DNA of 64,000 bases from Xanthobacter agilis (lineage in GTDB: Bacteria; Pseudomonadota; Alphaproteobacteria; Rhizobiales; Xanthobacteraceae): assembly GCF_021730435.1 (NCBI RefSeq), contig NZ_JABWGX010000012.1:1-64000 (forward strand). The letters are read 5' to 3'. Positions 1-64,000 of the stretch are shown here, piece after piece (position 1 is the stretch's first letter; each line of letters begins with the position of its first letter). The notes below the pieces were generated by a model. The model saw only the letters and a program-made list of their open reading frames with translations, made no database searches and was not told where the DNA came from. Position numbers and translations under genes: made by a program.

Positions 1-81
1 GGAGGCTCCGCGCGGACGCCTCTTGCCACCCACCACCACCAAGGCTCAAATCAACCCAGGACTCTCGTTATGGCTGGATGA

Positions 82-586
82 GAAACGGGGGTCACGTCAA
101 TGGTGAAGGTCGGTCTTTCCACGGCCGCCGCCCCGACCTACTTCGAAGCCCTGCCCAATAACGGCTACGTCATGGTCGACGGCGGTCTGTGGACGAACAA
201 CCCCGTAATGAATGCGCTGCTAGACGTGCTGGCGTTCTTCTAACTCGATCGCACCCAGGTTCGCATTCTCTCCCTCGGCTGCGGAGAGACATCCTTCAAG
301 GTAGACGAAGCCAAAGCGAAAGGCGGCATGTTTCAGTGGAGGGGCGTGATCCCGGCGGCGATGCGAGCGCAGTCTTTGAACGCCCTGGGGCAGGCAGCCC
401 TGCTCATCGGTCGGGATAGCACGTCTAGATGCACCGGAGAGCCCGCCCCCCATCGCGCTCGATGACTGGACCCGCGTGAGGGACGAACTGCCTTCAATGG
501 CGAGATCTCTGGTCGAAGGCGCCGGGCGAGAGATTGAGCGGGACTTTCTGCCGGAACCAGCGGAGCGCTACGTTCCTTGTCGATGA
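82..586 (+). pseudogene. Decayed patatin-like phospholipase (CapV-like) remnant
   Basis: Translated in the frame of position 100, this reads KVGLSTAAAPTYFEALP, then the patatin-type DGG motif (VMVDGGLWTNNPVMNALLD), then an in-frame TAA at 241-243. The same frame continues with RVRILSLGCGE and ends at a TGA at 463. A +1 shift near 415-424 restores homologous-looking sequence (IALDDWTRVRDELP to PEPAERYVP) up to the stop at 584-586. The N-terminal half with the nucleophile-elbow GxSxG is not seen: an in-frame TGA lies at 79-81, and the gene may start beyond the left edge. The order of motifs matches the C-terminal half of patatin-like phospholipases, including the CapV effectors of CBASS defence systems. 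With a stop, a frameshift and no N-terminus it cannot make an active enzyme. That it is CapV rather than another patatin is a family-level impression from memory. Confidence 0.72.
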
Positions 587-611
587 GAATGATCGGCGAA
601 TGGAGACAGAT

Positions 612-1217
612 TTACCGCAAGGGCTTCGTTGAGTTCAGGAATTGAACCACCGCCTCAGGCAACGGACGCTTGATCCCGTTTCGGATGCGATACGTCCTGA
701 GCAACTGATCGAGGCGCGCTTGCGCGGCCCCAACGCTCACGTTGAAGCGCTCAGCTAATTCGATGCTCGTCGTATCCGTAGACATGTTGGCCAGAGCGTA
801 CGGCATGAGGAACGCGCCGGCGAATTTGTCCGCTTGGAACTCATCAACCCGGACGTTGGAGACCATCTCGTCTTTTCGATGAGCGAGAGGGCCACGAAGG
901 CGCTTCCGAGAATGCCCGAGTGCCGCGTGCCCCAGTTCATGCGCCACCGTGAAGCGAGAACGGGGTACCCCGAGGTTTGCCGAACGGAACACCACTTCGC
1001 GCACGGCGAGGATGCCGGTTTCTGGATCGAATGAAGCTTCTTCCTCGAGATCAGGGACCCTCAGATATCCTTTGATGAGGCACTGACGCTTCGCCTTGAA
1101 GATGCAGGTGATGAGGTCTGGATTCTCCTGAGTCTCGATGCCGAGCGCTTTGCGCAATCCAAGCGCGCGCTTGTCGATCTCATCATCAGACAGAAACGCC
1201 ACGGCGATGCTCCTCAA
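612..1217 (-). CDS. ImmA/IrrE-family zinc metallopeptidase
   Basis: The 201-residue product carries the zinc-peptidase signature HELGHAALGH at about residues 92-101 (HExxH) and a downstream DEFQADKFAGAFLMP segment that supplies the third ligand region. This is the hallmark of the ImmA/IrrE (COG2856) family. Members cleave phage-type or stress repressors, or are the peptidase part of toxin-antitoxin-like pairs. Usually an Xre-type repressor is fused or adjacent, but none is visible here. The C-terminus (ELAERFNVSVGAAQARLDQL) looks like a small helix-turn-helix-like region, often seen after this peptidase domain. It converges on the phospholipase remnant, so both may belong to an accessory island. 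The substrate is unknown. Confidence 0.85.
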   Translation of the reverse strand: MRSIAVAFLSDDEIDKRALGLRKALGIETQENPDLITCIFKAKRQCLIKGYLRVPDLEEEASFDPETGILAVREVVFRSANLGVPRSRFTVAHELGHAALGHSRKRLRGPLAHRKDEMVSNVRVDEFQADKFAGAFLMPYALANMSTDTTSIELAERFNVSVGAAQARLDQLLRTYRIRNGIKRPLPEAVVQFLNSTKPLR

Positions 1218-1622
1218 TCGAAGCTAGACCCTGGCGATTGGACCCGCCAGGGAAGGTTGGCCCCGTTTACCTCGGGCCTCAGTACGCCGGAACACTAACC
1301 ACAACGCTTAGATGCAGACCTGTGAGGACACCCTGCCCTCACAGGCTTCCTTTCCTTACCTCGGCGGCTGCGCCAACTTTTGGCTGCCATTGCGCCAAAC
1401 TAAAGCGCAAAACGCTCAACCTTCGGGTGGCACGACAACAAGCGCCGCGAAAGTGGCGTTGTCACCCGGTCGTGAAACCGCAGATGGCACACTTCACGCA
1501 ACCTTCGCTTCGGACCAAGCTCTCCCCCTCGAAAGGGGGTGAGCGAACTTCGTGCGACGTTTGAGCGAACTTTTGCGCCGTTGAGCGAGATTCAGTGACG
1601 CGTCAAGGTGGCCGACCGCCCC
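1218..1622. other. 405-bp non-coding stretch with hairpin and short repeats
   Basis: No convincing gene is seen. It contains a 9-bp stem hairpin (CCTGTGAGG at 1319-1327 pairing with CCTCACAGG at 1337-1345), a short C5/G5 hairpin near 1524-1540, and three degenerate copies of TGAGCGAACTT just before the nrdJ end. An open frame at 1238-1564 has no recognisable product and I do not count it as a gene. Confidence 0.5.
1540..1592 (+). repeat. Three degenerate ~21-bp direct repeats
   Basis: TGAGCGAACTT occurs at 1540-1550 and 1562-1572, and a variant TGAGCGAGATT at 1582-1592, so the units are 22 and 20 bp apart. The bases between them are also loosely related. No function can be assigned. The site lies between the accessory-looking left end and the core gene nrdJ and could be the scar of an element border. 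Confidence 0.5.
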
Positions 1623-4600
1623 TCAGCTACAACCTGTGGTGGCGCCGCAGGTGTCGCACTTCAGGCAGGTGCCGTTGCGCACCAGCGTGAAATTCATGCA
1701 CTCCGGACATGCCTCGCCCTCATAGCCCTTTGCTCGCGCTTCCGCGCGCGCTTCCGCCTTGCGGGCGGTTGGGCTCCACGAGAGCGTGGTTTCAAAGCCG
1801 ATCTCGATCGTGGACGCCTCCTCCTGGGTCACGGTCTCGGGGGCCTTCAGCTCCGCCACGTCCGACTTCAGCGCCATGGCGCCTTCGGTGCGGGCCCTCA
1901 GCACCGTCACGTTGTCGCCGGTGGCACCACGCGGCTCGCCGCCGGTCACCGGCGCCGGTGCGGTCGCGAGCAGATTGACCGTCTTGCCGCGCACCAGCCC
2001 CTTGGAGACGATGCGCGCCGCGGAACTGGCGGGAGCCTTGCCTTCATCCGCCCCCTTGCCGAGGGCATCGAAGCCGGTGTCATGGGGATCCACATGACCA
2101 AGGTCGTTGCGGCCGAGGTACGACACCGCCAGCTCGCGGAACACATAATCCAGCATCGAGGTGGCGTACTTGATGGTGTCGTTGCCCTGCACCGGGCCGG
2201 CCGGCTCGAACCGGGTGAAGGTGAAGGCGTCCACATATTCGTCGAGCGGCACGCCGTATTGCAGGCCAAGCGAGATGGCAATGGCGAAGTTGTTCAACAG
2301 CGAGCGAAGGGCCGCGCCCTCCTTGTGCATGTCGATGAAGATCTCGCCCAGGCGGCCATCGTCATACTCGCCGGTGCGCAGATAGACCTTGTGGCCGCCC
2401 ACCAGCGCCTTCTGGGTGTAGCCCTTGCGGCGGTCGGGCATCTTCTCGCGCTCGCGCACCCGATGCTCGACGATGCGCTCCACCACCCGTTCCACGATCT
2501 TCTCGGTAACGGCGGCGGCCCGCGCCGCATTCGGCTGGGCAAGCACGGCTTCCACCGCGTCGTCCTCGTCCTCGTCGTCCGCCACCAGTTGGGCGTTGAG
2601 CGGCTGGGAGAGCTTTGAGCCGTCGCGATAAAGCGCGTTGGCCTTCAGCGCCAGCCGCCAGGAGAGCAGGTAGGCCGCCTTGCAATCCTCCACGCTCGCA
2701 TCATTGGGCATGTTGATGGTCTTGGAGATGGCGCCGGAAATGAAGGGCTGAGCCGCCGCCATCATGCGGATGTGGCTTTCCACCGACAGATAGCGCGTGC
2801 CGAGCCGGCCGCAGGGGGAAGCGCAGTCGAACACCGCCAGGTGCTGGGCCTTCAGGTGAGGCGCGCCCTCCAGGGTCATGGCGCCGCACACATGGACGTT
2901 GGCCACGTCGATGTCCGCCTTGGAGAAGCCCAGGAAGGCGAGCAGGTCGAACTTCGGATCGGCAAGCTGCGCGGCCGGCACCTTCAGCGTCTCCTTCAGG
3001 AATTCCTCCCCGAAGGTCCAGCGGTTGAAGGCGAACTTGATGTCGAACGCGGTCTTCACCGCCGCCTCGGCCTTTTGAATGGCCGCGTCGGTGAAGCCCT
3101 TGGTGCGCAGGGTCGAGTGATTGATGGCGGGCGCCTGGGCAAGCGAGCCGTGGCCCACCGCATAGGCCTCGATCTCGGCGATTTCCGCCTCGCCATAGCC
3201 GAGCGCGCGCAGCGCCTCCGGCACCGCGCGGTTGATGATCTTGAAATAGCCGCCGCCAGCCAGCTTCTTGAACTTCACCAGGGCGAAGTCGGGCTCGATG
3301 CCGGTGGTGTCGCAATCCATCACCAGGCCGATGGTGCCGGTGGGCGCGATGACCGAGACCTGGGCATTGCGGAAGCCGTGGCGCTCGCCCAGCTCCAACG
3401 CCTTGTCCCAGGCCGCGGCGGCGTGCACCACGAGGCGCGCATCGGGACATGAGGCGCGATCGAGCGGAACGGGGGAAACGGCGAGGCCTTCATACCCCTC
3501 TGCCTCGCCATAAGCGGCGCGGCGATGGTTGCGGATCACCCGCAGCATGGCATCCGCATTGGCACCGTGGGCAGGGAATGGACCAAGTTCGCGCGCCATC
3601 TCGGCGGAGGTGGCATAGCACACGCCGGTCATGATGGCGGTGAGCGCGCCGCAGATGGCCCGGCCCTCGGCCGAATCGTACGGGATGCCGCTCGACATGA
3701 GCAGGCCGCCAATATTGGCGTAGCCGAGGCCCAAGGTGCGGTATTCGTAGGACAATTCGGCGATCCGGCGCGACGGGAACTGCGCCATCAGCACCGAAAT
3801 TTCGAGTACGATGGTCCAAAGGCGCGCCGCATGCTCGTAGCTCGCCACGTCGAACTGCTTCGCGGCGTCGCGGAACTGGAGCAGGTTCAGCGAGGCGAGA
3901 TTGCACGCCGTATCGTCCAGGAACATGTATTCCGAGCACGGATTGGAGGCGCGGATGTCGCCGCCCGCCGGGCAGGTGTGCCAATCGTTGATGGTGGTGT
4001 GGAACTGGATGCCGGGATCGGCGCAGTGCCAAGCCGCCGCGCCGATCTTCTCCCACAGCTCGCGGGCCTTGATGGTCTTGGCCACCTTGCCGTCGGTGCG
4101 GCGGATGAGATTCCAGTCGGCATCGGTCTCGACCGCGCGCAGGAACCCATCGGTGACGCGCACGGAATTGTTGGAGTTCTGGCCGGCGACCGTCAGATAG
4201 GCCTCGCCGTCCCAGTCCGTGTCGTAGATGGCGACGTCGATGTCCTTGTAGCCCTGGCGGCCAAACTGGATCACCCGGCGGATGGCGGCGTCGGCGATGG
4301 CGGCCTTGCGGGCGGCCTTGATTTCGCGCTTCAGGGCCGGGTTCTTCTCCGGGTCGAAGCAGGAATCCCCCTGGCCCTCGCAATTCACGCAGGCCTTCAG
4401 GATCGCCTTCAGGTGCTTGGCGTTGAGCTTGGAGCCGGTGACGAGAGCCGCCACCTTCTGCTCCTCGATCACCTTCCAATCCACATAGTTCTCGATGTCC
4501 GGATGGTCGGCGTCCACCACCACCATCTTGGCGGCGCGGCGGGTGGTGCCGCCGGACTTGATGGCGCCCGCCGCGCGGTCACCGATCTTCAGGAAGCTCA

Positions 4601-5363
4601 TGAGGCCGGAGGACCGTCCGCCGCCGGACAGGCGCTCGCCCTCGCCGCGGAGCGAGGAAAAATTGGTGCCGGTGCCGGAGCCGTACTTGAACAGGCGCGC
4701 CTCGCGCACCCACAGGTCCATGATGCCGCCCTCGTTCACCAGATCGTCGCCCACCGACTGGATGAAGCAGGCATGGGGCTGCGGATGCTCGTAAGCGGAG
4801 GTGGAGGCCTTCGCCTCGCCGGTCTCGTGGTCCACATAGAAGTGGCCCTGGCCCGGCCCGTCGATGCCGTAGGCCCAGTTGAGGCCGGTGTTGAACCACT
4901 GGGGCGAGTTGGGCGCCGCCATCTGCATGGCCAGCATGTAGCGCAGCTCATCGAAGAAGGCCTGGGCGTCGGCCTCGGTATCAAAGTAGCGCCCCTTCCA
5001 GCCCCAATAGGTCCAAGTGCCGGCCAGGCGGTCGAACACCTGGCGGGCGGAGGTCTCGCCGACGATGCGTTCCTTTTCGGGCAGCGCCGCGAGCGCGGCT
5101 TCGTCGGGTACCGAGCGCCACAGGAAGGCGGGAACGGTATTCTCCTCCACCTTCTTCAGGCGCGCCGGAACTCCCGCCTTGCGGAAGTATTTCTGAGCGA
5201 GGATGTCGCTCGCGACCTGGGAGAATTGCGTGGGAACCTCGATCCCCTCCTGACGGAACACAACCGATCCGTCCGGATTGCGGATCTCGCTCACGGTCGC
5301 GCGGAACGGGATGTCCGCGTAAGGGGAACGGCCCTCCTGCGTGTAGCGACGTTCAACGCGCAT
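1623..5363 (-). CDS. nrdJ: Class II (adenosylcobalamin-dependent) ribonucleoside-diphosphate reductase
   Basis: This 1246-residue enzyme reduces ribonucleotides to deoxyribonucleotides using a radical generated from adenosylcobalamin. The large size is typical of the long alphaproteobacterial NrdJ type. Visible motifs are the substrate loop with [16 protein letters not shown] near residue 230, the [11 protein letters not shown] active-site segment near 474, and [16 protein letters not shown] near 670. A C-terminal cysteine cluster (CPECMNF...CLKCDTCG) in the last 30 residues fits the re-reducing or zinc-binding tail of this type. The start is supported by AAGGAG a few bases upstream. The gene needs B12, which fits the riboswitch-controlled B12 uptake operon 6 kb away. 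No class I or III reductase is in the window. Confidence 0.97.
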
Positions 5364-5402
5364 GACCGGTGCTCCTTCCGATCGGCCCCACCAGGGCCGT
5401 AC

Positions 5403-5431
5403 ATTATACCAGCTAAATGTAGCAGGCGTGA
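5403..5431 (-). promoter_or_regulatory. Possible nrdJ promoter with overlapping NrdR-like palindrome
   Basis: On the minus strand a perfect TATAAT (5403-5408) lies about 40 bp upstream of the nrdJ ATG. The -35 (TCACGC, 5426-5431) is poor. Immediately upstream of the -10, GCTACATTTAGC (5412-5423) is an inverted repeat with four perfect outer pairs and resembles a degraded NrdR box. The placement is right for repression of nrdJ, but the match is weak. Confidence 0.35.
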
Positions 5432-5623
5432 CTCAGCCGGGGGCCCAACGCTCGCACGCCGGCCCGCACCATCTGCTGCATGTTCGAGAAACGCGCGAAA
5501 CCTGCCCTCCGATCCCATGATCGAAAGGTACGTCCGCCGCTCAGGGGACGGACGCTAGGCGAGTCCCCGCCTCGCGTCAAACCCCGCCCGACCTCGATCT
5601 GGTGTGCTTCGCCGCCTCACCTC

Positions 5624-5637
5624 TACTAAATATAGTA
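5624..5637. promoter_or_regulatory. NrdR-box-like palindrome TACTAAATATAGTA
   Basis: The core ACTAAATATAGT differs at one position from ACTATATATAGT, the core of the NrdR consensus, and has perfect 5-bp arms. It lies 260 bp upstream of nrdJ, further than usual, and is not at a helical-turn distance from the proximal candidate. It could control nrdJ from a distal promoter or be an unrelated AT-rich palindrome. Confidence 0.35.
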
Positions 5638-6060
5638 CGTCACCGACCCTTAACAAAGTCCTAAGATGCCAGTGCTGGCGCGGGTTTCGCCCCCTTGGCG
5701 GGAGCTGGAGGGCCGCTGCGGATCTGAACCCGCGTCGTCACCGTCATCCACAGGTCACACAGGACATGGCCCCCTCGGCGCGGTGGCGAACGGCCTCCTG
5801 ACCACTACATATGGGGGCGACCAGGAGCACACGCGCCTTCCCGGTCGCGGGGGGCTCTCCAGGCATGCGCCAAGGGTCGGGGCATGCGACAGCGCACATC
5901 CCCACCGGGCGCGGCATCCGCCACGGACGGCGGAACGCCCGTGGCGCCCGACGGCTCTCACAATGCTGGGTCACAGGTGTCGAAGGAACACGCTCTCGCG
6001 GTCCACGGATCACATGCCGCCCAACACCGCGCCGGGCGGAGCCGCGCGGGATGAACGGGA

Positions 6061-6813
6061 TCAGGCGGTGGCGAGGCTGACCGGAAAGGGCTCCGACGCC
6101 GCCGGCGCGACCGCCGCCCCGTCGAGCACCGGCGTGGTGAACACATGGGCGCGCATGGCCTCGCCCGCTTCCGCCCGGTCTCCGCGCTGGATGGCAGTGA
6201 GCACCCGGTCGTGCTCGGCATAGGACTGGGCCAGACGCTCCAATCCCCGATACTTATCCTTCAGGAAGGGCCTCAGCTTGATGCGGGTGCCGACCGCCAG
6301 CTCGGCCAGATAGTCATTGTGGCAGCCCGCGTTGACCGCCGCATGGAAACGCTCGTCCAAAAGACCGCATTGGGTCTCCTCGCCGGCATGGATGGCGATC
6401 GCAAGCTCGGCATGCAGCCGCTCCAGCCCGGCCCGCTCCGCTGCCGTCATGTGCACCGCCGCTTGGACCGCGCACATGCATTCAAGCTCGGCCATCACCT
6501 CGAACATGCCTCGCAACCGCTCCATGGAGGGGCGGGCCACCAAAGCGCTGCGATGCGGGCGGGCTTCCACCAGTCCGGACGCGGCGAGGTCGCGGATGGC
6601 CTCGCGGACCGGCGTGCGGGAGACGCCATAGCGCTTGGCGATCTCGACCTCCTCCAGCGCCGTGCCCGGCGCCAGACGTCCGCTCGTGATCTCGTCGGCA
6701 ATCTGCAGCCGGAGTTCTTCCGTGCGGGTTACGGCACGCACGGCGCTGGACCGGCGACGGGCTCGAACCCGGCCGGACGCGGCATCATTTTCAATGTCGA
6801 CGGCGTTCCACAT
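6061..6813 (-). CDS. GntR-family transcriptional regulator, FCD (FadR/VanR) subfamily
   Basis: The 250-residue protein has an N-terminal winged helix-turn-helix at about residues 28-95. It shows the typical GntR pattern: LRLQIADEITSGRLAPGTAL, then KRYGVSRTPVREAIRDLAASGLV. An all-helical FCD effector domain follows at about 105-230, with ERFHAAVNAGCHNDYL and a later AEHDRVLTAI segment that supply the metal-ligand histidines of this domain. FCD regulators usually bind small carboxylates. No catabolic operon is adjacent: the neighbours are pssA-psd and nrdJ, so the target is not evident. The first ~25 residues are Arg-rich and the true start could lie slightly downstream. Confidence 0.9.
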   Translation of the reverse strand: MWNAVDIENDAASGRVRARRRSSAVRAVTRTEELRLQIADEITSGRLAPGTALEEVEIAKRYGVSRTPVREAIRDLAASGLVEARPHRSALVARPSMERLRGMFEVMAELECMCAVQAAVHMTAAERAGLERLHAELAIAIHAGEETQCGLLDERFHAAVNAGCHNDYLAELAVGTRIKLRPFLKDKYRGLERLAQSYAEHDRVLTAIQRGDRAEAGEAMRAHVFTTPVLDGAAVAPAASEPFPVSLATA

Positions 6814-6889
6814 GGTGGCGCGAGGCTAATGCAAATGGCACCCCCGCCGGAATCCGGGATAGTCCGTATGCCGGCGATCTGCCGCACCC

Positions 6890-7747
6890 TCACGCGTGGG
6901 GAGGCGGCGGCGCCGGGAGTTCCCCCGCCGGCCCTGCCGCCGCCCGCCCGGCGCGATCGAGGGCCAGGAGCCGGCGATAGCGCAGCGTCGAAATGGGTAG
7001 CAAAGCCAGATAGATGATCGAGCACACGGACAGCACGATCCATGGATAGCTGGCGAGCAGCGCGAAATAGAGCGCCACCAGCACGAACAGCGGCAGCACC
7101 ATGTCGCGCCGGATGCGCCGGCCGATGGTCTTGCCCGACCAGGCCGGCACCGTGGAGATCATGAGAAACCCGATGGCGAGGCAATACAGGAGCGCGATCG
7201 GCGCGGACACCCCGCCATGGGGCACCCCGATCAGCTCCAGATAGACCGGCAACAGCACGGTGATGGCCCCCGCCGGCGCGGGGATGCCGGTGAAGAAGTC
7301 CGCCGCGAACGCGGGCTTGTCGGGATCGTCCAGCATCACGTTGAAGCGCGCGAGGCGCAGCGCCGCGCAGATGGCGTAGATGAGCGCGGCGATCCAGCCG
7401 AAGGAACCGGCCTCGTTGAGGCCCCAGAAATAGAGAATCAGCGCCGGCACGCAGCCGAAATTCACGAAGTCCGCGAGGCTGTCCAGCTCGGCGCCAAAGC
7501 GCGAGGTGCCCTTGAGCGCGCGGGCGAGGCGCCCGTCGATGCCGTCGAGCAGGGCCGCGAACACGATGGCGGCGAGCGCCAGCTCGATACGCGATTCGAT
7601 GGCGAGCCGCACCGCCGTGAGGCCCGAACACAGGGCGAGCAGCGTGACCAGATTGGGGATGAGCACCCGCACCGGCACCTTGCCGATGCGGCCGAAGCGC
7701 GGCCGGAAGCGGCGTTCCGGATCGAACGGGGCGAAGGGCTCGGCCAT
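6890..7747 (-). CDS. pssA: CDP-diacylglycerol-serine O-phosphatidyltransferase
   Basis: A 285-residue integral membrane enzyme of the CDP-alcohol phosphatidyltransferase family. The catalytic signature is complete: D68-G-I-D71-G72...A75-R76...G85...D89...D93. It makes phosphatidylserine from CDP-diacylglycerol and L-serine, and the neighbouring Psd decarboxylates the product to phosphatidylethanolamine. The stop codon of psd shares one base with this ATG (TGATG), so translation is probably coupled in a psd-pssA operon. Several hydrophobic segments follow the signature, and the last ~25 residues are Ala/Pro-rich and variable in the family. Phosphatidylcholine synthase is excluded by operon context. 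Confidence 0.95.
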   Translation of the reverse strand: MAEPFAPFDPERRFRPRFGRIGKVPVRVLIPNLVTLLALCSGLTAVRLAIESRIELALAAIVFAALLDGIDGRLARALKGTSRFGAELDSLADFVNFGCVPALILYFWGLNEAGSFGWIAALIYAICAALRLARFNVMLDDPDKPAFAADFFTGIPAPAGAITVLLPVYLELIGVPHGGVSAPIALLYCLAIGFLMISTVPAWSGKTIGRRIRRDMVLPLFVLVALYFALLASYPWIVLSVCSIIYLALLPISTLRYRRLLALDRAGRAAAGPAGELPAPPPPHA

Positions 7748-8463
7748 CAGCTCACCCGATAGGCGGTCTCGCGCGGCGCGGCGCCGGCAAGATCGCAGAT
7801 GACGGTTTCACCGGCGGTGGCGAGCTGGCCTTCCGCCACCTGCACCCTGGTGCCGCGCGGCAGGTAGATATCCACCCGCGAGCCGAAGCGGATGAGGCCG
7901 AAGCGATCCCCGGCGCCGATCTCCTCCCCCTCGCGCACGAAGCAGACGATGCGCCGAGCCACGAGGCCGGCGATCTGCACCACGCCCACCTGAATGGTGT
8001 CGCCGAGCCCGGTGGCGGCGGTGAGGACAAGGCCGTTGCGCTCGTTGTCCTCGCTCGCCTTGTCAAGGTCGGCATTGAGGAAGATGCCCGGCTTGTAGGC
8101 CACCCGGATGATGCGGCCCGTGATCGGCGCGCGGTTCACGTGCACGTTGAACACGTTCATGAAAATGGACACGCGCAGCAGCGGCTCGTCCGACAGGTCC
8201 AGCTCGCGGGGGGGCTTGGCGAGGCCGACGAAGGACACCTGCCCGTCCGCCGGCGCGACGATGAGCCCCTCGCGCACTGGTGTCACCCGCGGCGGATCGC
8301 GGAAGAACAAGGCGGTCCAGATGGCGAGCGCGACGCCGATCATGCCCAGAAAGGTGTTCACCGACAGCAGCAGCAGGGCGATCACCACCGCGATGGCGAT
8401 GAAGGGGTAGCCCTCGCGGTGGATGGGCACCAGCGACTTGCGAAGGGTGGCGACGAGGGACAA
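7747..8463 (-). CDS. psd: Phosphatidylserine decarboxylase proenzyme
   Basis: I place the start at a TTG (8461-8463) because GGAGG lies just upstream and the protein then begins MSLVATLRKSLVPIHREGYPF, as in short alphaproteobacterial Psd. The longer open frame up to 8652 has no family resemblance. The 238-residue proenzyme cleaves itself at a Gly-Ser bond (G194-S195 in RFGSRVDIY) to make the pyruvoyl cofactor. This GS site is the short-type equivalent of the LGST site of the long enzymes. Two N-terminal hydrophobic stretches anchor it to the inner membrane. First gene of the psd-pssA unit. Confidence 0.95.
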   Translation of the reverse strand: MSLVATLRKSLVPIHREGYPFIAIAVVIALLLLSVNTFLGMIGVALAIWTALFFRDPPRVTPVREGLIVAPADGQVSFVGLAKPPRELDLSDEPLLRVSIFMNVFNVHVNRAPITGRIIRVAYKPGIFLNADLDKASEDNERNGLVLTAATGLGDTIQVGVVQIAGLVARRIVCFVREGEEIGAGDRFGLIRFGSRVDIYLPRGTRVQVAEGQLATAGETVICDLAGAAPRETAYRVS

Positions 8464-8629
8464 TGGGGCCTCCGAAGGACACCGCGCCAGGTGCAGGCAC
8501 GCCACGCAGAGGTAGAGAGCGCGAGGCCTCCCGTCAAATGGGGGATGTGGAGCGCTCCGCGCGGGGCCCCTCTCCTCGGCCCGCAAGGGGGGCAGCGTGG
8601 CGCGCGGGTCGCTTGTGCCGCAACAGCGC

Positions 8630-9754
8630 TCAGGGCCGGAACAGGACACCACCCGTCAACGGGTACGGCACTCCGGTAGTGGTGGGAAAGGTGAGCGGCA
8701 GGCCCCGCGCCGCCCGTGCCGCCAGAAAGCCGAAGGCATGGGCCTCCAGCGCATCGCCCGACCAGCCCACCGCCGCGGCGGTCACCACCTCCACCCCGAG
8801 CCGGGCTTCGAGCATGGCCAGGAGTGTCGGATTGCGCGCGCCGCCGCCGGCCACGATCCAGCGCCGGGGCGGAACCGGAAGATGGGCCACCACCGCCGCG
8901 ATGCTCGCCGCCGTCACGGCCGTGAGGGTCGCCGCACCATCCTCCAGGCGCACGCCCGACAGGTCGAGCCGCGCCGCCACATGCGTCCGAAACGCGTTGC
9001 GATCGAGGGACTTGGGCGGCTTCTGGCGGAAGAAGGGGTGCTCCAGCACCGCCGCCACCGCGGATTCGTCCACCGTGCCACGCGCGGCGGCGGCGCCGTC
9101 GGCATCGAAGGGCCGCCCGGTGCGGGTCATCATGAAATCGTCAAGGAGGGCGTTGCCCGGCCCGGTGTCGCAGGCGATCGGCGCCATCGCGCCATCGACC
9201 ATTGCCCCGCCGATCACGGTCACGTTGGAGACCCCGCCCACATTCAGCACCGCCAGCGGGCGCGGCCCTCCGAGACCGGCGGCGAGGGCGGCATGGAACA
9301 CCGGCACCAGCGGCGCCCCCTCCCCGCCCGCCGCCACGTCCGCGGCGCGGAAATCGGCCACTACCGGCACGCCGAGGGCGCTGGCCAGCCGCGCCCCCTC
9401 CCCGATCTGCACGGTCAGGCGGGCGTCGGGGCGGTGCAGCACCGTCTGGCCGTGGAAGCCGATGAGGTCGATGTCCGAGGCCTCAAGACGCAGCGGCACC
9501 AGCAGCGCGCGGACCGCCTCGGCATGGAGATCGGTGATGCGCCGTTCCGCCTGCGCCAGCACGCCGGGCCGGTCGGTGCGGGCATTGACACCGCGCGCAT
9601 CCGCCATGGCCTGCTCCAGCAGGGCGCGGGTGGATGCGTCATAAGGAATGGTGAGCTCGGGTCCGAGCCACCACACGGCTTCGCCATCGGTGTCGATGAG
9701 GGCGGCATCGATGCCGTCCATGGACGTTCCGCTCATGAGGCCGACGACGCGCAT
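8630..9754 (-). CDS. anmK: 1,6-anhydro-N-acetylmuramic acid kinase
   Basis: The 374-residue product starts at [19 protein letters not shown], the diagnostic N-terminus of AnmK, with GGGAG upstream. The open frame extends further but without family similarity. Other motifs are [22 protein letters not shown] and the late [10 protein letters not shown]. AnmK phosphorylates and opens 1,6-anhydroMurNAc released by lytic transglycosylases, feeding it into MurNAc-6-P and cell-wall recycling. It is divergent from tyrS, with 137 bp between the two start codons. This anmK/tyrS pairing is common in alphaproteobacteria. Length is close to that of the E. coli enzyme. Confidence 0.96.
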
Positions 9755-9891
9755 CCGCTTGTTCTCCCACCCCGATCCCAATCGCGCGCGGGGCATCGCC
9801 CGATCGGCGCCCTCCCCCCATGCAATCTGGCGCCGGACCTGATACACCACCTCTCCTCCCCCGTCCGCAACGCACGAACCGACAGATCGCG

Positions 9892-11136
9892 ATGACCACC
9901 TTCCGTTCCGATTTCCTGCGCACGCTCCACGCGCGCGGCTACATCCACCAGTGCTCGGACCTGGAGCGCCTCGACGCCAAGGCCGCGGAAGGACCCATCA
10001 CCGCCTATATCGGCTTCGACGCCACCGCTTCGAGCCTCCACGCGGGCCACCTGCTCTCCATCATGATGCTGCGCACACTGCAGCGCACCGGGCACAAGCC
10101 GATCGCGCTCATGGGCGGCGGCACCACCAAGATCGGCGACCCGTCCGGCAAGGACGAGGCACGCCGGATGCTCACCGATGCGCAGATCGATGCCAACATC
10201 ACCTCCATCCGCAAGGTGTTCGCCCGCTTCCTCGATTTCGAGGGTGGCGCGATCCTGGCCAACAATGCGGAGTGGCTGGACGAATTGAAGTACATCGCGC
10301 TGCTGCGCGAGGTGGGGCCGCATTTCACCATCAACCGCATGCTCACCTTCGATTCGGTGAAGCTGCGCCTGGAGCGCGAGCAGCCGCTCACCTTCCTCGA
10401 ATTCAACTACATGATCCTGCAAGCCTACGACTTCGTGGAGCTCAACAAGCGCTACGGCTGCATCCTGCAGATGGGCGGCTCCGATCAGTGGGGCAACATC
10501 GTCAACGGCATGGAGCTGGGCCGGCGACTGAATGGCTCCGACCTGTTCGCCCTCACCACCCCGCTGCTCACCACCTCCTCCGGCGCCAAGATGGGCAAGA
10601 CCGCCGGCGGCGCCGTGTGGCTCGATGCCGAGCTGCTCTCGCCTTATGAATACTGGCAATATTGGCGCAACGCCGGCGACGCCGACGTGGAACGCTTCCT
10701 GAAGCTGTTCACCGAGCTGCCGCTCGACGAGATCGCGCGCCTTGCCACCCTGAAGGACCAGGAGATCAATTTCGCAAAGGAGGTGCTCGCCACCGAGGCC
10801 ACCGCCCTGCTGCACGGCCGCGCGGCCGCCGAAGACGCCAAGGCGACGGCGCGCACCACCTTCGAAGAGGGCGCGCTGGCCGTGAACCTGCCCACGGTGA
10901 AGGTGGAAACGGCGCAGCTTGCGGCCGGGCTCGGCGTCGCCAATGCGTTCGTGCTGGCGGGCCTTGTCGCCTCCACCAGCGAGGCGCGGCGCCAGATCAA
11001 GGGCGGCGGGCTCAAGGTGAACGATGCCGCCGTGACCGATGAGAAGGCCACCCTCACCCCGGCCGCCCTCACCGCCGAGGGCGTCATCAAGCTCTCCCTG
11101 GGCAAGAAGAAGCATGTGCTTCTGAAACCAGCGTAA
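9892..11136 (+). CDS. tyrS: Tyrosyl-tRNA synthetase
   Basis: A 414-residue class I aminoacyl-tRNA synthetase that charges tRNA-Tyr. The HIGH-type motif is HAGH (residues 50-53), the KMSKS-type loop is KMGKT (233-237), and the tyrosine-binding loop [11 protein letters not shown] is present. The C-terminal ~65 residues ([21 protein letters not shown]) form an S4 RNA-binding domain. ATG at 9892 is chosen because it begins [20 protein letters not shown] as in relatives. The open frame continues upstream but overlaps the anmK promoter region. Confidence 0.97.
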
Positions 11137-11234
11137 TCGCAGCCGCCAGCCTCCACCAGGGCCGGCGGTGATGCCGCAACGCAACAGTCGCGGCGCATAA
11201 GGTATTGTGGCGGAAGCGGAACGGGAACGAGGCA

Positions 11235-11263
11235 TTGACGTGGCGACGCGTGCGCGCCTAGTT
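11235..11263 (+). promoter_or_regulatory. Promoter for the cobalamin-uptake operon
   Basis: TTGACG (11235-11240), a 17-bp spacer and CTAGTT (11258-11263) form a sigma-70-type promoter. The expected start of transcription near 11270 coincides with the beginning of the cobalamin riboswitch, which supports the call. Confidence 0.6.
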
Positions 11264-11267
11264 TGCC

Positions 11268-11450
11268 CGCGACGGTATTCCTCCCAGAGGAATGAAAAGG
11301 GAATGCGGTGCGGGCGCCTGGTGCGCCTCATGCCGCGGCTGCCCCCGCAACTGTAAGCGGCGAGCCCTTCGCCACAACGCCACTGGGCACTCGGGGCCTG
11401 GGAAGGCGGCGAAGGGCGACGACCCGTGAGCCAGGAGACCTGCCGTCGAT
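11268..11450 (+). ncRNA. Cobalamin (B12) riboswitch
   Basis: The conserved core elements of the cobalamin aptamer occur in order: GGGAATGCGGTG at 11299-11310, GCTGCCCCCGCAACTGTAAGCGG (split here across 11338-11360), GCCACTG-like CGCCACTGGGC near 11379, GGGAAGGCGGCGAAGGGCGA near 11400-11419, and the B12 box AGCCAGGAGACCTGCC at 11429-11444. It sits 135 bp upstream of btuB. Known members repress the downstream gene when adenosylcobalamin is bound. The boundaries are approximate because the outer P1 stem was not folded. Confidence 0.95.
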
Positions 11451-11584
11451 CCGTGGTCACACGCGGGCTCATCGGGCGGGGTGTTCCGGTGGCGGGATGG
11501 TTTGCGGCGCTCGGCTTTCCGGCCATGCGGCGCAGGCTCCCTCGTTCGCGGTGACGTGCCACAGGCGTCCCGCCCGAGGTCCGA

Positions 11585-13636
11585 ATGTCCGCCGTCCCCT
11601 CTCCCGCTCTCGCCGCGGCCCGTGTCCTGCGGCGCGCCGCTCCATTTTCCTTTTCGGTCAGCTTGCTGGCCCTCCTCACCGCGACCCCCGCGCTCGCTCA
11701 ATCGGCCGTCACCACTGCGGCCGGCGACGCCCAGGCCGATACCACGGCCGACAGCAGCCAGTTCGCGCTGCCCGACGTGGTGGTGAGCGCCACCACCATT
11801 CCCACCCCGGCCAGCGAGGTGGCGAGCTCCGTCACCGTCATCACCGGCCAGGAGATCGAGGAGACCCAGCGGCGCGACGTGCCGGACGTGCTGGAATCGG
11901 TGCCCGGCCTCAATGTGGTGCAGACCGGCGGCCCCGGTGGCGCCACCTCGGTCTTCATGCGCGGCACCAATTCCAACCACACCAAGATCCTGCTCGACGG
12001 CGTCGACCTCGGCGACCCGTCAAGTTCCAATGGCGCCTTCGACCTCAGCGCCCTCTACACCAACGACTTCGCCCGCATGGAAGTGCTGCGCGGTCCGCAG
12101 AGCGGCCTTTACGGCTCCGACGCCATCGGCGGCGTCATCTCCATGACCACCGCGCGCGGTTCGGGCCCGGCCAAGGCCAGCGGCTATCTGGAAGCCGGAT
12201 CGCTCGGCACCTTCAACCAGGTGGCCAGCCTGTCCGGCGGCTATAACAACATCGGCTATGCGCTCAATGTCGGGCACTTCGCCTCGACCTCCGTCCCCGT
12301 CACGCCGTCCGACATCCTGCCGCCGGGCGAGCAGGCGAACGACAATGCCAGCGACAACTGGACCTATTCCGGCCGCCTGGACGCGGACGTCAGCGACACC
12401 TTTTCGGTGAACCTTGTCGCCCGCTACATCGAGACCCGGCTCGCCTACACCTCCGACCTCTACAATTACGCGACCTATACCGGCTATCCGGCCCCGTTGC
12501 AGGATACGGCCTACGGCAAGTTCTTTATCGGCAAGGCGGAAGGCCAGTGGTCCGCGCTCGACGACAAGCTGGTGAGCACGTTCGGCATTGCCGCCACCGA
12601 CTACACCCGCGACAACGCCAGCCCCTATCCCGACAATGTCAGCGCCTATGACGGCGACCGCCAGACCTATTACTTGCGGTCGAACTACACCTTCCTGCCG
12701 GGACAGAGCCTGCTCTTTGGCCTGGAGCGCTACAATGAGAGCATGACCAGCGAAAGCGCATGGTCCTCCATGGACGCGAGCACCGGCGACACGGCCGGCT
12801 ATCTCCAGCTCCAGAGTTCCTTCTTCGAGCGTCTCTTCGTGGCCGCCAATGTGCGCTACGACAGCAACGACAATTTCGGCGACCACACCACCTGGCGCAT
12901 CGCACCCGCCCTGCTGTTCCCGGAAACCGGCACCAAGCTGAAGGTGACCTACGGCACCGCCTTCAAGGCACCGACCCTTTATGAACTTTACGCGCCCACT
13001 TATGGCAATCCCGACCTGGAGCCGGAGGAAAGCACCGGTTGGGATGCCGGTTTCGAACAGGCCCTGTGGAAGGATCGCGTGAGCTTCGGCGCCACCTACT
13101 TCCACAACGACATCACAAACCTGATCGTGACCACCTACAACTCGGCCACCTATACTTATAGTTACGAAAACCTCTCCAGCGCCACCAGCCAAGGCGTGGA
13201 AGCCTTCCTCGCGCTCAAGGTCACGGAACGCCTCGCGGTACGCACCGACTATACCTATACGAGCACCATCGGCCATTTTCCCGCTGGCGCCTCGTTCGGC
13301 GTGAGCTGCGAGCCGCGCACCGCGACATCCTGCTATCCCCTGCGCCGGCCCAGCAACAAGGTGTCGGTGGCGCTCAACTGGCAGCCGGTGGACCCGCTCA
13401 CCCTCACCGCCACCCTCGTCTACCTGTCCGACTGGTGGGACGTGGACCGCACCACCTATGCCGTGGTGCGCCAGCCCGGCTATACCCTCTTCAACGTGGC
13501 GGCGAACTACACCGTCAATCCCAACGTCACCGTGTTCGGGCGCATCGACAATCTGTTCGATGAGACCTACGAAAATCCAAACGGTTGGCTCGCGCCCGGC
13601 ATGTCCGCCTATGCCGGTCTCAAGCTGACCTATTGA
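11585..13636 (+). CDS. btuB: TonB-dependent outer-membrane cobalamin receptor
   Basis: The 683-residue protein has a signal peptide (hydrophobic segment ~19-36, cleavage after TPALA-Q), a TonB box in ALPDVVVSATTIP (~61-73), and a plug domain with VPDVLESVPGLNVVQ, SVFMRGTNSNHTKILLDG and GGVISM. A 22-strand barrel pattern follows and ends in a C-terminal aromatic-type tail (AYAGLKLTY). It takes up corrinoids across the outer membrane with TonB-ExbBD energy. Riboswitch control and the following btuFCD genes fix the substrate as cobalamin or related corrinoids. It is slightly longer than E. coli BtuB. Confidence 0.95.
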   Translation: MSAVPSPALAAARVLRRAAPFSFSVSLLALLTATPALAQSAVTTAAGDAQADTTADSSQFALPDVVVSATTIPTPASEVASSVTVITGQEIEETQRRDVPDVLESVPGLNVVQTGGPGGATSVFMRGTNSNHTKILLDGVDLGDPSSSNGAFDLSALYTNDFARMEVLRGPQSGLYGSDAIGGVISMTTARGSGPAKASGYLEAGSLGTFNQVASLSGGYNNIGYALNVGHFASTSVPVTPSDILPPGEQANDNASDNWTYSGRLDADVSDTFSVNLVARYIETRLAYTSDLYNYATYTGYPAPLQDTAYGKFFIGKAEGQWSALDDKLVSTFGIAATDYTRDNASPYPDNVSAYDGDRQTYYLRSNYTFLPGQSLLFGLERYNESMTSESAWSSMDASTGDTAGYLQLQSSFFERLFVAANVRYDSNDNFGDHTTWRIAPALLFPETGTKLKVTYGTAFKAPTLYELYAPTYGNPDLEPEESTGWDAGFEQALWKDRVSFGATYFHNDITNLIVTTYNSATYTYSYENLSSATSQGVEAFLALKVTERLAVRTDYTYTSTIGHFPAGASFGVSCEPRTATSCYPLRRPSNKVSVALNWQPVDPLTLTATLVYLSDWWDVDRTTYAVVRQPGYTLFNVAANYTVNPNVTVFGRIDNLFDETYENPNGWLAPGMSAYAGLKLTY

Positions 13637-13649
13637 GAAAGCCGCCCCC

Positions 13650-14582
13650 TTGACGCACGCCCGCCCCCCCGCACCGCGCGCCACCGGCACCGCCGGCCGG
13701 GGGGGCGTGCGGCGCCGGATCGCCCTGGCGCTCGGCATCGTGATCCTGTCCTCGTCCGCCATGGCCGACGAACCGCCGGCGCCGCCCCGCCGCATCGTCT
13801 CACTCAACCTGTGCGCCGATGAGCTGGTGCTGCGCCTCGCCCCAAAGGGCAGCGTCCTGTCCGTCACCAGCCTCGCGACGGACCCGGTAAGTTCCACCGT
13901 GACCGACCTCGCCGCCGGCATTCCGGTCAACCGGGGGCTGGCGGAAGAGGTGGTGCCGCTGGGACCAGACCTCGTCATCGCCGGGGCCTTCACCACCCGC
14001 AGCACGGTGGCGCTGCTGCGGCGCTTCGGCATTCCGGTGATGGAGCTGTCCAGTCCGGCCAACCTGGAAGAGGGCTACCGGCAGATCCGCGCCGTGGCCG
14101 CACGCCTGGGCGCGCCGGAAAAGGGCGAGGCCATGGTGCGCGAGATCGAGGATGCCATCGCCGCGGCCCCGCCGCCGCCCCATCCCGCTCCGCGCGCGGT
14201 GGTGCTGCGCCCCAACGGCTTCACCGCCGGCCGCGCCAGCCTAGCCGACGACCTCATGCGCCGGGCCGGTCTCGACAATGTGGCCGCCCGCCTCTCGCCG
14301 GACAAGCTCGGCCAGCTTTCCCTGGAAGAGATCGTCACCGCCCGCCCCGAGGTGCTGGTGGTGGATGACGAGCCCGATGCCCCGCCCTCCCTCGCCCGCG
14401 AGATGATGCAGCATCCCGCGATCAAGGACGCCATGGCCGGCGGGCGCACGGCAAGCGTGCCGACCCGGCTGTGGGCGTGCGTCGGGCCCCGGCTCGGCGA
14501 GGCTTTCTCCCGCCTGTCGCGGGCCGCCCACGCCGGCCCCGGCGCGATCGCCGCCGCGCCGGCCCCGACGCGAACCCCATGA
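13650..14582 (+). CDS. btuF: Periplasmic cobalamin-binding protein of ABC transporter
   Basis: The protein has a signal-peptide-like stretch (RRRIALALGIVILSSSAMA) and then the BtuF/FecB-like fold beginning RRIVSLNLCADELVLRL. The lobe pattern LGPDLVIAG and LSLEEIVTARPEVLVV is typical of metal-chelate binding proteins. It delivers corrinoids to BtuCD. Two starts are possible: TTG at 13650 (310 residues), 13 bp after btuB, or GTG at 13707, which gives a cleaner signal peptide (MRRRIALAL). The stop overlaps the btuC ATG (ATGA), so the two are translationally coupled. A heme or siderophore role is less likely given the riboswitch. Confidence 0.88.
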   Translation: MTHARPPAPRATGTAGRGGVRRRIALALGIVILSSSAMADEPPAPPRRIVSLNLCADELVLRLAPKGSVLSVTSLATDPVSSTVTDLAAGIPVNRGLAEEVVPLGPDLVIAGAFTTRSTVALLRRFGIPVMELSSPANLEEGYRQIRAVAARLGAPEKGEAMVREIEDAIAAAPPPPHPAPRAVVLRPNGFTAGRASLADDLMRRAGLDNVAARLSPDKLGQLSLEEIVTARPEVLVVDDEPDAPPSLAREMMQHPAIKDAMAGGRTASVPTRLWACVGPRLGEAFSRLSRAAHAGPGAIAAAPAPTRTP

Positions 14583-15625
14583 TGGGCGGTGGCGCGGCCG
14601 ATCACGGCGGAACCGGCCCCGCCCGCCTTCGCCATCTGTCGCAGCCGGTCCTCCTGGGCCTGCTCGGGGCCCTCACCCTGGCCCTGTTCGCCCTCTCGCT
14701 CGCCATCGGCTACGCGCCCATCGACTGGGGCGCGGCCCTGCACGACATCCTGTCGGGCCGGCACGGGCTCGATGCCCTGGTATTGGTGGAGCTGCGGCTG
14801 CCGCGTGCCCTGCTGGGGGTGCTGGTGGGGTTCAGCCTGGGCCTGACCGGCGCCGCCTTGCAGGGGCTCATGCGCAACCCGCTGGCCGATCCCGGCGTGG
14901 TCGGCGTTTCGGGGGCGGCGGCGCTGGGCGCCGTCACCGCCTTCTATTTCGGCGCGGCGGCGCTGTTCTCGCTGGCCCTGCCGCTGGGCGGGCTGGCCGG
15001 GGCGGCGCTCGCCACGGCGGTGCTGCTGGGCCTCGCCCGCAGGGGCGCTTCCACCACCGCCCTCATCCTCGCCGGCGTCGCCCTCAACAGCTTCGCCGGC
15101 GCGCTGACCGCGCTGGCGCTCAACCTCTCGCCGAGCCCCTATGCCACGCTCGAAATCGTGTTCTGGCTCATGGGCTCGCTGTCCGATCGCAGCCTGCAGC
15201 ATGTGCTGCTCGCCCTGCCTTTCATCATGGTGGGCGCGGTGCTGGTGCTCTCCACAGCGCGCGGGCTCGATGCCCTGACCCTGGGCGAGGAAACCGCCGA
15301 AAGCCTCGGCTTCTCCCTGCCCCGGCTGCGCCTTGTCGCCATCGCCGGAACGGCGGCCATGATCGGGGCCTCGGTGGCAGTGTCGGGGGCCATCGGCTTC
15401 GTGGGGCTGGTGGTGCCGCATCTGCTGCGGCCCCTGGTGGGCCATCGGCCCGGCCGCCTGCTGCTGGCGAGCGCGCTCGCGGGGGCGGCCCTGACGCTCG
15501 GCGCCGACGTGCTGGTGCGCCTCATCCCCACCCGGCCCGAGCTGAAGCTCGGCGTGGTGACGGCGCTCATCGGCGCGCCCTTCTTCCTGGTGCTGCTGCG
15601 CCGGCTCGGCACCGAAACCGAATGA
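14579..15625 (+). CDS. btuC: Cobalamin ABC transporter permease (FecCD family)
   Basis: About 348 residues with roughly ten hydrophobic segments. The FecCD-family landmarks are present: LRLPRALLGVLVGFSLGLTGAALQGLMRNPLADPGVVG near the start, and GAIGFVGLVVPHLLRPLVGHRPG before the last helices. The start is ATG at 14579, overlapping the btuF stop; a second ATG follows immediately. It forms the inner-membrane channel with BtuD. Third gene of the btuBFCD operon. Confidence 0.95.
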   Translation: MMGGGAADHGGTGPARLRHLSQPVLLGLLGALTLALFALSLAIGYAPIDWGAALHDILSGRHGLDALVLVELRLPRALLGVLVGFSLGLTGAALQGLMRNPLADPGVVGVSGAAALGAVTAFYFGAAALFSLALPLGGLAGAALATAVLLGLARRGASTTALILAGVALNSFAGALTALALNLSPSPYATLEIVFWLMGSLSDRSLQHVLLALPFIMVGAVLVLSTARGLDALTLGEETAESLGFSLPRLRLVAIAGTAAMIGASVAVSGAIGFVGLVVPHLLRPLVGHRPGRLLLASALAGAALTLGADVLVRLIPTRPELKLGVVTALIGAPFFLVLLRRLGTETE

Positions 15626-15635
15626 GGGCGGCGCC

Positions 15636-16421
15636 ATGATGATCTCCGCCAGCGGCATTTCGGTTGAGCGCGGCGCCCGCACCGTGCTCCACGGCGTGGA
15701 CATCACCGCCCGCCCCGGCGAGCTCCTGGGCCTGCTCGGCCCCAATGGCGCGGGCAAGACCACCCTGCTGCGCGTGCTCGCCCACTTGCAGGAGACCACC
15801 GCCGGGACCGTCCTCTATGACGGGATGCCCGCCGCCGGGATCGGGCGCCGCGCCCTCGGTCGCAGCCTGGCCTATCTGGCCCAAAGCGGGCGCATCCACT
15901 GGCCCATGCAGGTCGAGCATGTGGTCGCCCTTGGCCGCCTGCCCCACGGCACCAGCCCGGCCGAGGACGCCGCCGCGGTCGCCCGCGCCATGGCGGCGGC
16001 GGATATCGCCGCCTTCGCCGGGCGGCCCGCCGGCAGCCTGTCCGGCGGCGAGAAGATGCGGGTGCTGCTGGCGCGGGCGCTGGCGGTGGAAGGCCGCGCC
16101 CTGCTCGCCGACGAGCCGGTGGCGGCGCTCGATCCCTATCACCAGCTCCATGTGATGGAACTCATGCGCCGTCAGGCCCGCGCCGGCCTCACGGTGATCG
16201 TGGTGCTGCACGACCTGACGCTGGCGGCCCGCTTCTGCGACCGGGTGGCCCTGCTCAACGCCGGGCGCCTCATGGCGTCGGGGACCGTGGCGCAGGTGAT
16301 GACCCCCGCGCGCCTGGAAGCAGCCTATGGCGTCCATGTGGAGAGCGGCGAACGCCACGGCGAGCGCTTTATCCTGCCCTGGACGCGCCGCGCCGCTCCG
16401 GACATCCCGCCCCGCGACTGA
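15636..16421 (+). CDS. btuD: Cobalamin ABC transporter ATP-binding protein
   Basis: The 261-residue ATPase has Walker A GPNGAGKTT (35-43), signature LSGGE (135-139), Walker B ALLADEP (D159, E160) and an H-loop HD (VLHDLTLAARF). Relatives in FecCD-linked systems import B12, siderophores or heme. It lies 10 bp after btuC and closes the operon. ATG codons at 15636 and 15639 are both possible. The signature helix reads LSGGEKMR instead of the more frequent LSGGERQR, which is within family variation. Confidence 0.94.
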   Translation: MMISASGISVERGARTVLHGVDITARPGELLGLLGPNGAGKTTLLRVLAHLQETTAGTVLYDGMPAAGIGRRALGRSLAYLAQSGRIHWPMQVEHVVALGRLPHGTSPAEDAAAVARAMAAADIAAFAGRPAGSLSGGEKMRVLLARALAVEGRALLADEPVAALDPYHQLHVMELMRRQARAGLTVIVVLHDLTLAARFCDRVALLNAGRLMASGTVAQVMTPARLEAAYGVHVESGERHGERFILPWTRRAAPDIPPRD

Positions 16422-16612
16422 AGCCATTGCGCTGGCCCGCCCCATGCCGTCGGCGCCGGTTCCTCTCCGCGCCCACATGCGACCCGGAGCCGACGCTGCG
16501 CCCCGGACCTCAGGACGCACACCAGCGCAGGAAACGAAAAACGGTCCGCGAGGCGGCGCGCCATCCACCGTTGCAGCACACCGGCCACGGAACGTCGGCC
16601 GCGCAACTCATG

Positions 16613-16647
16613 CCGAAGGCCCGAGAGTTCGACTCACGGGCCTTCGG
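16613..16647. terminator. Hairpin terminator between btuD and uspA
   Basis: CCGAAGGCCCG (16613-16623) and CGGGCCTTCGG (16637-16647) form a perfect 11-bp stem with a 13-nt loop in the convergent gap between btuD and the stress protein gene. There is no clear T run on either side, so it may work bidirectionally with help or mainly stabilise 3' ends. Confidence 0.55.
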
Positions 16648-16712
16648 TCATATCCACAGGTGGCGCTTGGGCAACCCGGCGCGGCGCCGGCCAAGGACCG
16701 GCGCCGATAGGA

Positions 16713-17546
16713 TCAATGGGCCATCAGCACCGGCACGGTCATGCTGGAGAGAATGTCACGGGTGACACCGCCCAGCACCATTTCCCGGAGCCGCGAATGG
16801 CTATAGCCGCCCATCACCACGAGATCGGCGCCCTGGTCGGACACTTCGTTGAGGATGGCGGCGGAGATGGAGTCCCCGCTCTTGACCGGGAGACGGCGGA
16901 TCTGGGCGTCGAGATTGTGACGGGCCAGGTGCCGCGCCACGTCCTGGCCTTCCTCGTCGGCGGCATCGGCGCCATCGGAGACCACGCGGAACACTTCCAC
17001 CACCTTGGTGCGGTGCAGGAGCGGCAGAGCCTCCGCAAGCGCGCGGGCCGAGGCGCGCCCGCCATCCCAGGCCACCACGGCACGCTCGGCGGAGAACGGC
17101 TTCTCCTGGATATAGGGAACGATCAGCACCCCCCGCCCGGATTCGAGCAGGACGGTCTCCGCCAGCACCTCCTCCGGCCCCGGCTTGTCGGGATCGGGCT
17201 GGGCCACCACCGTCAGGTCGAACAGGCGCGCCATGTGGGCGAAGCTGTTCGCCGCCACGCCGAGCGAGGCCGACAGGGTGCGGATCTGATGGGGCACGCC
17301 CGCGGACTTGGCGATGTCCTCCAGGCGGGCGGCGGCCTTTTCGGCGGAGGACTGGTTCTCGAGCACCTGGGCGTCGATGAAATCGGTGGGCAGGGCCCCC
17401 ATGTAGAACGGCGGCACGTCGATCTCGTAGGCCACCGACAGACCGGTAAGATGGGCCCCGAACTCGACGGCGAGACTCGCCGCATATTCCGCGGCCGCGT
17501 CCCGCTCGACGCCCTGCGCCAGATTGACCAATATGTCGCGAATCAT
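16713..17546 (-). CDS. Universal stress protein (UspA family)
   Basis: A 277-residue cytoplasmic protein of the two-lobed Usp type. The C-terminal lobe keeps the ATP-binding pattern G-x2-G-x9-G-S/T in degenerate form (VVMGGYSHSRLREMVLGGVTRDIL). The N-terminal lobe (MIRDILVNLAQG... FDLTVVAQPDPD) has lost it. Such proteins help survival under oxygen limitation or general stress; the exact function is not known. Upstream are a FixK/FNR-like box about 70 bp from the start and an EcfG-type promoter about 260 bp away, which together suggest induction by low oxygen and general stress. Confidence 0.88.
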   Translation of the reverse strand: MIRDILVNLAQGVERDAAAEYAASLAVEFGAHLTGLSVAYEIDVPPFYMGALPTDFIDAQVLENQSSAEKAAARLEDIAKSAGVPHQIRTLSASLGVAANSFAHMARLFDLTVVAQPDPDKPGPEEVLAETVLLESGRGVLIVPYIQEKPFSAERAVVAWDGGRASARALAEALPLLHRTKVVEVFRVVSDGADAADEEGQDVARHLARHNLDAQIRRLPVKSGDSISAAILNEVSDQGADLVVMGGYSHSRLREMVLGGVTRDILSSMTVPVLMAH

Positions 17547-17615
17547 GACCGAAGGCCCTCGTTCAGCCGTTTAAGCGTCGCGACATTACCCTAAACTCGC
17601 CCAAAGTCTCGGGTC

Positions 17616-17629
17616 TTGATATAGCGCAA
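17616..17629 (-). promoter_or_regulatory. FNR/FixK-like box upstream of uspA
   Basis: TTGATATAGCGCAA reads as TTGCG-N4-ATCAA on the strand of the gene. This fits the loose FNR/FixK pattern TTGxx-N4-xxCAA with one perfect half. It lies 70 bp upstream of the uspA start, a suitable position for activation. Confidence 0.45.
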
Positions 17630-17805
17630 GCGCGGCGCCCCCAGGGGCCCGGCTGCCGCTTCCTTCCGGCAGCGCCGAGCCGTTCCGCCTGTGGTCCGTC
17701 AGTGGTCGGTCATGGGAGAGAAGCGGCGGCGCGGCTGCCTTCGGGGGGAAAGACAGCCGCGCCATTACGCGGTCTTGTTGGGGGGCGCGACCGCGCTGGC
17801 AAGAA

Positions 17806-17830
17806 AACGCCGGGTGGGAAGACAGGTTCC
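17806..17830 (-). promoter_or_regulatory. EcfG-type general stress promoter (toward uspA)
   Basis: On the minus strand GGAAC (17826-17830) is followed after exactly 16 bases by CGTT (17806-17809). This is the consensus of alphaproteobacterial sigma-EcfG promoters. It points toward uspA across a 260-nt leader. The leader is long, but a stress protein is a typical member of this regulon. Confidence 0.5.
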
Positions 17831-17917
17831 ACCATCATGCGAAAAAATCCGTATCCATCCCCCGTCGCGGGAATTAGATCTCTTCATCCCGTTGCATCCG
17901 CCGACCCTGGCCGAGCC

Positions 17918-18940
17918 ATGACCCCAGACCTCAGCATTGTCGTCCCCGTGTACAATGAAGCCGCGGGCCTTCCCGTCTTCCACGAGCGGCTGTGCCGCAA
18001 CGCGCGAGCCGAGGCCGAGGCGCGCGGGCTGCGCGTGGAAGTCGTCTATGTGGACGACGGCAGCCGCGACGGCAGCGCGAACATCGCCGCCGCGCTCCCA
18101 CCGCTCGGGCTCGACATCCAGGTGGTGGCGCTCTCGCGCAACTTCGGCAAGGAGGCGGCGCTCATGGCCGGGCTCGACCATGCCCGCGGCGACGCGCTCC
18201 TGTTCATGGACGGCGACGGCCAGCACCCGCCGGAGATGATCCCCACCTTCGTCCGCCTGTGGAAGGACGAGGGCTATGACGTGGCCTACGCCGTCAAGTC
18301 GAACCGCCTCGATGAGCCGCTGGCCCGCCGCAGCTTCGTGCGCGGCTTTTACTGGCTGCTCAATTTCGGCTCGTCCAGCACCATTCCGGAAGACGCGGCC
18401 GACTTCCGCATCCTCTCGCCCCGCGCCACCGCCGCCCTGCGCCGGATGCCCGAGCGCAATCGCTTCTTCAAGGGCCTGTCGAGCTGGATCGGCTTCCGCC
18501 AGATCGCGGTGCCCTACCAGCCGGACGCCCGCACCCACGGCACCACCTCGTTCAACTTCCTGCGCCTGCTGGGCTTGTCCATGGAGGCGCTCACCTCGTT
18601 TTCGCCGGCGCCGCTGCGGCTCGCCGCCCTGTGCGGCGCGGGGCTGGCCGGGCTGGCCCTGTTCTATGGCGCCTGGATCGTGCTGGAACGGCTCATCTGG
18701 GGCATTCCGCTGCCGGGCTATCCCTCGCTGGTGGTGGGCATCATGGTGATGGGCGGCGCCCAGCTTCTCGTCATGGGCCTGATGGGCGAGTACGTTGCCC
18801 GCATCCTCTCCGAGATCAAGGCGCGGCCGGTCTATTTCGTGGCCGATCATGTGCTCACGGCCCATGACGCGCAGACCGCGCCCGATGCGGCAACGCAAGC
18901 GGTCGCGCCCCCCTTGAAGGTCGCCGGAGCGCCGTCGTGA
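17918..18940 (+). CDS. GT2 family polyprenyl-phosphate glycosyltransferase (GtrB/ArnC-like)
   Basis: 340 residues from the ATG that begins MTPDLSIVVPVYNEAAGLP, the classic GT2 start. VDDGSRDGS (45-53) and FMDGDGQHP (97-105, the DxD metal site) mark the nucleotide-sugar domain. Two strongly hydrophobic segments near the C-terminus (~230-255 and ~265-290) and an EIKARP tail are typical of GtrB, ArnC and FlmF-type enzymes. These transfer a sugar to undecaprenyl phosphate on the cytoplasmic face. The next gene, a ChbG/HpnK-like deacetylase, overlaps by 4 bp (GTGA), so the transferred sugar is probably an N-acetylhexosamine. The exact sugar and final acceptor are not visible. Confidence 0.87.
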   Translation: MTPDLSIVVPVYNEAAGLPVFHERLCRNARAEAEARGLRVEVVYVDDGSRDGSANIAAALPPLGLDIQVVALSRNFGKEAALMAGLDHARGDALLFMDGDGQHPPEMIPTFVRLWKDEGYDVAYAVKSNRLDEPLARRSFVRGFYWLLNFGSSSTIPEDAADFRILSPRATAALRRMPERNRFFKGLSSWIGFRQIAVPYQPDARTHGTTSFNFLRLLGLSMEALTSFSPAPLRLAALCGAGLAGLALFYGAWIVLERLIWGIPLPGYPSLVVGIMVMGGAQLLVMGLMGEYVARILSEIKARPVYFVADHVLTAHDAQTAPDAATQAVAPPLKVAGAPS

Positions 18941-19746
18941 AGCACATCATCCTCTGCGCCGACGATTATGCCATCGCCCCCGGCGTCTCGACCGCCATCC
19001 GCCGGCTGATCGCCGGGCGGCGCATCAACGCCACCTCGGTGATGACGATCTTCCCCGGCCTGCCGGACGAGGCCCGGCAATTGAAAAGCGTGGTCGCGGA
19101 CAAGGAGGTCAGCGTCGGCCTGCACATCACCCTGACCGGCGGCACCGCGCCGCTCACCCCCTGGATCGACGGCGCCAACCTGCCGCCCTTGGGCGAACTT
19201 GTGCTGAGGGCCTTCACCGGCCGCCTGGACGCGCGCGCCATCGCCGCCGAGATCGACGCCCAGTTCACCGCCTTCGCGGACGCCTTCGGCCGGCCGCCGG
19301 ATCATGTGGACGGGCATCAGCATGTCCATGTGCTGCCCGGCATTCGAGGCGCGGTGCTGAAGGCGACACGCCGCCACGCCCCCGGTGCCTGGCTGCGCAA
19401 TGTGAAGCCGGCGACGGCGGCCCTGATCGGCTTGGACCTGAAGGGGCGCCTCATCGGCGCTTTCGGCCACGGCTTCGCCCAAGATGCCGCGCGCATCGGC
19501 CTTGCCACCAACACCGGCTTCGCCGGGGCCTACGATTTCGGCGCCGACCATGATTTCGCGCCGCTGCTCACCCACTTCCTGAAAGGGGTGCCCGATGGCG
19601 CGGTGGTGATGGTCCATCCGGGCCATGTGGACGACCCGCTGACCGCGCGTGACCCCGTGACCCACCAGCGGGAGGTGGAATTCGAGGTGCTGCACGGCCC
19701 GCTGATGCCCGCGATTCTCGCCGAAACGGACGTTCGCCTGTTCTGA
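18937..19746 (+). CDS. ChbG/HpnK (YdjC-like) family carbohydrate deacetylase
   Basis: 269 residues starting at GTG and overlapping the glycosyltransferase stop. The metal and catalytic residues of this family are present: ADD at 9-11 (CADDYAIAPGV), the His in VGLHITLTG, and HVDGHQHVHVLPG with its HxxxH-type ligands. HpnK deacetylates N-acetylglucosaminyl hopanoids, and the related NaxD deacetylates undecaprenyl-phosphate-linked GalNAc for lipid A decoration. The partner here has the polyprenyl-phosphate type of membrane tail, so the NaxD-like role seems more likely than hopanoid modification. No other hopanoid genes are in the window. Confidence 0.85.
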   Translation: MKHIILCADDYAIAPGVSTAIRRLIAGRRINATSVMTIFPGLPDEARQLKSVVADKEVSVGLHITLTGGTAPLTPWIDGANLPPLGELVLRAFTGRLDARAIAAEIDAQFTAFADAFGRPPDHVDGHQHVHVLPGIRGAVLKATRRHAPGAWLRNVKPATAALIGLDLKGRLIGAFGHGFAQDAARIGLATNTGFAGAYDFGADHDFAPLLTHFLKGVPDGAVVMVHPGHVDDPLTARDPVTHQREVEFEVLHGPLMPAILAETDVRLF

Positions 19747-19806
19747 ACATACGGGCCCGACCGGCCGCGTGTTCCAAGGCGCCGGCCGAAACCGGGACCG
19801 GAGGGA

Positions 19807-21183
19807 TCAGGCGTCGGGTGTGCGGCGCTCGCGCTCGTCCCAACCGCCGATCGGCTCGTCTTCCGGCGTCGGGGATGGGGTCTTGCCGGCGAGGCGCAGG
19901 GTGCGCTCCAGCAGCACCTCGTAGATGGGTTTGCCGCCCAGCCCCTCGGCCACCACGTTGGCGGTGACGCAGGTGATGATGACCGGGACCATCAGGTCAT
20001 AGGCGCCCGTGAGCTCGGCCACCAGCACCATGCCCACCAAGGGCGCGCGGATGGTGGAGGAGAACAGCCCGCCCATGGCCGCCACGCCGAACGCCGCCAT
20101 CGCCCCGGGAGGCAGCGGCAGGGCCAGATCGAGCAGCATGGCGAACAGCACGCCCACCGAAGTGGCAAGGGCCAGGATGGGGGCGAAGATGCCGCCCGGC
20201 ACGCCGGTGGAATAGCTCGCCATGGTCATGACGAAGCGGGTGACCACGATCACCGCCATGGTGAGGAGCGGCAAGGGGTGGGTGGCGAGCGACACCGCCA
20301 GCGCCTCGCCGCCGGTGGTCGCCTCCGGGCGCAGGAACAGGAGCGGGCCGATGGCCGCGCCCACCACCAGCGGCACCAGGTAGGGCGACGTCTTGAGGCC
20401 GATCTTGCGCGACAGCTCGAGCCCGGCCACCACCGCCCAGTTGAACACCACCCCCAGCGCCCCGAGCACCACCCCGAGGCCGGCGAAGGCCGGCATCAGC
20501 CAGAACGGCATCTCTTCCGTCGCCAGGCCCATCATGGGGCCGTTGCCGCCGATGATCTCGGTGACGATGGCGCTCATGACCGAGGCGATGATGACCGCGC
20601 TATAGGTCCGCAGGCCATAGGGAAACTGCCGGCGCGTCTCCTCGATCACGAACAGGATCGCCGCCAGCGGCGCGTTGAAAGCCGCGGCGAGGCCCGCCGC
20701 GCCGCCCGCCGCCAGCAGGCCGCGCCCGTCGCGGATGCCGAGCACGAAGCCGTCGCCCACCGCCTTGGCCAGAGAGGCGCCCATATGGATGGTCGGCCCC
20801 TCGCGGCCCAGCACCAGGCCGGACCCCAGGGACAGCACGCCCGCGACGAACTTCACCGGCAGTATCCGCTTCCAGCGCACCTCCCGCTGGCCTTCGAGCG
20901 CGCCTTCGATTTCCTGCACGCCCGAACCCGCCGCTTCCGGTGCGAAGGCCCGCACCAACGCCACCGACACCAGCACCATGACCGCCGAAACCGCGGCAAG
21001 GACGCCCAGCCGCTCCGGCCCATCGAAATAGGACAGGACCAGCACCGGCCACACCAACGCCATGCTGGACAACATGTGGAACAGCCCGCCGACCGCCCCC
21101 GCCAGCGTGCCCACCAGCACGGCAAGGAAGTAATAAGCGGCATCGCTCATGGCGCGCGGCGTTTCGACGACGGGTTCACCCAT
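19807..21183 (-). CDS. ClC-type voltage-gated chloride channel / H+-Cl- antiporter
   Basis: A 458-residue polytopic membrane protein with the three ClC filter segments: GSGVQEIEG (GSGIP variant), GREGPTIHMG with the gating glutamate, and GGIFAPILA. The second residue pair of the first motif is VQ instead of IP, which occurs in a group of bacterial ClC proteins. The start may be 21183 (MGEPVVE) or the internal Met at 21150 (MSDAAYYFLAV). There is no CBS domain; the ~35-residue C-terminal tail is charged. It is monocistronic and convergent with the deacetylase. Confidence 0.93.
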   Translation of the reverse strand: MGEPVVETPRAMSDAAYYFLAVLVGTLAGAVGGLFHMLSSMALVWPVLVLSYFDGPERLGVLAAVSAVMVLVSVALVRAFAPEAAGSGVQEIEGALEGQREVRWKRILPVKFVAGVLSLGSGLVLGREGPTIHMGASLAKAVGDGFVLGIRDGRGLLAAGGAAGLAAAFNAPLAAILFVIEETRRQFPYGLRTYSAVIIASVMSAIVTEIIGGNGPMMGLATEEMPFWLMPAFAGLGVVLGALGVVFNWAVVAGLELSRKIGLKTSPYLVPLVVGAAIGPLLFLRPEATTGGEALAVSLATHPLPLLTMAVIVVTRFVMTMASYSTGVPGGIFAPILALATSVGVLFAMLLDLALPLPPGAMAAFGVAAMGGLFSSTIRAPLVGMVLVAELTGAYDLMVPVIITCVTANVVAEGLGGKPIYEVLLERTLRLAGKTPSPTPEDEPIGGWDERERRTPDA

Positions 21184-21236
21184 GACGGCTCATCTGTGAT
21201 GCTGACGCGCCGCCGAAAGGGGGACGCTCTCTTCCC

Positions 21237-21284
21237 TTAGAGCATTTTTGCAGGTCATTGGAATACGAAGATGGACCAGGGTAC
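21237..21284. repeat. Partial copy of GAGCATTT intergenic repeat
   Basis: TAGAGCATTTTTGC at 21239-21252 begins a short AT-richer segment between the ClC gene and the DUF1850 gene. It resembles the left end of the dispersed GAGCATTT-type repeats also seen at 41254-41320 and 55619-55660. The right half is not conserved. Confidence 0.35.
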
Positions 21285-21291
21285 CCGAGCG

Positions 21292-21675
21292 TCATTCACA
21301 GGTGGTGAGGCGCACCGGGTCGAGGTCGGCGGGTTCAAGATCCGTCGGAAGCAGTTCTCTCATGGGCCGGCAGTGCCCCTCCATGCATACCCGCCAATCC
21401 GTGGTGGCCCCGGACCGGCGCAGCAGCACCTGTGCCTGTGGCGGCAAGGTCGGATGGGCCACATAGAAGCCGCCCTCCAGCACCGCCCCGTCCGGCGGTT
21501 CCATGCCGGCGCCGGAGCCTTCCACGCGGACCGCGTCGAGCACGAGGCCGGCGGGAGTCGCCCGCCAGGTCTCGCGCCACTCGCTTTTCTGCACCGAATG
21601 GGTCCAGGCCAGGGTGAAGACGGCGGCAAGCCGCACCAGGTGCGAACCGGCGGCGAGGCAGGCCACCAGCCCCAT
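21292..21675 (-). CDS. DUF1850 domain protein of TAXI-TRAP locus
   Basis: A 127-residue protein starting at ATG 21675, 14 bp after the stop of the fused TRAP permease. It has an N-terminal hydrophobic segment (~1-24), then FTLAWTHSVQKSEWRETW, the signature of DUF1850. C-terminal to this are a short beta-rich domain and two cysteines (CMEGHC). DUF1850 genes regularly sit next to fused TRAP-TAXI permeases, and their role is unknown. The reading frame is open far upstream, but that part is antisense or out-of-frame to the permease and not used. Confidence 0.85.
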   Translation of the reverse strand: MGLVACLAAGSHLVRLAAVFTLAWTHSVQKSEWRETWRATPAGLVLDAVRVEGSGAGMEPPDGAVLEGGFYVAHPTLPPQAQVLLRRSGATTDWRVCMEGHCRPMRELLPTDLEPADLDPVRLTTCE

Positions 21676-21689
21676 GGCGCCGGCGCCCC

Positions 21690-23819
21690 TCAGGCCGCCG
21701 CCTGCCGGGCGCGGGTGCGCCAGACGTGCCAGGCGATGAAGGCCGCCGTGGCAGCAAAGCCTGCCTCGTCGGTCCACGGCAGGGAAAGGATCAGCAACGC
21801 GGCGGCGGCGAAGGCCGCGATGCGCTCCAGCACGCTGAGCGGCGAGAGCAGATAGCCGGTGGCGGTGCCGGCCCAAAGCAGGATCGCGACCACCGCCTTG
21901 ACGAACACATAGACCACGGCGGGCCAGAAGCCGATGACCCCCGCCATGGGGTCGCCGTCCTGGAGCATCAGGGCCGGCGAATAGACTGCCATGAACGGCA
22001 CCACATAGCCGGCGAGGGCGATGCGGGTGGCGATCCAGCCGATGGCCTGCCCCGAGGCGCCGGCGATGGGCGCGGCCGCGAACGCCGCCAGCGCCACCGG
22101 CGGCGTCAGGTCCGCCATGATGCCGAAATAGAAGACGAACATATGCGAGACGATAAGCGGCACCCCGAGCGCCAGCAGCGCCGGCCCGGCGATGGAGGCG
22201 GTGATGATGTAGTTCGGGATGGTCGGCAGTCCCATGCCCAGGATAAGGCAGGCGATCATGGTCAGGATGAGGGACAGGAACAGCGAGTTCTTGCCCACCT
22301 CCACCACGAAGGTGGCGAAGGTGGTGGCCACCCCGGTCAGGGTGAACACGCCGATCATGGTGCCCACCAGGGCGCAGGCGATGCCCACCGGCAGCGCGTT
22401 GCGGGCGCCGTCGGCCATGCTTTCGATGGAGATGGCCAGCGTCTCGCGTCCGCCCTTCACGACCAGCAGCACCAGGACCAGCACCCCGACCGCCGCCGCC
22501 ACGCCGTTGATGCCGTATTCGACGAAGCTCGCGGCGGCAACGCCGAGCACGATCCAGAACAGCACCCGCAAGCCGTAGGGGCCGATGACCCGGGCCACCG
22601 GCGTGCCCAACACGATGAGGGCGGTCAGCGCCAGGCCCACCGTGCCGGCGAACAGGGGCGTGTAGCCGGAGAACAGCAGCCACACCAGCACCGCCAGCGG
22701 CGCCAGCAGATACCAGCGCTTCTTCAGCGCCTGCCAGGCATTGGGGCACTGCGCCTTGGGCAGGCCGGAGAGGCCGTATTTGCCCGCCTCCAGGTGGACC
22801 ATGGCGAACACGGTGAAGAAATAGAGGAAGGCCGGGATCACCGCCGCGGTGGCGATGGTGGCGTAGGGCACGTCGATGGTCTCGGCCATGATGAAGGCGA
22901 CCGCGCCCATCACCGGCGGCATGATCTGCCCGCCCATGGAGGCGGTGGCCTCCACCGCGCCGGCAAACGCCGGGCGATAGCCGAAGTTCTTCATGAGCGG
23001 AATGGTGAACTGGCCCGTAGTGACCACGTTCGCCACCCCCGAACCGTTGATGGTGCCCATGAGCGCCGAGGAGAAGACCGCCACCTTGGCCGGCCCGCCG
23101 CGCGCATGGCCCACCGTGCCCATGGCCACATCATTGAAGAGCTGGATCATTCCCGCCCGTTCCAGGAACGCGCCGAACAGGATGAACAGGAAGATGTAGG
23201 ATGACGACACATAGGTGGGCGTGCCGTAGATGCCCTCGGTGCCAAGGAACATCTGGTCCACCACCTGCACATAGTCGAACGGCCGGTGGTCGAGCGGCGG
23301 CGGCAGATATTGGCCAAACAGGCCGTAGAGAATGAAGCCGGCGCAGATGATGGGCAGCGACAGGCCCATCAGCCGGCGCGAGCCCTCGAACACCAGCGCC
23401 ACCGCCACCGTGCCCACCACGATGTCCAGCGTGGAGGGATCTCCGGCGCGGGCGATGAGGTCCGAGTAGAACACCCAGTGATAGAGGCCGACCACGAACG
23501 AAAGGATTCCGAGCCCCCAAAGCGCCATCTGGCCGAGGCCGCTCTTGTGGTTTCCGGCAATGGCAAACACCACCAGCAGCAGGAAGCCCACATGCACCGA
23601 GCGCACGATCTGGCTCGGCAGCGGGCTCCAGGCGGCGGTGATGATCTGGAAGGTGGAAAAGGCCACGGCGATCCAGAACACCGCCCGCCCCCAGCCCGCG
23701 CGCCCCCATGTGAGGTCGAGCAAGGCATCATCCACGACGACCGCCGCGCCGTGATCGGGGTCCTTGAGGTCGTGGCTCACCGGCGGGGTGGTGGCAGGGG
23801 TATGGAGCGATTGCGTCAT
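21690..23819 (-). CDS. TRAP transporter fused permease, TAXI type (DctQ+DctM)
   Basis: 709 residues with about 16-18 membrane segments. An N-terminal small (4-TM) part is followed by the large DctM part with GAFLERAGMIQLFNDVAMG, NGSGVANVVTTGQFTIPLM and GLPTIPNYIITASIAGPAL. In TAXI systems both membrane subunits are fused in this way. It uses an ion gradient to import a substrate delivered by the periplasmic protein encoded upstream. The substrate is unknown; C4-dicarboxylate or amino-acid-like acids are typical in this family. The N-terminal ~45 residues are hydrophilic. Confidence 0.94.
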   Translation of the reverse strand: MTQSLHTPATTPPVSHDLKDPDHGAAVVVDDALLDLTWGRAGWGRAVFWIAVAFSTFQIITAAWSPLPSQIVRSVHVGFLLLVVFAIAGNHKSGLGQMALWGLGILSFVVGLYHWVFYSDLIARAGDPSTLDIVVGTVAVALVFEGSRRLMGLSLPIICAGFILYGLFGQYLPPPLDHRPFDYVQVVDQMFLGTEGIYGTPTYVSSSYIFLFILFGAFLERAGMIQLFNDVAMGTVGHARGGPAKVAVFSSALMGTINGSGVANVVTTGQFTIPLMKNFGYRPAFAGAVEATASMGGQIMPPVMGAVAFIMAETIDVPYATIATAAVIPAFLYFFTVFAMVHLEAGKYGLSGLPKAQCPNAWQALKKRWYLLAPLAVLVWLLFSGYTPLFAGTVGLALTALIVLGTPVARVIGPYGLRVLFWIVLGVAAASFVEYGINGVAAAVGVLVLVLLVVKGGRETLAISIESMADGARNALPVGIACALVGTMIGVFTLTGVATTFATFVVEVGKNSLFLSLILTMIACLILGMGLPTIPNYIITASIAGPALLALGVPLIVSHMFVFYFGIMADLTPPVALAAFAAAPIAGASGQAIGWIATRIALAGYVVPFMAVYSPALMLQDGDPMAGVIGFWPAVVYVFVKAVVAILLWAGTATGYLLSPLSVLERIAAFAAAALLILSLPWTDEAGFAATAAFIAWHVWRTRARQAAA

Positions 23820-24070
23820 GGCGGATCAGGCTCGCAGCGTCAGGCGCGATGAAATGCGGAAGATGTCGGCACCGGCGCGGAAGAGCGCGCCGGGGTGAGC
23901 CGCAGGCACGGTTTCGCGGGCACCGCTTGGCGGGCTTCGCGCAAGCGCGGCATCCGGCGCGGCGAACCGGCGCATCGGGCGCCGGTCCACACCCGCCTTG
24001 CCGCCGCGCGCGGCCGGCGCCCCACGTCAGCGGCCGGCGACGGGCTCGGTCCCCGCGCCGGCTGCGAGGC

Positions 24071-25012
24071 TCAGGGCGTGACGCCCTTTTCCTGGAAGTA
24101 TTTCGCGGCGCCCGGATGGAACGGCACCGGCGAGCCCTTCATGGCATTTTCCAGCTTGATGCCCTTGGCCGCAGAATGGGCCGCGGCCAGTTCCGGCAGA
24201 TTGTCGTAGATGGCCTTGGTGATGGCGTAGACCTCGTCATCCTTGAGGTCGGCGCGGGTCACCAGGAAGTTGGGCACCGCCGCGGTGGCGACGTCGGCCG
24301 TCTGGCCCTCGTAGGTGCCGGCCGGAATGGTGGTGGAGAGGTAAGGCGCGCCGATCTTGCCGACCACGCTCGCCGGCACCTCGACCACCACGATCGGCAC
24401 CGAATTGGCCAAGTCCTTGATGGAAGCGACGCCCAGGCCCGCCGACTGCAAGGTGGCATCGAGCTGGCGGTTCTTCATTAGTTCCACGGATTCGGCGAAC
24501 GGCAGATATTCGATCTTGCCGAGATCTTCATACTTCAGCCCCGCCGCCCCCAGGACGGCGCGGGCGTTGAGCTCGGTGCCGGAGCGCGGAGCACCCACCG
24601 AGATCCGCTTGCCCTTCAGATCGGCGATGGTCTTGATGCCGGAATCCTTGGCGGCCACGATCTGGATGTAGTTGGGATAGATGCCGCCGAGCGCCCGCAC
24701 CTTGGTCAGGGGCGCCTTGAAGCCCGCCTCCTCCTTGCCGGCCGCGCCGTCGGCGAGGCTGTCGGCCAGGGTGAAGGCCACTTCGCCCTTGCCCTGCTGG
24801 ATGAGGTTGAGATTCTCCACCGATGCCTTGGTGGCCTGCACCGAGGGGCGCGCGCCGGGCACCTTCTCGCCGATCAGCTTGGAGACCGCGACGCCGAGCG
24901 GGTAATAGACCCCGGAGGTGCCGCCGGTGAGGACGTTGACGAATTCAGCCTTGGCCGCGACCGGCGCCAGAATAAGCGCGGACGCGAGCGCCGCCGTGAG
25001 GACACGGAGCAT
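24071..25012 (-). CDS. TAXI-family TRAP transporter solute receptor
   Basis: 313 residues from ATG 25012, preceded by GGGAGAA, with a signal peptide (LTAALASALILAPVAAKA). NVLTGGTSGVYYPLGVAVSKLI at the mature N-terminus is the TAXI-domain signature. The later KGKRISVGAPRSGTELNARAVL matches the type II periplasmic fold of this family. It is separated from the permease by 251 bp of non-coding sequence, so it may have its own expression level. It is divergent from a glycerate kinase gene, raising the possibility of a glycerate- or hydroxy-acid-type substrate, but this is only context. Confidence 0.93.
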   Translation of the reverse strand: MLRVLTAALASALILAPVAAKAEFVNVLTGGTSGVYYPLGVAVSKLIGEKVPGARPSVQATKASVENLNLIQQGKGEVAFTLADSLADGAAGKEEAGFKAPLTKVRALGGIYPNYIQIVAAKDSGIKTIADLKGKRISVGAPRSGTELNARAVLGAAGLKYEDLGKIEYLPFAESVELMKNRQLDATLQSAGLGVASIKDLANSVPIVVVEVPASVVGKIGAPYLSTTIPAGTYEGQTADVATAAVPNFLVTRADLKDDEVYAITKAIYDNLPELAAAHSAAKGIKLENAMKGSPVPFHPGAAKYFQEKGVTP

Positions 25013-25168
25013 GAGCGTTCTCCCTTCAGACTCTTGGTCATTTTTTATTAAGAGTGAGGCTAGCGCCTCTTTCCGTAAAGGCCAGCCCCTTTTACCCACC
25101 TGAAACTAAAGTCTTATACGCGGTGCCGGGGTGGGGTACTCCTCATCTGCCCCCGGCGGGAGGATCCT

Positions 25169-26446
25169 ATGACGGCAGAAAAGGACATTCTTCTCGCCCT
25201 GTTCGAAGCGGCGCTGGCCGCAGCCCTGCCGGACGGCAAGTTCGCGGGTCGGCTGCCGCCGCCGCCCAAGGGGCGTACCCTGGTGCTCGGCGCCGGCAAG
25301 GCGGCGGCCCGCATGGCGCGGGCCTTCGAAGAGGCGTGGGCGGGCCCGTGCGCTGGCCTCGTTATCACCCGTTACGGCCACGCCTGCCCCACCCGTTTCG
25401 TCGAGGTGGTGGAGGCGGCCCATCCGGTGCCGGACGCGGCCGGGCGCGACGCCACCCGGCGCATCCTGGAGCTGGCGCGCGAAGCGGGGCCGGACGACCT
25501 GGTGGTGTGCCTCATCTCGGGCGGCGCCTCGGCGCTGCTGACGGCACCGGCGCAGGGGCTCGACCTGGCCGACAAGCAAGCCCTCAATGCCGCGCTGCTC
25601 ACCTCGGGCGCGCCCATCTCGATCATGAACAAGGTGCGCAAGGCGGTGTCGGCGGTGAAGGGCGGGCGGCTCGCGGCGGCCATCCATCCGGCGCGGGTGG
25701 TGACCTATCTCATCTCGGATGTGCCCGGAGATGACCCCGCCGTCATCGGTTCCGGCCCCACCGTGGCGGATGCGACCGATCCGGATTCCGTGCTGGCCGA
25801 ACTGGCGCGTTACTTCATCCCCGTGAGCCCCGCGCTCGCCGCGGCCATCCGCGCCAACCGGATGCCCCAGGCGCTGCCCCGGTCCGAGGTCCACGTCATC
25901 GCCACCCCGCTCATGGCGCTGGAAACGGCGGCGACGCGGGCACGGGCGATGGGCCTCACCCCGCTGATCCTGGGCGACGCCATCGAGGGCGAAGCGCGGG
26001 ACGTGGGCATCGCCTTCGCCGGCATCGCCCGCGCGGCGGCGACCCACGGCATGCCGGCCCGCCCGCCATGCGTGCTCCTGTCCGGTGGCGAGACCACCGT
26101 CACGGTCAAGGGCGGCGAACAGGGCGGCGGGCGCGGCGGGCGCAACACGGAATTCCTGCTGGCGCTCACTGCGGCGCTCGGCGGCGCCCCCGGTATCTGT
26201 GCCCTGGCCTGCGATACCGACGGCATCGACGGAACCGAGGACAATGCGGGCGCGTGGAGCGATTCGCGGACCCTGGAGCGGGCGCGCGCCGCGGGACAGG
26301 ACGTCGCCGCCGCTTTGGCGCGCCACGACGCCCATGGCGTCTTCGCCGCCCTGGGTCAATTGGTGACGACCGGCCCCACATTGACCAATGTCAATGATTT
26401 CAGGGCCATATTGGTACAGGAGAGAAACAGGGGCTTTCGGCCGTGA
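25169..26446 (+). CDS. Glycerate 2-kinase, MOFRL family (GckA/TtuD-like)
   Basis: 425 residues matching the two-domain glycerate kinase of type II: KGRTLVLGAGKAAARMA near 32-48, then LVVCLISGGASALLTAP, NKVRKAVSAVKGGRLA, YLISDVPGDDPAVIGSGPT, and the C-terminal MOFRL domain with LLSGGETTVTVKG, GRGGRNTEFLLAL and ALACDTDGIDGTEDNAGA. It phosphorylates D-glycerate to 2-phosphoglycerate, used in the serine cycle, tartronate or tartrate routes. GTG/ATG competition is absent: ATG 25169 follows GGAGGATCCT. The gene is divergent from the TAXI receptor, and the stop lies inside a terminator hairpin. Confidence 0.94.
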   Translation: MTAEKDILLALFEAALAAALPDGKFAGRLPPPPKGRTLVLGAGKAAARMARAFEEAWAGPCAGLVITRYGHACPTRFVEVVEAAHPVPDAAGRDATRRILELAREAGPDDLVVCLISGGASALLTAPAQGLDLADKQALNAALLTSGAPISIMNKVRKAVSAVKGGRLAAAIHPARVVTYLISDVPGDDPAVIGSGPTVADATDPDSVLAELARYFIPVSPALAAAIRANRMPQALPRSEVHVIATPLMALETAATRARAMGLTPLILGDAIEGEARDVGIAFAGIARAAATHGMPARPPCVLLSGGETTVTVKGGEQGGGRGGRNTEFLLALTAALGGAPGICALACDTDGIDGTEDNAGAWSDSRTLERARAAGQDVAAALARHDAHGVFAALGQLVTTGPTLTNVNDFRAILVQERNRGFRP

Positions 26447-26460
26447 CATGATCACGGCCG
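26438..26460 (+). terminator. Terminator hairpin after glycerate kinase
   Basis: CGGCCGTGA (26438-26446, containing the stop codon) pairs perfectly with TCACGGCCG (26452-26460) across a 5-nt loop. No T run follows. Confidence 0.5.
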
Positions 26461-26602
26461 AATATGGGCGTTTGCCTGTCATCAGATCGTAACGGGCTTG
26501 CGCAAAGCGCATGGCGCGAGCGACACCAGCAATCCCAAGGGTTTGCACCGCATCGGCGGGACCGGGAAGCGGGTTCTTACCAGACGGTTAACGTCAGCAC
26601 CC

Positions 26603-26630
26603 TTGACCTTTGCTGCATTGCACCTAAGTT
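26603..26630 (+). promoter_or_regulatory. Candidate promoter of the acetyltransferase gene
   Basis: TTGACC (26603-26608), 16-bp spacer, TAAGTT (26625-26630), located 52 bp upstream of the ATG. A plausible but not exact sigma-70 promoter. Confidence 0.35.
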
Positions 26631-26681
26631 TCGGAGCTGGAGGAACCGGGGGGCTTCAAGACGCCAAGTCTGGAGACCAAC

Positions 26682-27308
26682 ATGACCGATCAGGTCACAC
26701 CGGGGATTATCCGCAAGCTTTGGGCCGGGGAAGCCGAGATCTTCAAGGATCACCTCCTCAGGCTCGATGTGGAGAGCCGGCGTTTCAGATTCGGCTCAGC
26801 GGTGTCTGCCGAGTTCATCGAGCGATACGCGGCGCGGGCATTCCGCACCGGCGCGATCGTTCACGGCTATTTCGTTGACGGCACGCTCAGGGCCGCGGCG
26901 GAGCTTTATCCCATGGGCGACGTTCTGCCCGGAGAGGCCGAGGCCGCCTTCAGCGTGGAACGGGAGTTCCAAAACCACGGGCTCGGCACCCTGCTGCTGG
27001 AGCGCGTCATTCTCGCTGCGCGCAATCGCGGCATCCGCACCCTGTGCCTCAACTGCCTGGCGCAGAACCGGCGAATGCAGCAGATCGCCCGCAAGTTCGA
27101 CGCCGACCTCAGCTTCGACACCGACGAGGTGATGGCGGAACTGAAGGCGCCCTTCCCCACCGCCTTGTCGCTGGCGCGGGAAGCGGCGGCCGATGCGCAG
27201 GGCGTGGCGGGCGCCATGCTTCAGGCTCACCGCCTAGCCACCGGACGGCTGTTCGACATGTTCATGCCGGCCAATGACGAGCGCGCGCTGGAGGCCACCG
27301 GCTCCTGA
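26682..27308 (+). CDS. GNAT-family N-acetyltransferase
   Basis: 208 residues. The acetyl-CoA site appears as EAAFSVEREFQNHGLGTLLLERVILAARNRG (motif A: V-x3-Q/R-x-x-G-x-G/A) around residues 88-118. LCLNCLAQNRRMQQIARKFDA supplies motif B. The extra ~55 residues at the C-terminus (LAREAAADAQGVAGAMLQ...) are helical and not part of the core domain. The substrate is unknown. GGAG lies 8 bases upstream of the ATG. It is a single gene bounded by its own promoter candidate and a strong terminator. Confidence 0.88.
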   Translation: MTDQVTPGIIRKLWAGEAEIFKDHLLRLDVESRRFRFGSAVSAEFIERYAARAFRTGAIVHGYFVDGTLRAAAELYPMGDVLPGEAEAAFSVEREFQNHGLGTLLLERVILAARNRGIRTLCLNCLAQNRRMQQIARKFDADLSFDTDEVMAELKAPFPTALSLAREAAADAQGVAGAMLQAHRLATGRLFDMFMPANDERALEATGS

Positions 27309-27340
27309 GGCCGGAGCCCCCTCAAGTCGAAGATCATCGG

Positions 27341-27371
27341 AAGGCGGCGTCCATCGGGCGCCGCCTTTTTC
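27341..27371 (+). terminator. Rho-independent terminator
   Basis: AAGGCGGCG (27341-27349) pairs with CGCCGCCTT (27359-27367), loop of 9 nt, followed directly by a T run. Ends the acetyltransferase transcript. Confidence 0.85.
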
Positions 27372-27491
27372 ACGCACCGCCCGGCGCAACGGAACCGGGC
27401 CACCGCCGTGGCGCGTGCCGCCGCAAGCGTGTTCAAGCCCGCGCGGCACCTGCGCGATGCGGGGGGCGACCGAAGCGCGAACCGGCGAGGT

Positions 27492-27821
27492 TCAATGCGC
27501 GACGGTCTTGGAAAACAGGTTCACCACCACCACCCCGACGACGATGAGGCCTAGGCCGACGATCGCGGGCCAATCCAGGGCCTGCCCGAGATAGATCCAC
27601 GCGAAGGCGGCCACCAGCACGATGCCCACCGCCGACCAGATGGCATAGACCACCCCCACCGGCAGCTCCCGCACGGTGACCGACAGGCAATAGAAGGCCA
27701 CCACATAGCCGAAACCCACCACCAGGGAGGGCACGAGCCGGGTGAAGCCATCGGTGGATTTGAGGGCCGACGTGGCGATCACTTCGGCCACGATGGCGAC
27801 GGCGAGATAAAGATAGCTCAT
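27492..27821 (-). CDS. SMR-family multidrug efflux protein (EmrE/QacE-like)
   Basis: 109 residues with four membrane helices and the essential membrane glutamate E13 (VAIVAEVIATSALK). GFTRLVPS, YAIWSAVGIVLVAAFAWI and GLILIVVG-type segments align along the full length with EmrE (110 residues). It exports cationic lipophilic compounds in exchange for protons as a dimer. Subtypes that export guanidinium (Gdx) are alternatives, but the EmrE-type spacing around YAIWSAVG favours the multidrug group. No guanidine riboswitch core was recognised upstream. Confidence 0.93.
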   Translation of the reverse strand: MSYLYLAVAIVAEVIATSALKSTDGFTRLVPSLVVGFGYVVAFYCLSVTVRELPVGVVYAIWSAVGIVLVAAFAWIYLGQALDWPAIVGLGLIVVGVVVVNLFSKTVAH

Positions 27822-28015
27822 GGCAGTGCGGCTGTTGGTGGCCTAAGGGGCGGCACATGGGGCGGCGTAAGGGGTGGAAAGACGGCGTTGGCGCCCCCCT
27901 GCGCCGCAGCAGCCCCCAGCCCGTCCATCTGAAGCTTCAGCGTATTTTTCTTTCCGCGAAAAAGATATCCCCATCCTGAAAAATTCAGGCCGCACCTCCG
28001 GAGAGCCGGCGGGCC

Positions 28016-31000
28016 TCAATGAAAATTGCGGCCCCTGGGCATGGCGGAACCGGGGTCGTCGCCGGGCGCGGAAGGACGGACCGGCGCGGACGGCAGCCCG
28101 AGAGTACGGCCCCCGGCGGGGGGCGCCCCCTCGCCCAGGCGCTCCAGGAGGGAACTCCAATCCTCCACCTGCTCGGCCACCACATGGATCACGCTTTGCT
28201 CGTTCTGGAGCCGGCCGCGCACCATCACCAGCCGCGCCCCCAGGACCTCCGGCCGGAACGTCTCGAACACCCGCGGCCAGACGATGACATTTGCCCAGGC
28301 CGCTTCGTCCTCCACGGTCATGAAGATGACGCCGCTCGCCGTACCCGGCCGCTGGCGCACCAGCACCAGCCCCGCGAGGGTCAGCCGTCGGCCGCTCGGC
28401 AGGCGCGGCAGGTCGGCGGCGGGCGTTACCCCCCGCTGCTTGAGCACGTCGCGCAGGAAGGCGAGCGGGTGGGCCTTCAGGGACAGCTTCATGTGGCGAT
28501 AATCGGCCACCACCTGGGCGCCCGGCGGCAGCACCGGCAAATCCACATCGGGCTCCCGCGCCGCGCCCGACGCGTCCGCCACCGACGGCGCCCGGAACAA
28601 GGGCAGGTCGTCCTTGTCGCCGGACCGGCGCAGCCCCTTCACCGCCCAGAGCGCGGCGCGCCGGTCGAACCCCAGGGACCGGAAGACATCCGCGTCGGCA
28701 AGCTTTTCCAGGCTCGCGACGGGCAAGCCGGTGCGCAGCCACACGTCGCGCACGGAATCGTAGCCCGTCCCGCGCCGCGACACGAGGCGCTCCATCTCCT
28801 CCCGCCGCAGCCCCTCCACCTGGCGGAACCCCAGCCGCAGGGCATGGGTGGAGCGGATGTCCCCGGCCATGTCGCGATGGCGCGGATCGAGGCGGCGCAC
28901 GGCGGCGGGGGCCCCGTCCCCGGCCTCCGATGGCGCCGCCTCCTGTTCCAGCGTGTGGTCCCAGGATGAGGCGTTCACGTCCACTTCGCGCACCTCCACC
29001 CCATGCTCGCGCGCATCGCGCACCAATTGGGCGGGGGCATAAAAGCCCATGGGCCATGCATTCATGAGCCCGGCCGCGAACACATCCGGATAATGGCACT
29101 TCAGCCAGGCCGAGCAGGACACGATCAGGGCGAAGCTCTCCGCATGGGAGCGCGGGAAGCCATAGGAGCCGAACCCCTCGATCTGCTTCCACAGGCTCTC
29201 GGCAAAGTCGCGCGTGTAGCCGTTTCCCAGCATGCCGGCGATGAGCTTGGCGTGGAAGGTCTGGATCGTGCCCACCCGCTTGAAGGTGGCCATGGCGCGC
29301 CGCAGCGCATCCGCCTCCCCCGGCGAGAAGCCGGCGCCGACCATGGCGATCCGCATCGCCTGCTCCTGGAACAAGGGCACGCCCAGGGTGGATTTCAAAA
29401 CCTCCTCCAAGGCCTTGGAGGGATAGGCCACCGGCTCGATCCCCTGCCGCCGCCGCAGGTAGGGATGCACCATGCCGCCCTGGATGGGACCGGGCCGCAC
29501 GATCGCCACCTCCACCACCAGATCCTCGAAGCGCTCGGGCCTGAGGCGGGGCAGCATGGTCTGCTGGGCCCGGCTCTCCACCTGGAACACGCCGATGGAA
29601 TCCGCCCGCTTCAGCATGGCGTAGACCCGCCCATCATCGGACGGCACGTCGCCGATGCGCGTCAGCTCCAGCCCGTAATGCGCCTTGAGCAGGCCGAAGC
29701 ACCTCTTCAGCGCGGTCAGCATGCCGAGCGCGAGGATGTCCACCTTGAGCAGGCCGATGGTTTCGAGGTCGTCCTTGTTCCATTCGATGATGGGCCGCTC
29801 CGCCATGGCGGAGCGGGTGAGCGGCACGATCTCGTCGAGCCGATCATGGGTCACCACCATGCCGCCCACATGCTGGGAGAGATGGCGCGGAAAGCCGATG
29901 AGGGCCTTCGTCAACTCCAGCACGCGGGCGAGCCGGGGCTCGTCGGGGTCGAGGCCGAGCCGGCGCGCCTCCTCCCCCTTTACCCCGCCCGAGGACCAGC
30001 CCCAGACCGAGCCGGCGAGCGCCCCCACCAGATCCTCCGAGAGGCCCAGCGCCTTGCCCACCTCCCGCACCGCCGAGCGCGAGCGATAGGTGGTGGTGGT
30101 GGCGGTGAGCCCGGCATGGGCGGCGCCATAACGGCGATAGATGAAGGCGAGGACCTCGCCGCGCCGCTCGTGCTCGAAATCGATATCGATGTCCGGCGGC
30201 TCGCCGCGTTCCTCCGAGATGAAGCGCTCGAACAAAAGCTCGGTCTTCATGGGGTCCACATCGGTGATGCCGAGGCAGAAGCAGACCGCCGAATTGGCCG
30301 CCGACCCGCGCCCCTGGCACAGGATGCCGGCGCCGCGCGCGAAGCCGACGATGTCATGCACGGTCAGGAAATACGGCGCGTAGGCCAGCTTTCCGATGAG
30401 GTCCAGCTCGTGGTCGAGGGCCTGGATCACCTTGTCCGGCACCCCATTCGGATAATGGCGCCGCGCGCCTGCCCAGGCGAGGGCCTCGAGCGCGGCCTGG
30501 GGGCTCGCGAAGCCGTCGCGCGTCTCGCGCGGATAGCTGGGCGTCAGGTGGTCCAGCGAAAAGGCGAGGCCGGAAAAGAAGGCGTGGGTCTCCTCCACCG
30601 CATCCGGCAGGGCGCGGTAGAGACGGGCCATTTCCGCCGCCGGCTTCAAATGCCGCTCCGCATTGGCGGCAAGGCGCGTGCCCGCCGCATCGAGACTCAC
30701 ATGGGCGCGGATGGCGGTGAGCACGTCCTGCACGGGACGCCGATCCGCATCGTGGTAGAGCACATCCAGGGTGGCGAGCAGCGGAATGCCCGCCGCCGCG
30801 CCCGCCGCCTTCAGCCGGGCGATACGGCGGGCGTCGTCACCCTGGAAGGTGAGCGGCGCGGCGAGCCACAAGTGGCCGGGCGCCGCCTCCTTCAGGCCGG
30901 CGAGGAAGGGCAGGAACCCCGCCGGCAGGCGACGCGGCGGCATCACCGCCAGGCTCAGGCCCTCCGCCCAGTCCAGAAGGTCGTCGCGGGTGAGGATGCA

Positions 31001-31423
31001 ATCGCCCTTCTCAGCCCGCATATTGCCGGTGGTGAGCAGGCGGCACAGGCGGCCATAGGCGGCGCGGTCCTGGGGATAGGCCAGGATGTCGGGGGTGCCG
31101 TCGGCGAAGGCGAGCCGCGCCCCCACCGCCAGCGGGAAGCCCTGGGCCCGGGCCTTGGCATGGGCCCGCACCACGCCGGCGAGGGTGTTGCGATCGGCGA
31201 TGCCGATGCCGCGATGGCCTAGCGCCTCCGCCGCCGCCACATATTCCTCCGGATGGGAGCCACCGCGCAGGAACGAGAAATTGGTGGTGACGGCCAGCTC
31301 CACGAACGGTGGCGGCGGCTCGGGTCCGCGCGGCGCCGGGCGGGCGGGCCGCCGCGACGACAGGGGCAGAGGCGCTGCGCCTTCCGGGGATGGGGCCGTG
31401 GGCATCGGGTCCATGGCGTTCAC
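28016..31423 (-). CDS. dnaE2: Error-prone DNA polymerase DnaE2 (ImuC)
   Basis: 1135 residues of the C-family polymerase: a PHP domain at the N-terminus (FVELAVTTNFSFLRGGSHPEEYV...), the catalytic aspartates in GEPPDIDIDFEHERRGEV (~405-420), and an OB-fold near the end (LAGLVLVRQRPGTASGVIF). It performs mutagenic translesion synthesis together with ImuA and ImuB. The start codon overlaps the imuB stop by 4 bp (ATGA). Residues ~870-900 (APSEAGDGAPAAV) are a low-complexity insertion. As a DnaE2-type enzyme it is distinguished from replicative DnaE by the operon. Confidence 0.96.
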   Translation of the reverse strand: MNAMDPMPTAPSPEGAAPLPLSSRRPARPAPRGPEPPPPFVELAVTTNFSFLRGGSHPEEYVAAAEALGHRGIGIADRNTLAGVVRAHAKARAQGFPLAVGARLAFADGTPDILAYPQDRAAYGRLCRLLTTGNMRAEKGDCILTRDDLLDWAEGLSLAVMPPRRLPAGFLPFLAGLKEAAPGHLWLAAPLTFQGDDARRIARLKAAGAAAGIPLLATLDVLYHDADRRPVQDVLTAIRAHVSLDAAGTRLAANAERHLKPAAEMARLYRALPDAVEETHAFFSGLAFSLDHLTPSYPRETRDGFASPQAALEALAWAGARRHYPNGVPDKVIQALDHELDLIGKLAYAPYFLTVHDIVGFARGAGILCQGRGSAANSAVCFCLGITDVDPMKTELLFERFISEERGEPPDIDIDFEHERRGEVLAFIYRRYGAAHAGLTATTTTYRSRSAVREVGKALGLSEDLVGALAGSVWGWSSGGVKGEEARRLGLDPDEPRLARVLELTKALIGFPRHLSQHVGGMVVTHDRLDEIVPLTRSAMAERPIIEWNKDDLETIGLLKVDILALGMLTALKRCFGLLKAHYGLELTRIGDVPSDDGRVYAMLKRADSIGVFQVESRAQQTMLPRLRPERFEDLVVEVAIVRPGPIQGGMVHPYLRRRQGIEPVAYPSKALEEVLKSTLGVPLFQEQAMRIAMVGAGFSPGEADALRRAMATFKRVGTIQTFHAKLIAGMLGNGYTRDFAESLWKQIEGFGSYGFPRSHAESFALIVSCSAWLKCHYPDVFAAGLMNAWPMGFYAPAQLVRDAREHGVEVREVDVNASSWDHTLEQEAAPSEAGDGAPAAVRRLDPRHRDMAGDIRSTHALRLGFRQVEGLRREEMERLVSRRGTGYDSVRDVWLRTGLPVASLEKLADADVFRSLGFDRRAALWAVKGLRRSGDKDDLPLFRAPSVADASGAAREPDVDLPVLPPGAQVVADYRHMKLSLKAHPLAFLRDVLKQRGVTPAADLPRLPSGRRLTLAGLVLVRQRPGTASGVIFMTVEDEAAWANVIVWPRVFETFRPEVLGARLVMVRGRLQNEQSVIHVVAEQVEDWSSLLERLGEGAPPAGGRTLGLPSAPVRPSAPGDDPGSAMPRGRNFH

Positions 31424-33414
31424 CCGAACAGGCCGTGGATGAACCAGGCCGGCGCCTCCGCCCCGCTGCCGTAGAGGCCGGCGCGAAACAGCCAGAAGCG
31501 ATGCCCGGTGCCGGTCTCCACCCGGAAATAGTCACGGGTGGGCAAATCGGCGGCCGTGCGCCACCAGGGGGCGGCGATCCGCTCCGGCCCCTCCGCCCGC
31601 ACCACGGTATGGATCACCCGACGCCAGCGGAAGCGGATGGGCGGGCCATCGGGAACCTCGGCCACCGCCTCCACCGGCTCGGGAGGCTCCAGAAGGCGCA
31701 ACGGCCGGGCCGGACCGGCGAGATCGGGCGCATCGCCGGCAAGCGGAAGAGACGTGCTCCATCCGGCCTCTCCCCCCTCCCCTCGCGCGGAAACATCCCC
31801 CGTGGCGGCGTCCCCCGTGGCGGCAGGCCCACGCCGCCCGGACGAAAGGCGATACACCGTCCGGTTCTCCGACCCGGCGTCGTGTGCCGTCCCGCCCCCG
31901 GCGGCCGCCCCCCTCCCCCGCGGGCCGGAAAGGGCCTCGTCCGGGGTGGACGCCGGCGCCGGCTGCTCCCGGCGCGCCCACGGCCCCGCCGCGACCAATT
32001 CCGCCGCCACGACACGCCCCGCCGAAGCGGGAGGAGAGGGACGGGACGCGAGGGACACCGGCGGGAATGCGGAAGCGGGATCCGACCATTCCCCGGACGA
32101 TCCGGGCGGGCTCCCCATCCCCGCCCGCAGTTCCGAGGCCCGCAGTTCCGAGGCCTGCGTCTCCAGCGCCTGCCCGGCCGCGGCCCAGCCGCAGCCCCCC
32201 TGGGCCGGCACATGGAGACTGGCCTCTTCCGGCAGGTGGTGGTCCGCCAGCGCGAGACGCTGCACCCGCTCCGAGCCGAAACGAACGGTGAGCCGATCCA
32301 CCAGGGCGTCGAGGGCGCGCGCCCCGTCGTCGCCCACGCCAAGCCCCTCCTGGACGAGGGCGAACGGCGCCGCCTCGCGCACCGCAAGGCGCACCAGCTC
32401 GAAGCCGAAGCCCGGATCAAGGCTCGACACGGTCGCCACCTTCTCCGCGAACAGGCGGCGCACCACCTGGGGGTCCCGCAGCGGCCGGCTGGTGCCGATG
32501 GCGAGGCGCGTCACCCGGCCATCCACCCGGAACAGGGCCAGATCGAGCCGGCGGGCGCCCATGCCCTGCCGCTCCAGCGCGCCGGCGAGGGTTTCCGCGA
32601 GATGGGCGATAAGGCCCAGCACATCCTCCACCCGCTCCACCGGCTCGGGCAGTGCGCGCTCGGCGCAGAAGACCGGCGGGGGAAAGCGATAGTCCACCGC
32701 CGTGGGCGCGTGGCCCAGGGCCGCGTCGAGCCGCCGCAGCAGCCCCGTGCCAAAGCGGGCGGCGAGCGGCGCGCGCGGCTTGCCGTAGAGGTCCCCCACC
32801 CGCCGGAAGCCGAGCCGCGCCAGCGCCTCCACCGCCGGCCCGTCGAGCCGCAGGGCGTCAAGCGGCAGGGGTGCGAGGAGCGCGGCCAGATCCTCTTCCG
32901 CCGGCACCACCGCCCCGCCCCGGCCGGCGGCGAAGCGGGCGAGGGCGAAGGCCGCGCCGCTGGTGGCGGCCAGCGCCGCCCGTCCCGAAAAGCCCCCGGC
33001 CGCCACCCGGCGCAGGAGATCACGCACCAGCCCCGCTTCGCCGCCGAACAGATGGGCGCAGCCGGTGACATCGAGCACCAGACCATCCAGACCGTCGAGG
33101 GAGACGAGGGGCGTATAGCGCTCGCAGGCGTCGGCGATCTGCGCCAGCATCCGCGCCACCGCCTCCGGCGCCGCCTCGCTCACCTCCAACGCGGGATGGC
33201 GCGCCCGCGCATCAGCCATGCCGAGGCCCGGAGCAAGGCCGAGCGCCAGCGCGGCCGCGTTGACGGCGGCGAGCCGCAAGGCCCCCTTTTCCATCGCCAC
33301 CACCGCATGAGGGCGCGCGCGCGCCTCAGGCGACATCCGCCGGGCGACGAGATCCGTGGCGAGAAAGGGCAGAACGAGACTGAGATAGCGCCGGTCCGGC
33401 GCGGTCGTGTTCAT
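31420..33414 (-). CDS. imuB: ImuB, Y-family polymerase-like adaptor
   Basis: 664 residues. The Y-family palm/fingers region starts RYLSLVLPFLATDLVARR, and LVSLDGLDGLVLDVTGCAHLFGG marks the pseudo-catalytic region. As known for ImuB it is catalytically inactive and bridges DnaE2 and the beta clamp. The C-terminal third contains a long low-complexity Gly/Ala/Pro/Arg-rich insert (roughly residues 400-560) before the conserved end (GPERIAAPWWRTAADLPTRDYFRVETGTGHRFWLFR). That makes the protein longer than most ImuB proteins. Confidence 0.94.
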   Translation of the reverse strand: MNTTAPDRRYLSLVLPFLATDLVARRMSPEARARPHAVVAMEKGALRLAAVNAAALALGLAPGLGMADARARHPALEVSEAAPEAVARMLAQIADACERYTPLVSLDGLDGLVLDVTGCAHLFGGEAGLVRDLLRRVAAGGFSGRAALAATSGAAFALARFAAGRGGAVVPAEEDLAALLAPLPLDALRLDGPAVEALARLGFRRVGDLYGKPRAPLAARFGTGLLRRLDAALGHAPTAVDYRFPPPVFCAERALPEPVERVEDVLGLIAHLAETLAGALERQGMGARRLDLALFRVDGRVTRLAIGTSRPLRDPQVVRRLFAEKVATVSSLDPGFGFELVRLAVREAAPFALVQEGLGVGDDGARALDALVDRLTVRFGSERVQRLALADHHLPEEASLHVPAQGGCGWAAAGQALETQASELRASELRAGMGSPPGSSGEWSDPASAFPPVSLASRPSPPASAGRVVAAELVAAGPWARREQPAPASTPDEALSGPRGRGAAAGGGTAHDAGSENRTVYRLSSGRRGPAATGDAATGDVSARGEGGEAGWSTSLPLAGDAPDLAGPARPLRLLEPPEPVEAVAEVPDGPPIRFRWRRVIHTVVRAEGPERIAAPWWRTAADLPTRDYFRVETGTGHRFWLFRAGLYGSGAEAPAWFIHGLFG

Positions 33415-34441
33415 GCGTGTTGTCCTCCCCGTCCGGCGCCGGCTGGAACAGGCCGTCGCGGAACAGCAGCGGCCACGCGCCGACGGGACCCAAACGGTTG
33501 CGCGTGAGGCGAGCGGTGAAACGCGGCGCGCCGAGGCCGCCGAACCCGTCCAGCGCCGGGCTCGGCAGCGTCGAGATCCGCCAGCGGGTGAGCGCGGCTG
33601 AGGGCGAAGGGTCCGCCTTGTGGCGCAGCATCAGGCCCAGCCGGTCGGAGCCGCGAACGGCAAGGGCAAGACGCCGCGTGGCGGTCAGCACCTCGGGCAC
33701 CGGCGACAGGAACTCCCCCAGGACCACCGACAGGCCGGCGCATTTCAACCCCTCCTCCATCACGAACAGCACATCCTGCGGCTTGCGCACCCGCACCAGC
33801 AGCAGCGCCTCCGGCGGCAGGCCGAGCGCCGCCAGCCCCGGCCCGTGGAGGCGACCCGCCTCCCATTCCGCCATGTCCTGCCGCACCAGCAGCACCGGCC
33901 GCCGCAGCCGTATCGCAGCCCGTGCGGCAAGGCCCAAAGCGAAGGCGCTGAGCGCGCCCTCATCCCCCGGCGCGCCCGCCGCCTCATGCAGCGCCCCGCA
34001 CCGGAGGCCACCACCGAGGGCCGCATCCACATCCGGCGCGCCGAGCGGGAGAGGCTGCGGCGTGCGCGCCCCGCGGTCCCAGTTGCGCCGCCCGGCGGCG
34101 CCAGCGAAGGCGGCATTCGGGGACTGTCCGGCCCCGCCCGGCGCCAAGGCCCGTGCCATCGCCTCGACCGTTCCCCCTACCGCGACGGCCCCGGCGATGG
34201 GGGAAAAGGGGCCGCCCCCTCCTGCGGGCGTGCCCGTGCCTCGCCCACCCGCTGCCGCGCGGGATCGGAGGGGCGGGGTGGACCCGTCCCCCGCGAGCGC
34301 CCCGGAGAACGGAGCCGGGCCGGCATCAGCGGGCGGCGCGGCCTCGAAGACAGGTGGCGCGCCGCCGTTCTCGATGGTGGCAATGATGTCGCGCAGCCGT
34401 GTGAGATCGGACGCGGTGCGGGGTGCATGCGGAGAGGACAT
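33326..34441 (-). CDS. imuA: ImuA, RecA-like mutagenesis accessory protein
   Basis: 371 residues. The conserved RecA/SulA-like core runs from PQPLPLGAPDVDAALGGGLRCGALHEAAGAPGDEGALSAFALGLAARA to GPVGAWPLLFRDGLF. Upstream of the core is a low-complexity segment (~30-115) absent from compact homologues. The C-terminal 30 residues overlap imuB in another frame (89 bp), longer than the usual few bases. ImuA binds ImuB and is required for induced mutagenesis. First gene of the SOS-controlled imuA-imuB-dnaE2 operon. Confidence 0.9.
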   Translation of the reverse strand: MSSPHAPRTASDLTRLRDIIATIENGGAPPVFEAAPPADAGPAPFSGALAGDGSTPPLRSRAAAGGRGTGTPAGGGGPFSPIAGAVAVGGTVEAMARALAPGGAGQSPNAAFAGAAGRRNWDRGARTPQPLPLGAPDVDAALGGGLRCGALHEAAGAPGDEGALSAFALGLAARAAIRLRRPVLLVRQDMAEWEAGRLHGPGLAALGLPPEALLLVRVRKPQDVLFVMEEGLKCAGLSVVLGEFLSPVPEVLTATRRLALAVRGSDRLGLMLRHKADPSPSAALTRWRISTLPSPALDGFGGLGAPRFTARLTRNRLGPVGAWPLLFRDGLFQPAPDGEDNTHEHDRAGPALSQSRSALSRHGSRRPADVA

Positions 34442-34459
34442 GACGGTTCATCCGCTTTT

Positions 34460-34474
34460 GTTCCCTGTTTGTTC
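34460..34474 (-). promoter_or_regulatory. LexA (SOS) box of the imuA-imuB-dnaE2 operon
   Basis: GTTCCCTGTTTGTTC is an exact match to the alphaproteobacterial LexA box GTTC-N7-GTTC. It ends 19 bp upstream of the imuA start. This predicts DNA-damage induction of the cassette. Confidence 0.88.
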
Positions 34475-34532
34475 CAGATAGATTCCGGAACCGAGGGGAT
34501 GAGTCAAGGCCCTCCACCGGAAGGGCCTCCCC

Positions 34533-36347
34533 TCAAGCGCGCTCCGCCTCCTGGGTCCCCGCGCCCATCTCCCTGACGAGCCGTTCCTGCACCTCGATAT
34601 CGATGCCAGTGTCGCGGGCGAGGTAGGCGGTCCGGCTCGGAAAGGCGAAGCCGGTTCCCGCGGCATGCACCACGCGCATGATATCCATGAGCAAGCGCTC
34701 CTGGATGACCAGGAATTCCGCGAAGTCGGAGGTCAGGACATGGGCCCGGATCTCGACGGTGAGGGCGCTGTCACCGAAGCCGGTCATCGCCACCCACAGC
34801 CGGCCGGGGGTCTGCTCGATCATCGGATGGGCGGACAGGAGCCCGCGCACTTCCCCCAGCAGCCACTGGAGCTGTTCGGGCGAGGTCTCGTAGCGCAGGC
34901 CGATCTCATGCAGGAACAGGCATTTGTGACGCATCGACACATTGATGATGTGCCGCTTGGCAAGATCGCCGTTGGGCACCGAAATCAAGGTGCCGTCCAG
35001 GGCACGGATGCGGCAGGAGCGCGGGCCGATGGCCTCCACATGGGCCAACTGGCCCTCGAAGCGGATGGCATCGCCGATCCGGAACGGCCGATCCGCGAAG
35101 ATGGAGAGGCCGCCGATCAGGTTTTCCAAAGTGGATTGGGACGCCAAGGCGACGGCGATGCCGCCCACCCCGAGCCCCGCCACCAGCCCCAGGGCCGGAA
35201 TACCGATATTGTTCGCGCCATAGAGCAGAACCGCGCACACCGCCAGCACGCCGCCCAGACGCGCGGCCAAGCGCAACAGATGGGCATCATAGCTGTTGTC
35301 CGGAATACGCGGGGAGGCGATCACCGCTTCCGCCACGAAGAAGCAGAGGTTCCAGACCAGCCATGCCCCAGCGCCATACAGCACGATGCTGGAGAAGAAG
35401 CTCTCGCCGATCGAAAAGAGCCCTGAAAGGTGGAGCTGCGCGCGGATGAAAACGACAGCCATGACATAAAGCACGATCAACAGCAGCGGGGACGACAGGC
35501 GCCACCCCAACTGCCGCACCCGGCTGCCGCCGCGCCCGGCCCGCCGCGCCAGCCGCGCCCACCACGCGGCGATGACGACCACCGCCAGCACCAACACCAC
35601 CGAGAGCATGACCTTCCACACAGGCGTGTCGAGGATCAGATACGACGCCTCGATCGGCAACCTCTCCTGGAGGCCGTTGGGGAAAAGCGGCCCCGTGAAG
35701 TTCACCTGCACCCGGTGCCAGCTGTCGAAGACCGCCGGGCGGAGCAGCGGCTGGTCGACGATCAGGGCATAGTCTTTCGGCAAATCCTCCAGGCTGTCGG
35801 CGGTGAACAGATATTCGCCGGCGCGCAGGCCCTTCTCCACCTGGGCGATCTGGATGTCCGTTCCTGGGATGTTCCATTTCGCCGGCAGCTTTCCCCAGTC
35901 CCGCCCCGGCGCGCCGGGAATATCGGCCGCAGGCACCTCGGGCAGGCGGTTGAGGATGTCCACGAGATAGGTGATGGCCGCGCTCGCGACCTTGTCGCGG
36001 ATCGCCGGCGGCAGCGGCTCCAGCTCCAAAAGGCGATGGGTCCGCAGGATGATGGCGGCCAGCTCCACCTCTCCCGCGCGCGTCTTGTGGGCGGCGTATT
36101 CAAGATATTTCTGCTGGAGGCGATGGCTTTGCCGCAAAAACGACTGGTAGGTCGCGCTCGGGCTCGATGTCTCCAGCGGATCGAGGGGGCTTGTGGGCTC
36201 AGGAGAAGCCTGCGCCACCGCCGGACCCGCCAGCGCGAGCCCGGCGACCAGCACCCAGGCAAAGCCCAACAGCCACGCCCAGCCGCCAGCCGCGCATGCC
36301 CGCCAACCGGCGCGCGACCCACCCGAACATGCTCCGGCTCGAATCAC
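34533..36347 (-). CDS. MscS-family mechanosensitive ion channel
   Basis: 604 residues. A signal-like segment (LLGFAWVLVAGLALAGPAVAQ) is followed by a ~200-residue soluble periplasmic region, four to five membrane helices (from ~225), and the MscS pore/beta region: GIPALGLVAGLGVGGIAVALASQSTLENLIGGLSIFADRPFRIGDAIR and VPNGDLAKRHIINVSMR. The C-terminal cytoplasmic domain follows. The large N-terminal periplasmic region makes it one of the bigger, YbdG/MscK-like members rather than the small MscS. It probably releases osmolytes on hypo-osmotic shock. Its specific ion or solute preference cannot be read. Confidence 0.9.
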   Translation of the reverse strand: MIRAGACSGGSRAGWRACAAGGWAWLLGFAWVLVAGLALAGPAVAQASPEPTSPLDPLETSSPSATYQSFLRQSHRLQQKYLEYAAHKTRAGEVELAAIILRTHRLLELEPLPPAIRDKVASAAITYLVDILNRLPEVPAADIPGAPGRDWGKLPAKWNIPGTDIQIAQVEKGLRAGEYLFTADSLEDLPKDYALIVDQPLLRPAVFDSWHRVQVNFTGPLFPNGLQERLPIEASYLILDTPVWKVMLSVVLVLAVVVIAAWWARLARRAGRGGSRVRQLGWRLSSPLLLIVLYVMAVVFIRAQLHLSGLFSIGESFFSSIVLYGAGAWLVWNLCFFVAEAVIASPRIPDNSYDAHLLRLAARLGGVLAVCAVLLYGANNIGIPALGLVAGLGVGGIAVALASQSTLENLIGGLSIFADRPFRIGDAIRFEGQLAHVEAIGPRSCRIRALDGTLISVPNGDLAKRHIINVSMRHKCLFLHEIGLRYETSPEQLQWLLGEVRGLLSAHPMIEQTPGRLWVAMTGFGDSALTVEIRAHVLTSDFAEFLVIQERLLMDIMRVVHAAGTGFAFPSRTAYLARDTGIDIEVQERLVREMGAGTQEAERA

Positions 36348-36661
36348 GTGCGCGCTCCAGCCATTTCGATCCCCTCCAGCGCGCCCACGACAGCCTGAGC
36401 GATCCCGCCCGAGGGCTTACCAAAATGCAGGCCCATCCGCATCTTTTGAACTGCGCCCGCGCCGAAAGAAACGCTGGGAGCCGAGGCGCGCCCAGACCTT
36501 GCGGCGCACCAGCCAAGTGGACGGAATTGACAGGGACTTCACCTATAGGTCAACCTCATGATCCCGACCGCGACACGCCCTCCCAGGGCCACGCGCAAAG
36601 CGGCGCCGAGACCGCCGCCTCCGATCCACATGCACCGCCGCGCGGCGGCAGGAGGAACGCC
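36348..36661. other. Divergent region mscS / nitronate monooxygenase
   Basis: No gene is seen. It contains TTGACA at 36527-36532 without a well-spaced -10, and the perfect palindrome ACCTATAGGT at 36541-36550, about 110 bp before the monooxygenase gene. A regulator-binding site or promoter element is possible. Confidence 0.4.
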
Positions 36662-37657
36662 ATGACCCAGACCACACCCCCGATATCGGCCCTCCCCCCC
36701 GTCCTCGAAGGGCGCCTTGCGGTGCCCGCCATCGCCGCGCCCATGTTCCTGGTGTCGGGACCGGACCTCGTGGCGGAAACCTGCCGCGGCGGCATTCTCG
36801 GCACCTTTCCCGCCCTCAACGCGCGCTCAAGCGATCTCTACGGCGCCTGGATCGACGAGATCTCGGCCCGCACTGCCGCTCACGCCGGGGCCGCGCCGTT
36901 CGGCGTCAACCTCATCGTGCACAAGACCAACACCCGCCTGCAGGCGGACCTGGCCGTGACCGTGCAGAAGAAGGTACCGCTTGTCATCACCTCCCTCGGG
37001 GCGGTGCGCGAGGTGGTGGAGGCGGTGCACGCCTATGGCGGCCTCGTGTTTCACGACGTCATCAGCCGCCGCCACGCCGAGAAGGCCATGGAGGCGGGGG
37101 TGGACGGCATCATCGCCGTGTGCGCGGGGGCCGGCGGCCATGCGGGCACCTTGAGCCCGTTCGCGCTCATCGGCGAGATCCGCCGCGTCTTCAGCGGGAC
37201 CTTGGTGCTCTCGGGCGCCATCTCCACCGGCGCCCACATCGCCGCCGCGCAGGTGATGGGCGCGGACCTCGCCTATCTCGGCAGCCGCTTCATCGCCACG
37301 CAGGAGAGCCTCGCCCCTCAGGCGTTCAAGGACATGATGCTCACCGCCAGCGCCGCCGATGTCCTCTATACCGACGCCATCTCCGGCGTGAACGCCAATT
37401 TCCTGAAGCCGTCCCTCATCCGCGCCGGGCTTGACCCGGCCAAGCTGAAGCCCCACGGCGGCCTCGACATGGCCAACGAGGCCAAGGCGTGGCGGGACGT
37501 CTGGTCCGCCGGGCACGGGGTCGGCGCCATCACCGACATTCCGCCGGCCGCCGAGCTGTGCGCCCGCCTCGCGCGCGAATATGACGCCGCCCTCGCCGCC
37601 GCCGCGGCCCGCGCCACCGCGCGGCGCCATCCCCGGATGGTGGCCACGGCGTCCTGA
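36662..37657 (+). CDS. Nitronate monooxygenase family FMN enzyme (2-nitropropane dioxygenase-like)
   Basis: 331 residues from ATG 36662, which follows GGAGGAACGCC. The TIM-barrel pattern includes IAAPMFLVSGPDLVAETCRGGILGTFPALN at the start, FGVNLIVHKTN, the FMN-phosphate-binding CAGAGGHAGTLSPFALI and SGAISTGAHIAAAQVMGADLAYLGSRFIAT. The histidine in GGHAG is the conserved one near the flavin. Such enzymes oxidise nitronates (for example propionate-3-nitronate) for detoxification, though the true substrates of many are unknown. A FabK-type enoyl reductase is a less likely alternative. Monocistronic, convergent with tadA. Confidence 0.88.
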   Translation: MTQTTPPISALPPVLEGRLAVPAIAAPMFLVSGPDLVAETCRGGILGTFPALNARSSDLYGAWIDEISARTAAHAGAAPFGVNLIVHKTNTRLQADLAVTVQKKVPLVITSLGAVREVVEAVHAYGGLVFHDVISRRHAEKAMEAGVDGIIAVCAGAGGHAGTLSPFALIGEIRRVFSGTLVLSGAISTGAHIAAAQVMGADLAYLGSRFIATQESLAPQAFKDMMLTASAADVLYTDAISGVNANFLKPSLIRAGLDPAKLKPHGGLDMANEAKAWRDVWSAGHGVGAITDIPPAAELCARLAREYDAALAAAAARATARRHPRMVATAS

Positions 37658-37705
37658 CGGAACCGGCCATCATAAGGCTCCGGATCGGCGGCCGGCGCCG
37701 GTCCG

Positions 37706-37735
37706 GTCAGCGCCGGTCTTGTCAGCGCCGGTCTT
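37706..37735. repeat. 15-bp tandem duplication across the tadA stop
   Basis: GTCAGCGCCGGTCTT occurs twice back to back (37706-37720 and 37721-37735). It includes the tadA stop codon, so the last residues and the stop are repeated beyond the gene end without effect on the protein. Confidence 0.7.
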
Positions 37736-38165
37736 GGAAGAAGTTCCGCAGCACCTCCGCCGCCTGGCGCTCGGCGATGCCGCCATAGACCTCGGGCGCG
37801 TGGTGGCAGGTGGGTTGGGAGAAGAAGCGCGGACCGTTCTCCACCGCCCCGCCCTTGGGATCGGAGGCGCCGAAATAGATGCGCCGCAGCCGCGCGAAGG
37901 AGGCCGCGCCCGCGCACATGGCGCAGGGCTCCAACGTCACATAAAGATCGCAATTCACCAGCCGCTCGGACTTCAGCCGCGCCCCCGCCGCCCGGATCAC
38001 CAGCATCTCCGCATGGGCGGTCGGATCGTTCAGCTCGCGCGTGCGATTGCCGTCGCGGGCGAGCACCTCGGTGCCCCGCACCAGGACCGCGCCCACCGGC
38101 ACCTCGCCCCGCTCGGCCGCCGCCCGCGCCTCGTTGAGCGCCATCTGCATGAATGTTCCCGACAT
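37722..38165 (-). CDS. tadA: tRNA-specific adenosine deaminase
   Basis: 147 residues from ATG 38165 (MSGTFMQMALNEARAAAERGEVPVG), the usual TadA start; the longer frame upstream lacks similarity. Zinc and catalytic residues are HAE (DPTAHAEMLVIR) and PCAMC (LEPCAMCAGAA). It converts A34 to inosine in the anticodon of tRNA-Arg(ACG), an essential reaction. It converges on the monooxygenase gene and is divergent from rluB. Confidence 0.95.
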   Translation of the reverse strand: MSGTFMQMALNEARAAAERGEVPVGAVLVRGTEVLARDGNRTRELNDPTAHAEMLVIRAAGARLKSERLVNCDLYVTLEPCAMCAGAASFARLRRIYFGASDPKGGAVENGPRFFSQPTCHHAPEVYGGIAERQAAEVLRNFFQDRR

Positions 38166-38399
38166 ATCCGTCCTGTGGCGCCCCGGCCCGATGAGCATTT
38201 CCACGCGAAGCCGGCCCAGTCTCGCGCCCAGAAAATGCGATGAACAAATAACTGGCACACTCTTGTGCTTCAACGAAACGCGAAAAGAAGCCCGAACGCT
38301 CGCTCCGCCACTCTTGGTGTGCTAGAGCCGGCACGACCAGTCCCAGGCCGCACGCGGCCCGGGAACAAGCCGCCACCCGTCTCAAACATCAAATGCAGG

Positions 38400-38445
38400 G
38401 TGTCCGTTCGACAGGGCTTGGAAGCGAGCCCTGTCGAACGGACAC
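38400..38445 (+). other. Perfect 19-bp inverted repeat in the rluB leader
   Basis: GTGTCCGTTCGACAGGGCT (38400-38418) and its exact reverse complement (38427-38445) flank the 8-nt loop TGGAAGCG. It ends 14 bp before the rluB ATG. The stem is too long and perfect to be chance. In the transcript it would lie right at the ribosome-binding region and could control translation. A mobile palindromic repeat or strong operator is also possible. Confidence 0.8.
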
Positions 38446-38459
38446 GTTCAATACATTCA

Positions 38460-40652
38460 ATGCCGCGCACATCACCGCCCCGCAAGGACAAGAACAACGT
38501 TCCGCGCCTCAAGCGCGAGCTGCCCGCCGCCCCGAAGAAGGAGGCCGAGCGCGTCGCCAAGGTCGTCGCCCGCGCCGGCCTCGCCTCGCGCCGCGAGATC
38601 GAGGAATGGATCGCCCAAGGCCGCGTGGCCGTGAACGGCGCGGTGCTCACCAGCCCCGCCGTCACCGTCACGGCCAAGGACACCATCACCGTGGACGGCG
38701 CGCCGCTCCCGGAGAAGGAGCGCACCCGCCTCTTCCTGTACCACAAGCCGAAGGGCGTGGTGACCACCAACCGCGACCCGGAAGGCCGCGCCACCCTGTT
38801 CGAGATCCTGCCCAAGGGCCTGCCGCGCCTCGTCAGCATCGGGCGGCTCGATATCAACTCGGAAGGCCTCTTGCTGCTGACCAATGACGGCGGCCTCGCC
38901 CGCGTGCTGGAGCTGCCCGAGACCGGCTGGCTGCGCCGCTACCGCGTGCGCGCCAATGGCGAGATCGACCAGGCCAAGCTCGACGGCCTCATCAAGGGCA
39001 TCACCGTGGACGGCGTGGAGTATGGCCCCATCGAGGCCGAGCTCGATCGGGTCCAGGGCGCCAATGCCTGGATCACCGTTTCCCTGCGCGAGGGCAAGAA
39101 CCGCGAGGTGCGCAACGTGCTCGGCGCCCTCGGGCTCAAGGTGAACCGGCTGATCCGCGTGTCCTACGGGCCGTTCCAGCTCGGCGAGATCCCCGAGTGC
39201 GGCATCGAGGAGGTGCGCACCCGCGTGCTGCGCGAGCAGATCGGCACCGACCTTTCCGCCGCCGCCGGAGCCGATTTCGACGGCCCGCTGCTGGAGCGGG
39301 AGATCGAGGAGGAGCCTGATGCCGCCCGGCATCTGGCCGCCCGCCTCACCCTTGAGCGGGCGGAACGCGCGGCGGCCAAGCCCCGGCCCGCCGAGGTCCC
39401 GGCCCAGGACCAGTTCCGCACCATGGGTCCCCGGGTGCGCCGCCGCATCGCCGAGGACGGCGCGGTGGAAAGCCGAGGCACCGTGGCCGACCGCAAGGGC
39501 CGTGCCGTGAAGGTGGAGCGTCTCACCGCGCGGCCGGACGAAGGCCCGACCCGCTCCGGCGGCAAGGACTTCGGCCGTCCGCCCGCACGCGGACGGCGTT
39601 TCGAGCAGGACGATCGTCCCGGATTTCGCACCGGCGACGAGCGACCCCGCCGTCCGCGGGGCGATGGCCAGCCGCAGCGGTTTGGCGAGGATCGGCCGCG
39701 ATCCGGCAAAGGGAGCTTCGGCAAAGGGAGCTTCGGCAATCGGACCGAGGGCGAGCGCGCGCCGCGCAGCTTCCGCCCCCGCGACGGCGAAAGCCGGGAT
39801 GACTTCCGCATGCGCGAGGACCGGCCCGCCCGCGGCCAGGCGCCGGGGCGCGGCTTCGGCGGGGCCGATGACCGCGAGGCCCGCCGGCCGATACGTGGCA
39901 AGGAGGGCTTCGGCAATCGCGCCGAGGGCGAGCGCGCCCCGCGCAGCTTCCGCCCCCGCGACGGCGAGGGACGCGAGGATTTCCGCCGGGGCGAGCGCCC
40001 GGCGCACGCCAAGGGGCCCGCCAAGGGGCCGGGCCGCTTTGGTGGCGCGGACGCGGCTGAAGGACATCGGCCACGGGGCGAAGGCTTCGCCGGGCGACCC
40101 GAGCGCGCCGACCGCGCGCCCGGTGGCCGCGGCTTCGCCGGCAAGGGCTCCGCGGGCAAAAGCTTCGGCGACCGCAATGCCGGGGGTCGGAGTTTCGGCG
40201 AGAAGTCCCATGGTGATCGGCCCGAGCGCAGCGACCGCGCGCCCGGCGGCCGCGGCTTCGCCGGCAAAGGTCCCGCTGGCAGAAGCTTCGGCGACCGCAA
40301 TGCCGGGGACCGGAGTTTCGGCGAGAAGTCCCATGGTGATCGGCCCGAGCGCAGCGACCGCGCACCCGGCGGACGCGGCTTCGCCGGCAAAGGTCCCGCA
40401 GGCAGAAGCTTCGGCGACCGCAATGCCGGGGACCGGAGTTTCGGCGAGAAGTCCTATGGTGATCGGCCGGAACGCAAGGGGCCGCCCAAGGACGGGTTCA
40501 AGGGTGGCTTCAAGGGCGGCGCCCCGCGCGGCGCCGGAAAGCCCGGCGGCTTCGGCGGACGGTCCGCTGGCGGACCCAAAGGCGGCAAGCCCTTCGGCAA
40601 GGGCGGCGGAGCCGGCGGCGGGCGTCCCTCGGCCCCGCGCGGCAAGCGCTGA
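38460..40652 (+). CDS. rluB: RluB-type 23S rRNA pseudouridine synthase with long disordered Arg/Gly-rich tail
   Basis: 730 residues. Residues ~30-75 form an S4 domain (KVVARAGLASRREIEEWIAQGRVAVNG). The RsuA/RluB catalytic domain (~95-260) contains the catalytic Asp in GRLDINSEGLLLLTNDG and ends with EGKNREVRNVLGALGL. RluB modifies U2605-type positions in 23S rRNA; RsuA, RluE or RluF identity cannot be fully excluded. The E. coli enzyme has about 290 residues, so some 430 residues here are extra. This tail is rich in G, R, D, F and P and contains three 41-residue tandem repeats and two copies of a GERAPRSFRPRDGE block. It is almost certainly disordered and may bind RNA. Located 15 bp before rsmD. 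Confidence 0.88.
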   Translation: MPRTSPPRKDKNNVPRLKRELPAAPKKEAERVAKVVARAGLASRREIEEWIAQGRVAVNGAVLTSPAVTVTAKDTITVDGAPLPEKERTRLFLYHKPKGVVTTNRDPEGRATLFEILPKGLPRLVSIGRLDINSEGLLLLTNDGGLARVLELPETGWLRRYRVRANGEIDQAKLDGLIKGITVDGVEYGPIEAELDRVQGANAWITVSLREGKNREVRNVLGALGLKVNRLIRVSYGPFQLGEIPECGIEEVRTRVLREQIGTDLSAAAGADFDGPLLEREIEEEPDAARHLAARLTLERAERAAAKPRPAEVPAQDQFRTMGPRVRRRIAEDGAVESRGTVADRKGRAVKVERLTARPDEGPTRSGGKDFGRPPARGRRFEQDDRPGFRTGDERPRRPRGDGQPQRFGEDRPRSGKGSFGKGSFGNRTEGERAPRSFRPRDGESRDDFRMREDRPARGQAPGRGFGGADDREARRPIRGKEGFGNRAEGERAPRSFRPRDGEGREDFRRGERPAHAKGPAKGPGRFGGADAAEGHRPRGEGFAGRPERADRAPGGRGFAGKGSAGKSFGDRNAGGRSFGEKSHGDRPERSDRAPGGRGFAGKGPAGRSFGDRNAGDRSFGEKSHGDRPERSDRAPGGRGFAGKGPAGRSFGDRNAGDRSFGEKSYGDRPERKGPPKDGFKGGFKGGAPRGAGKPGGFGGRSAGGPKGGKPFGKGGGAGGGRPSAPRGKR
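40098..40466 (+). repeat. Three 123-bp in-frame tandem repeats in the rluB tail
   Basis: Units at 40098-40220, 40221-40343 and 40344-40466. Each encodes 41 residues beginning PER(S/A)DRAPGGRGFAGKG and ending EKS(H/Y)GDR. Units 2 and 3 are nearly identical and unit 1 is slightly diverged, which points to recent expansion by slippage or recombination. Confidence 0.95.
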
Positions 40653-40667
40653 GGCCAGGGCCTTCCC

Positions 40668-41246
40668 ATGCGCATCGTCGGCGGCGCACTGAAGGGTCGG
40701 GTGCTGAAGGGGCCATCCTCCAGCGCCACCCGGCCCACCTCGGACCGGCTGCGGGAGAGCCTGTTCAACGTGCTCGCCCATGCCTATGACGACCCGTGCG
40801 CGGGCGCGCGGGTGCTGGACCTTTTCTCCGGCACGGGAGCGCTCGCCATCGAGGCACTCTCGCGCGGGAGCCGCTTCGCGCTGATGGTGGACGAGGCAGC
40901 CGGCGCCCGTGGCGTGATCCGCGACAATGTGGAGGCGCTGGGCCTCACCGGCGTGACCCGGATTTTCCGTCGGGACGCGACCAGGCTCGGCCCGCTCTGC
41001 CCCGGCGAGCCCTACGGCCTAGTGTTCTGCGATCCGCCCTATGGCAAGGGGCTGGCCGAAGCGGCCCTGGCCTCGGCCCGCGCCGGCGGCTGGCTGGCGC
41101 CTCGGGCACTGCTGGTGGTGGAGGAGCGCACCGGCGCCTTCACCCCACCCGACGGCTTCCGCGAGCTGGAGCGGCGCCCCTATGACGAGAGCGAGCTGAT
41201 CTTCCTGGAGCTGGCGGACGACGCAGAGGCCCCCGCATCGCCATGA
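40668..41246 (+). CDS. rsmD: 16S rRNA (guanine966-N2)-methyltransferase
   Basis: 192 residues. MRIVGGALKGRVLKGP is the typical RsmD start, followed by PTSDRLRESLFNVL, the SAM-binding motif VLDLFSGTGALAIEALSRG, and the catalytic DPPY in VFCDPPYGKGL. It methylates G966 of 16S rRNA in the 30S head. It lies directly behind the rRNA pseudouridine synthase, probably in one transcript, so this is a small rRNA-modification operon. Confidence 0.96.
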   Translation: MRIVGGALKGRVLKGPSSSATRPTSDRLRESLFNVLAHAYDDPCAGARVLDLFSGTGALAIEALSRGSRFALMVDEAAGARGVIRDNVEALGLTGVTRIFRRDATRLGPLCPGEPYGLVFCDPPYGKGLAEAALASARAGGWLAPRALLVVEERTGAFTPPDGFRELERRPYDESELIFLELADDAEAPASP

Positions 41247-41253
41247 GACCATC

Positions 41254-41320
41254 GCTCTAACCGTTTGTTTTTCGCAACTCCCGGCGCAAACCGCTTCACG
41301 CTTGTGCTGAAAATGCTCCA
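41254..41320. repeat. GCTCTAA...AAATGCTCC dispersed intergenic repeat
   Basis: The sequence begins GCTCTAACCGTTTGTTTTTC and ends GAAAATGCTCCA, with a central CGCAAACCGCTTCACGC. This layout is familiar to me as a widespread intergenic repeat of Hyphomicrobiales whose ends are GAGCAT-type inverted arms. It follows rsmD and may act in 3'-end formation. Confidence 0.5.
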
Positions 41321-41494
41321 GCGGCGTCCCGGCGTGACGCGGCCTGCCGCCGTGTCATCGCGGCGCCATGACACTGGCGATAGGGTGAGCGGGCGGAAGC
41401 CCCGCACGCCATCCGGCAACCGCCGTCATGGGCCGCATCATGGGCCGCACCAACACAGGGACCGGTTCAGCTTGAGAGGTTGTCGGCACATGTC

Positions 41495-42121
41495 ATGCTC
41501 GACATCTCCGCTCTCACGCATGGCCTCTTGCTCGGGCTGGCGATGTTCGTCGCCCCCGGTCCCAAGGATATCCTGATCCTGCGTGAAACTCTTGTCGGCC
41601 AATCGCCGGCAAAGCTGATCGCCATCGCCGTCGGGACCGACGTCATCCTCATCGGCCTCGGGATGCTGGGCTTGTCGGCCCTGCTCCAGCAGATGCCGGG
41701 CTTGCGGCTTCTGGCCCAAGGACTGGGCATCGCCCTGCTGGCCGCCCATGGCGTGCAGGCGGCCTGCGCCGCCGCCCGTCACGACGGCCCGGAACACGCA
41801 TTGCCGGCGCCGCCCCCGGATGGGTCCGGCTTGCGGCGTCTGATCGTCGTGTCCTTGTTCAATCCGGCCGCGTGGCTCGACACCCTGCTGGTCATCGGCA
41901 CCGTGGGCGCGACCCTGATCCCGCCGCTCCGCTTCAGCTTCGCCGCCGGTGCCGTCACGGCATCCGTGATCTGGTTTTCCCTTTGGGTGCTGGGCGCCCG
42001 GAGCGCGCGCCGGCTCATGGGCGCGCCGCACGCCCGATCCATCCAGGGGCGGCGCCTGCTGGACGCGGGCGTCGCGATCGCGATGATCGGAATGGCCTTG
42101 TCCCTCGCCCTGTCCCTGTAA
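41495..42121 (+). CDS. LysE/RhtB-family exporter
   Basis: About 208 residues with six hydrophobic segments and the family start LTHGLLLGLAMFVAPGPKDILILRETL (PGP motif). FNPAAWLDTLLVIGTVGA is the second conserved half. The family exports basic or neutral amino acids (LysE, ArgO, RhtB); this one resembles the LysE/ArgO branch by the FNP-x2-x-LDT pattern. The start could also be TTG at 41480, but ATG at 41495 gives the usual N-terminus. The substrate is not determined. Confidence 0.85.
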   Translation: MLDISALTHGLLLGLAMFVAPGPKDILILRETLVGQSPAKLIAIAVGTDVILIGLGMLGLSALLQQMPGLRLLAQGLGIALLAAHGVQAACAAARHDGPEHALPAPPPDGSGLRRLIVVSLFNPAAWLDTLLVIGTVGATLIPPLRFSFAAGAVTASVIWFSLWVLGARSARRLMGAPHARSIQGRRLLDAGVAIAMIGMALSLALSL

Positions 42122-42165
42122 GCGCGGGCCAGACTCGGGCGGGCAAGGCGTGGGCGGGCAAGAGG

Positions 42166-42441
42166 CTACCGCTCGCTGCGCATGATGACGGCCATCAGCT
42201 CGGCCACCTTGCGGCGCTGGTCCTCGGCGTCACCGGAGCGGATGGCATGTTCCACGCAATGGCCCACGTGGTCGCGCAACACCTCCTCCTCCACCCGCTT
42301 CAAGGCGGCGCGCACGGCGGAAATCTGCGTGATGACATCAATGCAATAGCGATCCTCCTCCACCATGCGGGAGAGGCCGCGCACCTGGCCTTCGATCCGG
42401 CTCAGGCGCTTCAAGACTTGGTCCTTCGTCGGGCTGCGCAT
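42166..42441 (-). CDS. csoR: CsoR-type copper-sensing transcriptional repressor
   Basis: 91 residues, all-helical, starting MRSPTKDQVLKRLSRIEGQVRGLSRMV. The Cu(I) ligands of CsoR are present: Cys in DRYCIDV, then His and Cys in RDHVGHCVEHA (H-x3-C). This C-H-C set separates it from the FrmR (formaldehyde) and RcnR (nickel) branches. It is divergent from a copper ATPase, and two G/C-tract inverted repeats of the CsoR operator kind lie between them. Copper binding releases the repressor from DNA. The open frame upstream of the ATG is not used. Confidence 0.92.
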   Translation of the reverse strand: MRSPTKDQVLKRLSRIEGQVRGLSRMVEEDRYCIDVITQISAVRAALKRVEEEVLRDHVGHCVEHAIRSGDAEDQRRKVAELMAVIMRSER

Positions 42442-42450
42442 GCCTTGCCA

Positions 42451-42469
42451 TATACCCCCATCGGGTATA
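42451..42469. promoter_or_regulatory. CsoR operator 1
   Basis: TATACCC-CCATC-GGGTATA is a perfect 7-bp inverted repeat with the C/G tracts typical of CsoR/RcnR-family sites. It lies 10 bp upstream of the csoR start, so csoR is probably autoregulated. Confidence 0.8.
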
Positions 42470-42482
42470 TTGAACAAGCAGA

Positions 42483-42500
42483 ATACCCCTAGGGGGTTTA
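42483..42500. promoter_or_regulatory. CsoR operator 2
   Basis: ATACCCCTAGGGGGTTTA is an imperfect inverted repeat of the same TACCCC/GGGGTA kind as operator 1, 13 bp further toward copA. Together the pair would control both divergent transcripts. Confidence 0.7.
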
Positions 42501-42662
42501 TGCCGCGTGGCATCTGAGCGTTTCGCGGTGCGAGTGCACCAGCATCCTCGCGCCTTGGTGTAAGATCGATTTGACTATTTCCGGACGAGCGCCGCCCCCA
42601 GGCCGCGAGAGACCCATGGGATAAAGCGGATCCAGCGTTCCGGAGCCGAGAGGATAGCGGCC

Positions 42663-45473
42663 ATGGCCCACGATTCCGAGCAGACCGGCACATCCGCTTG
42701 CTGCGGCGGCAAGGCGCCATCACCGGATGCGTCCGCACCGGCGGCCCCCGAGACGTCCCCGACGCCCGAGCCGGTGAGCGCCATAGACCCGGTCTGTGGC
42801 ATGCAGGTGCCCGTGAGCGCCGGCCAGCCCTCCAGTACCTTCGAGGGCAAGACTTATGTCTTCTGCTGCGAGGGCTGCAAGACGACGTTCGACGCCGACC
42901 CGGCGCGCGCCATCGCCCATGCGCCGCCGCCGCTGGTCTTCCCGACCCCGGCCCCCGCCGCCAAGACCGGAGCCTGCTGCGGCGGGCACGACCATGGGGA
43001 CAACGCCCAAGCGGCGCCAGCCCAACCTGCCACCATCAAGGTGAAGGATCCGGTCTGCGGCATGGATGTGGACCCCTCGCCCGAGGCAGGCAAGCCCAGC
43101 AGCACCTATCAGGGCCAGACCTTCCATTTCTGCTGCAACGGCTGCAAGACCAAGTTCGAGGCCAATCCGGAACAGTATCTGGCGCCCGTCATCGACCCCG
43201 TGTGCGGCATGAGCGTGGAGCCGGCGAAGGCGAAATACGCCGCCCGCCACGCGGGCAAGACCTATTTCTTCTGCTCCTCCTCCTGCGAGACCAAGTTCAA
43301 GGCCGATCCCGCCGTCTATACGGGCGAGAAGGCCCCGCCTCCGCCGGAGGCGGTGCCGGAAGGCACTATCTACACTTGCCCCATGGACCCGGAAATCCGG
43401 CAGGTCGGCCCCGGCATCTGCCCCATCTGCGGCATGGCCCTGGAGCCGGAACTCGTCACCCTCGACGACGGGCCGAACCATGAGCTGGCGGACATGACCC
43501 GCCGGTTCTGGGTTGGCCTCGCGCTCACCGTGCCGGTGTTCGTGCTGGCCATGGGGGAGCATGCCTTCGGCCTCCATTTACTGCCGCAGCAGATCTCGAG
43601 CTATGTGCAGTTCCTGTTCGCCACCCCGGTGGTGCTATGGGTGGGCCTGCCCTTCTTCGAGCGCGCATGGCTTTCGTTGAAGACCCGCAATTTCAACATG
43701 TTCACCCTCATCGGCATGGGCACGGGCGTCGCCTATGCCTATTCGCTGGTGGCCACCTTCCTGCCTGGCCTGTTTCCGCACGCCTTCCACACCCATGGCG
43801 GCGGCGTGCCGGTCTATTTCGAAGCTGCGGCGGTCATCACCGTGCTGGTCGCCCTGGGCCAGGTCCTGGAATTGCGCGCCCGCGACCAGACCTCCGGCGC
43901 CATCAAGGCGCTGCTCTCCCTCGCCCCCAAGACCGCCCTGCGGATCCGTGCCGACGGCGCGGACGAAGAGATTGCCCTCGACCTTGTCGCCCCCGGCAAC
44001 ACCCTGCGCGTGCGCCCCGGCGAGAAGGTGCCGGTGGACGGCGTCGTCACCGAGGGCCGCGCGGTGGTGGACGAGAGCCTTGTTACCGGCGAGTCCATGC
44101 CCGTGTCCAAGGACGTGGGCGAGCGGGTCATCGGCGGCACGGTCAATTCCTCCGGCGCCTTCGTGATGCGCGCCGACAAGGTGGGCCGCGACACCGTGCT
44201 CGCGCAGATCGTGCAGATGGTGGCCGCCGCCCAGCGCTCGCGCGCGCCCATCCAGCGCCTTGCCGATCAGGTTTCCGGCTGGTTCGTGCCGGCGGTGGTG
44301 GCCGCCGCCGCCGTCGCATTCGCCGTGTGGCTGGTGGTGGGGCCGGAACCCAGCCTCACCTTTGCCCTCATGGCGGCGGTGTCGGTGCTCATCATCGCCT
44401 GCCCATGCGCGCTCGGGCTCGCCACCCCCATGTCCATCATGGTCGGGGTCGGGCGCGGCGCCCAGCTCGGCGTCCTGGTGAAGAATGCCGAGGCGCTGGA
44501 GCGCATGGAGAAGGTGGACGTGGTGGTGGTGGACAAGACCGGCACCCTCACCCTGGGCAAGCCCAAGGTGGTGGCCGTCCAGCCCCTGCGCGGCCATGAG
44601 GCGAACGATGTGCTGCGCCTTGCCGCCAGCCTGGAACGGGCGAGCGAGCATCCCCTCGCCACCGCCCTCATCGCCGAGGCCAAGGCCCGCGACCTCGCCC
44701 TCACCGAACCCGCGCAGGTGGAGAGCCCCGCCGGCAAGGGCATCACCGGCACCGTGGAGGGCCACAACGTGGTCATCGGCCACGCGGCCTTCCTGGGCGA
44801 GCACGGCATACATACCGACCACCTCACCGCCGCCGCCGAGCGCTATCAGAAGGACGGCGCCACCGCCGTGCTGGTGGCGGTGGACGGCCACGCGGCCGGC
44901 GTGATCGCGGTCGCCGATCCGGTGAAGGACACCACCGATGCCGCCCTGAAGCGCCTCACCGACGACGGCGTGCGCGTGGTGATGCTGACCGGCGACAACC
45001 GCACCACGGCGCTGGCCGTGGCCAAGCGCCTCGGCATCGACGACGTGGAAGCCGAGGTCCTGCCCGGTCAAAAGGCCGCCGTGGTGGAGCGCCTGCGCAA
45101 GGAGGGCCATGTGGTGGCCATGGCCGGCGACGGCGTCAACGATGCGCCGGCCCTTGCCGTGGCGGACGTGGGCATCGCCATGGGCACCGGCACCGACATC
45201 GCCATGGAAAGCGCCGGCATCACTTTGCTCAAGGGCGATCTGCTGGGCATCTGCCACGCCCGCGCCCTGTCCAAGGCGACCATGTCGAACATCCGCCGCA
45301 ACCTGGTGTTCGCCTTCGTCTACAATGCGGCGGGCGTGCCCATCGCGGCCGGCATCCTCTATCCGGTGATCGGGCTTTTGCTGTCGCCCATGGTGGCAGC
45401 GGCGGCGATGGCGCTCTCCTCGGTCAGCGTCATCACCAATGCGCTGCTGCTGCGGGCGTGGCGGCCGGAATGA
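42663..45473 (+). CDS. copA: Copper-translocating P1B-type ATPase with three YHS domains
   Basis: 936 residues. The N-terminal region has three YHS domains (DPVCGM at ~42, ~130 and ~179, each followed by a CC/CSS-x-x-C-K/E-T pair), a Cys-rich start (SACCGG) and a CCGGHDHGD linker. A further metal-binding module is [21 protein letters not shown] (~240-260; split here for length). The membrane core carries the CPC metal site (~580), DKTGTLT with the phosphorylated Asp at ~623, and [10 protein letters not shown] near 822. It exports Cu(I) from the cytosol. YHS rather than HMA domains at the N-terminus, and three of them, are unusual. CsoR operators upstream predict copper induction. Confidence 0.93.
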
Positions 45474-45518
45474 ACGACAAGGCCCTCGCCCCGGCCTCGT
45501 CCATGCTCGAGGAAGGCG

Positions 45519-46715
45519 TCAATCGTCGGCCAAGGCTGCGATCACCGCGTTGAGCACGGGGAAGCCCTCGGCCGTCACCATGAGCCGGGGGCCGGCGCGC
45601 GTCACCAACCCCGCCTCGGCCAGCGCCGCGATGGGAGCGTCCGCCAGCGGCCGGCCCGCGCGGCGGGCATAACGCTCCAGGTCCACCCCTTCCTTCAGGC
45701 GCAGGCCCATGAGCAGCATTTCGTCCGCCTGCTCCGGCCGGCTCAAGGGCTCGTCGGTGACGATGCCATGGCCCTGCCGCTCCACCGCTTCGAGCCACGC
45801 ATCCGGCAGGCGCTCCACATACGTGGCGCGGCGCTCGCCCTGAACCTCGATGCGCCCATGGGCACCGGGACCGATGCCGGCATAGGTGCCATAGCGCCAA
45901 TAGACGAGATTGTGGCGGGCCTCCGCGCCGGGCCGCGCGTGGTTGGAAATCTCGTAGGCGGGAAGGCCGGCGGCGGTGGTCACCTCCTGGGTCACGTCCC
46001 ACAGGGCGCGGGACAGATCGTCGTCAGGCAGGATCAGCCGGCCGGCACCATAGAGCCGCTCGAACGGCGTGCCGGGCTCGATGGTCAGTTGGTAAAGCGA
46101 GAGGTGCTCGCACCCCTCCTCGAGGGCTCGCCTCAGCTCCCGCGCCCAGGCTTCCGGCGTCTGGCGCGGGCGGGCATAGATGAGGTCGAACGACACCCGC
46201 TCGAACGCGGAACGGGCGATGGCGACGGCGGCCAGCGCCTCGTCCACCGTGTGCATGCGACCGAGATTCTTCAGCTCCGCGTCATTCAGCGCCTGCACCC
46301 CCAGCGACACGCGGTTCACCCCCGCCGCCCGGTAGCCGTGGAAGCGCGCGGCCTCCACCGACGTGGGGTTGGCCTCCAGGGTGATCTCGGCATCGGGCGC
46401 CAGCGGCCAGGCCTCGTTGATCGCCTCCAGGATGCCGGCGACCGTCCGTGGCGCCATCAGCGAGGGCGTGCCGCCGCCGAAGAACACCGTGTCCGCCCGC
46501 TTCGGCCCCGTGAGCGCGCGCATGTGCGCGATTTCCCGGCGGTAGGCGGCAAGGAAGCGTCCCTGGTCCGGCGCCTCGCGGCGCACATGGGAGTTGAAGT
46601 CGCAATAGGGGCACTTGGCGAGACAAAACGGCCAATGGACGTAAACGCCGAAGCCGCCGTCCGAAGCCGCGGCACCGGTATCCGCGTGTGAGGGGTGAGC
46701 CAAATCCGCCGTCAC
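45519..46715 (-). CDS. hemW: HemW-type radical SAM heme chaperone
   Basis: 398 residues from a GTG whose first bases overlap the rdgB stop (GTGA). The radical SAM cluster motif is C-x3-C-x2-C in WPFCLAKCPYCDFNSH, followed by ADTVFFGGGTPSLM and the HemW-type NRVSLGVQALNDAELKNLGRMH. HemW is a heme-trafficking relative of HemN. The HemN hallmark (an extended N-terminal trip-wire) is missing, so coproporphyrinogen oxidase activity is unlikely. The long open frame upstream of the GTG runs through rdgB in another phase and is not coding. Last gene of rph-rdgB-hemW. Confidence 0.93.
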   Translation of the reverse strand: MTADLAHPSHADTGAAASDGGFGVYVHWPFCLAKCPYCDFNSHVRREAPDQGRFLAAYRREIAHMRALTGPKRADTVFFGGGTPSLMAPRTVAGILEAINEAWPLAPDAEITLEANPTSVEAARFHGYRAAGVNRVSLGVQALNDAELKNLGRMHTVDEALAAVAIARSAFERVSFDLIYARPRQTPEAWARELRRALEEGCEHLSLYQLTIEPGTPFERLYGAGRLILPDDDLSRALWDVTQEVTTAAGLPAYEISNHARPGAEARHNLVYWRYGTYAGIGPGAHGRIEVQGERRATYVERLPDAWLEAVERQGHGIVTDEPLSRPEQADEMLLMGLRLKEGVDLERYARRAGRPLADAPIAALAEAGLVTRAGPRLMVTAEGFPVLNAVIAALADD

Positions 46716-47347
46716 CCCTTCAGGCACGCCTGGGACAGCTTCAAGAAGGCGCGCGCCCGATGCGACAGGCCGAACCCCTTGGGCGGCATGGAATGCTTCT
46801 CGTCCGCCGTCATCTCGGCAAAGGTGCGGGTGTGGTCCTCCGGCACGAACATGGGGTCGTAGCCGAAGCCCTTGGCGCCGCGCGGCGGCCATACCAGGGT
46901 GCCGTCCACGACCCCCTGAAATTCCTCCAGGTGCCCGTCCGGCCAAGCGATGCACAAAGCCGACACGAACCGCGCCTGACGCTGTTCGGGCTGGGTGGCG
47001 CCGGCCTTCGCCAGCGCGGCCTCGACCTTCTCCATGGCCATCTCGAAATCGCGATCCGGCCCCGCCCAGCGGGCGGTGTGGATGCCGGGCGCGCCGCCCA
47101 GGGCGTCGATCACCAGCCCCGAATCGTCGGCGAAGGCGGGCAGCTGCGCCGCCCTGGCGGCCGCCTCCGCCTTCAGCCGGGCATTGCCCTCGAAGGTGTC
47201 GGCGGTCTCTTCCGGCTCGGGCAGGCCCAGTTCGCCGACCGACACCGCATCCACCCCGTGGGGCTCCAGCAGCATGCGCATCTCGATGAGCTTGCCGGGA
47301 TTGTGAGTAGCGACCACGAGCCGCCCGGTGAGGATGCGGTGGGCCAT
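46712..47347 (-). CDS. rdgB: dITP/XTP pyrophosphatase (RdgB/HAM1)
   Basis: 211 residues starting [29 protein letters not shown] is the substrate/triphosphate motif. FADDSGLVIDALGGAPGIHTARWAG and GFGYDPMFVPE, SHRARA complete the family pattern. It hydrolyses non-canonical purine NTPs and keeps them out of DNA. The ATG shares a base with the rph stop. Confidence 0.96.
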   Translation of the reverse strand: MAHRILTGRLVVATHNPGKLIEMRMLLEPHGVDAVSVGELGLPEPEETADTFEGNARLKAEAAARAAQLPAFADDSGLVIDALGGAPGIHTARWAGPDRDFEMAMEKVEAALAKAGATQPEQRQARFVSALCIAWPDGHLEEFQGVVDGTLVWPPRGAKGFGYDPMFVPEDHTRTFAEMTADEKHSMPPKGFGLSHRARAFLKLSQACLKG

Positions 47348-48060
47348 CAGGCGATGGCCTTCTTCTGCAGCTCGACCAGATGATCGACACCGCTCCGCGC
47401 GAGGCCGAGCAGGGACAGCAATTCGTCCTGGGTAAAGGGCGTCTTCTCCGCCGTGCCCTGGATCTCGACTATGCCGCCGGAGGCGGTCATGACGAAATTG
47501 GCGTCGGTCTCGGCCACCGAATCCTCGGCATAATCGAGGTCGAGCACCGGCGTGCCCTCGTAGATGCCGCAGGACACCGCCGCCAGATGCTCCTTGAGCG
47601 GCATGTCGCGGATCATGGAGCGGGCGCGCATCCAGCTGAGGCAATCGTGAAGGGCGATCCAGGCCCCAGTGATGGAGGCGGTGCGGGTGCCGCCATCGGC
47701 CTGGATCACGTCGCAATCGATGGTGATCTGCTTCTCGCCCATGGCCACGAGATCGGTCACCGAGCGCAGGGCGCGGCCGATCAGGCGCTGGATCTCCTGG
47801 GTCCGGCCGGAGGGGCGGCCGGTGGTGGATTCGCGCCGGGTGCGATCATGGGTGGCGCGGGGCAGCATGGAATATTCGGCGGTGACCCACCCCCGGCCCT
47901 GGCCCTTCAGCCACGGCGGCAGGCGCTCCTCCAGGGTGGCGGAGACCAGGACATGAGTATCACCGAACTTCACGAGGCAGGAGCCTTCCGCGTGGCGCAT
48001 CACGCCCCGTTCGAATGAAACGGCGCGCATTTCGTTGCTCGCGCGTTTGCTGGGGCGCAT
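47347..48060 (-). CDS. rph: Ribonuclease PH
   Basis: 237 residues from ATG 48060 ([19 protein letters not shown]), which has AAGGAA six bases upstream; an earlier ATG at 48075 is less likely. [25 protein letters not shown] carries the phosphate-binding residues (split motif), and [19 protein letters not shown] follows. It trims tRNA 3' ends phosphorolytically. Divergent from hrcA. Confidence 0.96.
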
Positions 48061-48158
48061 GGTGTGTTCCTTCATGTCTCTCGTGTTTCAAGCGCTTCTT
48101 TTAGGAGCGGTGGAGGCCAAACCGCAAGGCCACCGGCGCGGCGTGCACGCGAACACGC

Positions 48159-48187
48159 TTGAAGCGATAGGCCGGAGACGACACATA
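48159..48187 (+). promoter_or_regulatory. Candidate hrcA promoter
   Basis: TTGAAG (48159-48164) and CACATA (48182-48187) are 17 bp apart in the rph/hrcA divergent gap. Transcription from it would begin near 48195, which argues against the first in-frame ATG at 48192 as the hrcA start. Confidence 0.35.
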
Positions 48188-48248
48188 TAGGATGTCGCCG
48201 CCCCTGCGGCAGCCGCGCGGGATGGCCTCAAGGAAGGCGTATTGTCCC

Positions 48249-49352
48249 GTGGCGATCGATCCTCTCTTCTCCATGTCCTCCGGCGCCCTGGCGCAAATTG
48301 ACGCGCGCGCGAGAGAGATCTTCCGCCAGATCGTGGAAAGCTATCTTGCCACCGGCGAACCGGTGGGCTCGCGCAATCTCTCCCGCCTCATCCCCATGAC
48401 GCTGTCGCCGGCTTCGGTGCGCAATGTGATGGCGGACCTTGAAGCCGCCGGCCTCATCTTCGCGCCCCACACCAGCGCCGGACGCCTGCCCACCGAGCGC
48501 GGCCTGCGCTTCTTCGTGGATGCGCTGATGGAGGTGGGCGACGTCAACGAGCGCGACCGCACCAATATCGAGACCCAGGTGATGGCGGCGGCCAAGAACA
48601 CCACGGTTGAAGGCGTGCTCCAGGAAGCCTCCACCCTGCTCTCGGGCCTCGCGCGCGGCGCCGGCGTGGTCACCGCCACCAAGACCGACCCGCGCCTGAA
48701 GCATGTGGAATTCGTGCCCCTCGATCCTGGCCGCGCGCTGGTGATCTTGGTGTCCGAGGACGGGCAGGTGGAAAACCGGGCGCTGGCGCTGGCGCCGGGC
48801 CTGCCCATGGCCGCCCTCACCGAAGCCTCGAACTTCCTCAATTCCCACATTCGCGGGCGCACCCTCGGCGAGGCCCGTGCCGAGATGGAAAACCTGCTGG
48901 CGGAGCTGCGGCGCGACCTCGACGCCCTGACCGCGCGGGTGGTGGAGGACGGGCTCGCCTCCTGGTCCGGCGACGAGCCGGCCGAGCGCAAGCTCATCGT
49001 GCGCGGGCAGGCCAAGCTCCTCGAGGATCTCCACGCGCTGGAGGACCTGGAGCGCATCCGCCTGCTGTTCGACGACCTGGAATCGAAGCGTGAGGTGGTG
49101 GACCTGCTCGGCCGCGCCGAGGAGGCGCAGGCGTTGCGCATCTTCATCGGCTCGGAGAACCGGCTGTTCTCGCTGTCGGGCTCATCAACCATCGTCGCGC
49201 CCTATCGCGACGGCCAGGGCCGGGTGGTCGGGGTGCTGGGCGTGATCGGGCCGACGCGGCTCAATTATGGGCGCATCGTGCCCATGGTGGACTTCACCGC
49301 GCGGCTCGTCAGCCGGGTGCTGGGCGCGCCGGGCGGTGTGGACGCCCCCTGA
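48249..49352 (+). CDS. hrcA: Heat-inducible transcription repressor HrcA
   Basis: About 367 residues. The winged-helix N-terminus reads [27 protein letters not shown] and [18 protein letters not shown], followed by the GAF-like domain and the ending [27 protein letters not shown]. HrcA represses groESL and dnaK-type operons through CIRCE; no CIRCE copy was seen in the window. The start is uncertain: GTG 48249 has AAGGAAGG upstream, while ATG at 48192, 48222 or 48273 are alternatives. Followed by grpE, a common pairing. Confidence 0.92.
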
Positions 49353-49378
49353 GGACCGTCGACATCGGCTCGCGCAGG

Positions 49379-49407
49379 CTTGATTTTTGCCGCTCACGCT
49401 CCGATAT
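49379..49407 (+). promoter_or_regulatory. Candidate sigma-32 (RpoH) promoter of grpE
   Basis: CTTGAT (49379-49384), 16 bp, CCGATAT (49401-49407) resembles the alphaproteobacterial heat-shock promoter form (CTTG...C-x-TAT). It sits 60 bp upstream of grpE, consistent with the gene's role. Confidence 0.4.
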
Positions 49408-49467
49408 GCCGTGGGATCAACGGCAGGTTCCATCGGGGACCTTCTCCAGCCAAAAAGGAAAGACCGG

Positions 49468-50082
49468 ATGAGCGAGCAGACGCGCGCGCCGGAGACCGGC
49501 GACGGTTTTGAGGATACGGGCGCGAACGGCGCGGCCGAGACGGAAGCCGGCGCCCAGCCCTCGCTCCAGGCCGAGAAAGAGCGCCTGGAAGCGGAGATCG
49601 CCGCGCTGAAGGACAAATATCTGCGCGCCTTCGCCGAGGCGGAGAACGTGCGTCGCCGCGCCGACAAGGAAGTCGCCGATGCCAAGGTCTACGGCATCGC
49701 CTCCTTTGCCCGCGACATGCTCACGGTGGCGGACGACCTCAGCCGCGCCCTGTCGGCGGTGGACGACGAGACCAAGGCCCAGGCGGAAGGCCCGGTGAAG
49801 GCGCTGCTCGAAGGCATCGAGATCACCGAGCGCGGCCTCGGCCAGGCGCTGGAAAAGCACAAGATCCGCCGGATCGAGCCGCGCGGCGAGAAGTTCGACC
49901 CCAACCTGCATCAGGCCATGTTCGAGGTTCCGGACCCGAGCGTGCCGTCGGGCACGGTGGTGCAGGTGGTGCAGGCCGGCTATGTGATCGGCGAGCGCGT
50001 GCTGCGCCCGGCCCTGGTGGGCGTCGCCCGTGGCGGCCCGAAGGCCGAGGCGGGCGAAGCCAGGCCCCAGACCGAGGCCTGA
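49468..50082 (+). CDS. grpE: GrpE nucleotide exchange factor
   Basis: 204 residues from ATG 49468 (MSEQTRAPETGDG) behind AAAAGGAAAG. A long helix (~35-85, LQAEKERLEAEIAALKDKYLRAFAEAENVRRRADKE) gives the dimer coiled coil. The beta-domain motif FDPNLHQAMFEVPDPSVPSGTVVQVVQAGY is close to the GrpE consensus. It exchanges ADP on DnaK. dnaK-dnaJ are not in the window. Confidence 0.95.
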   Translation: MSEQTRAPETGDGFEDTGANGAAETEAGAQPSLQAEKERLEAEIAALKDKYLRAFAEAENVRRRADKEVADAKVYGIASFARDMLTVADDLSRALSAVDDETKAQAEGPVKALLEGIEITERGLGQALEKHKIRRIEPRGEKFDPNLHQAMFEVPDPSVPSGTVVQVVQAGYVIGERVLRPALVGVARGGPKAEAGEARPQTEA

Positions 50083-50117
50083 CGGCTCCACGCACAGGCG
50101 GGCGGCCACACACTCCG

Positions 50118-50143
50118 GCCCGATGCGGTCCGCCGCATCGGGC
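50118..50143. terminator. Bidirectional terminator between grpE and response regulator
   Basis: GCCCGATGCGG (50118-50128) and CCGCATCGGGC (50133-50143) form a perfect 11-bp stem with the tetraloop TCCG in a convergent gap. Confidence 0.7.
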
Positions 50144-50165
50144 GCCGTCATGGCTCACGGCGCCG

Positions 50166-50612
50166 TCAGGACCGGTTGAAGACTGTTCCGGTGGAAGGCC
50201 CCCCACCGCTCCGGCGCGGCGCCAGACCGGTCGCGCCATCATCTTGCCGGGCGCCGGCGAGAACGTCAGCGAGGGCGGCGGCAATCATCGTGCCGGTGAA
50301 CGGCTTGGACACACGCGGCCGATCGGCGAACGCCCGAGGCACCGGCTCGGAGCCGGTAAAGGCAGAGCAGAACACGAACGGGACATCCCGCGCCGCCAGC
50401 ACCGCCGCGGCGGGAAACACGCTTTCGCCCTGAAGACTCACATCCAGGAGAGCGGCGTCGAGTCCTTCACCCAAGGCGGCGTCCACCGCCGCCGAAAGGC
50501 TCGCCACGGGCCCCACCACATCGCACCCCAGGGTGCGCAACTCGCCCTCAAGTCCCAGGCCCACCAGGAACTCGTCTTCCACCACGAGCACCCGCAATCC
50601 TGCAAGGTCCAT
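50166..50612 (-). CDS. Single-domain response regulator
   Basis: 148 residues, a CheY-like receiver with no output domain. Acidic pair VVEDEFL (~11-17), phosphoacceptor in AALLDVSLQGE (~58), and KPF lysine (VSKPFTG, ~105). The C-terminal 30 residues are unstructured. ATG 50612 is preferred over the longer frame at 50672. Stand-alone receivers of this size serve in general stress phosphorelays of alphaproteobacteria, and an EcfG-type promoter lies upstream, so a role in modulating that stress pathway is my inference. Partner kinase unknown. Confidence 0.88.
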   Translation of the reverse strand: MDLAGLRVLVVEDEFLVGLGLEGELRTLGCDVVGPVASLSAAVDAALGEGLDAALLDVSLQGESVFPAAAVLAARDVPFVFCSAFTGSEPVPRAFADRPRVSKPFTGTMIAAALADVLAGARQDDGATGLAPRRSGGGPSTGTVFNRS

Positions 50613-50917
50613 CACCTGACGCCTTTTGCGGAGCCTCCGCCACGCAGGGCGCAGCCAAAGACCTCTGTCCACGGCCGGTCATGCCCAGTTCCGAGCGATC
50701 CGCTCCCCTCCGCGATCAGGATCGCACCGGAGGCCGGCATCAGGCTGGGTTCGGCCGTTTTCCCGCTCAACGGGCGGAGCCGCCTAAAGTTCCCTTGGTC
50801 TTTAGACGCAGGCGGCAGCCTCCCGCTCAGCCACCGGGCACGCTCGCGATGGCGGGCGGGCGCGGAAGACAAACGCGCGGAAGACAAGGGGCACACGCTT
50901 CCGTGCACCCCGATCCC
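50613..50917. other. Intergenic region response regulator / efp
   Basis: It contains the EcfG-type promoter of the response regulator and a short direct repeat GCGCGGAAGACAA (two copies near 50858-50887). No gene was recognised; it also forms the 3' region of efp. Confidence 0.45.
50769..50793 (-). promoter_or_regulatory. EcfG-type general stress promoter (toward response regulator)
   Basis: Minus strand: GGAAC (50789-50793), exactly 16 bases, CGTT (50769-50772). Matches the alphaproteobacterial sigma-EcfG consensus. It reads into the response regulator gene through a leader of about 150 nt. Confidence 0.55.
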
Positions 50918-51487
50918 TCAGTCCTTGGCCCGCTCCACATAGGAGGCGTCGGCGGTCATGATGACCACGCGGGTTCCGGCGGCGACATGCGGCGGCACCA
51001 TGGTGCGCACACCATTCGACAGCACGGCCGGCTTGTAGGAGGAGGACGCGGTCTGGCCCTTCACGGTGGGCTCGGTGTCCACGATCTCCAGGGTCACGCG
51101 CGCCGGCAGCTCGATGGCGATGGGATTGCCATTGTGAGTGGAGAGCATGCATTCCATGCCTTCCTGGAGATACACGGCGAGGTCGCCCATCACCTCCTTG
51201 GACACCGTGACCTGATCGAAATTCTCGGGATTCATGAAGGTGTAGCCGTCCGAATCCTCGTAAAGGAAGGTGTGGGGACGGTCCTCCACGAAGGCGCGTT
51301 CCACCTGCTCGGTGGTACGGTAGCGCTCGGAGATCTTCACCCCATCGGAGATGCGGCGCATGTCGAGCTGCGTGACCGGCGTGCCCTTGCCGGGATGGAT
51401 GTTCTCCGCAGTGAGCACCACATAGAGCTTGTCGTCGATATCGACCACATTGCCTTTGCGCAGGGAGCTGGCGATGACCTTGACCAC
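50918..51487 (-). CDS. efp: Elongation factor P
   Basis: 189 residues from GTG 51487 ([16 protein letters not shown]), which has AAGGAAG seven bases upstream; the frame continues to an ATG at 51535 without family similarity. The modifiable lysine is in the loop [13 protein letters not shown]. The protein has three OB/KOW domains, with the typical end [28 protein letters not shown] relieves ribosome stalling at polyproline. The lysine, together with the divergent epmA, indicates beta-lysylation. Confidence 0.95.
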
Positions 51488-51624
51488 GTCGCGTCTTCCT
51501 TGAACTTTTGGCGGCGCCACGCCGCTGATCTTCATCGGCGCGCACCATACCTATCTTCGCGCCCCGCGCCACCCTCGCGGCGGCGTTTCGCGCCCCCAAA
51601 CCGGCTTGTGAAGGACGTTTCCCC

Positions 51625-52689
51625 GTGAAATTGGTATCTGGTTCCGGCCAAAGCCCCTGGTGGGACCGGGACGTCCACGCCGATCGCCGCCCCTTCCTCC
51701 TGGCGCGCAGCCGGATCACGGCGGCGGTGCGGGCCTGGTTCCTGGCGCGGGACTTCCTGGAGGTGGAGACGCCCATCCTCCAGGTCTCCCCCGGCAACGA
51801 GGCCCACCTGCACGCCTTCGCCACCGATCTCATCGCGCCCGACGGCACCCGGCACACGCTCCACCTGCGCACCTCGCCCGAATTCACCGCCAAGAAGCTG
51901 CTGGCGGCCGGCGAGCCGCGGATTTTCGAGCTGGCGCGGGTGTTCCGCAACCGGGAGCGGGGCATGGCGCACCATCCCGAGTTCACCATGCTGGAATGGT
52001 ACCGGGCGCAAGCGCCCTATGCCGGGCTCATGGACGATTGCGCCGCGCTGCTTCAGCTCGCGGCCCGCACCGGCGGGCAGTCCGGCTTTTCCTATCGCGG
52101 CGCCACCTGCGACCCGTTCGCGGCGCCGGAACGCCTCACCCTCACCGCGGCCTTCGCGCGCCATGCCGGCATCGACCTGCCATCCACTTTGCCCGCGCCC
52201 GGCGGCGCGGCGGACCCGGCGCCACTGGCGGCGGCAGCCCGCGCCGCCGGCATCCGGGTGGCCGACGACGATGGCTGGGCCGATATCTTCTCGAAGGTGC
52301 TGGTGGAACGGGTCGAGCCCCATCTCGGCATGGACCGCCCCACGCTCCTGTGCGACTACCCGCTGAGCGAGGCCGCCCTCGCTCGCCCCAAGCCGGAAGA
52401 CCCGCGTTTCGCGGAGCGGTTCGAGCTCTACGCCTGCGGGCTGGAGCTGGCCAATGCCTTCGGCGAGCTCACCGATGCGGACGAGCAACGGCGGCGCTTT
52501 ACCCACGAGATGGAGATGAAAGACCGCCTCTATGGCGAGTGCTATCCTCTGGACGAGGATTTCCTCGCCGCGCTCGCGCACATGCCCGAGGCGGTGGGCT
52601 GCGCCATGGGTTTCGACCGTCTGGTCATGCTGGCGTCCGGCGCCCGGCGCATCGAGGATGTGCTGTGGGCGCCGGTGGCGTCCGCCTGA
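51625..52689 (+). CDS. epmA: EF-P lysine lysyltransferase EpmA (GenX/PoxA)
   Basis: 354 residues starting at GTG 51625 with AAGGA upstream. A class II lysyl-tRNA-synthetase core without the anticodon-binding domain: FLEVETPILQVSPGNEAHL (motif 1 region), ARVFRNRERGMAHHPEFTMLEWY (motif 2) and GCAMGFDRLVML (motif 3). It ligates (R)-beta-lysine to the EF-P lysine. It is divergent from efp with 137 bp between starts. The mutase EpmB, which makes beta-lysine, is not in the window. Confidence 0.95.
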   Translation: MKLVSGSGQSPWWDRDVHADRRPFLLARSRITAAVRAWFLARDFLEVETPILQVSPGNEAHLHAFATDLIAPDGTRHTLHLRTSPEFTAKKLLAAGEPRIFELARVFRNRERGMAHHPEFTMLEWYRAQAPYAGLMDDCAALLQLAARTGGQSGFSYRGATCDPFAAPERLTLTAAFARHAGIDLPSTLPAPGGAADPAPLAAAARAAGIRVADDDGWADIFSKVLVERVEPHLGMDRPTLLCDYPLSEAALARPKPEDPRFAERFELYACGLELANAFGELTDADEQRRRFTHEMEMKDRLYGECYPLDEDFLAALAHMPEAVGCAMGFDRLVMLASGARRIEDVLWAPVASA

Positions 52690-52704
52690 CCCACGGCGCC
52701 GCGA

Positions 52705-53016
52705 TCAGGAGATCTCGAACAGGGTCGAGAATCCGGAGATGTCGAACACCTCGCGGATCTGCGGCTGCAGCGACATCAGCGACAGCCGGCGCTTGGAATT
52801 GCGCATGGCCTTGCCGGCCACCAGCAGGGCGCGCAGGCCCGAGGAGGAGACATAGTCCACCCCGGCGAGATTGATGACGATCGACCCGTCGGTCATCGAG
52901 ACCACATCCATCAGGCTGGTCTCAAACGGCTTGGCATGGGGCGTGTCGAGCCGCCCGGCCACCTTCAGCACCACTTCGCCGTTCGCCTGTTCACGCTCAA
53001 TGTGCATGGACGTCAT
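52705..53016 (-). CDS. STAS-domain anti-sigma factor antagonist
   Basis: About 103 residues. VKVAGRLDTPHAKPFETSL and VDYVSSSGLRALLVAGK are STAS hallmarks; S59, directly before the Gly, is the equivalent of the phosphorylated serine of SpoIIAA. The start at ATG 53016 has GGAG four bases upstream and overlaps the transporter stop by 20 bp. In partner switching the unphosphorylated form sequesters the RsbW-type kinase. The kinase (54979-55428) and a PP2C phosphatase (61772-63829) are in the same locus. Confidence 0.92.
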   Translation of the reverse strand: MTSMHIEREQANGEVVLKVAGRLDTPHAKPFETSLMDVVSMTDGSIVINLAGVDYVSSSGLRALLVAGKAMRNSKRRLSLMSLQPQIREVFDISGFSTLFEIS

Positions 53017-54625
53017 TGCGCTCCACGGATGTTTCTTGATCTTCCGGCTTATCGCCATTCGCGGCGGGGCGCAACGCCACCGCGGTCCGGCGAATCAGCC
53101 ACATGGCGCGCTCGAAGAGGCTGGTGGCGAGCAGCAGCCGGCGCGCATCCTCGCCGCTGCCGATGGACGACCCCACCAGGCTGCGGCGGATGCGGTTGAG
53201 CAGTTCGCTGCGGTCTGCGGTGAGGGCGGCGATCACATCATAGTCGTCGGCGCTCTCCGCATCCGCCAGCGACAGCACGATCACCCGCAGCGATTCGGAC
53301 AGGTTGAACGCGAGCTGCGGCGGCACGTCGTAGCTTTCCACCACCTCGGCGAAATCGTGCAGCGTGTCCTGCAACAGGCAGATCATCTCCAGCCACCCCT
53401 GCTGCTCCAGGGCGATGTCGAGGCTCTCCCGCTCCGGCGCGCGGCCGATGAGCTCGGTCAGGAAGCCTTCCGTCGTGCGCGCGATGGCCGCCGCGCCGCG
53501 CCAGAGCGCCAGCCGCTCGCTGGCCCCAGCGCCCTCGGTGACGTCGAGGTCCGGCAAGAGCGTGGGCAAGAGCTGCACCAGCCTGCGGATTTCCTTGTCC
53601 GAAAGGTCGAGGGCGGTGGCCGGCGCGTCCACCGCCCGGTCGTGAATGTAGCGCGGCTGGGAAGCGCCATCCTCCAGGGTGGGCGGGCTGAGGCGCAGGG
53701 CAATGGCCTCCGTCAGCGACCGGCCGAAGGCGACCGGCACGGCGCCCGCCAGTTGCAGCGCCAGGAACAGCAGCGAGAGCGACAGCGCGGCCTGCCCGCC
53801 GCCCAGCCCGGCCAGCTCCCGCGCCGGATCCGCTCCCATCCACCCCGCCGCCAGCCACACCGCGAACACCAGGGTGCAGCCGACGCCCTTCACGAGAATG
53901 TGAACATAGCAGAGCTGTCGCCCGGTGCCCTTCAGCCCCCCTGCGGCGACCAGCGTCGCGAGCCCGGAGCCGAGATTTGCCCCGAGCACCACGAAGAACG
54001 CGTCATCGAGCCCCATCACCGCGGACTGAAGCAGCGCGAGCACAAGAATGGTGGGTGTTGAAGACGACTGGCTGAGCGCCGCCGCCGCCAGACCCGCGGC
54101 AAACCCCAGCAGCGGCGTCAGCCCGCCATCAAACAGGCTCGCCAGCACCGCCGGATCGATCGCGCGCGGCCCCTGCTTGATGAAATCGAGGCCCAGCAGC
54201 GCCAACGCCAGGCCCAGGCCCACCCCCATCCACTCCCGCCAAGCCGGCCGCCGATCCAGCCGGAGCTGAATGCCGAACCCCACCAGCGCCAGCAGGTACA
54301 AAATCACGAGGCGGAAATCGACAGCAGCCACGAACACCAGGGCGGCTGTGCCTACATTGCCGCCCGCCACCACCGGGATCGCATCCCGAACGCTCAGCAC
54401 GCCGCCGCGCACCAGATTGCCGCAGATGACCGCCACCGCATTGCTGGATTGGGTGGCCGCGCCGGCGAGGCTCCCCGACAGGAGACCGGTCAAAGGCGAG
54501 CGGGTCGCCCCCCGCAACAGCCGCCGCACCCCCCGGCCGGTGGCCTGCTGCAGGTGGGACGACAACAGCTTGAGGCCGACGAACAGCAGGCCAAGTCCCG
54601 CCAGGATTTCCGCCAGGATCGTCAT
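52997..54625 (-). CDS. Na+/phosphate cotransporter-like membrane protein with PhoU-like domain
   Basis: About 542 residues. Eight to nine membrane segments with the two inverted QSS repeats of NptA/PNaS transporters (GAATQSSNAVAV and AALSQSSSTPTIL). The C-terminal ~200 residues are soluble helices of PhoU type (EIRRLVQLLPTLLPDL... LLNRIRRSLVGSS). It may take up phosphate or act as sensor or regulator. It overlaps the STAS gene by 20 bp, an unusual coupling of a transporter with a partner-switching component. Start chosen at MTILAEILAGLGLLFVG; the ribosome site is weak. Confidence 0.87.
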   Translation of the reverse strand: MTILAEILAGLGLLFVGLKLLSSHLQQATGRGVRRLLRGATRSPLTGLLSGSLAGAATQSSNAVAVICGNLVRGGVLSVRDAIPVVAGGNVGTAALVFVAAVDFRLVILYLLALVGFGIQLRLDRRPAWREWMGVGLGLALALLGLDFIKQGPRAIDPAVLASLFDGGLTPLLGFAAGLAAAALSQSSSTPTILVLALLQSAVMGLDDAFFVVLGANLGSGLATLVAAGGLKGTGRQLCYVHILVKGVGCTLVFAVWLAAGWMGADPARELAGLGGGQAALSLSLLFLALQLAGAVPVAFGRSLTEAIALRLSPPTLEDGASQPRYIHDRAVDAPATALDLSDKEIRRLVQLLPTLLPDLDVTEGAGASERLALWRGAAAIARTTEGFLTELIGRAPERESLDIALEQQGWLEMICLLQDTLHDFAEVVESYDVPPQLAFNLSESLRVIVLSLADAESADDYDVIAALTADRSELLNRIRRSLVGSSIGSGEDARRLLLATSLFERAMWLIRRTAVALRPAANGDKPEDQETSVERNDVHAH

Positions 54626-54978
54626 GACCGCGTCATCGGCACCCTCGGCCCCTGTAAGAGCGCCCGCGCGGGGATGCGACCGGCCATCCGGCAGCCCGGA
54701 CACGACGGCACCCCCGCCGGCGCGAGCACCCGCTCGGAGCGGGGCGCGCGATGCGGCGCCGGGAATGGGAAGGCGCGCTTCGTAGCACTGTCATATGTCA
54801 GTGATGCGACGGCCGAAGTGACCCCTCCGGCGCGCAAAACCGCCCCCTGCGCCATGCAGTAACAACGCCGCATGCGATGCGACAGCGCCGTGATCTCCGC
54901 TCAGAACGAAACCTCCCGAGACCGGACATCGTCGAGCGCCCCATGACGAGCGGGCCGAGCGCCGGCCACCGGCGGCGT
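54626..54978. other. Intergenic region between transporter and RsbW-like gene
   Basis: No gene recognised. It holds CACTGTCATATGTCAGTG (54786-54803), an 18-bp near-perfect palindrome with one T-T mismatch, 160 bp upstream of the transporter start. Possible operator; otherwise nothing notable. Confidence 0.45.
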
Positions 54979-55428
54979 CTAGCGGCTCCGGGGCACGGCG
55001 ACCATGGTCAGGTGGTTCTCCTCCCCCTGCCGGCGGTAGGTGAGGCTTTCCAGGAAATGCCGCATCAATTGTACGCCGTGGCCGCCCACCTTGGCCGCGT
55101 CGATGGTGTCCACCGCCTCCGGCTCCGCAAGGGTGGTGGGATCGAAAGCCGCGCCGTTGTCGATCAGCTCCACCGCCACCCGCCCTTCCGCCATGCGGTG
55201 CACCTCAAGGCGAATCACCGGGTCATGCGCGATGCCGTCGAAACCATAGGAAATGACATTGGTCAGCGCCTCCTCGACGCTGAGCTCCAGCCCGAAGCGC
55301 ATGGCCATGGGCCACTCCTCCCGCTCGGCGAGATCGGCGAGCCAGGATGTCACCTGGGAGATCGACTCGATGTCCGCGCCAACCCGCAGCGCAGAAATCA
55401 GGGTACCGGCGGCGGGGGGCGTCATCAT
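54979..55428 (-). CDS. RsbW-like anti-sigma factor / serine kinase (HATPase_c_2)
   Basis: About 149 residues. GHKL ATPase motifs: N box LSVEEALTNVISYGFDG, G1 LIDNGAAFDPTTL, and G2 GGHGVQLMRHFLESLTYRR. It should phosphorylate the STAS protein and bind an output partner. In classic systems that is a sigma factor, but none is in the window. Start uncertain (ATG 55428/55425 or GTG 55464). It is read in the same direction as the STAS and transporter genes. Confidence 0.9.
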   Translation of the reverse strand: MMTPPAAGTLISALRVGADIESISQVTSWLADLAEREEWPMAMRFGLELSVEEALTNVISYGFDGIAHDPVIRLEVHRMAEGRVAVELIDNGAAFDPTTLAEPEAVDTIDAAKVGGHGVQLMRHFLESLTYRRQGEENHLTMVAVPRSR

Positions 55429-55618
55429 GGGCACGGCGCTAGGTGGTCGCGCCGCGACAGGCACGCTGTGCCCGCCCCAGGCGCGCGGTATCTGGCGCAG
55501 TATCCGATGCCGACGACAAGGTCTCGATCTTCATTTCCGAGGCACTTTCGGACTGGGGCCACCCCGCTTGGACGCGCGCCATGACTTGGCGTAGCGCCGC
55601 CCCTCAAAGGTCAATCTA

Positions 55619-55660
55619 GAGCATTTCCTGGCCGCGTTGAATCGCAAAAATGCCCTAGGG
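55619..55660. repeat. GAGCATTT-type imperfect inverted repeat
   Basis: AGAGCATTTCCTGGCC... and ...CGCAAAAATGCCCTAG form GCATTT/AAATGC arms around a short loop. It resembles the dispersed repeat at 41254-41320 and the partial one at 21237-21284. It sits between the RsbW-like and GNAT genes. Confidence 0.5.
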
Positions 55661-55694
55661 TCTTGCTTTACCGCGCCTTCTTCAGCCCGGCCGT

Positions 55695-56372
55695 TCAGCC
55701 GCGCGCGAACAGCGCGGGGGCGAAGACCACGCCGGGCTCGCCCCCCTTCAGGCGGGTGCGCGCATAGCCGCGCCAGCCCTGGGCGAACAGGGCCTGCTGG
55801 CGGGCCACGTCGCGCGGATCCACCACCACCCCGGCCTCGGGATCGTAGGTCGAGCCGTCGCGCAGCATCACATAACGGGCATAGCCGCCGAAGAAGAACT
55901 CGATACCGACGATGGGAAATCCACCCGACAGGAGATTCGACCAGCTCGGCGCATTCACCGGCGCGGCGGTGGAGAACAGCACCATGTGCTGAGGCGCGAG
56001 GGCCACCCGCTCCGCGATCACCACGCGTTGCAGACCTAGGCCACGGTAGTCGGGATGCACCGACGCCCCCGCCAGGCGCCCCACGGCGGTCTCCGCGGGC
56101 AGCTTCAGCAGGCGATGCGGCCCGTCCTCGGGCGTGTGATCGTGCTGTAAGATGCCATAGGCGACGAGGCTCTCGCCATCGAACACCCCCACCGAGCGCC
56201 CCCGCCCGGCCAGAACGCTCTGAAAATAAGCGCGGTTTTCGGGCTTCACCACTTCGGGCCTCGCCACCGGGCCGATGGCGAGGCGGTGCAGCGCTTCCAC
56301 TGCATCGAGATCATCCGGCCCGAGCTCTCGGGTGCGGATCTGGCTGGCCCTATGGGCGGCGCTGAGTGCCAT
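55695..56372 (-). CDS. GNAT-like acyltransferase in the signalling locus
   Basis: 225 residues. IRTRELGPDDLDAVEALHRLAIG at the start and the acetyl-CoA motif LAGASVHPDYRGLGLQRVVIAERVAL (V-x3-Y-R-G-L-G-L) indicate a GNAT fold. The rest (GGFPIVGIEFFFGGYARYVMLRDG) is specific to a group I cannot name. It starts 2 bp from the stop of the binding-protein gene, so the two are cotranscribed. It could modify a signalling partner or the sensed ligand. No direct evidence. Confidence 0.8.
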   Translation of the reverse strand: MALSAAHRASQIRTRELGPDDLDAVEALHRLAIGPVARPEVVKPENRAYFQSVLAGRGRSVGVFDGESLVAYGILQHDHTPEDGPHRLLKLPAETAVGRLAGASVHPDYRGLGLQRVVIAERVALAPQHMVLFSTAAPVNAPSWSNLLSGGFPIVGIEFFFGGYARYVMLRDGSTYDPEAGVVVDPRDVARQQALFAQGWRGYARTRLKGGEPGVVFAPALFARG

Positions 56373-56374
56373 GG

Positions 56375-57385
56375 TCAGGTGATCACTTCCGCATAGTTGA
56401 GCATCGCGATGGGCGGATAAACGCCCAGCTGCCGCGCCACCGTCATGTTGATGATGAGCGCGAAACGCTTGAGGGTCTCGATGGGAATGGTCTTGGGCGG
56501 CTGATGTTCCACCAGGATCTCGACCGCCTTGGAGGCGGCGAGCTGGCCGACCGAGTAATAGCGGCTGACCAGCCCCACCAGCCCCAGCCCCTCCCGCAGG
56601 AAGAACTCGGTGGCCCCGAAGGTGGGCAGCTTCACCTGAAGGGCGGTCGGCCCCACCCGGTTGAAGATGGAGGCGAGGAAGGTGTCGGCCGGCAGATAGA
56701 GCCAGTCCGCGCCCTTCTCCTTCAGGTCGCGCACGAAGCCTTCCACCCCGTCGCCGACGGCGCGGGTGCCCTGCATGGCCAGCGGCTGGGCCAGCACCTC
56801 GACCCCGATGCCCTGGCAGAAGGCGCGCATCTCGTCGATGATGGCGAGCGAATTGCTTTCATTGGGCGAATAGATCACCCCCACCTTCTGGAACGGGCGA
56901 TAACTCTGCATGGCCCGCATCTGCACGTCGGTGGGCACCACATGCACGGCACCGGTGACGTTGCGCCCGGATGAGGCCAGCGATGGCGCGATCTTCACCT
57001 GCACCGGCGCCGCCACCAGGGCGAACACCACCGGAATGTCCCGCACGAAGGGCGCATCGGGCGGCGCATCATAGGGCCCCACCACCGCCAGTGTGTTGGG
57101 TGTGCCGTAGGTATAGATGAGGTCCGGCTTGAAGCTGGGCAGCGCCTCCTCAAGGATGGGCTTCACCCGCGCGGCATCGCGCTCCACGTCCCGGGTCAGG
57201 AACTCGACGTTGATCTCGTTGGCGGCGAAATAGTCGCGGAAACCGCGTTCCACGTCGGTGTCGCCGCGGAAGGTGAGCATCAGGACACGGAACGGGCGGG
57301 CGGGATCCTCGGCGCGCGCCGCGCGCCCGAGCAGGCCTGCGGCTCCGGCTCCGAGCCCGAGGGAAAGAAGCGTACGACGGTCCAT
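56375..57385 (-). CDS. ABC-type substrate-binding protein (PF04392-like)
   Basis: 336 residues from ATG 57385 with AGGGAG upstream. A twin-arginine-like or Sec signal (DRRTLLSLGLGAGAAGLLGRAARA) precedes a type I periplasmic fold: FRVLMLTFRGDTDVERGFRDYF, DLIYTYGTPNTLAVV, RNVTGAVHVVPTDVQ, VGVIYSPNESNSLAI. No ABC permease or ATPase is adjacent. The stop of the MFS-sensor gene overlaps the ATG (TGATG). A binding protein without a transporter, in an operon with sensors, suggests ligand capture for signalling. Confidence 0.87.
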   Translation of the reverse strand: MDRRTLLSLGLGAGAAGLLGRAARAEDPARPFRVLMLTFRGDTDVERGFRDYFAANEINVEFLTRDVERDAARVKPILEEALPSFKPDLIYTYGTPNTLAVVGPYDAPPDAPFVRDIPVVFALVAAPVQVKIAPSLASSGRNVTGAVHVVPTDVQMRAMQSYRPFQKVGVIYSPNESNSLAIIDEMRAFCQGIGVEVLAQPLAMQGTRAVGDGVEGFVRDLKEKGADWLYLPADTFLASIFNRVGPTALQVKLPTFGATEFFLREGLGLVGLVSRYYSVGQLAASKAVEILVEHQPPKTIPIETLKRFALIINMTVARQLGVYPPIAMLNYAEVIT

Positions 57386-59370
57386 CACACGGGACTCCCT
57401 TCGGAGGAGGCCGCGCGCGTGGCGCGGCGTGAACCAGACGGCGCGGAAAGTCGGTGTCCGGATAGCGCAAAAGCCACCGCTCCCGCCACAACCACCACGC
57501 CCATGGCCGCGGTTGTAACCGAAAAACCCACCGCCGCCAGCAGAATGCCCGCCGCCGCCGGCCCGGCGGCATTGCCGGACCGCTCCACCAGCCGGAACAG
57601 GCCGAGCACCCCGGCGGAGCTGAAGCCCGGAAGCGCCGCCATGTCCGCCACCAGCGCCGATTGCGAGGCGATCGACAGTGCCTGCCCGAGGCCCAGCATC
57701 GCCAGGGCGAACACGATCAGCGCCACCGACGGATAGAGCGGCACCGCCAGCGCGCCGAGACCGCAGACCAGCCCGCCCGCCACCACAAACGCCGCGCGGG
57801 CCTGCAGGCGGTCCGCCAGCGCCGCGAACAGGGGCACCGCCAGCACCATCAGCAGCGGATAGATCATCTGGAAACGGCCGATAGCCGCGGCCGAATAGCC
57901 CTGGTGCTGCAGCTCCAGCGGCACCAGCAGCAGGCAGAGCGCCGCGAACAGCAGCTTGGCCGGAAAGGCGCAGCCCAGCAGCAACGCCATCAGGCGCGGC
58001 GCCCGCGTCGCCTGGAGCAGGTCCCCCACCCCCACCGCGACATGGGCCGCGCGACGCGGCGCCCGCGGCACCACCATCAGCGCCACCCCGAGCGACACCA
58101 CTGCCAGCACCGCCGACGCCCCGAGCGCCGCCGACGGCCCCAGCCGATCGGCGATGACACCGCCGATGGGCGGCCCGCACAGGCAGGCCACCATGATCGC
58201 CCGGACGAACACCGCCAGGGCCGCGCTGCGTCCGCCACCGTGCGAGTGGTCCACCACATGGCCCTGAGCCGAGACGAACACCAGCGCATAGCCGATGCCC
58301 GACACCACGCGGGCGCCCAGGAACAAAAGATAATGCTGGCTCAGCGCCGACAAAGCATAGCCCGCCGCCGCCAGCAGCGCGCCGAGCACGAAGCCGTGCC
58401 GCCGCCCGAGGCGCTCCGAGAGCCCCGCGAACGGAATCTGGCACAGGGCCACCACCGCCATGAAGGCGACGATGGGCAGGCTCGCCGCCGTGTCGGGACC
58501 GATCCCCCCGCCCGCCGGCGCCAGCGATTGGGCCAGGCGCGGCAGAAACGGGCGCGTCAATTCCTCGGCCAGCATGAACAGGAACAGCGCCGGACGGATC
58601 GCCCCCGCGAGCGCGCTCTCGCCGGGCGTGACATCGCCGATGCCGGTGCGCGCGGCCAGCATCTCAAGACGCGTCACCAGCGCATGGTCGCCCCGAGCGC
58701 GAGCCGCGGCGCACGCCGCCGCGTGGCGGGCGCCCAACCGCGCCACCTGCGCATCGACCGGCGCGAGCAACCGCTCCGCGCCGGTGCCCGTGCAACTGCT
58801 CCATTGGGAAAGGAGGCCGCGCGCCAGGCCGCGCACGCGCTGTTCCACCGCAGTCATCGCCGCGATGCCCCGCGTGCCCACCACCAGCGCCACCAGCTCC
58901 AGAGCCACCAGCAGGGCCACCACGCCGATGAAGGCCACATCCACCAGAACCGCCGCCACCTGGGCCCACACCACCGAAGGATCGATGGTGATCGCGATCT
59001 CGCCCAACCCGCGGCCGTCCCGCATCACCGGCACCCGCACCACGGTCGGCGCGTCATCGTCCGCCGCGATACCCGACCGGACCCCGCCGCCACCGGCAAG
59101 CGTCAGGTCGATCTGGGCAAATTCGGCGTTGGCCGCCCGCAGTTCGTCGAAATAGCTCCGCACCCCCACCAGACGGTCGAGCGGGATGCCGGCCGCATCC
59201 GCCCGCTCCACCAGGGCCGCGGCGGAACGGCCCACGCTCTCAGCCTTCTCGAGAATCGCCGGCACGATGGTGCGCTCCGCCGCCCGGTGCGCGCCCCAGG
59301 CGATGAGCGCGAGCGCCGCGCACAGGATGAGCGCGATGGCGACGGTGATGCCTGCCCTGAGCCCGATCAT
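57385..59370 (-). CDS. MFS transporter fused to an N-terminal periplasmic sensor module
   Basis: 661 residues. Helix 1 (~7-27), a ~100-residue periplasmic sensor (VERADAAGIPLDRLVGVRSYFDEL; IDLTLAGGGGVRSG), helix 2 (~140-165), a linker with a lone TAVEQRVRGLARGLL segment, then a 12-helix MFS domain from ~245 with motif A as GLSERLGRRHGF. The sensor part resembles the three small neighbouring proteins. The combination predicts a transporter-coupled receptor. The start ATG 59370 overlaps the preceding gene by 4 bp. What it moves or senses is unknown. Confidence 0.85.
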   Translation of the reverse strand: MIGLRAGITVAIALILCAALALIAWGAHRAAERTIVPAILEKAESVGRSAAALVERADAAGIPLDRLVGVRSYFDELRAANAEFAQIDLTLAGGGGVRSGIAADDDAPTVVRVPVMRDGRGLGEIAITIDPSVVWAQVAAVLVDVAFIGVVALLVALELVALVVGTRGIAAMTAVEQRVRGLARGLLSQWSSCTGTGAERLLAPVDAQVARLGARHAAACAAARARGDHALVTRLEMLAARTGIGDVTPGESALAGAIRPALFLFMLAEELTRPFLPRLAQSLAPAGGGIGPDTAASLPIVAFMAVVALCQIPFAGLSERLGRRHGFVLGALLAAAGYALSALSQHYLLFLGARVVSGIGYALVFVSAQGHVVDHSHGGGRSAALAVFVRAIMVACLCGPPIGGVIADRLGPSAALGASAVLAVVSLGVALMVVPRAPRRAAHVAVGVGDLLQATRAPRLMALLLGCAFPAKLLFAALCLLLVPLELQHQGYSAAAIGRFQMIYPLLMVLAVPLFAALADRLQARAAFVVAGGLVCGLGALAVPLYPSVALIVFALAMLGLGQALSIASQSALVADMAALPGFSSAGVLGLFRLVERSGNAAGPAAAGILLAAVGFSVTTAAMGVVVVAGAVAFALSGHRLSAPSGSRRATRAASSEGSPV

Positions 59371-60044
59371 CGCCCGTCCTTCCGCGCGGTGCCGCCGCCG
59401 TCCGTCGTACCATCGTCGAGAAAAGCGTGGGCGGCGTCCGCTTCCGCCAGCGCCGAACGCGCGGCGACCGGCCAATGGGCGGGATCGGCGGCCCGCCGCG
59501 CCGCCCGCCGCAGCGACATGGCAAGCAGAAGGCCCACCACGATGGTGGCGCAGCAGGCCCCGATAAGCGCCGGCCAGGTGACCTGCCACAGATCCGCGCG
59601 CAGCGCCGCGCCGCCGGCGTCGAGCACCTGCGGATCATACCGCATCACCACCTGTCCGATGGGCGCGTCGAGGTCGTTGCGCGCGGTGCGACGCACGGTG
59701 CTGGCGGGCGCCCGCTCGAACGACGCGCCGATGCGGCCGGCATCACTCGAAAACACCACCACCCCGCGCTCGTCGACGAGATCGATGGACCGCAGCGAGG
59801 GCTCGATGCGTGCCTCCCGCTCCAGCACGCCCGCAAGGGTAGCCTGGGCCGGCAGGGCGATGCCGAGAGAGGCCGCGCGCTCCACCACGCCGGCCAGCCG
59901 CTCGGCGGTGACGGCGAATCGCGATTCCACCGCGGAGCGATATGCATTCACCAGCGTAACCGAGGAGAAATAGGCCCCGAAGGCGACGCACGCGGCCGCG
60001 ATCAACGCGAACACGCCGATAAGCCACAGCGCTGTGCGCGTCAT
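59367..60044 (-). CDS. Stand-alone membrane sensor module A
   Basis: 225 residues with two membrane helices (~7-28 and ~160-182) around a periplasmic domain, and a short cytoplasmic tail without HAMP, kinase or cyclase. VERAASLGIALPAQATLAGVL and SIDLVDERGVVVFSSDAGRIG correspond to segments in the other three modules of this locus. The ATG follows TTGGAGGACCTCCCGC. Stop and next start overlap (ATGA). Known dCache/sCache-like receptors normally carry an output domain, so this one probably acts by contact with another membrane protein. Confidence 0.78.
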   Translation of the reverse strand: MTRTALWLIGVFALIAAACVAFGAYFSSVTLVNAYRSAVESRFAVTAERLAGVVERAASLGIALPAQATLAGVLEREARIEPSLRSIDLVDERGVVVFSSDAGRIGASFERAPASTVRRTARNDLDAPIGQVVMRYDPQVLDAGGAALRADLWQVTWPALIGACCATIVVGLLLAMSLRRAARRAADPAHWPVAARSALAEADAAHAFLDDGTTDGGGTARKDGR

Positions 60045-60165
60045 GCGGGAGGTCCTCCAACGGGAGCGCGCGGAACCATGTCAGGCTCGCATGAAGATGA
60101 AAAGCATCCTGAGATTGCAGGTTTTTTTGAAGCGTGCGCGGTTTTTTTCTGGTTTGACCGCGCCC

Positions 60166-60206
60166 GGACGTTTAACGTCCCGGCCGTCGATCGAGCAAAG
60201 TATAAT
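60166..60206 (+). promoter_or_regulatory. Divergent control region: palindrome and TATAAT close to the start codon
   Basis: GGACGTTTAACGTCC (60166-60180) is a perfect 7+1+7 inverted repeat. A consensus TATAAT at 60201-60206 ends 2 bp before the ATG of sensor B. If used as -10 box, transcription would start inside the gene or give a leaderless mRNA. The palindrome overlaps the expected -35 zone and is a candidate operator for this locus. Confidence 0.4.
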
Positions 60207-60208
60207 CC

Positions 60209-60955
60209 ATGACGTTCGTGAGCCGGCTGGCATTGGTCGTGATCTCTGCGGTGATCGCTACGATGGTGGCGGTCGCCTTGATCTGCTTCACCGCAAGCGA
60301 GCGCGTCAACGTCGAGATCGAGCGGGCGCGGGTGGCCAATCTACTCAACACGCTGCGCACCGCCACTGAGGCTAATCTCTCCATCGGCCTCACGCTCGAT
60401 CAGATCTCGCCACTCCAGGAGCGAATCGAGCGTGAGAAGGCCGGGGATTCCGCCGTGCTCGCCATCGACATCTTCAACGCCACCGGCCGCACCATCTATT
60501 CCACCGATCGCAGCCTGATCGGCGAAGCCGTTCCCTCCGTGTGGGTCGAACGCTCGGCCAATGCCGGCATCTGGCAGATGACCGAGCGGGGCGACACGGT
60601 GTTCGGCACCCATTTCGAGAACGACCTCGGCCTCGCCGGCGGCATTTCGGTGACCACATCCGACCGGGCCCGCGTCGCCCGCGCCGAATCACTCGGACTG
60701 AATCTTCTGGGCATCGCCCTCGCCCTCATCGCCGGCGGCGGCGTGACCGCGGGCCTTGCGGCCAGCGCCTTCGCCTATTTGATGTCACGCCCCTTCGATC
60801 AGGTCGCCCGCGTCCTGTCGGCCGAAGCGCTCGGCCCCGCGGCCGAGGGCCCCCTGCCGCAGATCGCCCAGGAGGCGCGGCATAGCTGGATCGAAGCGGA
60901 GGCGCGGGTGGATCGCGGCCTCAGCCAGCTCGGAGCGCTCGACGATGCGAACTGA
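60209..60955 (+). CDS. Stand-alone membrane sensor module B
   Basis: 248 residues. Two membrane helices (~7-29 and ~165-190) flank a periplasmic domain with AIDIFNATGRTIYSTDRSLIGEAV, the clear counterpart of SIDLVDERGVVVFSSDAGRIG in module A. A short cytoplasmic region after the second helix (RPFDQVARVLSAEAL) hints at a HAMP-like start but no full domain. No Shine-Dalgarno sequence is seen before ATG 60209. It overlaps the next gene by 11 bp. Start could be slightly further downstream. Confidence 0.78.
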   Translation: MTFVSRLALVVISAVIATMVAVALICFTASERVNVEIERARVANLLNTLRTATEANLSIGLTLDQISPLQERIEREKAGDSAVLAIDIFNATGRTIYSTDRSLIGEAVPSVWVERSANAGIWQMTERGDTVFGTHFENDLGLAGGISVTTSDRARVARAESLGLNLLGIALALIAGGGVTAGLAASAFAYLMSRPFDQVARVLSAEALGPAAEGPLPQIAQEARHSWIEAEARVDRGLSQLGALDDAN

Positions 60956-61772
60956 TCCCGGGCGGGGGCGCCTCGTCACCGGCCTCGCGGCCTTCGTGGT
61001 CAGCCTCCTGGTGGGCGGGATCAGTGCTGCGGTCCTGTCCACCAGCTACCGCGCCCGGGTCGAGGACGGCGCCCGCCGCGACGCCCTAGTGATCGGCACC
61101 TCGGTGGCGCAGATGCTTGCGCAGCAGTTCGAGAAGGCGGGGCGCTTCGGCATTCCCCTGAAGCTCCTGCCGGGGGTCGAGGCCCACCTGACCGCAACCC
61201 TCGCCGGAACCCCCGGCATCGCCCAGATCATCCTGCGCGGACCGGATGGGCGGGAAATCCGCAGCGCGACCGGGGACGGTCCGGGCATCGATTCCGCCAG
61301 CGCGGCCGTGGTGGTGAACGGCATCACCGTGGCCTCCGTGGAGGTCGCCACCAACCCGGCGGCATTGTCCAGCGCATTCGCGGCGGTGGGCGTGAAGGCG
61401 GCGGTGGCGGTGGTCATCTTCGCCGCCTTCGCCGCGCTGGCTGCGGGGCTGACCGTCGGCCTCGCCCTGGATCGCAGCACGGCGCGCCTCACCGCCGCGC
61501 TGCGTCGGACCGCCGATGGCGATTTCGAGCCGGACGCCGGCAACGGACGCGCGGGCCGGGCCCATGGCGCGGTGGGACGGGCCTTTCGCGCGCTCGCCCA
61601 CGGCAACCGGCATGTTCGCGAGCGGCGCGCGGTGTTCGACGCCTATGCGGAGGAGTTGCTGGAGGTGGACTTCGACGGCAGCGTGCGGCCCGATGTGGAG
61701 CGGCTGCGCCGGGAGGTGCTCGGCCGCCCACAGGATCCGCATGAGCCCCCTCACACGGCACGGGGCGCCTGA
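60945..61772 (+). CDS. Stand-alone membrane sensor module C
   Basis: 275 residues with helices at ~10-33 and ~145-170. The periplasmic part has EKAGRFGIPLKLLPGVEAHL, nearly the same motif as GIPLDRLVGVRSYF in the MFS fusion. A cytoplasmic stretch of ~100 residues follows (LDRSTARLTAALRRTADGDFEPDAG...; HAMP-like) with an acidic tail. Stop overlaps the phosphatase ATG by one base (TGATG), so tight coupling with the phosphatase is likely. No catalytic domain is present. Confidence 0.78.
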   Translation: MRTDPGRGRLVTGLAAFVVSLLVGGISAAVLSTSYRARVEDGARRDALVIGTSVAQMLAQQFEKAGRFGIPLKLLPGVEAHLTATLAGTPGIAQIILRGPDGREIRSATGDGPGIDSASAAVVVNGITVASVEVATNPAALSSAFAAVGVKAAVAVVIFAAFAALAAGLTVGLALDRSTARLTAALRRTADGDFEPDAGNGRAGRAHGAVGRAFRALAHGNRHVRERRAVFDAYAEELLEVDFDGSVRPDVERLRREVLGRPQDPHEPPHTARGA

Positions 61773-63829
61773 TGCTGCTGCGCACCCGCATCACCCTCAT
61801 CGTTGCTCTTGGTTTCATCGTCCTGATGCTCGGCATCTGGGGCGCCACCACATTGCGCGACCGCGTGGCGGACACCCGCGAGGGGGAAGTGGCCATCGCC
61901 GGCCAGAGCGTGCTGTGGCGGGAAATCGTGGCCTTTCAGACCTCGAACCTCTCCCGGATCCTTGAACGGGTGGACGGATCCACCGCCTTCCGCATCGCGC
62001 TCGGCTTTTCCGACCGACCCGGCATCGCCGCCGCGCTCAAGGAAGCCGGTGTCGACGTCAACGACGCCGACACCGCGTTCGAGGTGGTGGGCGCCGACCG
62101 GGAGCTGGTGTTCAGCGCCGGCGGCACCAGCCACAACCGCTCGATCCTCGACGCCGGCAGCCTCGACCACGCGCTGAAGGGCGAGCCGATCAGCGGCCTG
62201 CGGCAGGTCGCGGCGGACCGCATCATCGTGCTCGCCACCCGCACCGTGGTGCTGCCCGGCAAGGGCACAGCGGTCATCGTGCTCGGGCGGGATGCCAGCA
62301 TCGGCCTGGACCGGTTCGCCCGCGGCATCGGCGCCTCGACCACCCTCGTCACCTTGCGCGGGCGCGTTGCGGCGAGCACCGACATGCGGCTGTGGGACCG
62401 GGCGAAGCTCGATATCACCCCCCGCCGCGCCGAGGCCGCGCGGATCGCCCTCGACGGCCACAGCTACAACGTCACCTCCATTCCGGTGGAAGGTATCGGC
62501 GGCGGCAGCATCGGTGCCCTGGTCAGTCTCAGCGACACCACCGAGACGCTCCAGGCCTCCAGCTTCATCCGCAAGGCCGCCATCGCCGGTGCCATCCTCA
62601 TCGTGGTGCTGGGCGTGATCGGCCTCAATGTGTTCCTCTGGTACTCGTTTCGCACGCTGGAGGAGGCCATTGACGTGCTCCAGGCGCTCTCGCGCGGCGA
62701 CACCTCGGTGACGGTGGAACACACCGGAGCCGCCGACGAGATCGGACGCATCGCCTCGGCCGTGGTGGCTCTGCGTGGCAACGTGCAGGCCCTGGCCGAG
62801 AGTCGGCGCCAGCGCGAGCGCATTCGTCGCCGCCAAGGCGTGGTGATCTCCAGTGAATTGAAGGCGCTGGCCGATTCCATCGACCCCACCGACCGCGAGG
62901 AGGTGCTCGCCCTGCTCGCCAACAGCGCGCGCCTGGAACAGGACGACGAGCTGAAGCGCGTGGCGCGGGTGCTGCATGACCTCTCACGGCGCATCGTGGA
63001 GCAGCACACCCGCCTGTCGTCCATGGTGGTGGAGCTGCGCGAGGCCCTCGTCACCAAGACCAAGCTCGCCGGCCTTCAGCAGGAGCTGGAGATCGCCCGG
63101 CAGGTGCAGCTCGCCATCCTGCCCAAGGAATTCCCGCCCGATTCCCGCGTGGCGGTGCACGGCCAGATGACGCCCGCCCGCGAGGTGGGCGGCGACTTCT
63201 ACGACTATTTCATGGTGGACGAGCGCACGCTCGGCTTCGTGGTCGCCGACGTTTCGGGAAAGGGCGTGCCGGCGGCCCTGTTCATGGCCATCTCGCGCAC
63301 CCTGCTGCGCTCCACCGCCTTGTTCGAACGGTCTCCGTCCGGCTGCGTGCGGCGGCTCAACGATCTGCTGGCGGTGGAAAACGAACAGATGCTGTTCGTC
63401 ACCCTGGTCTATGGCGTGCTGGACCTCGACACCGGACGGGTGACCTATGTGAACGCCGGGCACAACCTGCCCTACCGCATCCGCCGCGACGGCGAGGTGA
63501 GCACGGTGCCCAGCACCAAGGGCATGGCGGTCGCCGTGATGGAGGGCTTCGTCTACATGGAAAGCAGCTTCGACCTCACGCCGGGCGACACGCTGTTCCT
63601 GTACACGGACGGCGTGACCGAAGCCTTCGACGTGGACGAGAACGCCTATGGGGAGCGCCGCCTGGAAACCCTCTTGGCCACCGGCGCCAGCGATTGGTCG
63701 GTGCCGGAGCTGTCCGAGCGGGTCCTCGCCTCGGTCCACATCTTCGAGCGGGGCGCACCGCAGGCCGACGATATCACCTGCCTGACGCTCCGCTATTTCG
63801 GCGACAAAAACCCCAAGCGCATCGGCTGA
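61772..63829 (+). CDS. Membrane-bound SpoIIE/RsbU-type PP2C serine phosphatase with sensor and HAMP
   Basis: 685 residues. Helix at ~8-26, a ~240-residue periplasmic sensor, second helix at ~270-290, HAMP (~290-345), a coiled-coil linker (~345-450), and the SpoIIE PP2C domain from ~440: LEIARQVQLAILPKEFP, REVGGDFYDYF, VVADVSGKGVPAALFM, YVNAGHNLPY, LFLYTDGVTEAFD, ADDITCLTLRY. The metal-binding aspartates are intact. It should dephosphorylate the STAS protein of this locus, making it capture the RsbW-like kinase. Fourth component of a complete partner switch. Confidence 0.93.
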   Translation: MLLRTRITLIVALGFIVLMLGIWGATTLRDRVADTREGEVAIAGQSVLWREIVAFQTSNLSRILERVDGSTAFRIALGFSDRPGIAAALKEAGVDVNDADTAFEVVGADRELVFSAGGTSHNRSILDAGSLDHALKGEPISGLRQVAADRIIVLATRTVVLPGKGTAVIVLGRDASIGLDRFARGIGASTTLVTLRGRVAASTDMRLWDRAKLDITPRRAEAARIALDGHSYNVTSIPVEGIGGGSIGALVSLSDTTETLQASSFIRKAAIAGAILIVVLGVIGLNVFLWYSFRTLEEAIDVLQALSRGDTSVTVEHTGAADEIGRIASAVVALRGNVQALAESRRQRERIRRRQGVVISSELKALADSIDPTDREEVLALLANSARLEQDDELKRVARVLHDLSRRIVEQHTRLSSMVVELREALVTKTKLAGLQQELEIARQVQLAILPKEFPPDSRVAVHGQMTPAREVGGDFYDYFMVDERTLGFVVADVSGKGVPAALFMAISRTLLRSTALFERSPSGCVRRLNDLLAVENEQMLFVTLVYGVLDLDTGRVTYVNAGHNLPYRIRRDGEVSTVPSTKGMAVAVMEGFVYMESSFDLTPGDTLFLYTDGVTEAFDVDENAYGERRLETLLATGASDWSVPELSERVLASVHIFERGAPQADDITCLTLRYFGDKNPKRIG

Positions 63830-63868
63830 GCACCTGCCCGCCGCTAACACCCATCGGCGCCATTGCGC

Positions 63869-64000
63869 TTACAACTGCGGATAATTCTTCCACTCGAAAA
63901 CGGTGTCATCGGCTTTCTTGACATTGCTGAGGCGCGACCATGTCACCCTGCGACCCGGAATGGGCTTTGCCGGCGCGCCCACGAGCATTGCATTCGACAT
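63869..64000 (-). CDS. C-terminal part of an unrecognised protein at the window edge
   Basis: A minus-strand frame ends at TAA (63869-63871) and is open to the right edge. The 43 visible residues end in TWSRLSNVKKADDTVFEWKNYPQL. An ATG falls exactly at the edge (63998-64000), so this is either a very small gene or, more likely, the end of a longer one. The codon pattern and composition (W, K, N-rich end) look protein-like. I do not recognise the family. Confidence 0.45.
   Translation of the reverse strand: MSNAMLVGAPAKPIPGRRVTWSRLSNVKKADDTVFEWKNYPQL

Follow-up and report, generated by a model that had tools for sequence, protein, structure and literature searches.

A conserved, probable partner-switching locus with predicted extracytoplasmic sensors and a Na/Pi symporter gene in Xanthobacter agilis

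Ten genes at positions 52705-63829 of a Xanthobacter agilis contig (the window, meaning the whole stretch of DNA analyzed, is 64,000 nucleotides long) bring an STAS antagonist, an RsbW-like kinase and a SpoIIE-family phosphatase together with transporters, a binding protein and small membrane sensors. What could such a locus sense, and on what would its switch act? We consider it probable, at roughly two chances in three, that the locus is a partner-switching cassette of the btr type, in which sensors and a switch are combined with a lineage-specific output. What the genes are, how they are ordered and conserved, their fusions and their intact catalytic residues can be read from the sequences; the phosphorylation cycle, its gating, the ligand and the symporter output are what we infer. 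An extracytoplasmic solute would be monitored by an exported binding protein and by two sensor pairs, one made up of SenA and a sensor-MFS protein and the other of SenB and SenC. The activity of the membrane PP2C phosphatase, which has a Cache-like sensor of its own, would depend on their input. The RsbW-like kinase would phosphorylate the STAS protein at a conserved serine, the phosphatase would remove the phosphate, and the phosphorylation state would decide which partner is held by the STAS protein (and by the kinase). Across proteobacteria, this core of sensors and switch would be plugged into varied outputs, such as type III secretion, a kinase-fused nucleotide cyclase or transporters; in the lineage of the window, which has neither a secretion system nor a sigma factor alongside, the target could be the co-encoded Na/Pi symporter.

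Gene content and conservation of the locus

Domain calls with Pfam, TIGR and NF profiles bear out the gene list of a first-pass annotation of this DNA, apart from one protein tail discussed with the symporter. The genes form two divergent operons that share a 164-bp intergenic region (60045-60208). The STAS and Na/Pi genes overlap by 20 bp, and the other overlapping junctions measure 1 bp (binding protein and MFS), 4 bp (MFS and SenA), 11 bp (SenB and SenC) and 1 bp (SenC and SpoIIE), in line with the 1-20 bp noted earlier. The GNAT and binding protein genes are separated by 2 bp, and gaps of 275 and 230 bp lie on either side of the RsbW gene.

Of the 16 other family genomes that have SenA, 13 carry all ten genes with order and orientation unchanged (in one of the 13, L044, the SpoIIE frame is split), and in the remaining three the locus is broken at contig ends. 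Further alpha- and betaproteobacteria share a core of SpoIIE, STAS, RsbW, binding protein, sensor-MFS, small sensors and GNAT. Seven distant loci all encode the binding protein, MFS, RsbW and SpoIIE, with STAS in six and GNAT in six; across 80 related loci, GNAT homologues occur in 66. Among 399 genomes from a single betaproteobacterial family, SpoIIE-profile matches at E<=1e-110 occur in 15 (12 of them full-length), all of which fall among the 23 genomes with a module-type binding protein (p ~8e-22 over the 399 genomes, kinship ignored), and the SpoIIE and binding protein genes lie less than 6 kb apart in 14 of the 15. STAS or RsbW accompanies SpoIIE within the fetched stretch at 41 of 51 SpoIIE loci and neither was found there at the other 10. 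The locus is a conserved unit, beyond what chance would lead one to expect. The proposal that these genes, with a complete kinase, STAS and phosphatase set and extracytoplasmic sensors, belong together thus holds, since the order is kept in the family and the core extends across two classes instead of being scattered in relatives. Of the 80 binding-protein loci, 29 lack SpoIIE, although several of these lie on short contigs, and some distant loci keep the sensor, MFS and binding-protein part only; from the missing SpoIIE it follows that sensors and switch are separable.

The three proteins of the switch retain their catalytic residues. The STAS antagonist (RsbV-like; 52705-53016, minus strand; PF01740, 58.3 bits; TIGR00377, 71.8 bits against a cut-off of 53.45) contains the motif VSSSGLR, in which the serine column that we take, by analogy, to be the phospho-acceptor shows no variation across 81 STAS rows, drawn from 71 loci of which some were fetched twice. 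In the RsbW-like serine kinase (HATPase_c_2; 54979-55464, minus strand; PF13581, 71.6 bits, above the cut-off), the E and N residues, presumably those of the kinase N-box, are invariant in 71 of 71 rows. The SpoIIE-family, RsbU-like phosphatase (61772-63829, plus strand; PF07228, 168.7 bits) has a Cache-like sensor, a HAMP-like part (PF00672, 22.9 bits, slightly under the cut-off of 25) and a PP2C domain whose model matches the folds of RssB, SiaA and Rv1364c. Its GGDF, ADVSGKG, TDG and DD columns are invariant in 10 rows, including the aspartates that we assume to bind metal. The RsbU/V/W-type set of proteins is complete (STAS with serine, HATPase_c_2 kinase and PP2C phosphatase), with phosphate transfer among the three as the predicted activity.

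The sensory part is built from recurring pieces. SenA (59367-60044, minus strand), a small two-TM sensor assigned through its homology to SenB, and SenB (60209-60955, plus strand) align with hhalign at a probability of 99.1 (E 1.6e-18); SenC, a further two-TM sensor (60945-61772, plus strand), aligns with the N-terminal region of MFS1 (probability 99.1, E 1.4e-18), an MFS protein with an N-terminal membrane-anchored sensor domain (57385-59370, minus strand; PF07690, 107.2 bits). Together with SenA-MFS1 fusions, which profile matches (some weak) place at 13 of 80 loci, these homologies show a paired-sensor design. A Pfam search of SenA, SenB and SenC gave no family above the cut-off; the AlphaFold model of SenB (pLDDT 81.7), which is likewise a two-TM protein, indicates a single-Cache/PAS-like sensor, and its Foldseek matches are mostly extracytoplasmic PAS/Cache sensor domains. 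The first-pass description of three sensors without an output domain is right for the window and is partly a feature of the lineage, as SenA-MFS fusions occur elsewhere and SenC of Rhizobiales-type relatives has a degenerate MFS-like domain, a half that the SenC of the window is without. The periplasmic binding protein (ABC_sub_bind family; 56375-57385, minus strand; PF04392, 88.6 bits) has a twin-arginine-like signal, judged by eye, and no ABC permease lies beside it in the locus. It belongs to a distinct subfamily, with module members scoring 302-456 bits and the rest of the same search at most 132 bits. The sensors may jointly gate the phosphatase. The assignment of the GNAT-like acetyltransferase (55695-56372, minus strand) is weak because its PF00583 score of 18.5 bits falls below the cut-off of 20.7.

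Comparison with described partner switches

The closest described system, judged by gene content in a review table, appears to be the Bordetella btr locus, which comprises BtrV (STAS), BtrW (kinase), Alr, BtrO (MFS), BtrU (SpoIIE phosphatase), BtrN (ABC protein), BtrM, BtrA and BtrS (PMC8256260, Table 3). In the parts of the review consulted, BtrU, BtrV and BtrW govern type III secretion by a route described as unknown, the role of the MFS and ABC proteins is entered as "unknown," and no sensor genes are given for btr (PMC8256260). Both loci combine STAS, kinase, SpoIIE, MFS and ABC-type proteins, a likeness by gene type only. Unlike btr, the locus of the window adjoins neither a type III secretion system (T3SS) nor genes for an ECF sigma factor or an alanine racemase, and no gene for a secreted anti-sigma protein was recognized; what it has in addition are the Na/Pi symporter, the GNAT protein and two-TM sensors encoded separately. 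The X. agilis genome has no T3SS: hrcV gave no match above the cut-off there or in 16 family genomes. Btr-like traits reappear in relatives of the window: alanine racemase in 18 of 80 related loci (e.g., Azorhizobium), a BtrM-like GCS2 gene adjoining the cassette in L099, and T3SS neighborhoods. What had been called an uncommon pathway is not a one-off, as its set of gene types is already known from btr; here a Na/Pi symporter takes the place of a secretion system, which is absent nearby.

The RsbU-RsbV-RsbW systems (sigma B of Bacillus; RbaY/V/W of Rhodobacter) share with the window a PP2C phosphatase, an STAS protein with conserved serine and an HATPase_c_2 kinase, whereas the extracytoplasmic sensors, binding protein and sensor-MFS, and the lack of an adjacent sigma factor, set the window apart. 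SiaABCD of Pseudomonas aeruginosa has a membrane PP2C of the SiaA kind in common with it, as the fold match indicates. Membership in SiaABCD was rejected, with an NF038263 score of 49 bits against the SiaA cut-off of 700 and no SiaD-type diguanylate cyclase among the ten genes. In the type VI secretion system (T6SS) threonine phosphorylation pathway, PpkA has another kinase fold and there is no STAS protein; PpkA-like (Pkinase, dCache, HAMP) and PppA-like PP2C genes, named by analogy, adjoin some SpoIIE-less relatives and are not the form found in the window.

If these genes make up a movable cassette of sensors and switch that is present also in soil bacteria lacking type III secretion, the MFS and ABC genes of Bordetella would gain a likely role in signal input, the attachment point of the output (STAS or kinase) would become testable, and harmless species would be available for that purpose.

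The symporter and other candidate outputs

By eye, no output gene was found in the window from position 48000 on or in the 16 kb of contig that follow it. The earlier statement that the output is missing from the window holds, and extends to those 16 kb, unless the Na/Pi symporter-family protein (52997-54703, minus strand; PF02690, 123.4 bits; NF037997) is itself the output. This protein is, tentatively, our likeliest target of the switch. The STAS gene lies directly downstream of NaPi on the same strand in all 17 loci that hold both (of 20 Xanthobacteraceae-type loci), and NaPi also adjoins the module in L074, L100, L113, L156 and L242. The tie between symporter and STAS is one of gene order, for which co-transcription would also account. 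A tail of about 240 aa follows the symporter part; neither this tail nor four homologous ones matched PhoU of Pfam at E<=10, and this tail falls in no Pfam family, so the PhoU-like tail once assigned to it is unsupported by Pfam. It is possible, if rather doubtful, that the cassette is widespread among proteobacteria, so far known only from the btr genes of Bordetella, and that paired Cache sensors, MFS "transceptors" and a solute-binding protein drive a switch whose outputs have been exchanged repeatedly. In Xanthobacteraceae, STAS in its dephosphorylated form would then work on the co-translated symporter itself, as a post-translational, non-sigma switch of a transporter.

Sigma factors and diguanylate cyclases, expected as the usual targets of partner switches, prove too narrow a list for this group. 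T3SS genes adjoin 9 of 80 related loci, six proteins are RsbW-nucleotide cyclase fusions, transporters also occur beside the cassette, and its SpoIIE-less subtype is linked to type VI secretion. Peptide export and a purine-type permease with an RsbW-like tail are among the candidate outputs of relatives. Such fusions of kinase with cyclase, together with that permease, are direct clues to action on enzymes and transporters besides sigma factors.

A tentative alternative, which we take as seriously as the symporter, follows the classical RsbUVW pattern: the switch would act on a sigma factor or other regulator encoded elsewhere, with the symporter merely co-regulated because the sensed solute matters for ion or phosphate balance. 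An adjacent cognate sigma factor is not required in all known RsbU/V/W-type members. RbaV/W/Y of Rhodobacter capsulatus is an alphaproteobacterial system; its PP2C, RbaY, is of the response-regulator type, and judging by locus tags its gene is distant from rbaV and rbaW. Most switches described in the consulted parts of the review act on sigma factors or regulators (PMC8256260), and ECF sigma genes adjoin the cassette in L151 and L239, both T3SS loci. The X. agilis genome has seven Sigma70_r2 matches; however, none is near the locus, and a single match shares its contig, in a 750-aa frame 65 kb away, while the recurrent neighbors in other cassette lineages are cyclase, transporter and secretion genes. 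No NepR/EcfG-type family of the PhyR-NepR-EcfG pathway matched any of the ten proteins (Pfam/TIGR/NF profiles), and the one NepR match of the genome is under the cut-off and on another contig.

Uptake, secretion and chance neighborhood

It is unlikely that MFS1 and the binding protein are an uptake route whose expression alone is tuned by the switch, with sensors detecting the transported solute. MFS1 does keep a full MFS domain, and the binding protein is of a solute-binding family. However, binding proteins of the PF04392 family are not normally partners of MFS proteins, and MFS1 has a sensor domain and its fusions to SenA. The other MFS-like unit, formed by SenC where it has the MFS-like half, has degenerated, with no Pfam match above the cut-off in two examples tested, which fits sensing better than transport.

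Control of a type VI secretion system encoded elsewhere in the genome is more improbable still. TssC is present on a different contig of the genome, at a distance of 13 kb from its one further SpoIIE-like match, and T6SS, PpkA-like or PppA-like genes adjoin 13 of the 29 SpoIIE-less cassettes. Only 4 of these 13 have T6SS structural genes, though, and 6 have a PppA-like PP2C alone; T6SS-type seeds matched none of the 51 SpoIIE-containing loci, and three cassette-bearing genomes of the same genus (G041, G073 and G094) gave no TssC match.

It is very improbable that two functionally separate units, one of STAS, RsbW and NaPi and one of sensors and phosphatase, are neighbors by chance. RsbW and STAS do lie 6-9 kb from SpoIIE, and distant loci with the sensory part only would fit, but the family keeps both the gene order and the divergent arrangement, and STAS or RsbW is frequent company at SpoIIE loci. 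The phosphatase also needs a substrate, and the RsbW of the locus is the only clear one that the genome has (the runner-up scores 37 bits).

Locus content and conservation in the family

The Xanthobacter agilis genome (G000, 4.8 Mb) carries, within the window (G000:C3:1-64000), ten genes arranged as two divergent operons at 52705-63829. The leftward operon (minus strand) encodes the STAS protein, a Na/Pi symporter, an RsbW-like kinase, a GNAT-like protein, an ABC binding protein, a major facilitator with an N-terminal sensor domain (sensor-MFS) and sensor A, and the rightward operon (plus strand) encodes sensor B, sensor C and a SpoIIE phosphatase. By analogy with the btr locus of Bordetella, this cassette is best read as a genuine, conserved partner switch of the btr type, with several sensors and uncoupled from secretion. 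The gene calls and overlaps of the first-pass annotation proved correct on checking of genes and domains; the PhoU-like tail it gave the Na/Pi protein was dropped because Pfam offered no support in any of five homologous tails. The nearest named binding protein, from Xanthobacter sp. NM-59, is 90% identical to that of the window.

The earlier proposal that these genes form one unit is borne out by gene order across family relatives. Sensor A orthologues (E ≤ 7e-51) were found in 16 of 118 other Xanthobacteraceae genomes sampled, or 17 of 119 with the X. agilis genome itself; an eighteenth genome (G005) gave a weak sensor match only, with the other cassette genes absent in 20 kb. In the stretches fetched, all ten genes keep their order and orientation in 13 of these 16 genomes, including one in which the SpoIIE frame is split (L044). 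In the remaining three (L035, L041, and L047 with L048), contig ends interrupt the locus and the order is nowhere contradicted. The split SpoIIE of L044, a metagenomic relative, reads as two overlapping frames at 5496-7432.

Variation within the family is concentrated between the GNAT and kinase genes. Four relatives from the window's genus carry a second STAS gene there (L031 14460-14810; also L032, L036 and L042), which is absent from the window and retains the conserved serine in a divergent context, ASIG. Four other loci (L039, L040, L043 and L045) have an alanine racemase in this place. In Xanthobacter tagetidis (L095 10001-12800), the binding protein, GNAT and alanine racemase are retained, and profiles found no phosphatase, switch or sensor genes within 10 kb.

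Switch components and sensor design

The residues on which the switch is built are invariant: all 81 aligned STAS rows share the serine, all 71 kinase rows the N-box residues and all 10 phosphatase rows the PP2C metal ligands. The window's kinase is also the sole clear RsbW in its genome (71.8 bits; the next hit scores 37).

Profile comparison gives E 1.6e-18 for sensor A against sensor B and E 1.4e-18 for sensor C against the N-terminal part of the sensor-MFS, and the other pairings among the same four profiles reach probabilities of 94.6-97.1; the phosphatase's own sensor showed no clear relation to any of the four. Profile hits place sensor A and the sensor-MFS in a single protein in 13 of 80 loci, with strong fusion hits in L099 and L100, for instance, and a weak one in L160. 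In two Rhizobiales-type relatives, sensor C is extended by a degenerate MFS-like half, which matches the MFS domain at E 6e-9 and 3e-10, and the scan of two such proteins gave no Pfam family above cut-off. In Comamonadaceae, sensor C has an equal number of hydrophobic segments, and no MFS match could be detected in it. Because of the MFS-like half in Rhizobiales-type proteins, the window's sensor C is taken to be a shortened form. The pairings, the fusions and the MFS-like half of sensor C together argue that the cassette comprises two copies of one plan, a small sensor with a sensor-MFS.

In its predicted structure, sensor B is a single Cache/PAS-like domain anchored by two helices, and the neighbours of the model include solved extracytoplasmic sensor domains (WalK/YycG, DcuS, CitA and Tlp3). 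In the phosphatase model, the periplasmic part is made up of two halves rich in strands, Cache-like on our reading, and is joined by a helical linker to a PP2C domain close to RssB, SiaA and Rv1364c.

Spread beyond the family and likeness to btr

Profile searches gave hits in at least 20 of 297 genomes across the order and at least 4 of 397 across the phylum, the X. agilis genome included; as at most eight and six candidates, respectively, were scored per genome, both values are lower bounds. Among the 22 other genomes matched, seven loci were followed up (all three from the phylum search and four of the stronger from the order search). All seven, which come from other families or orders and in one case from another class, combine the kinase and phosphatase with the binding protein and the sensor-MFS.

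Named relatives were gathered in one scan by binding-protein alignment, and the best 80 of 97 belong to, among other taxa, Xanthobacter, Azorhizobium, Aquabacter, Chelatococcus, Mesorhizobium, Jiella, Acuticoccus, Amorphus, Comamonadaceae and Oxalobacteraceae. Within these 80 loci, any sensor was present in 69, MFS in 69, GNAT in 66, SpoIIE in 51, STAS in 42, RsbW in 41, Na/Pi in 20 and alanine racemase in 18, as raw counts, uncorrected for contig ends, that use profiles built from the same loci; several of the unnamed loci cover the same stretch as named ones. Genes in fetched loci were picked by codon-position GC, which lets some shadow ORFs pass, and gene names that come from inspection carry the label "by eye". 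De novo all-against-all ORF clustering was set aside, as it was swamped by shadow ORFs in this GC-rich DNA.

In one betaproteobacterial family, module binding proteins gave at least 24 matches in at least 23 of 399 genomes at 302-456 bits, with the next best at 132, a gap that marks them as a distinct group. At least 15 of the same genomes match the SpoIIE profile at E ≤ 1e-110 (12 at full length); both searches give lower bounds, with at most five binding-protein and two SpoIIE candidates scored per genome. All 15 are among the 23 genomes with the module binding protein (p 8e-22, kinship ignored), and the two genes lie within 6 kb in 14 of them; in the fragmented genome G838 they fall on different contigs.

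Searches of the open-licence literature for this cassette led only to Bordetella papers, or to reviews and papers on other systems. The btr genes code for a STAS protein (BtrV), a kinase (BtrW), an alanine racemase, an MFS protein (BtrO), a SpoIIE phosphatase (BtrU), an ABC protein (BtrN), a gamma-glutamylcysteine synthetase (BtrM), an anti-sigma factor that is secreted and an ECF sigma factor, BtrS (PMC7498569), and lie next to the Bordetella T3SS genes (PMC3372540). BtrU, BtrV and BtrW control secretion by a mechanism given as unknown, and the roles of the MFS, ABC and racemase genes are listed as unknown (PMC7498569). The cassette and btr are alike in gene types, the level at which they were compared. 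The kind of system is already known; as far as the open-licence literature shows, what is new is how its sensors are built, how widely it occurs and that its outputs have been exchanged.

Candidate outputs

The first-pass annotation had found the output missing from the window, and the 16 kb past the phosphatase, inspected by eye, are likewise without obvious signalling output. An ORF resembling a single-domain response regulator (by eye) lies near the locus at 50166-50672, with a counterpart in the same place in L082. The Na/Pi gene stands directly before STAS on the same strand in all 17 Xanthobacteraceae-type loci that hold both (20 examined, window included), and Na/Pi genes also lie beside the cassette in L074, L100, L113, L156 and L242. 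This adjacency and recurrence rank the Na/Pi symporter first as candidate output in the window's lineage, a tentative assignment held at somewhat less than even odds; an unlinked regulator is equally likely. In two distant lineages a small membrane protein (by eye) is encoded next to the Na/Pi gene (L074 4186-4896 and L156 3419-4081), and that of L074 matched no Pfam family above cut-off.

Elsewhere the neighbours differ. T3SS genes adjoin the cassette in nine of the best 80 of 97 loci, all nine with SpoIIE, and L237-L239 are further cases. Pfam backs FliP, Bac_export_1 and 2, FHIPEP, needle and T3SS ATPase assignments among the seed proteins, most of these families also including flagellar proteins. 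Secretins accompany the T3SS genes in L148, L151, L153 and L154, a needle gene is present in L160, and L151 and L239 have an ECF sigma factor as well. The sole hrcV hit above the 692 cut-off is that of G583, the source of L076, where it shares a contig with the module. Hits of 551-590 bits (one fragmentary, 343), including all 15 from the X. agilis and family genomes, fall under the cut-off and were rejected as flagellar FlhA; by this search no T3SS was found in the window's lineage.

Adenylate/guanylate cyclase sequence adjoins or is fused to the kinase in six of the 80 loci and also in L077 and L078. Both Pfam domains are matched in six fusion proteins, one of which, from L106, has a cyclase match a bit below cut-off. 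A purine-type permease (PF00860) occurs in four of the best 80 of 97 loci and adjoins kinase and STAS in L104, L156 and also L225. The tail of this NCS2 permease may resemble RsbW (hhalign probability 85, E 6e-6, five sequences), a suggestive match only. A quick binding-protein tree requires at least five changes for T3SS linkage and at least six for Na/Pi, some of which arise where contigs are truncated or long branches are uncertain. In this tree, the window's group adjoins a mostly betaproteobacterial group with Na/Pi-, permease- and T3SS-linked members. Peptide-export ABC genes adjoin the cassette in L112 and L115. The protein preceding them in L112 (19821-20405) has a GG-type leader-like stretch by eye and matched no Pfam family.

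Among the 29 loci without SpoIIE, 13 have T6SS, PpkA-like or PppA-like genes alongside the cassette (T6SS structural genes in four, a PpkA-like kinase in three others, and a PppA-like PP2C only in six from one clade), and none has T3SS genes. A T6SS is present in the X. agilis genome, and it was rejected as the obligatory output because a TssC search found none in three same-genus genomes that carry the cassette. None of seven sigma factor hits in the genome lies at the locus, the sole one on the window's contig being 65 kb off. The genome's only NepR match (G000:C63 212130-212198) scores 22 bits, below the family cut-off of 25.7. On another contig (G000:C22 31481-46055), the T6SS sheath gene and the genome's only other SpoIIE-like phosphatase hit are 13 kb apart. 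A secretin-domain protein of >1000 aa is encoded directly upstream of two SpoIIE-less cassettes (L130 3960-7070 and L131 3823-7065); L130 is a metagenome bin whose Bordetella parapertussis label may be wrong. In Chelatococcus, SpoVR-, YeaH- and YeaG-like stress genes (by eye) follow the cassette (L110 14959-19786).
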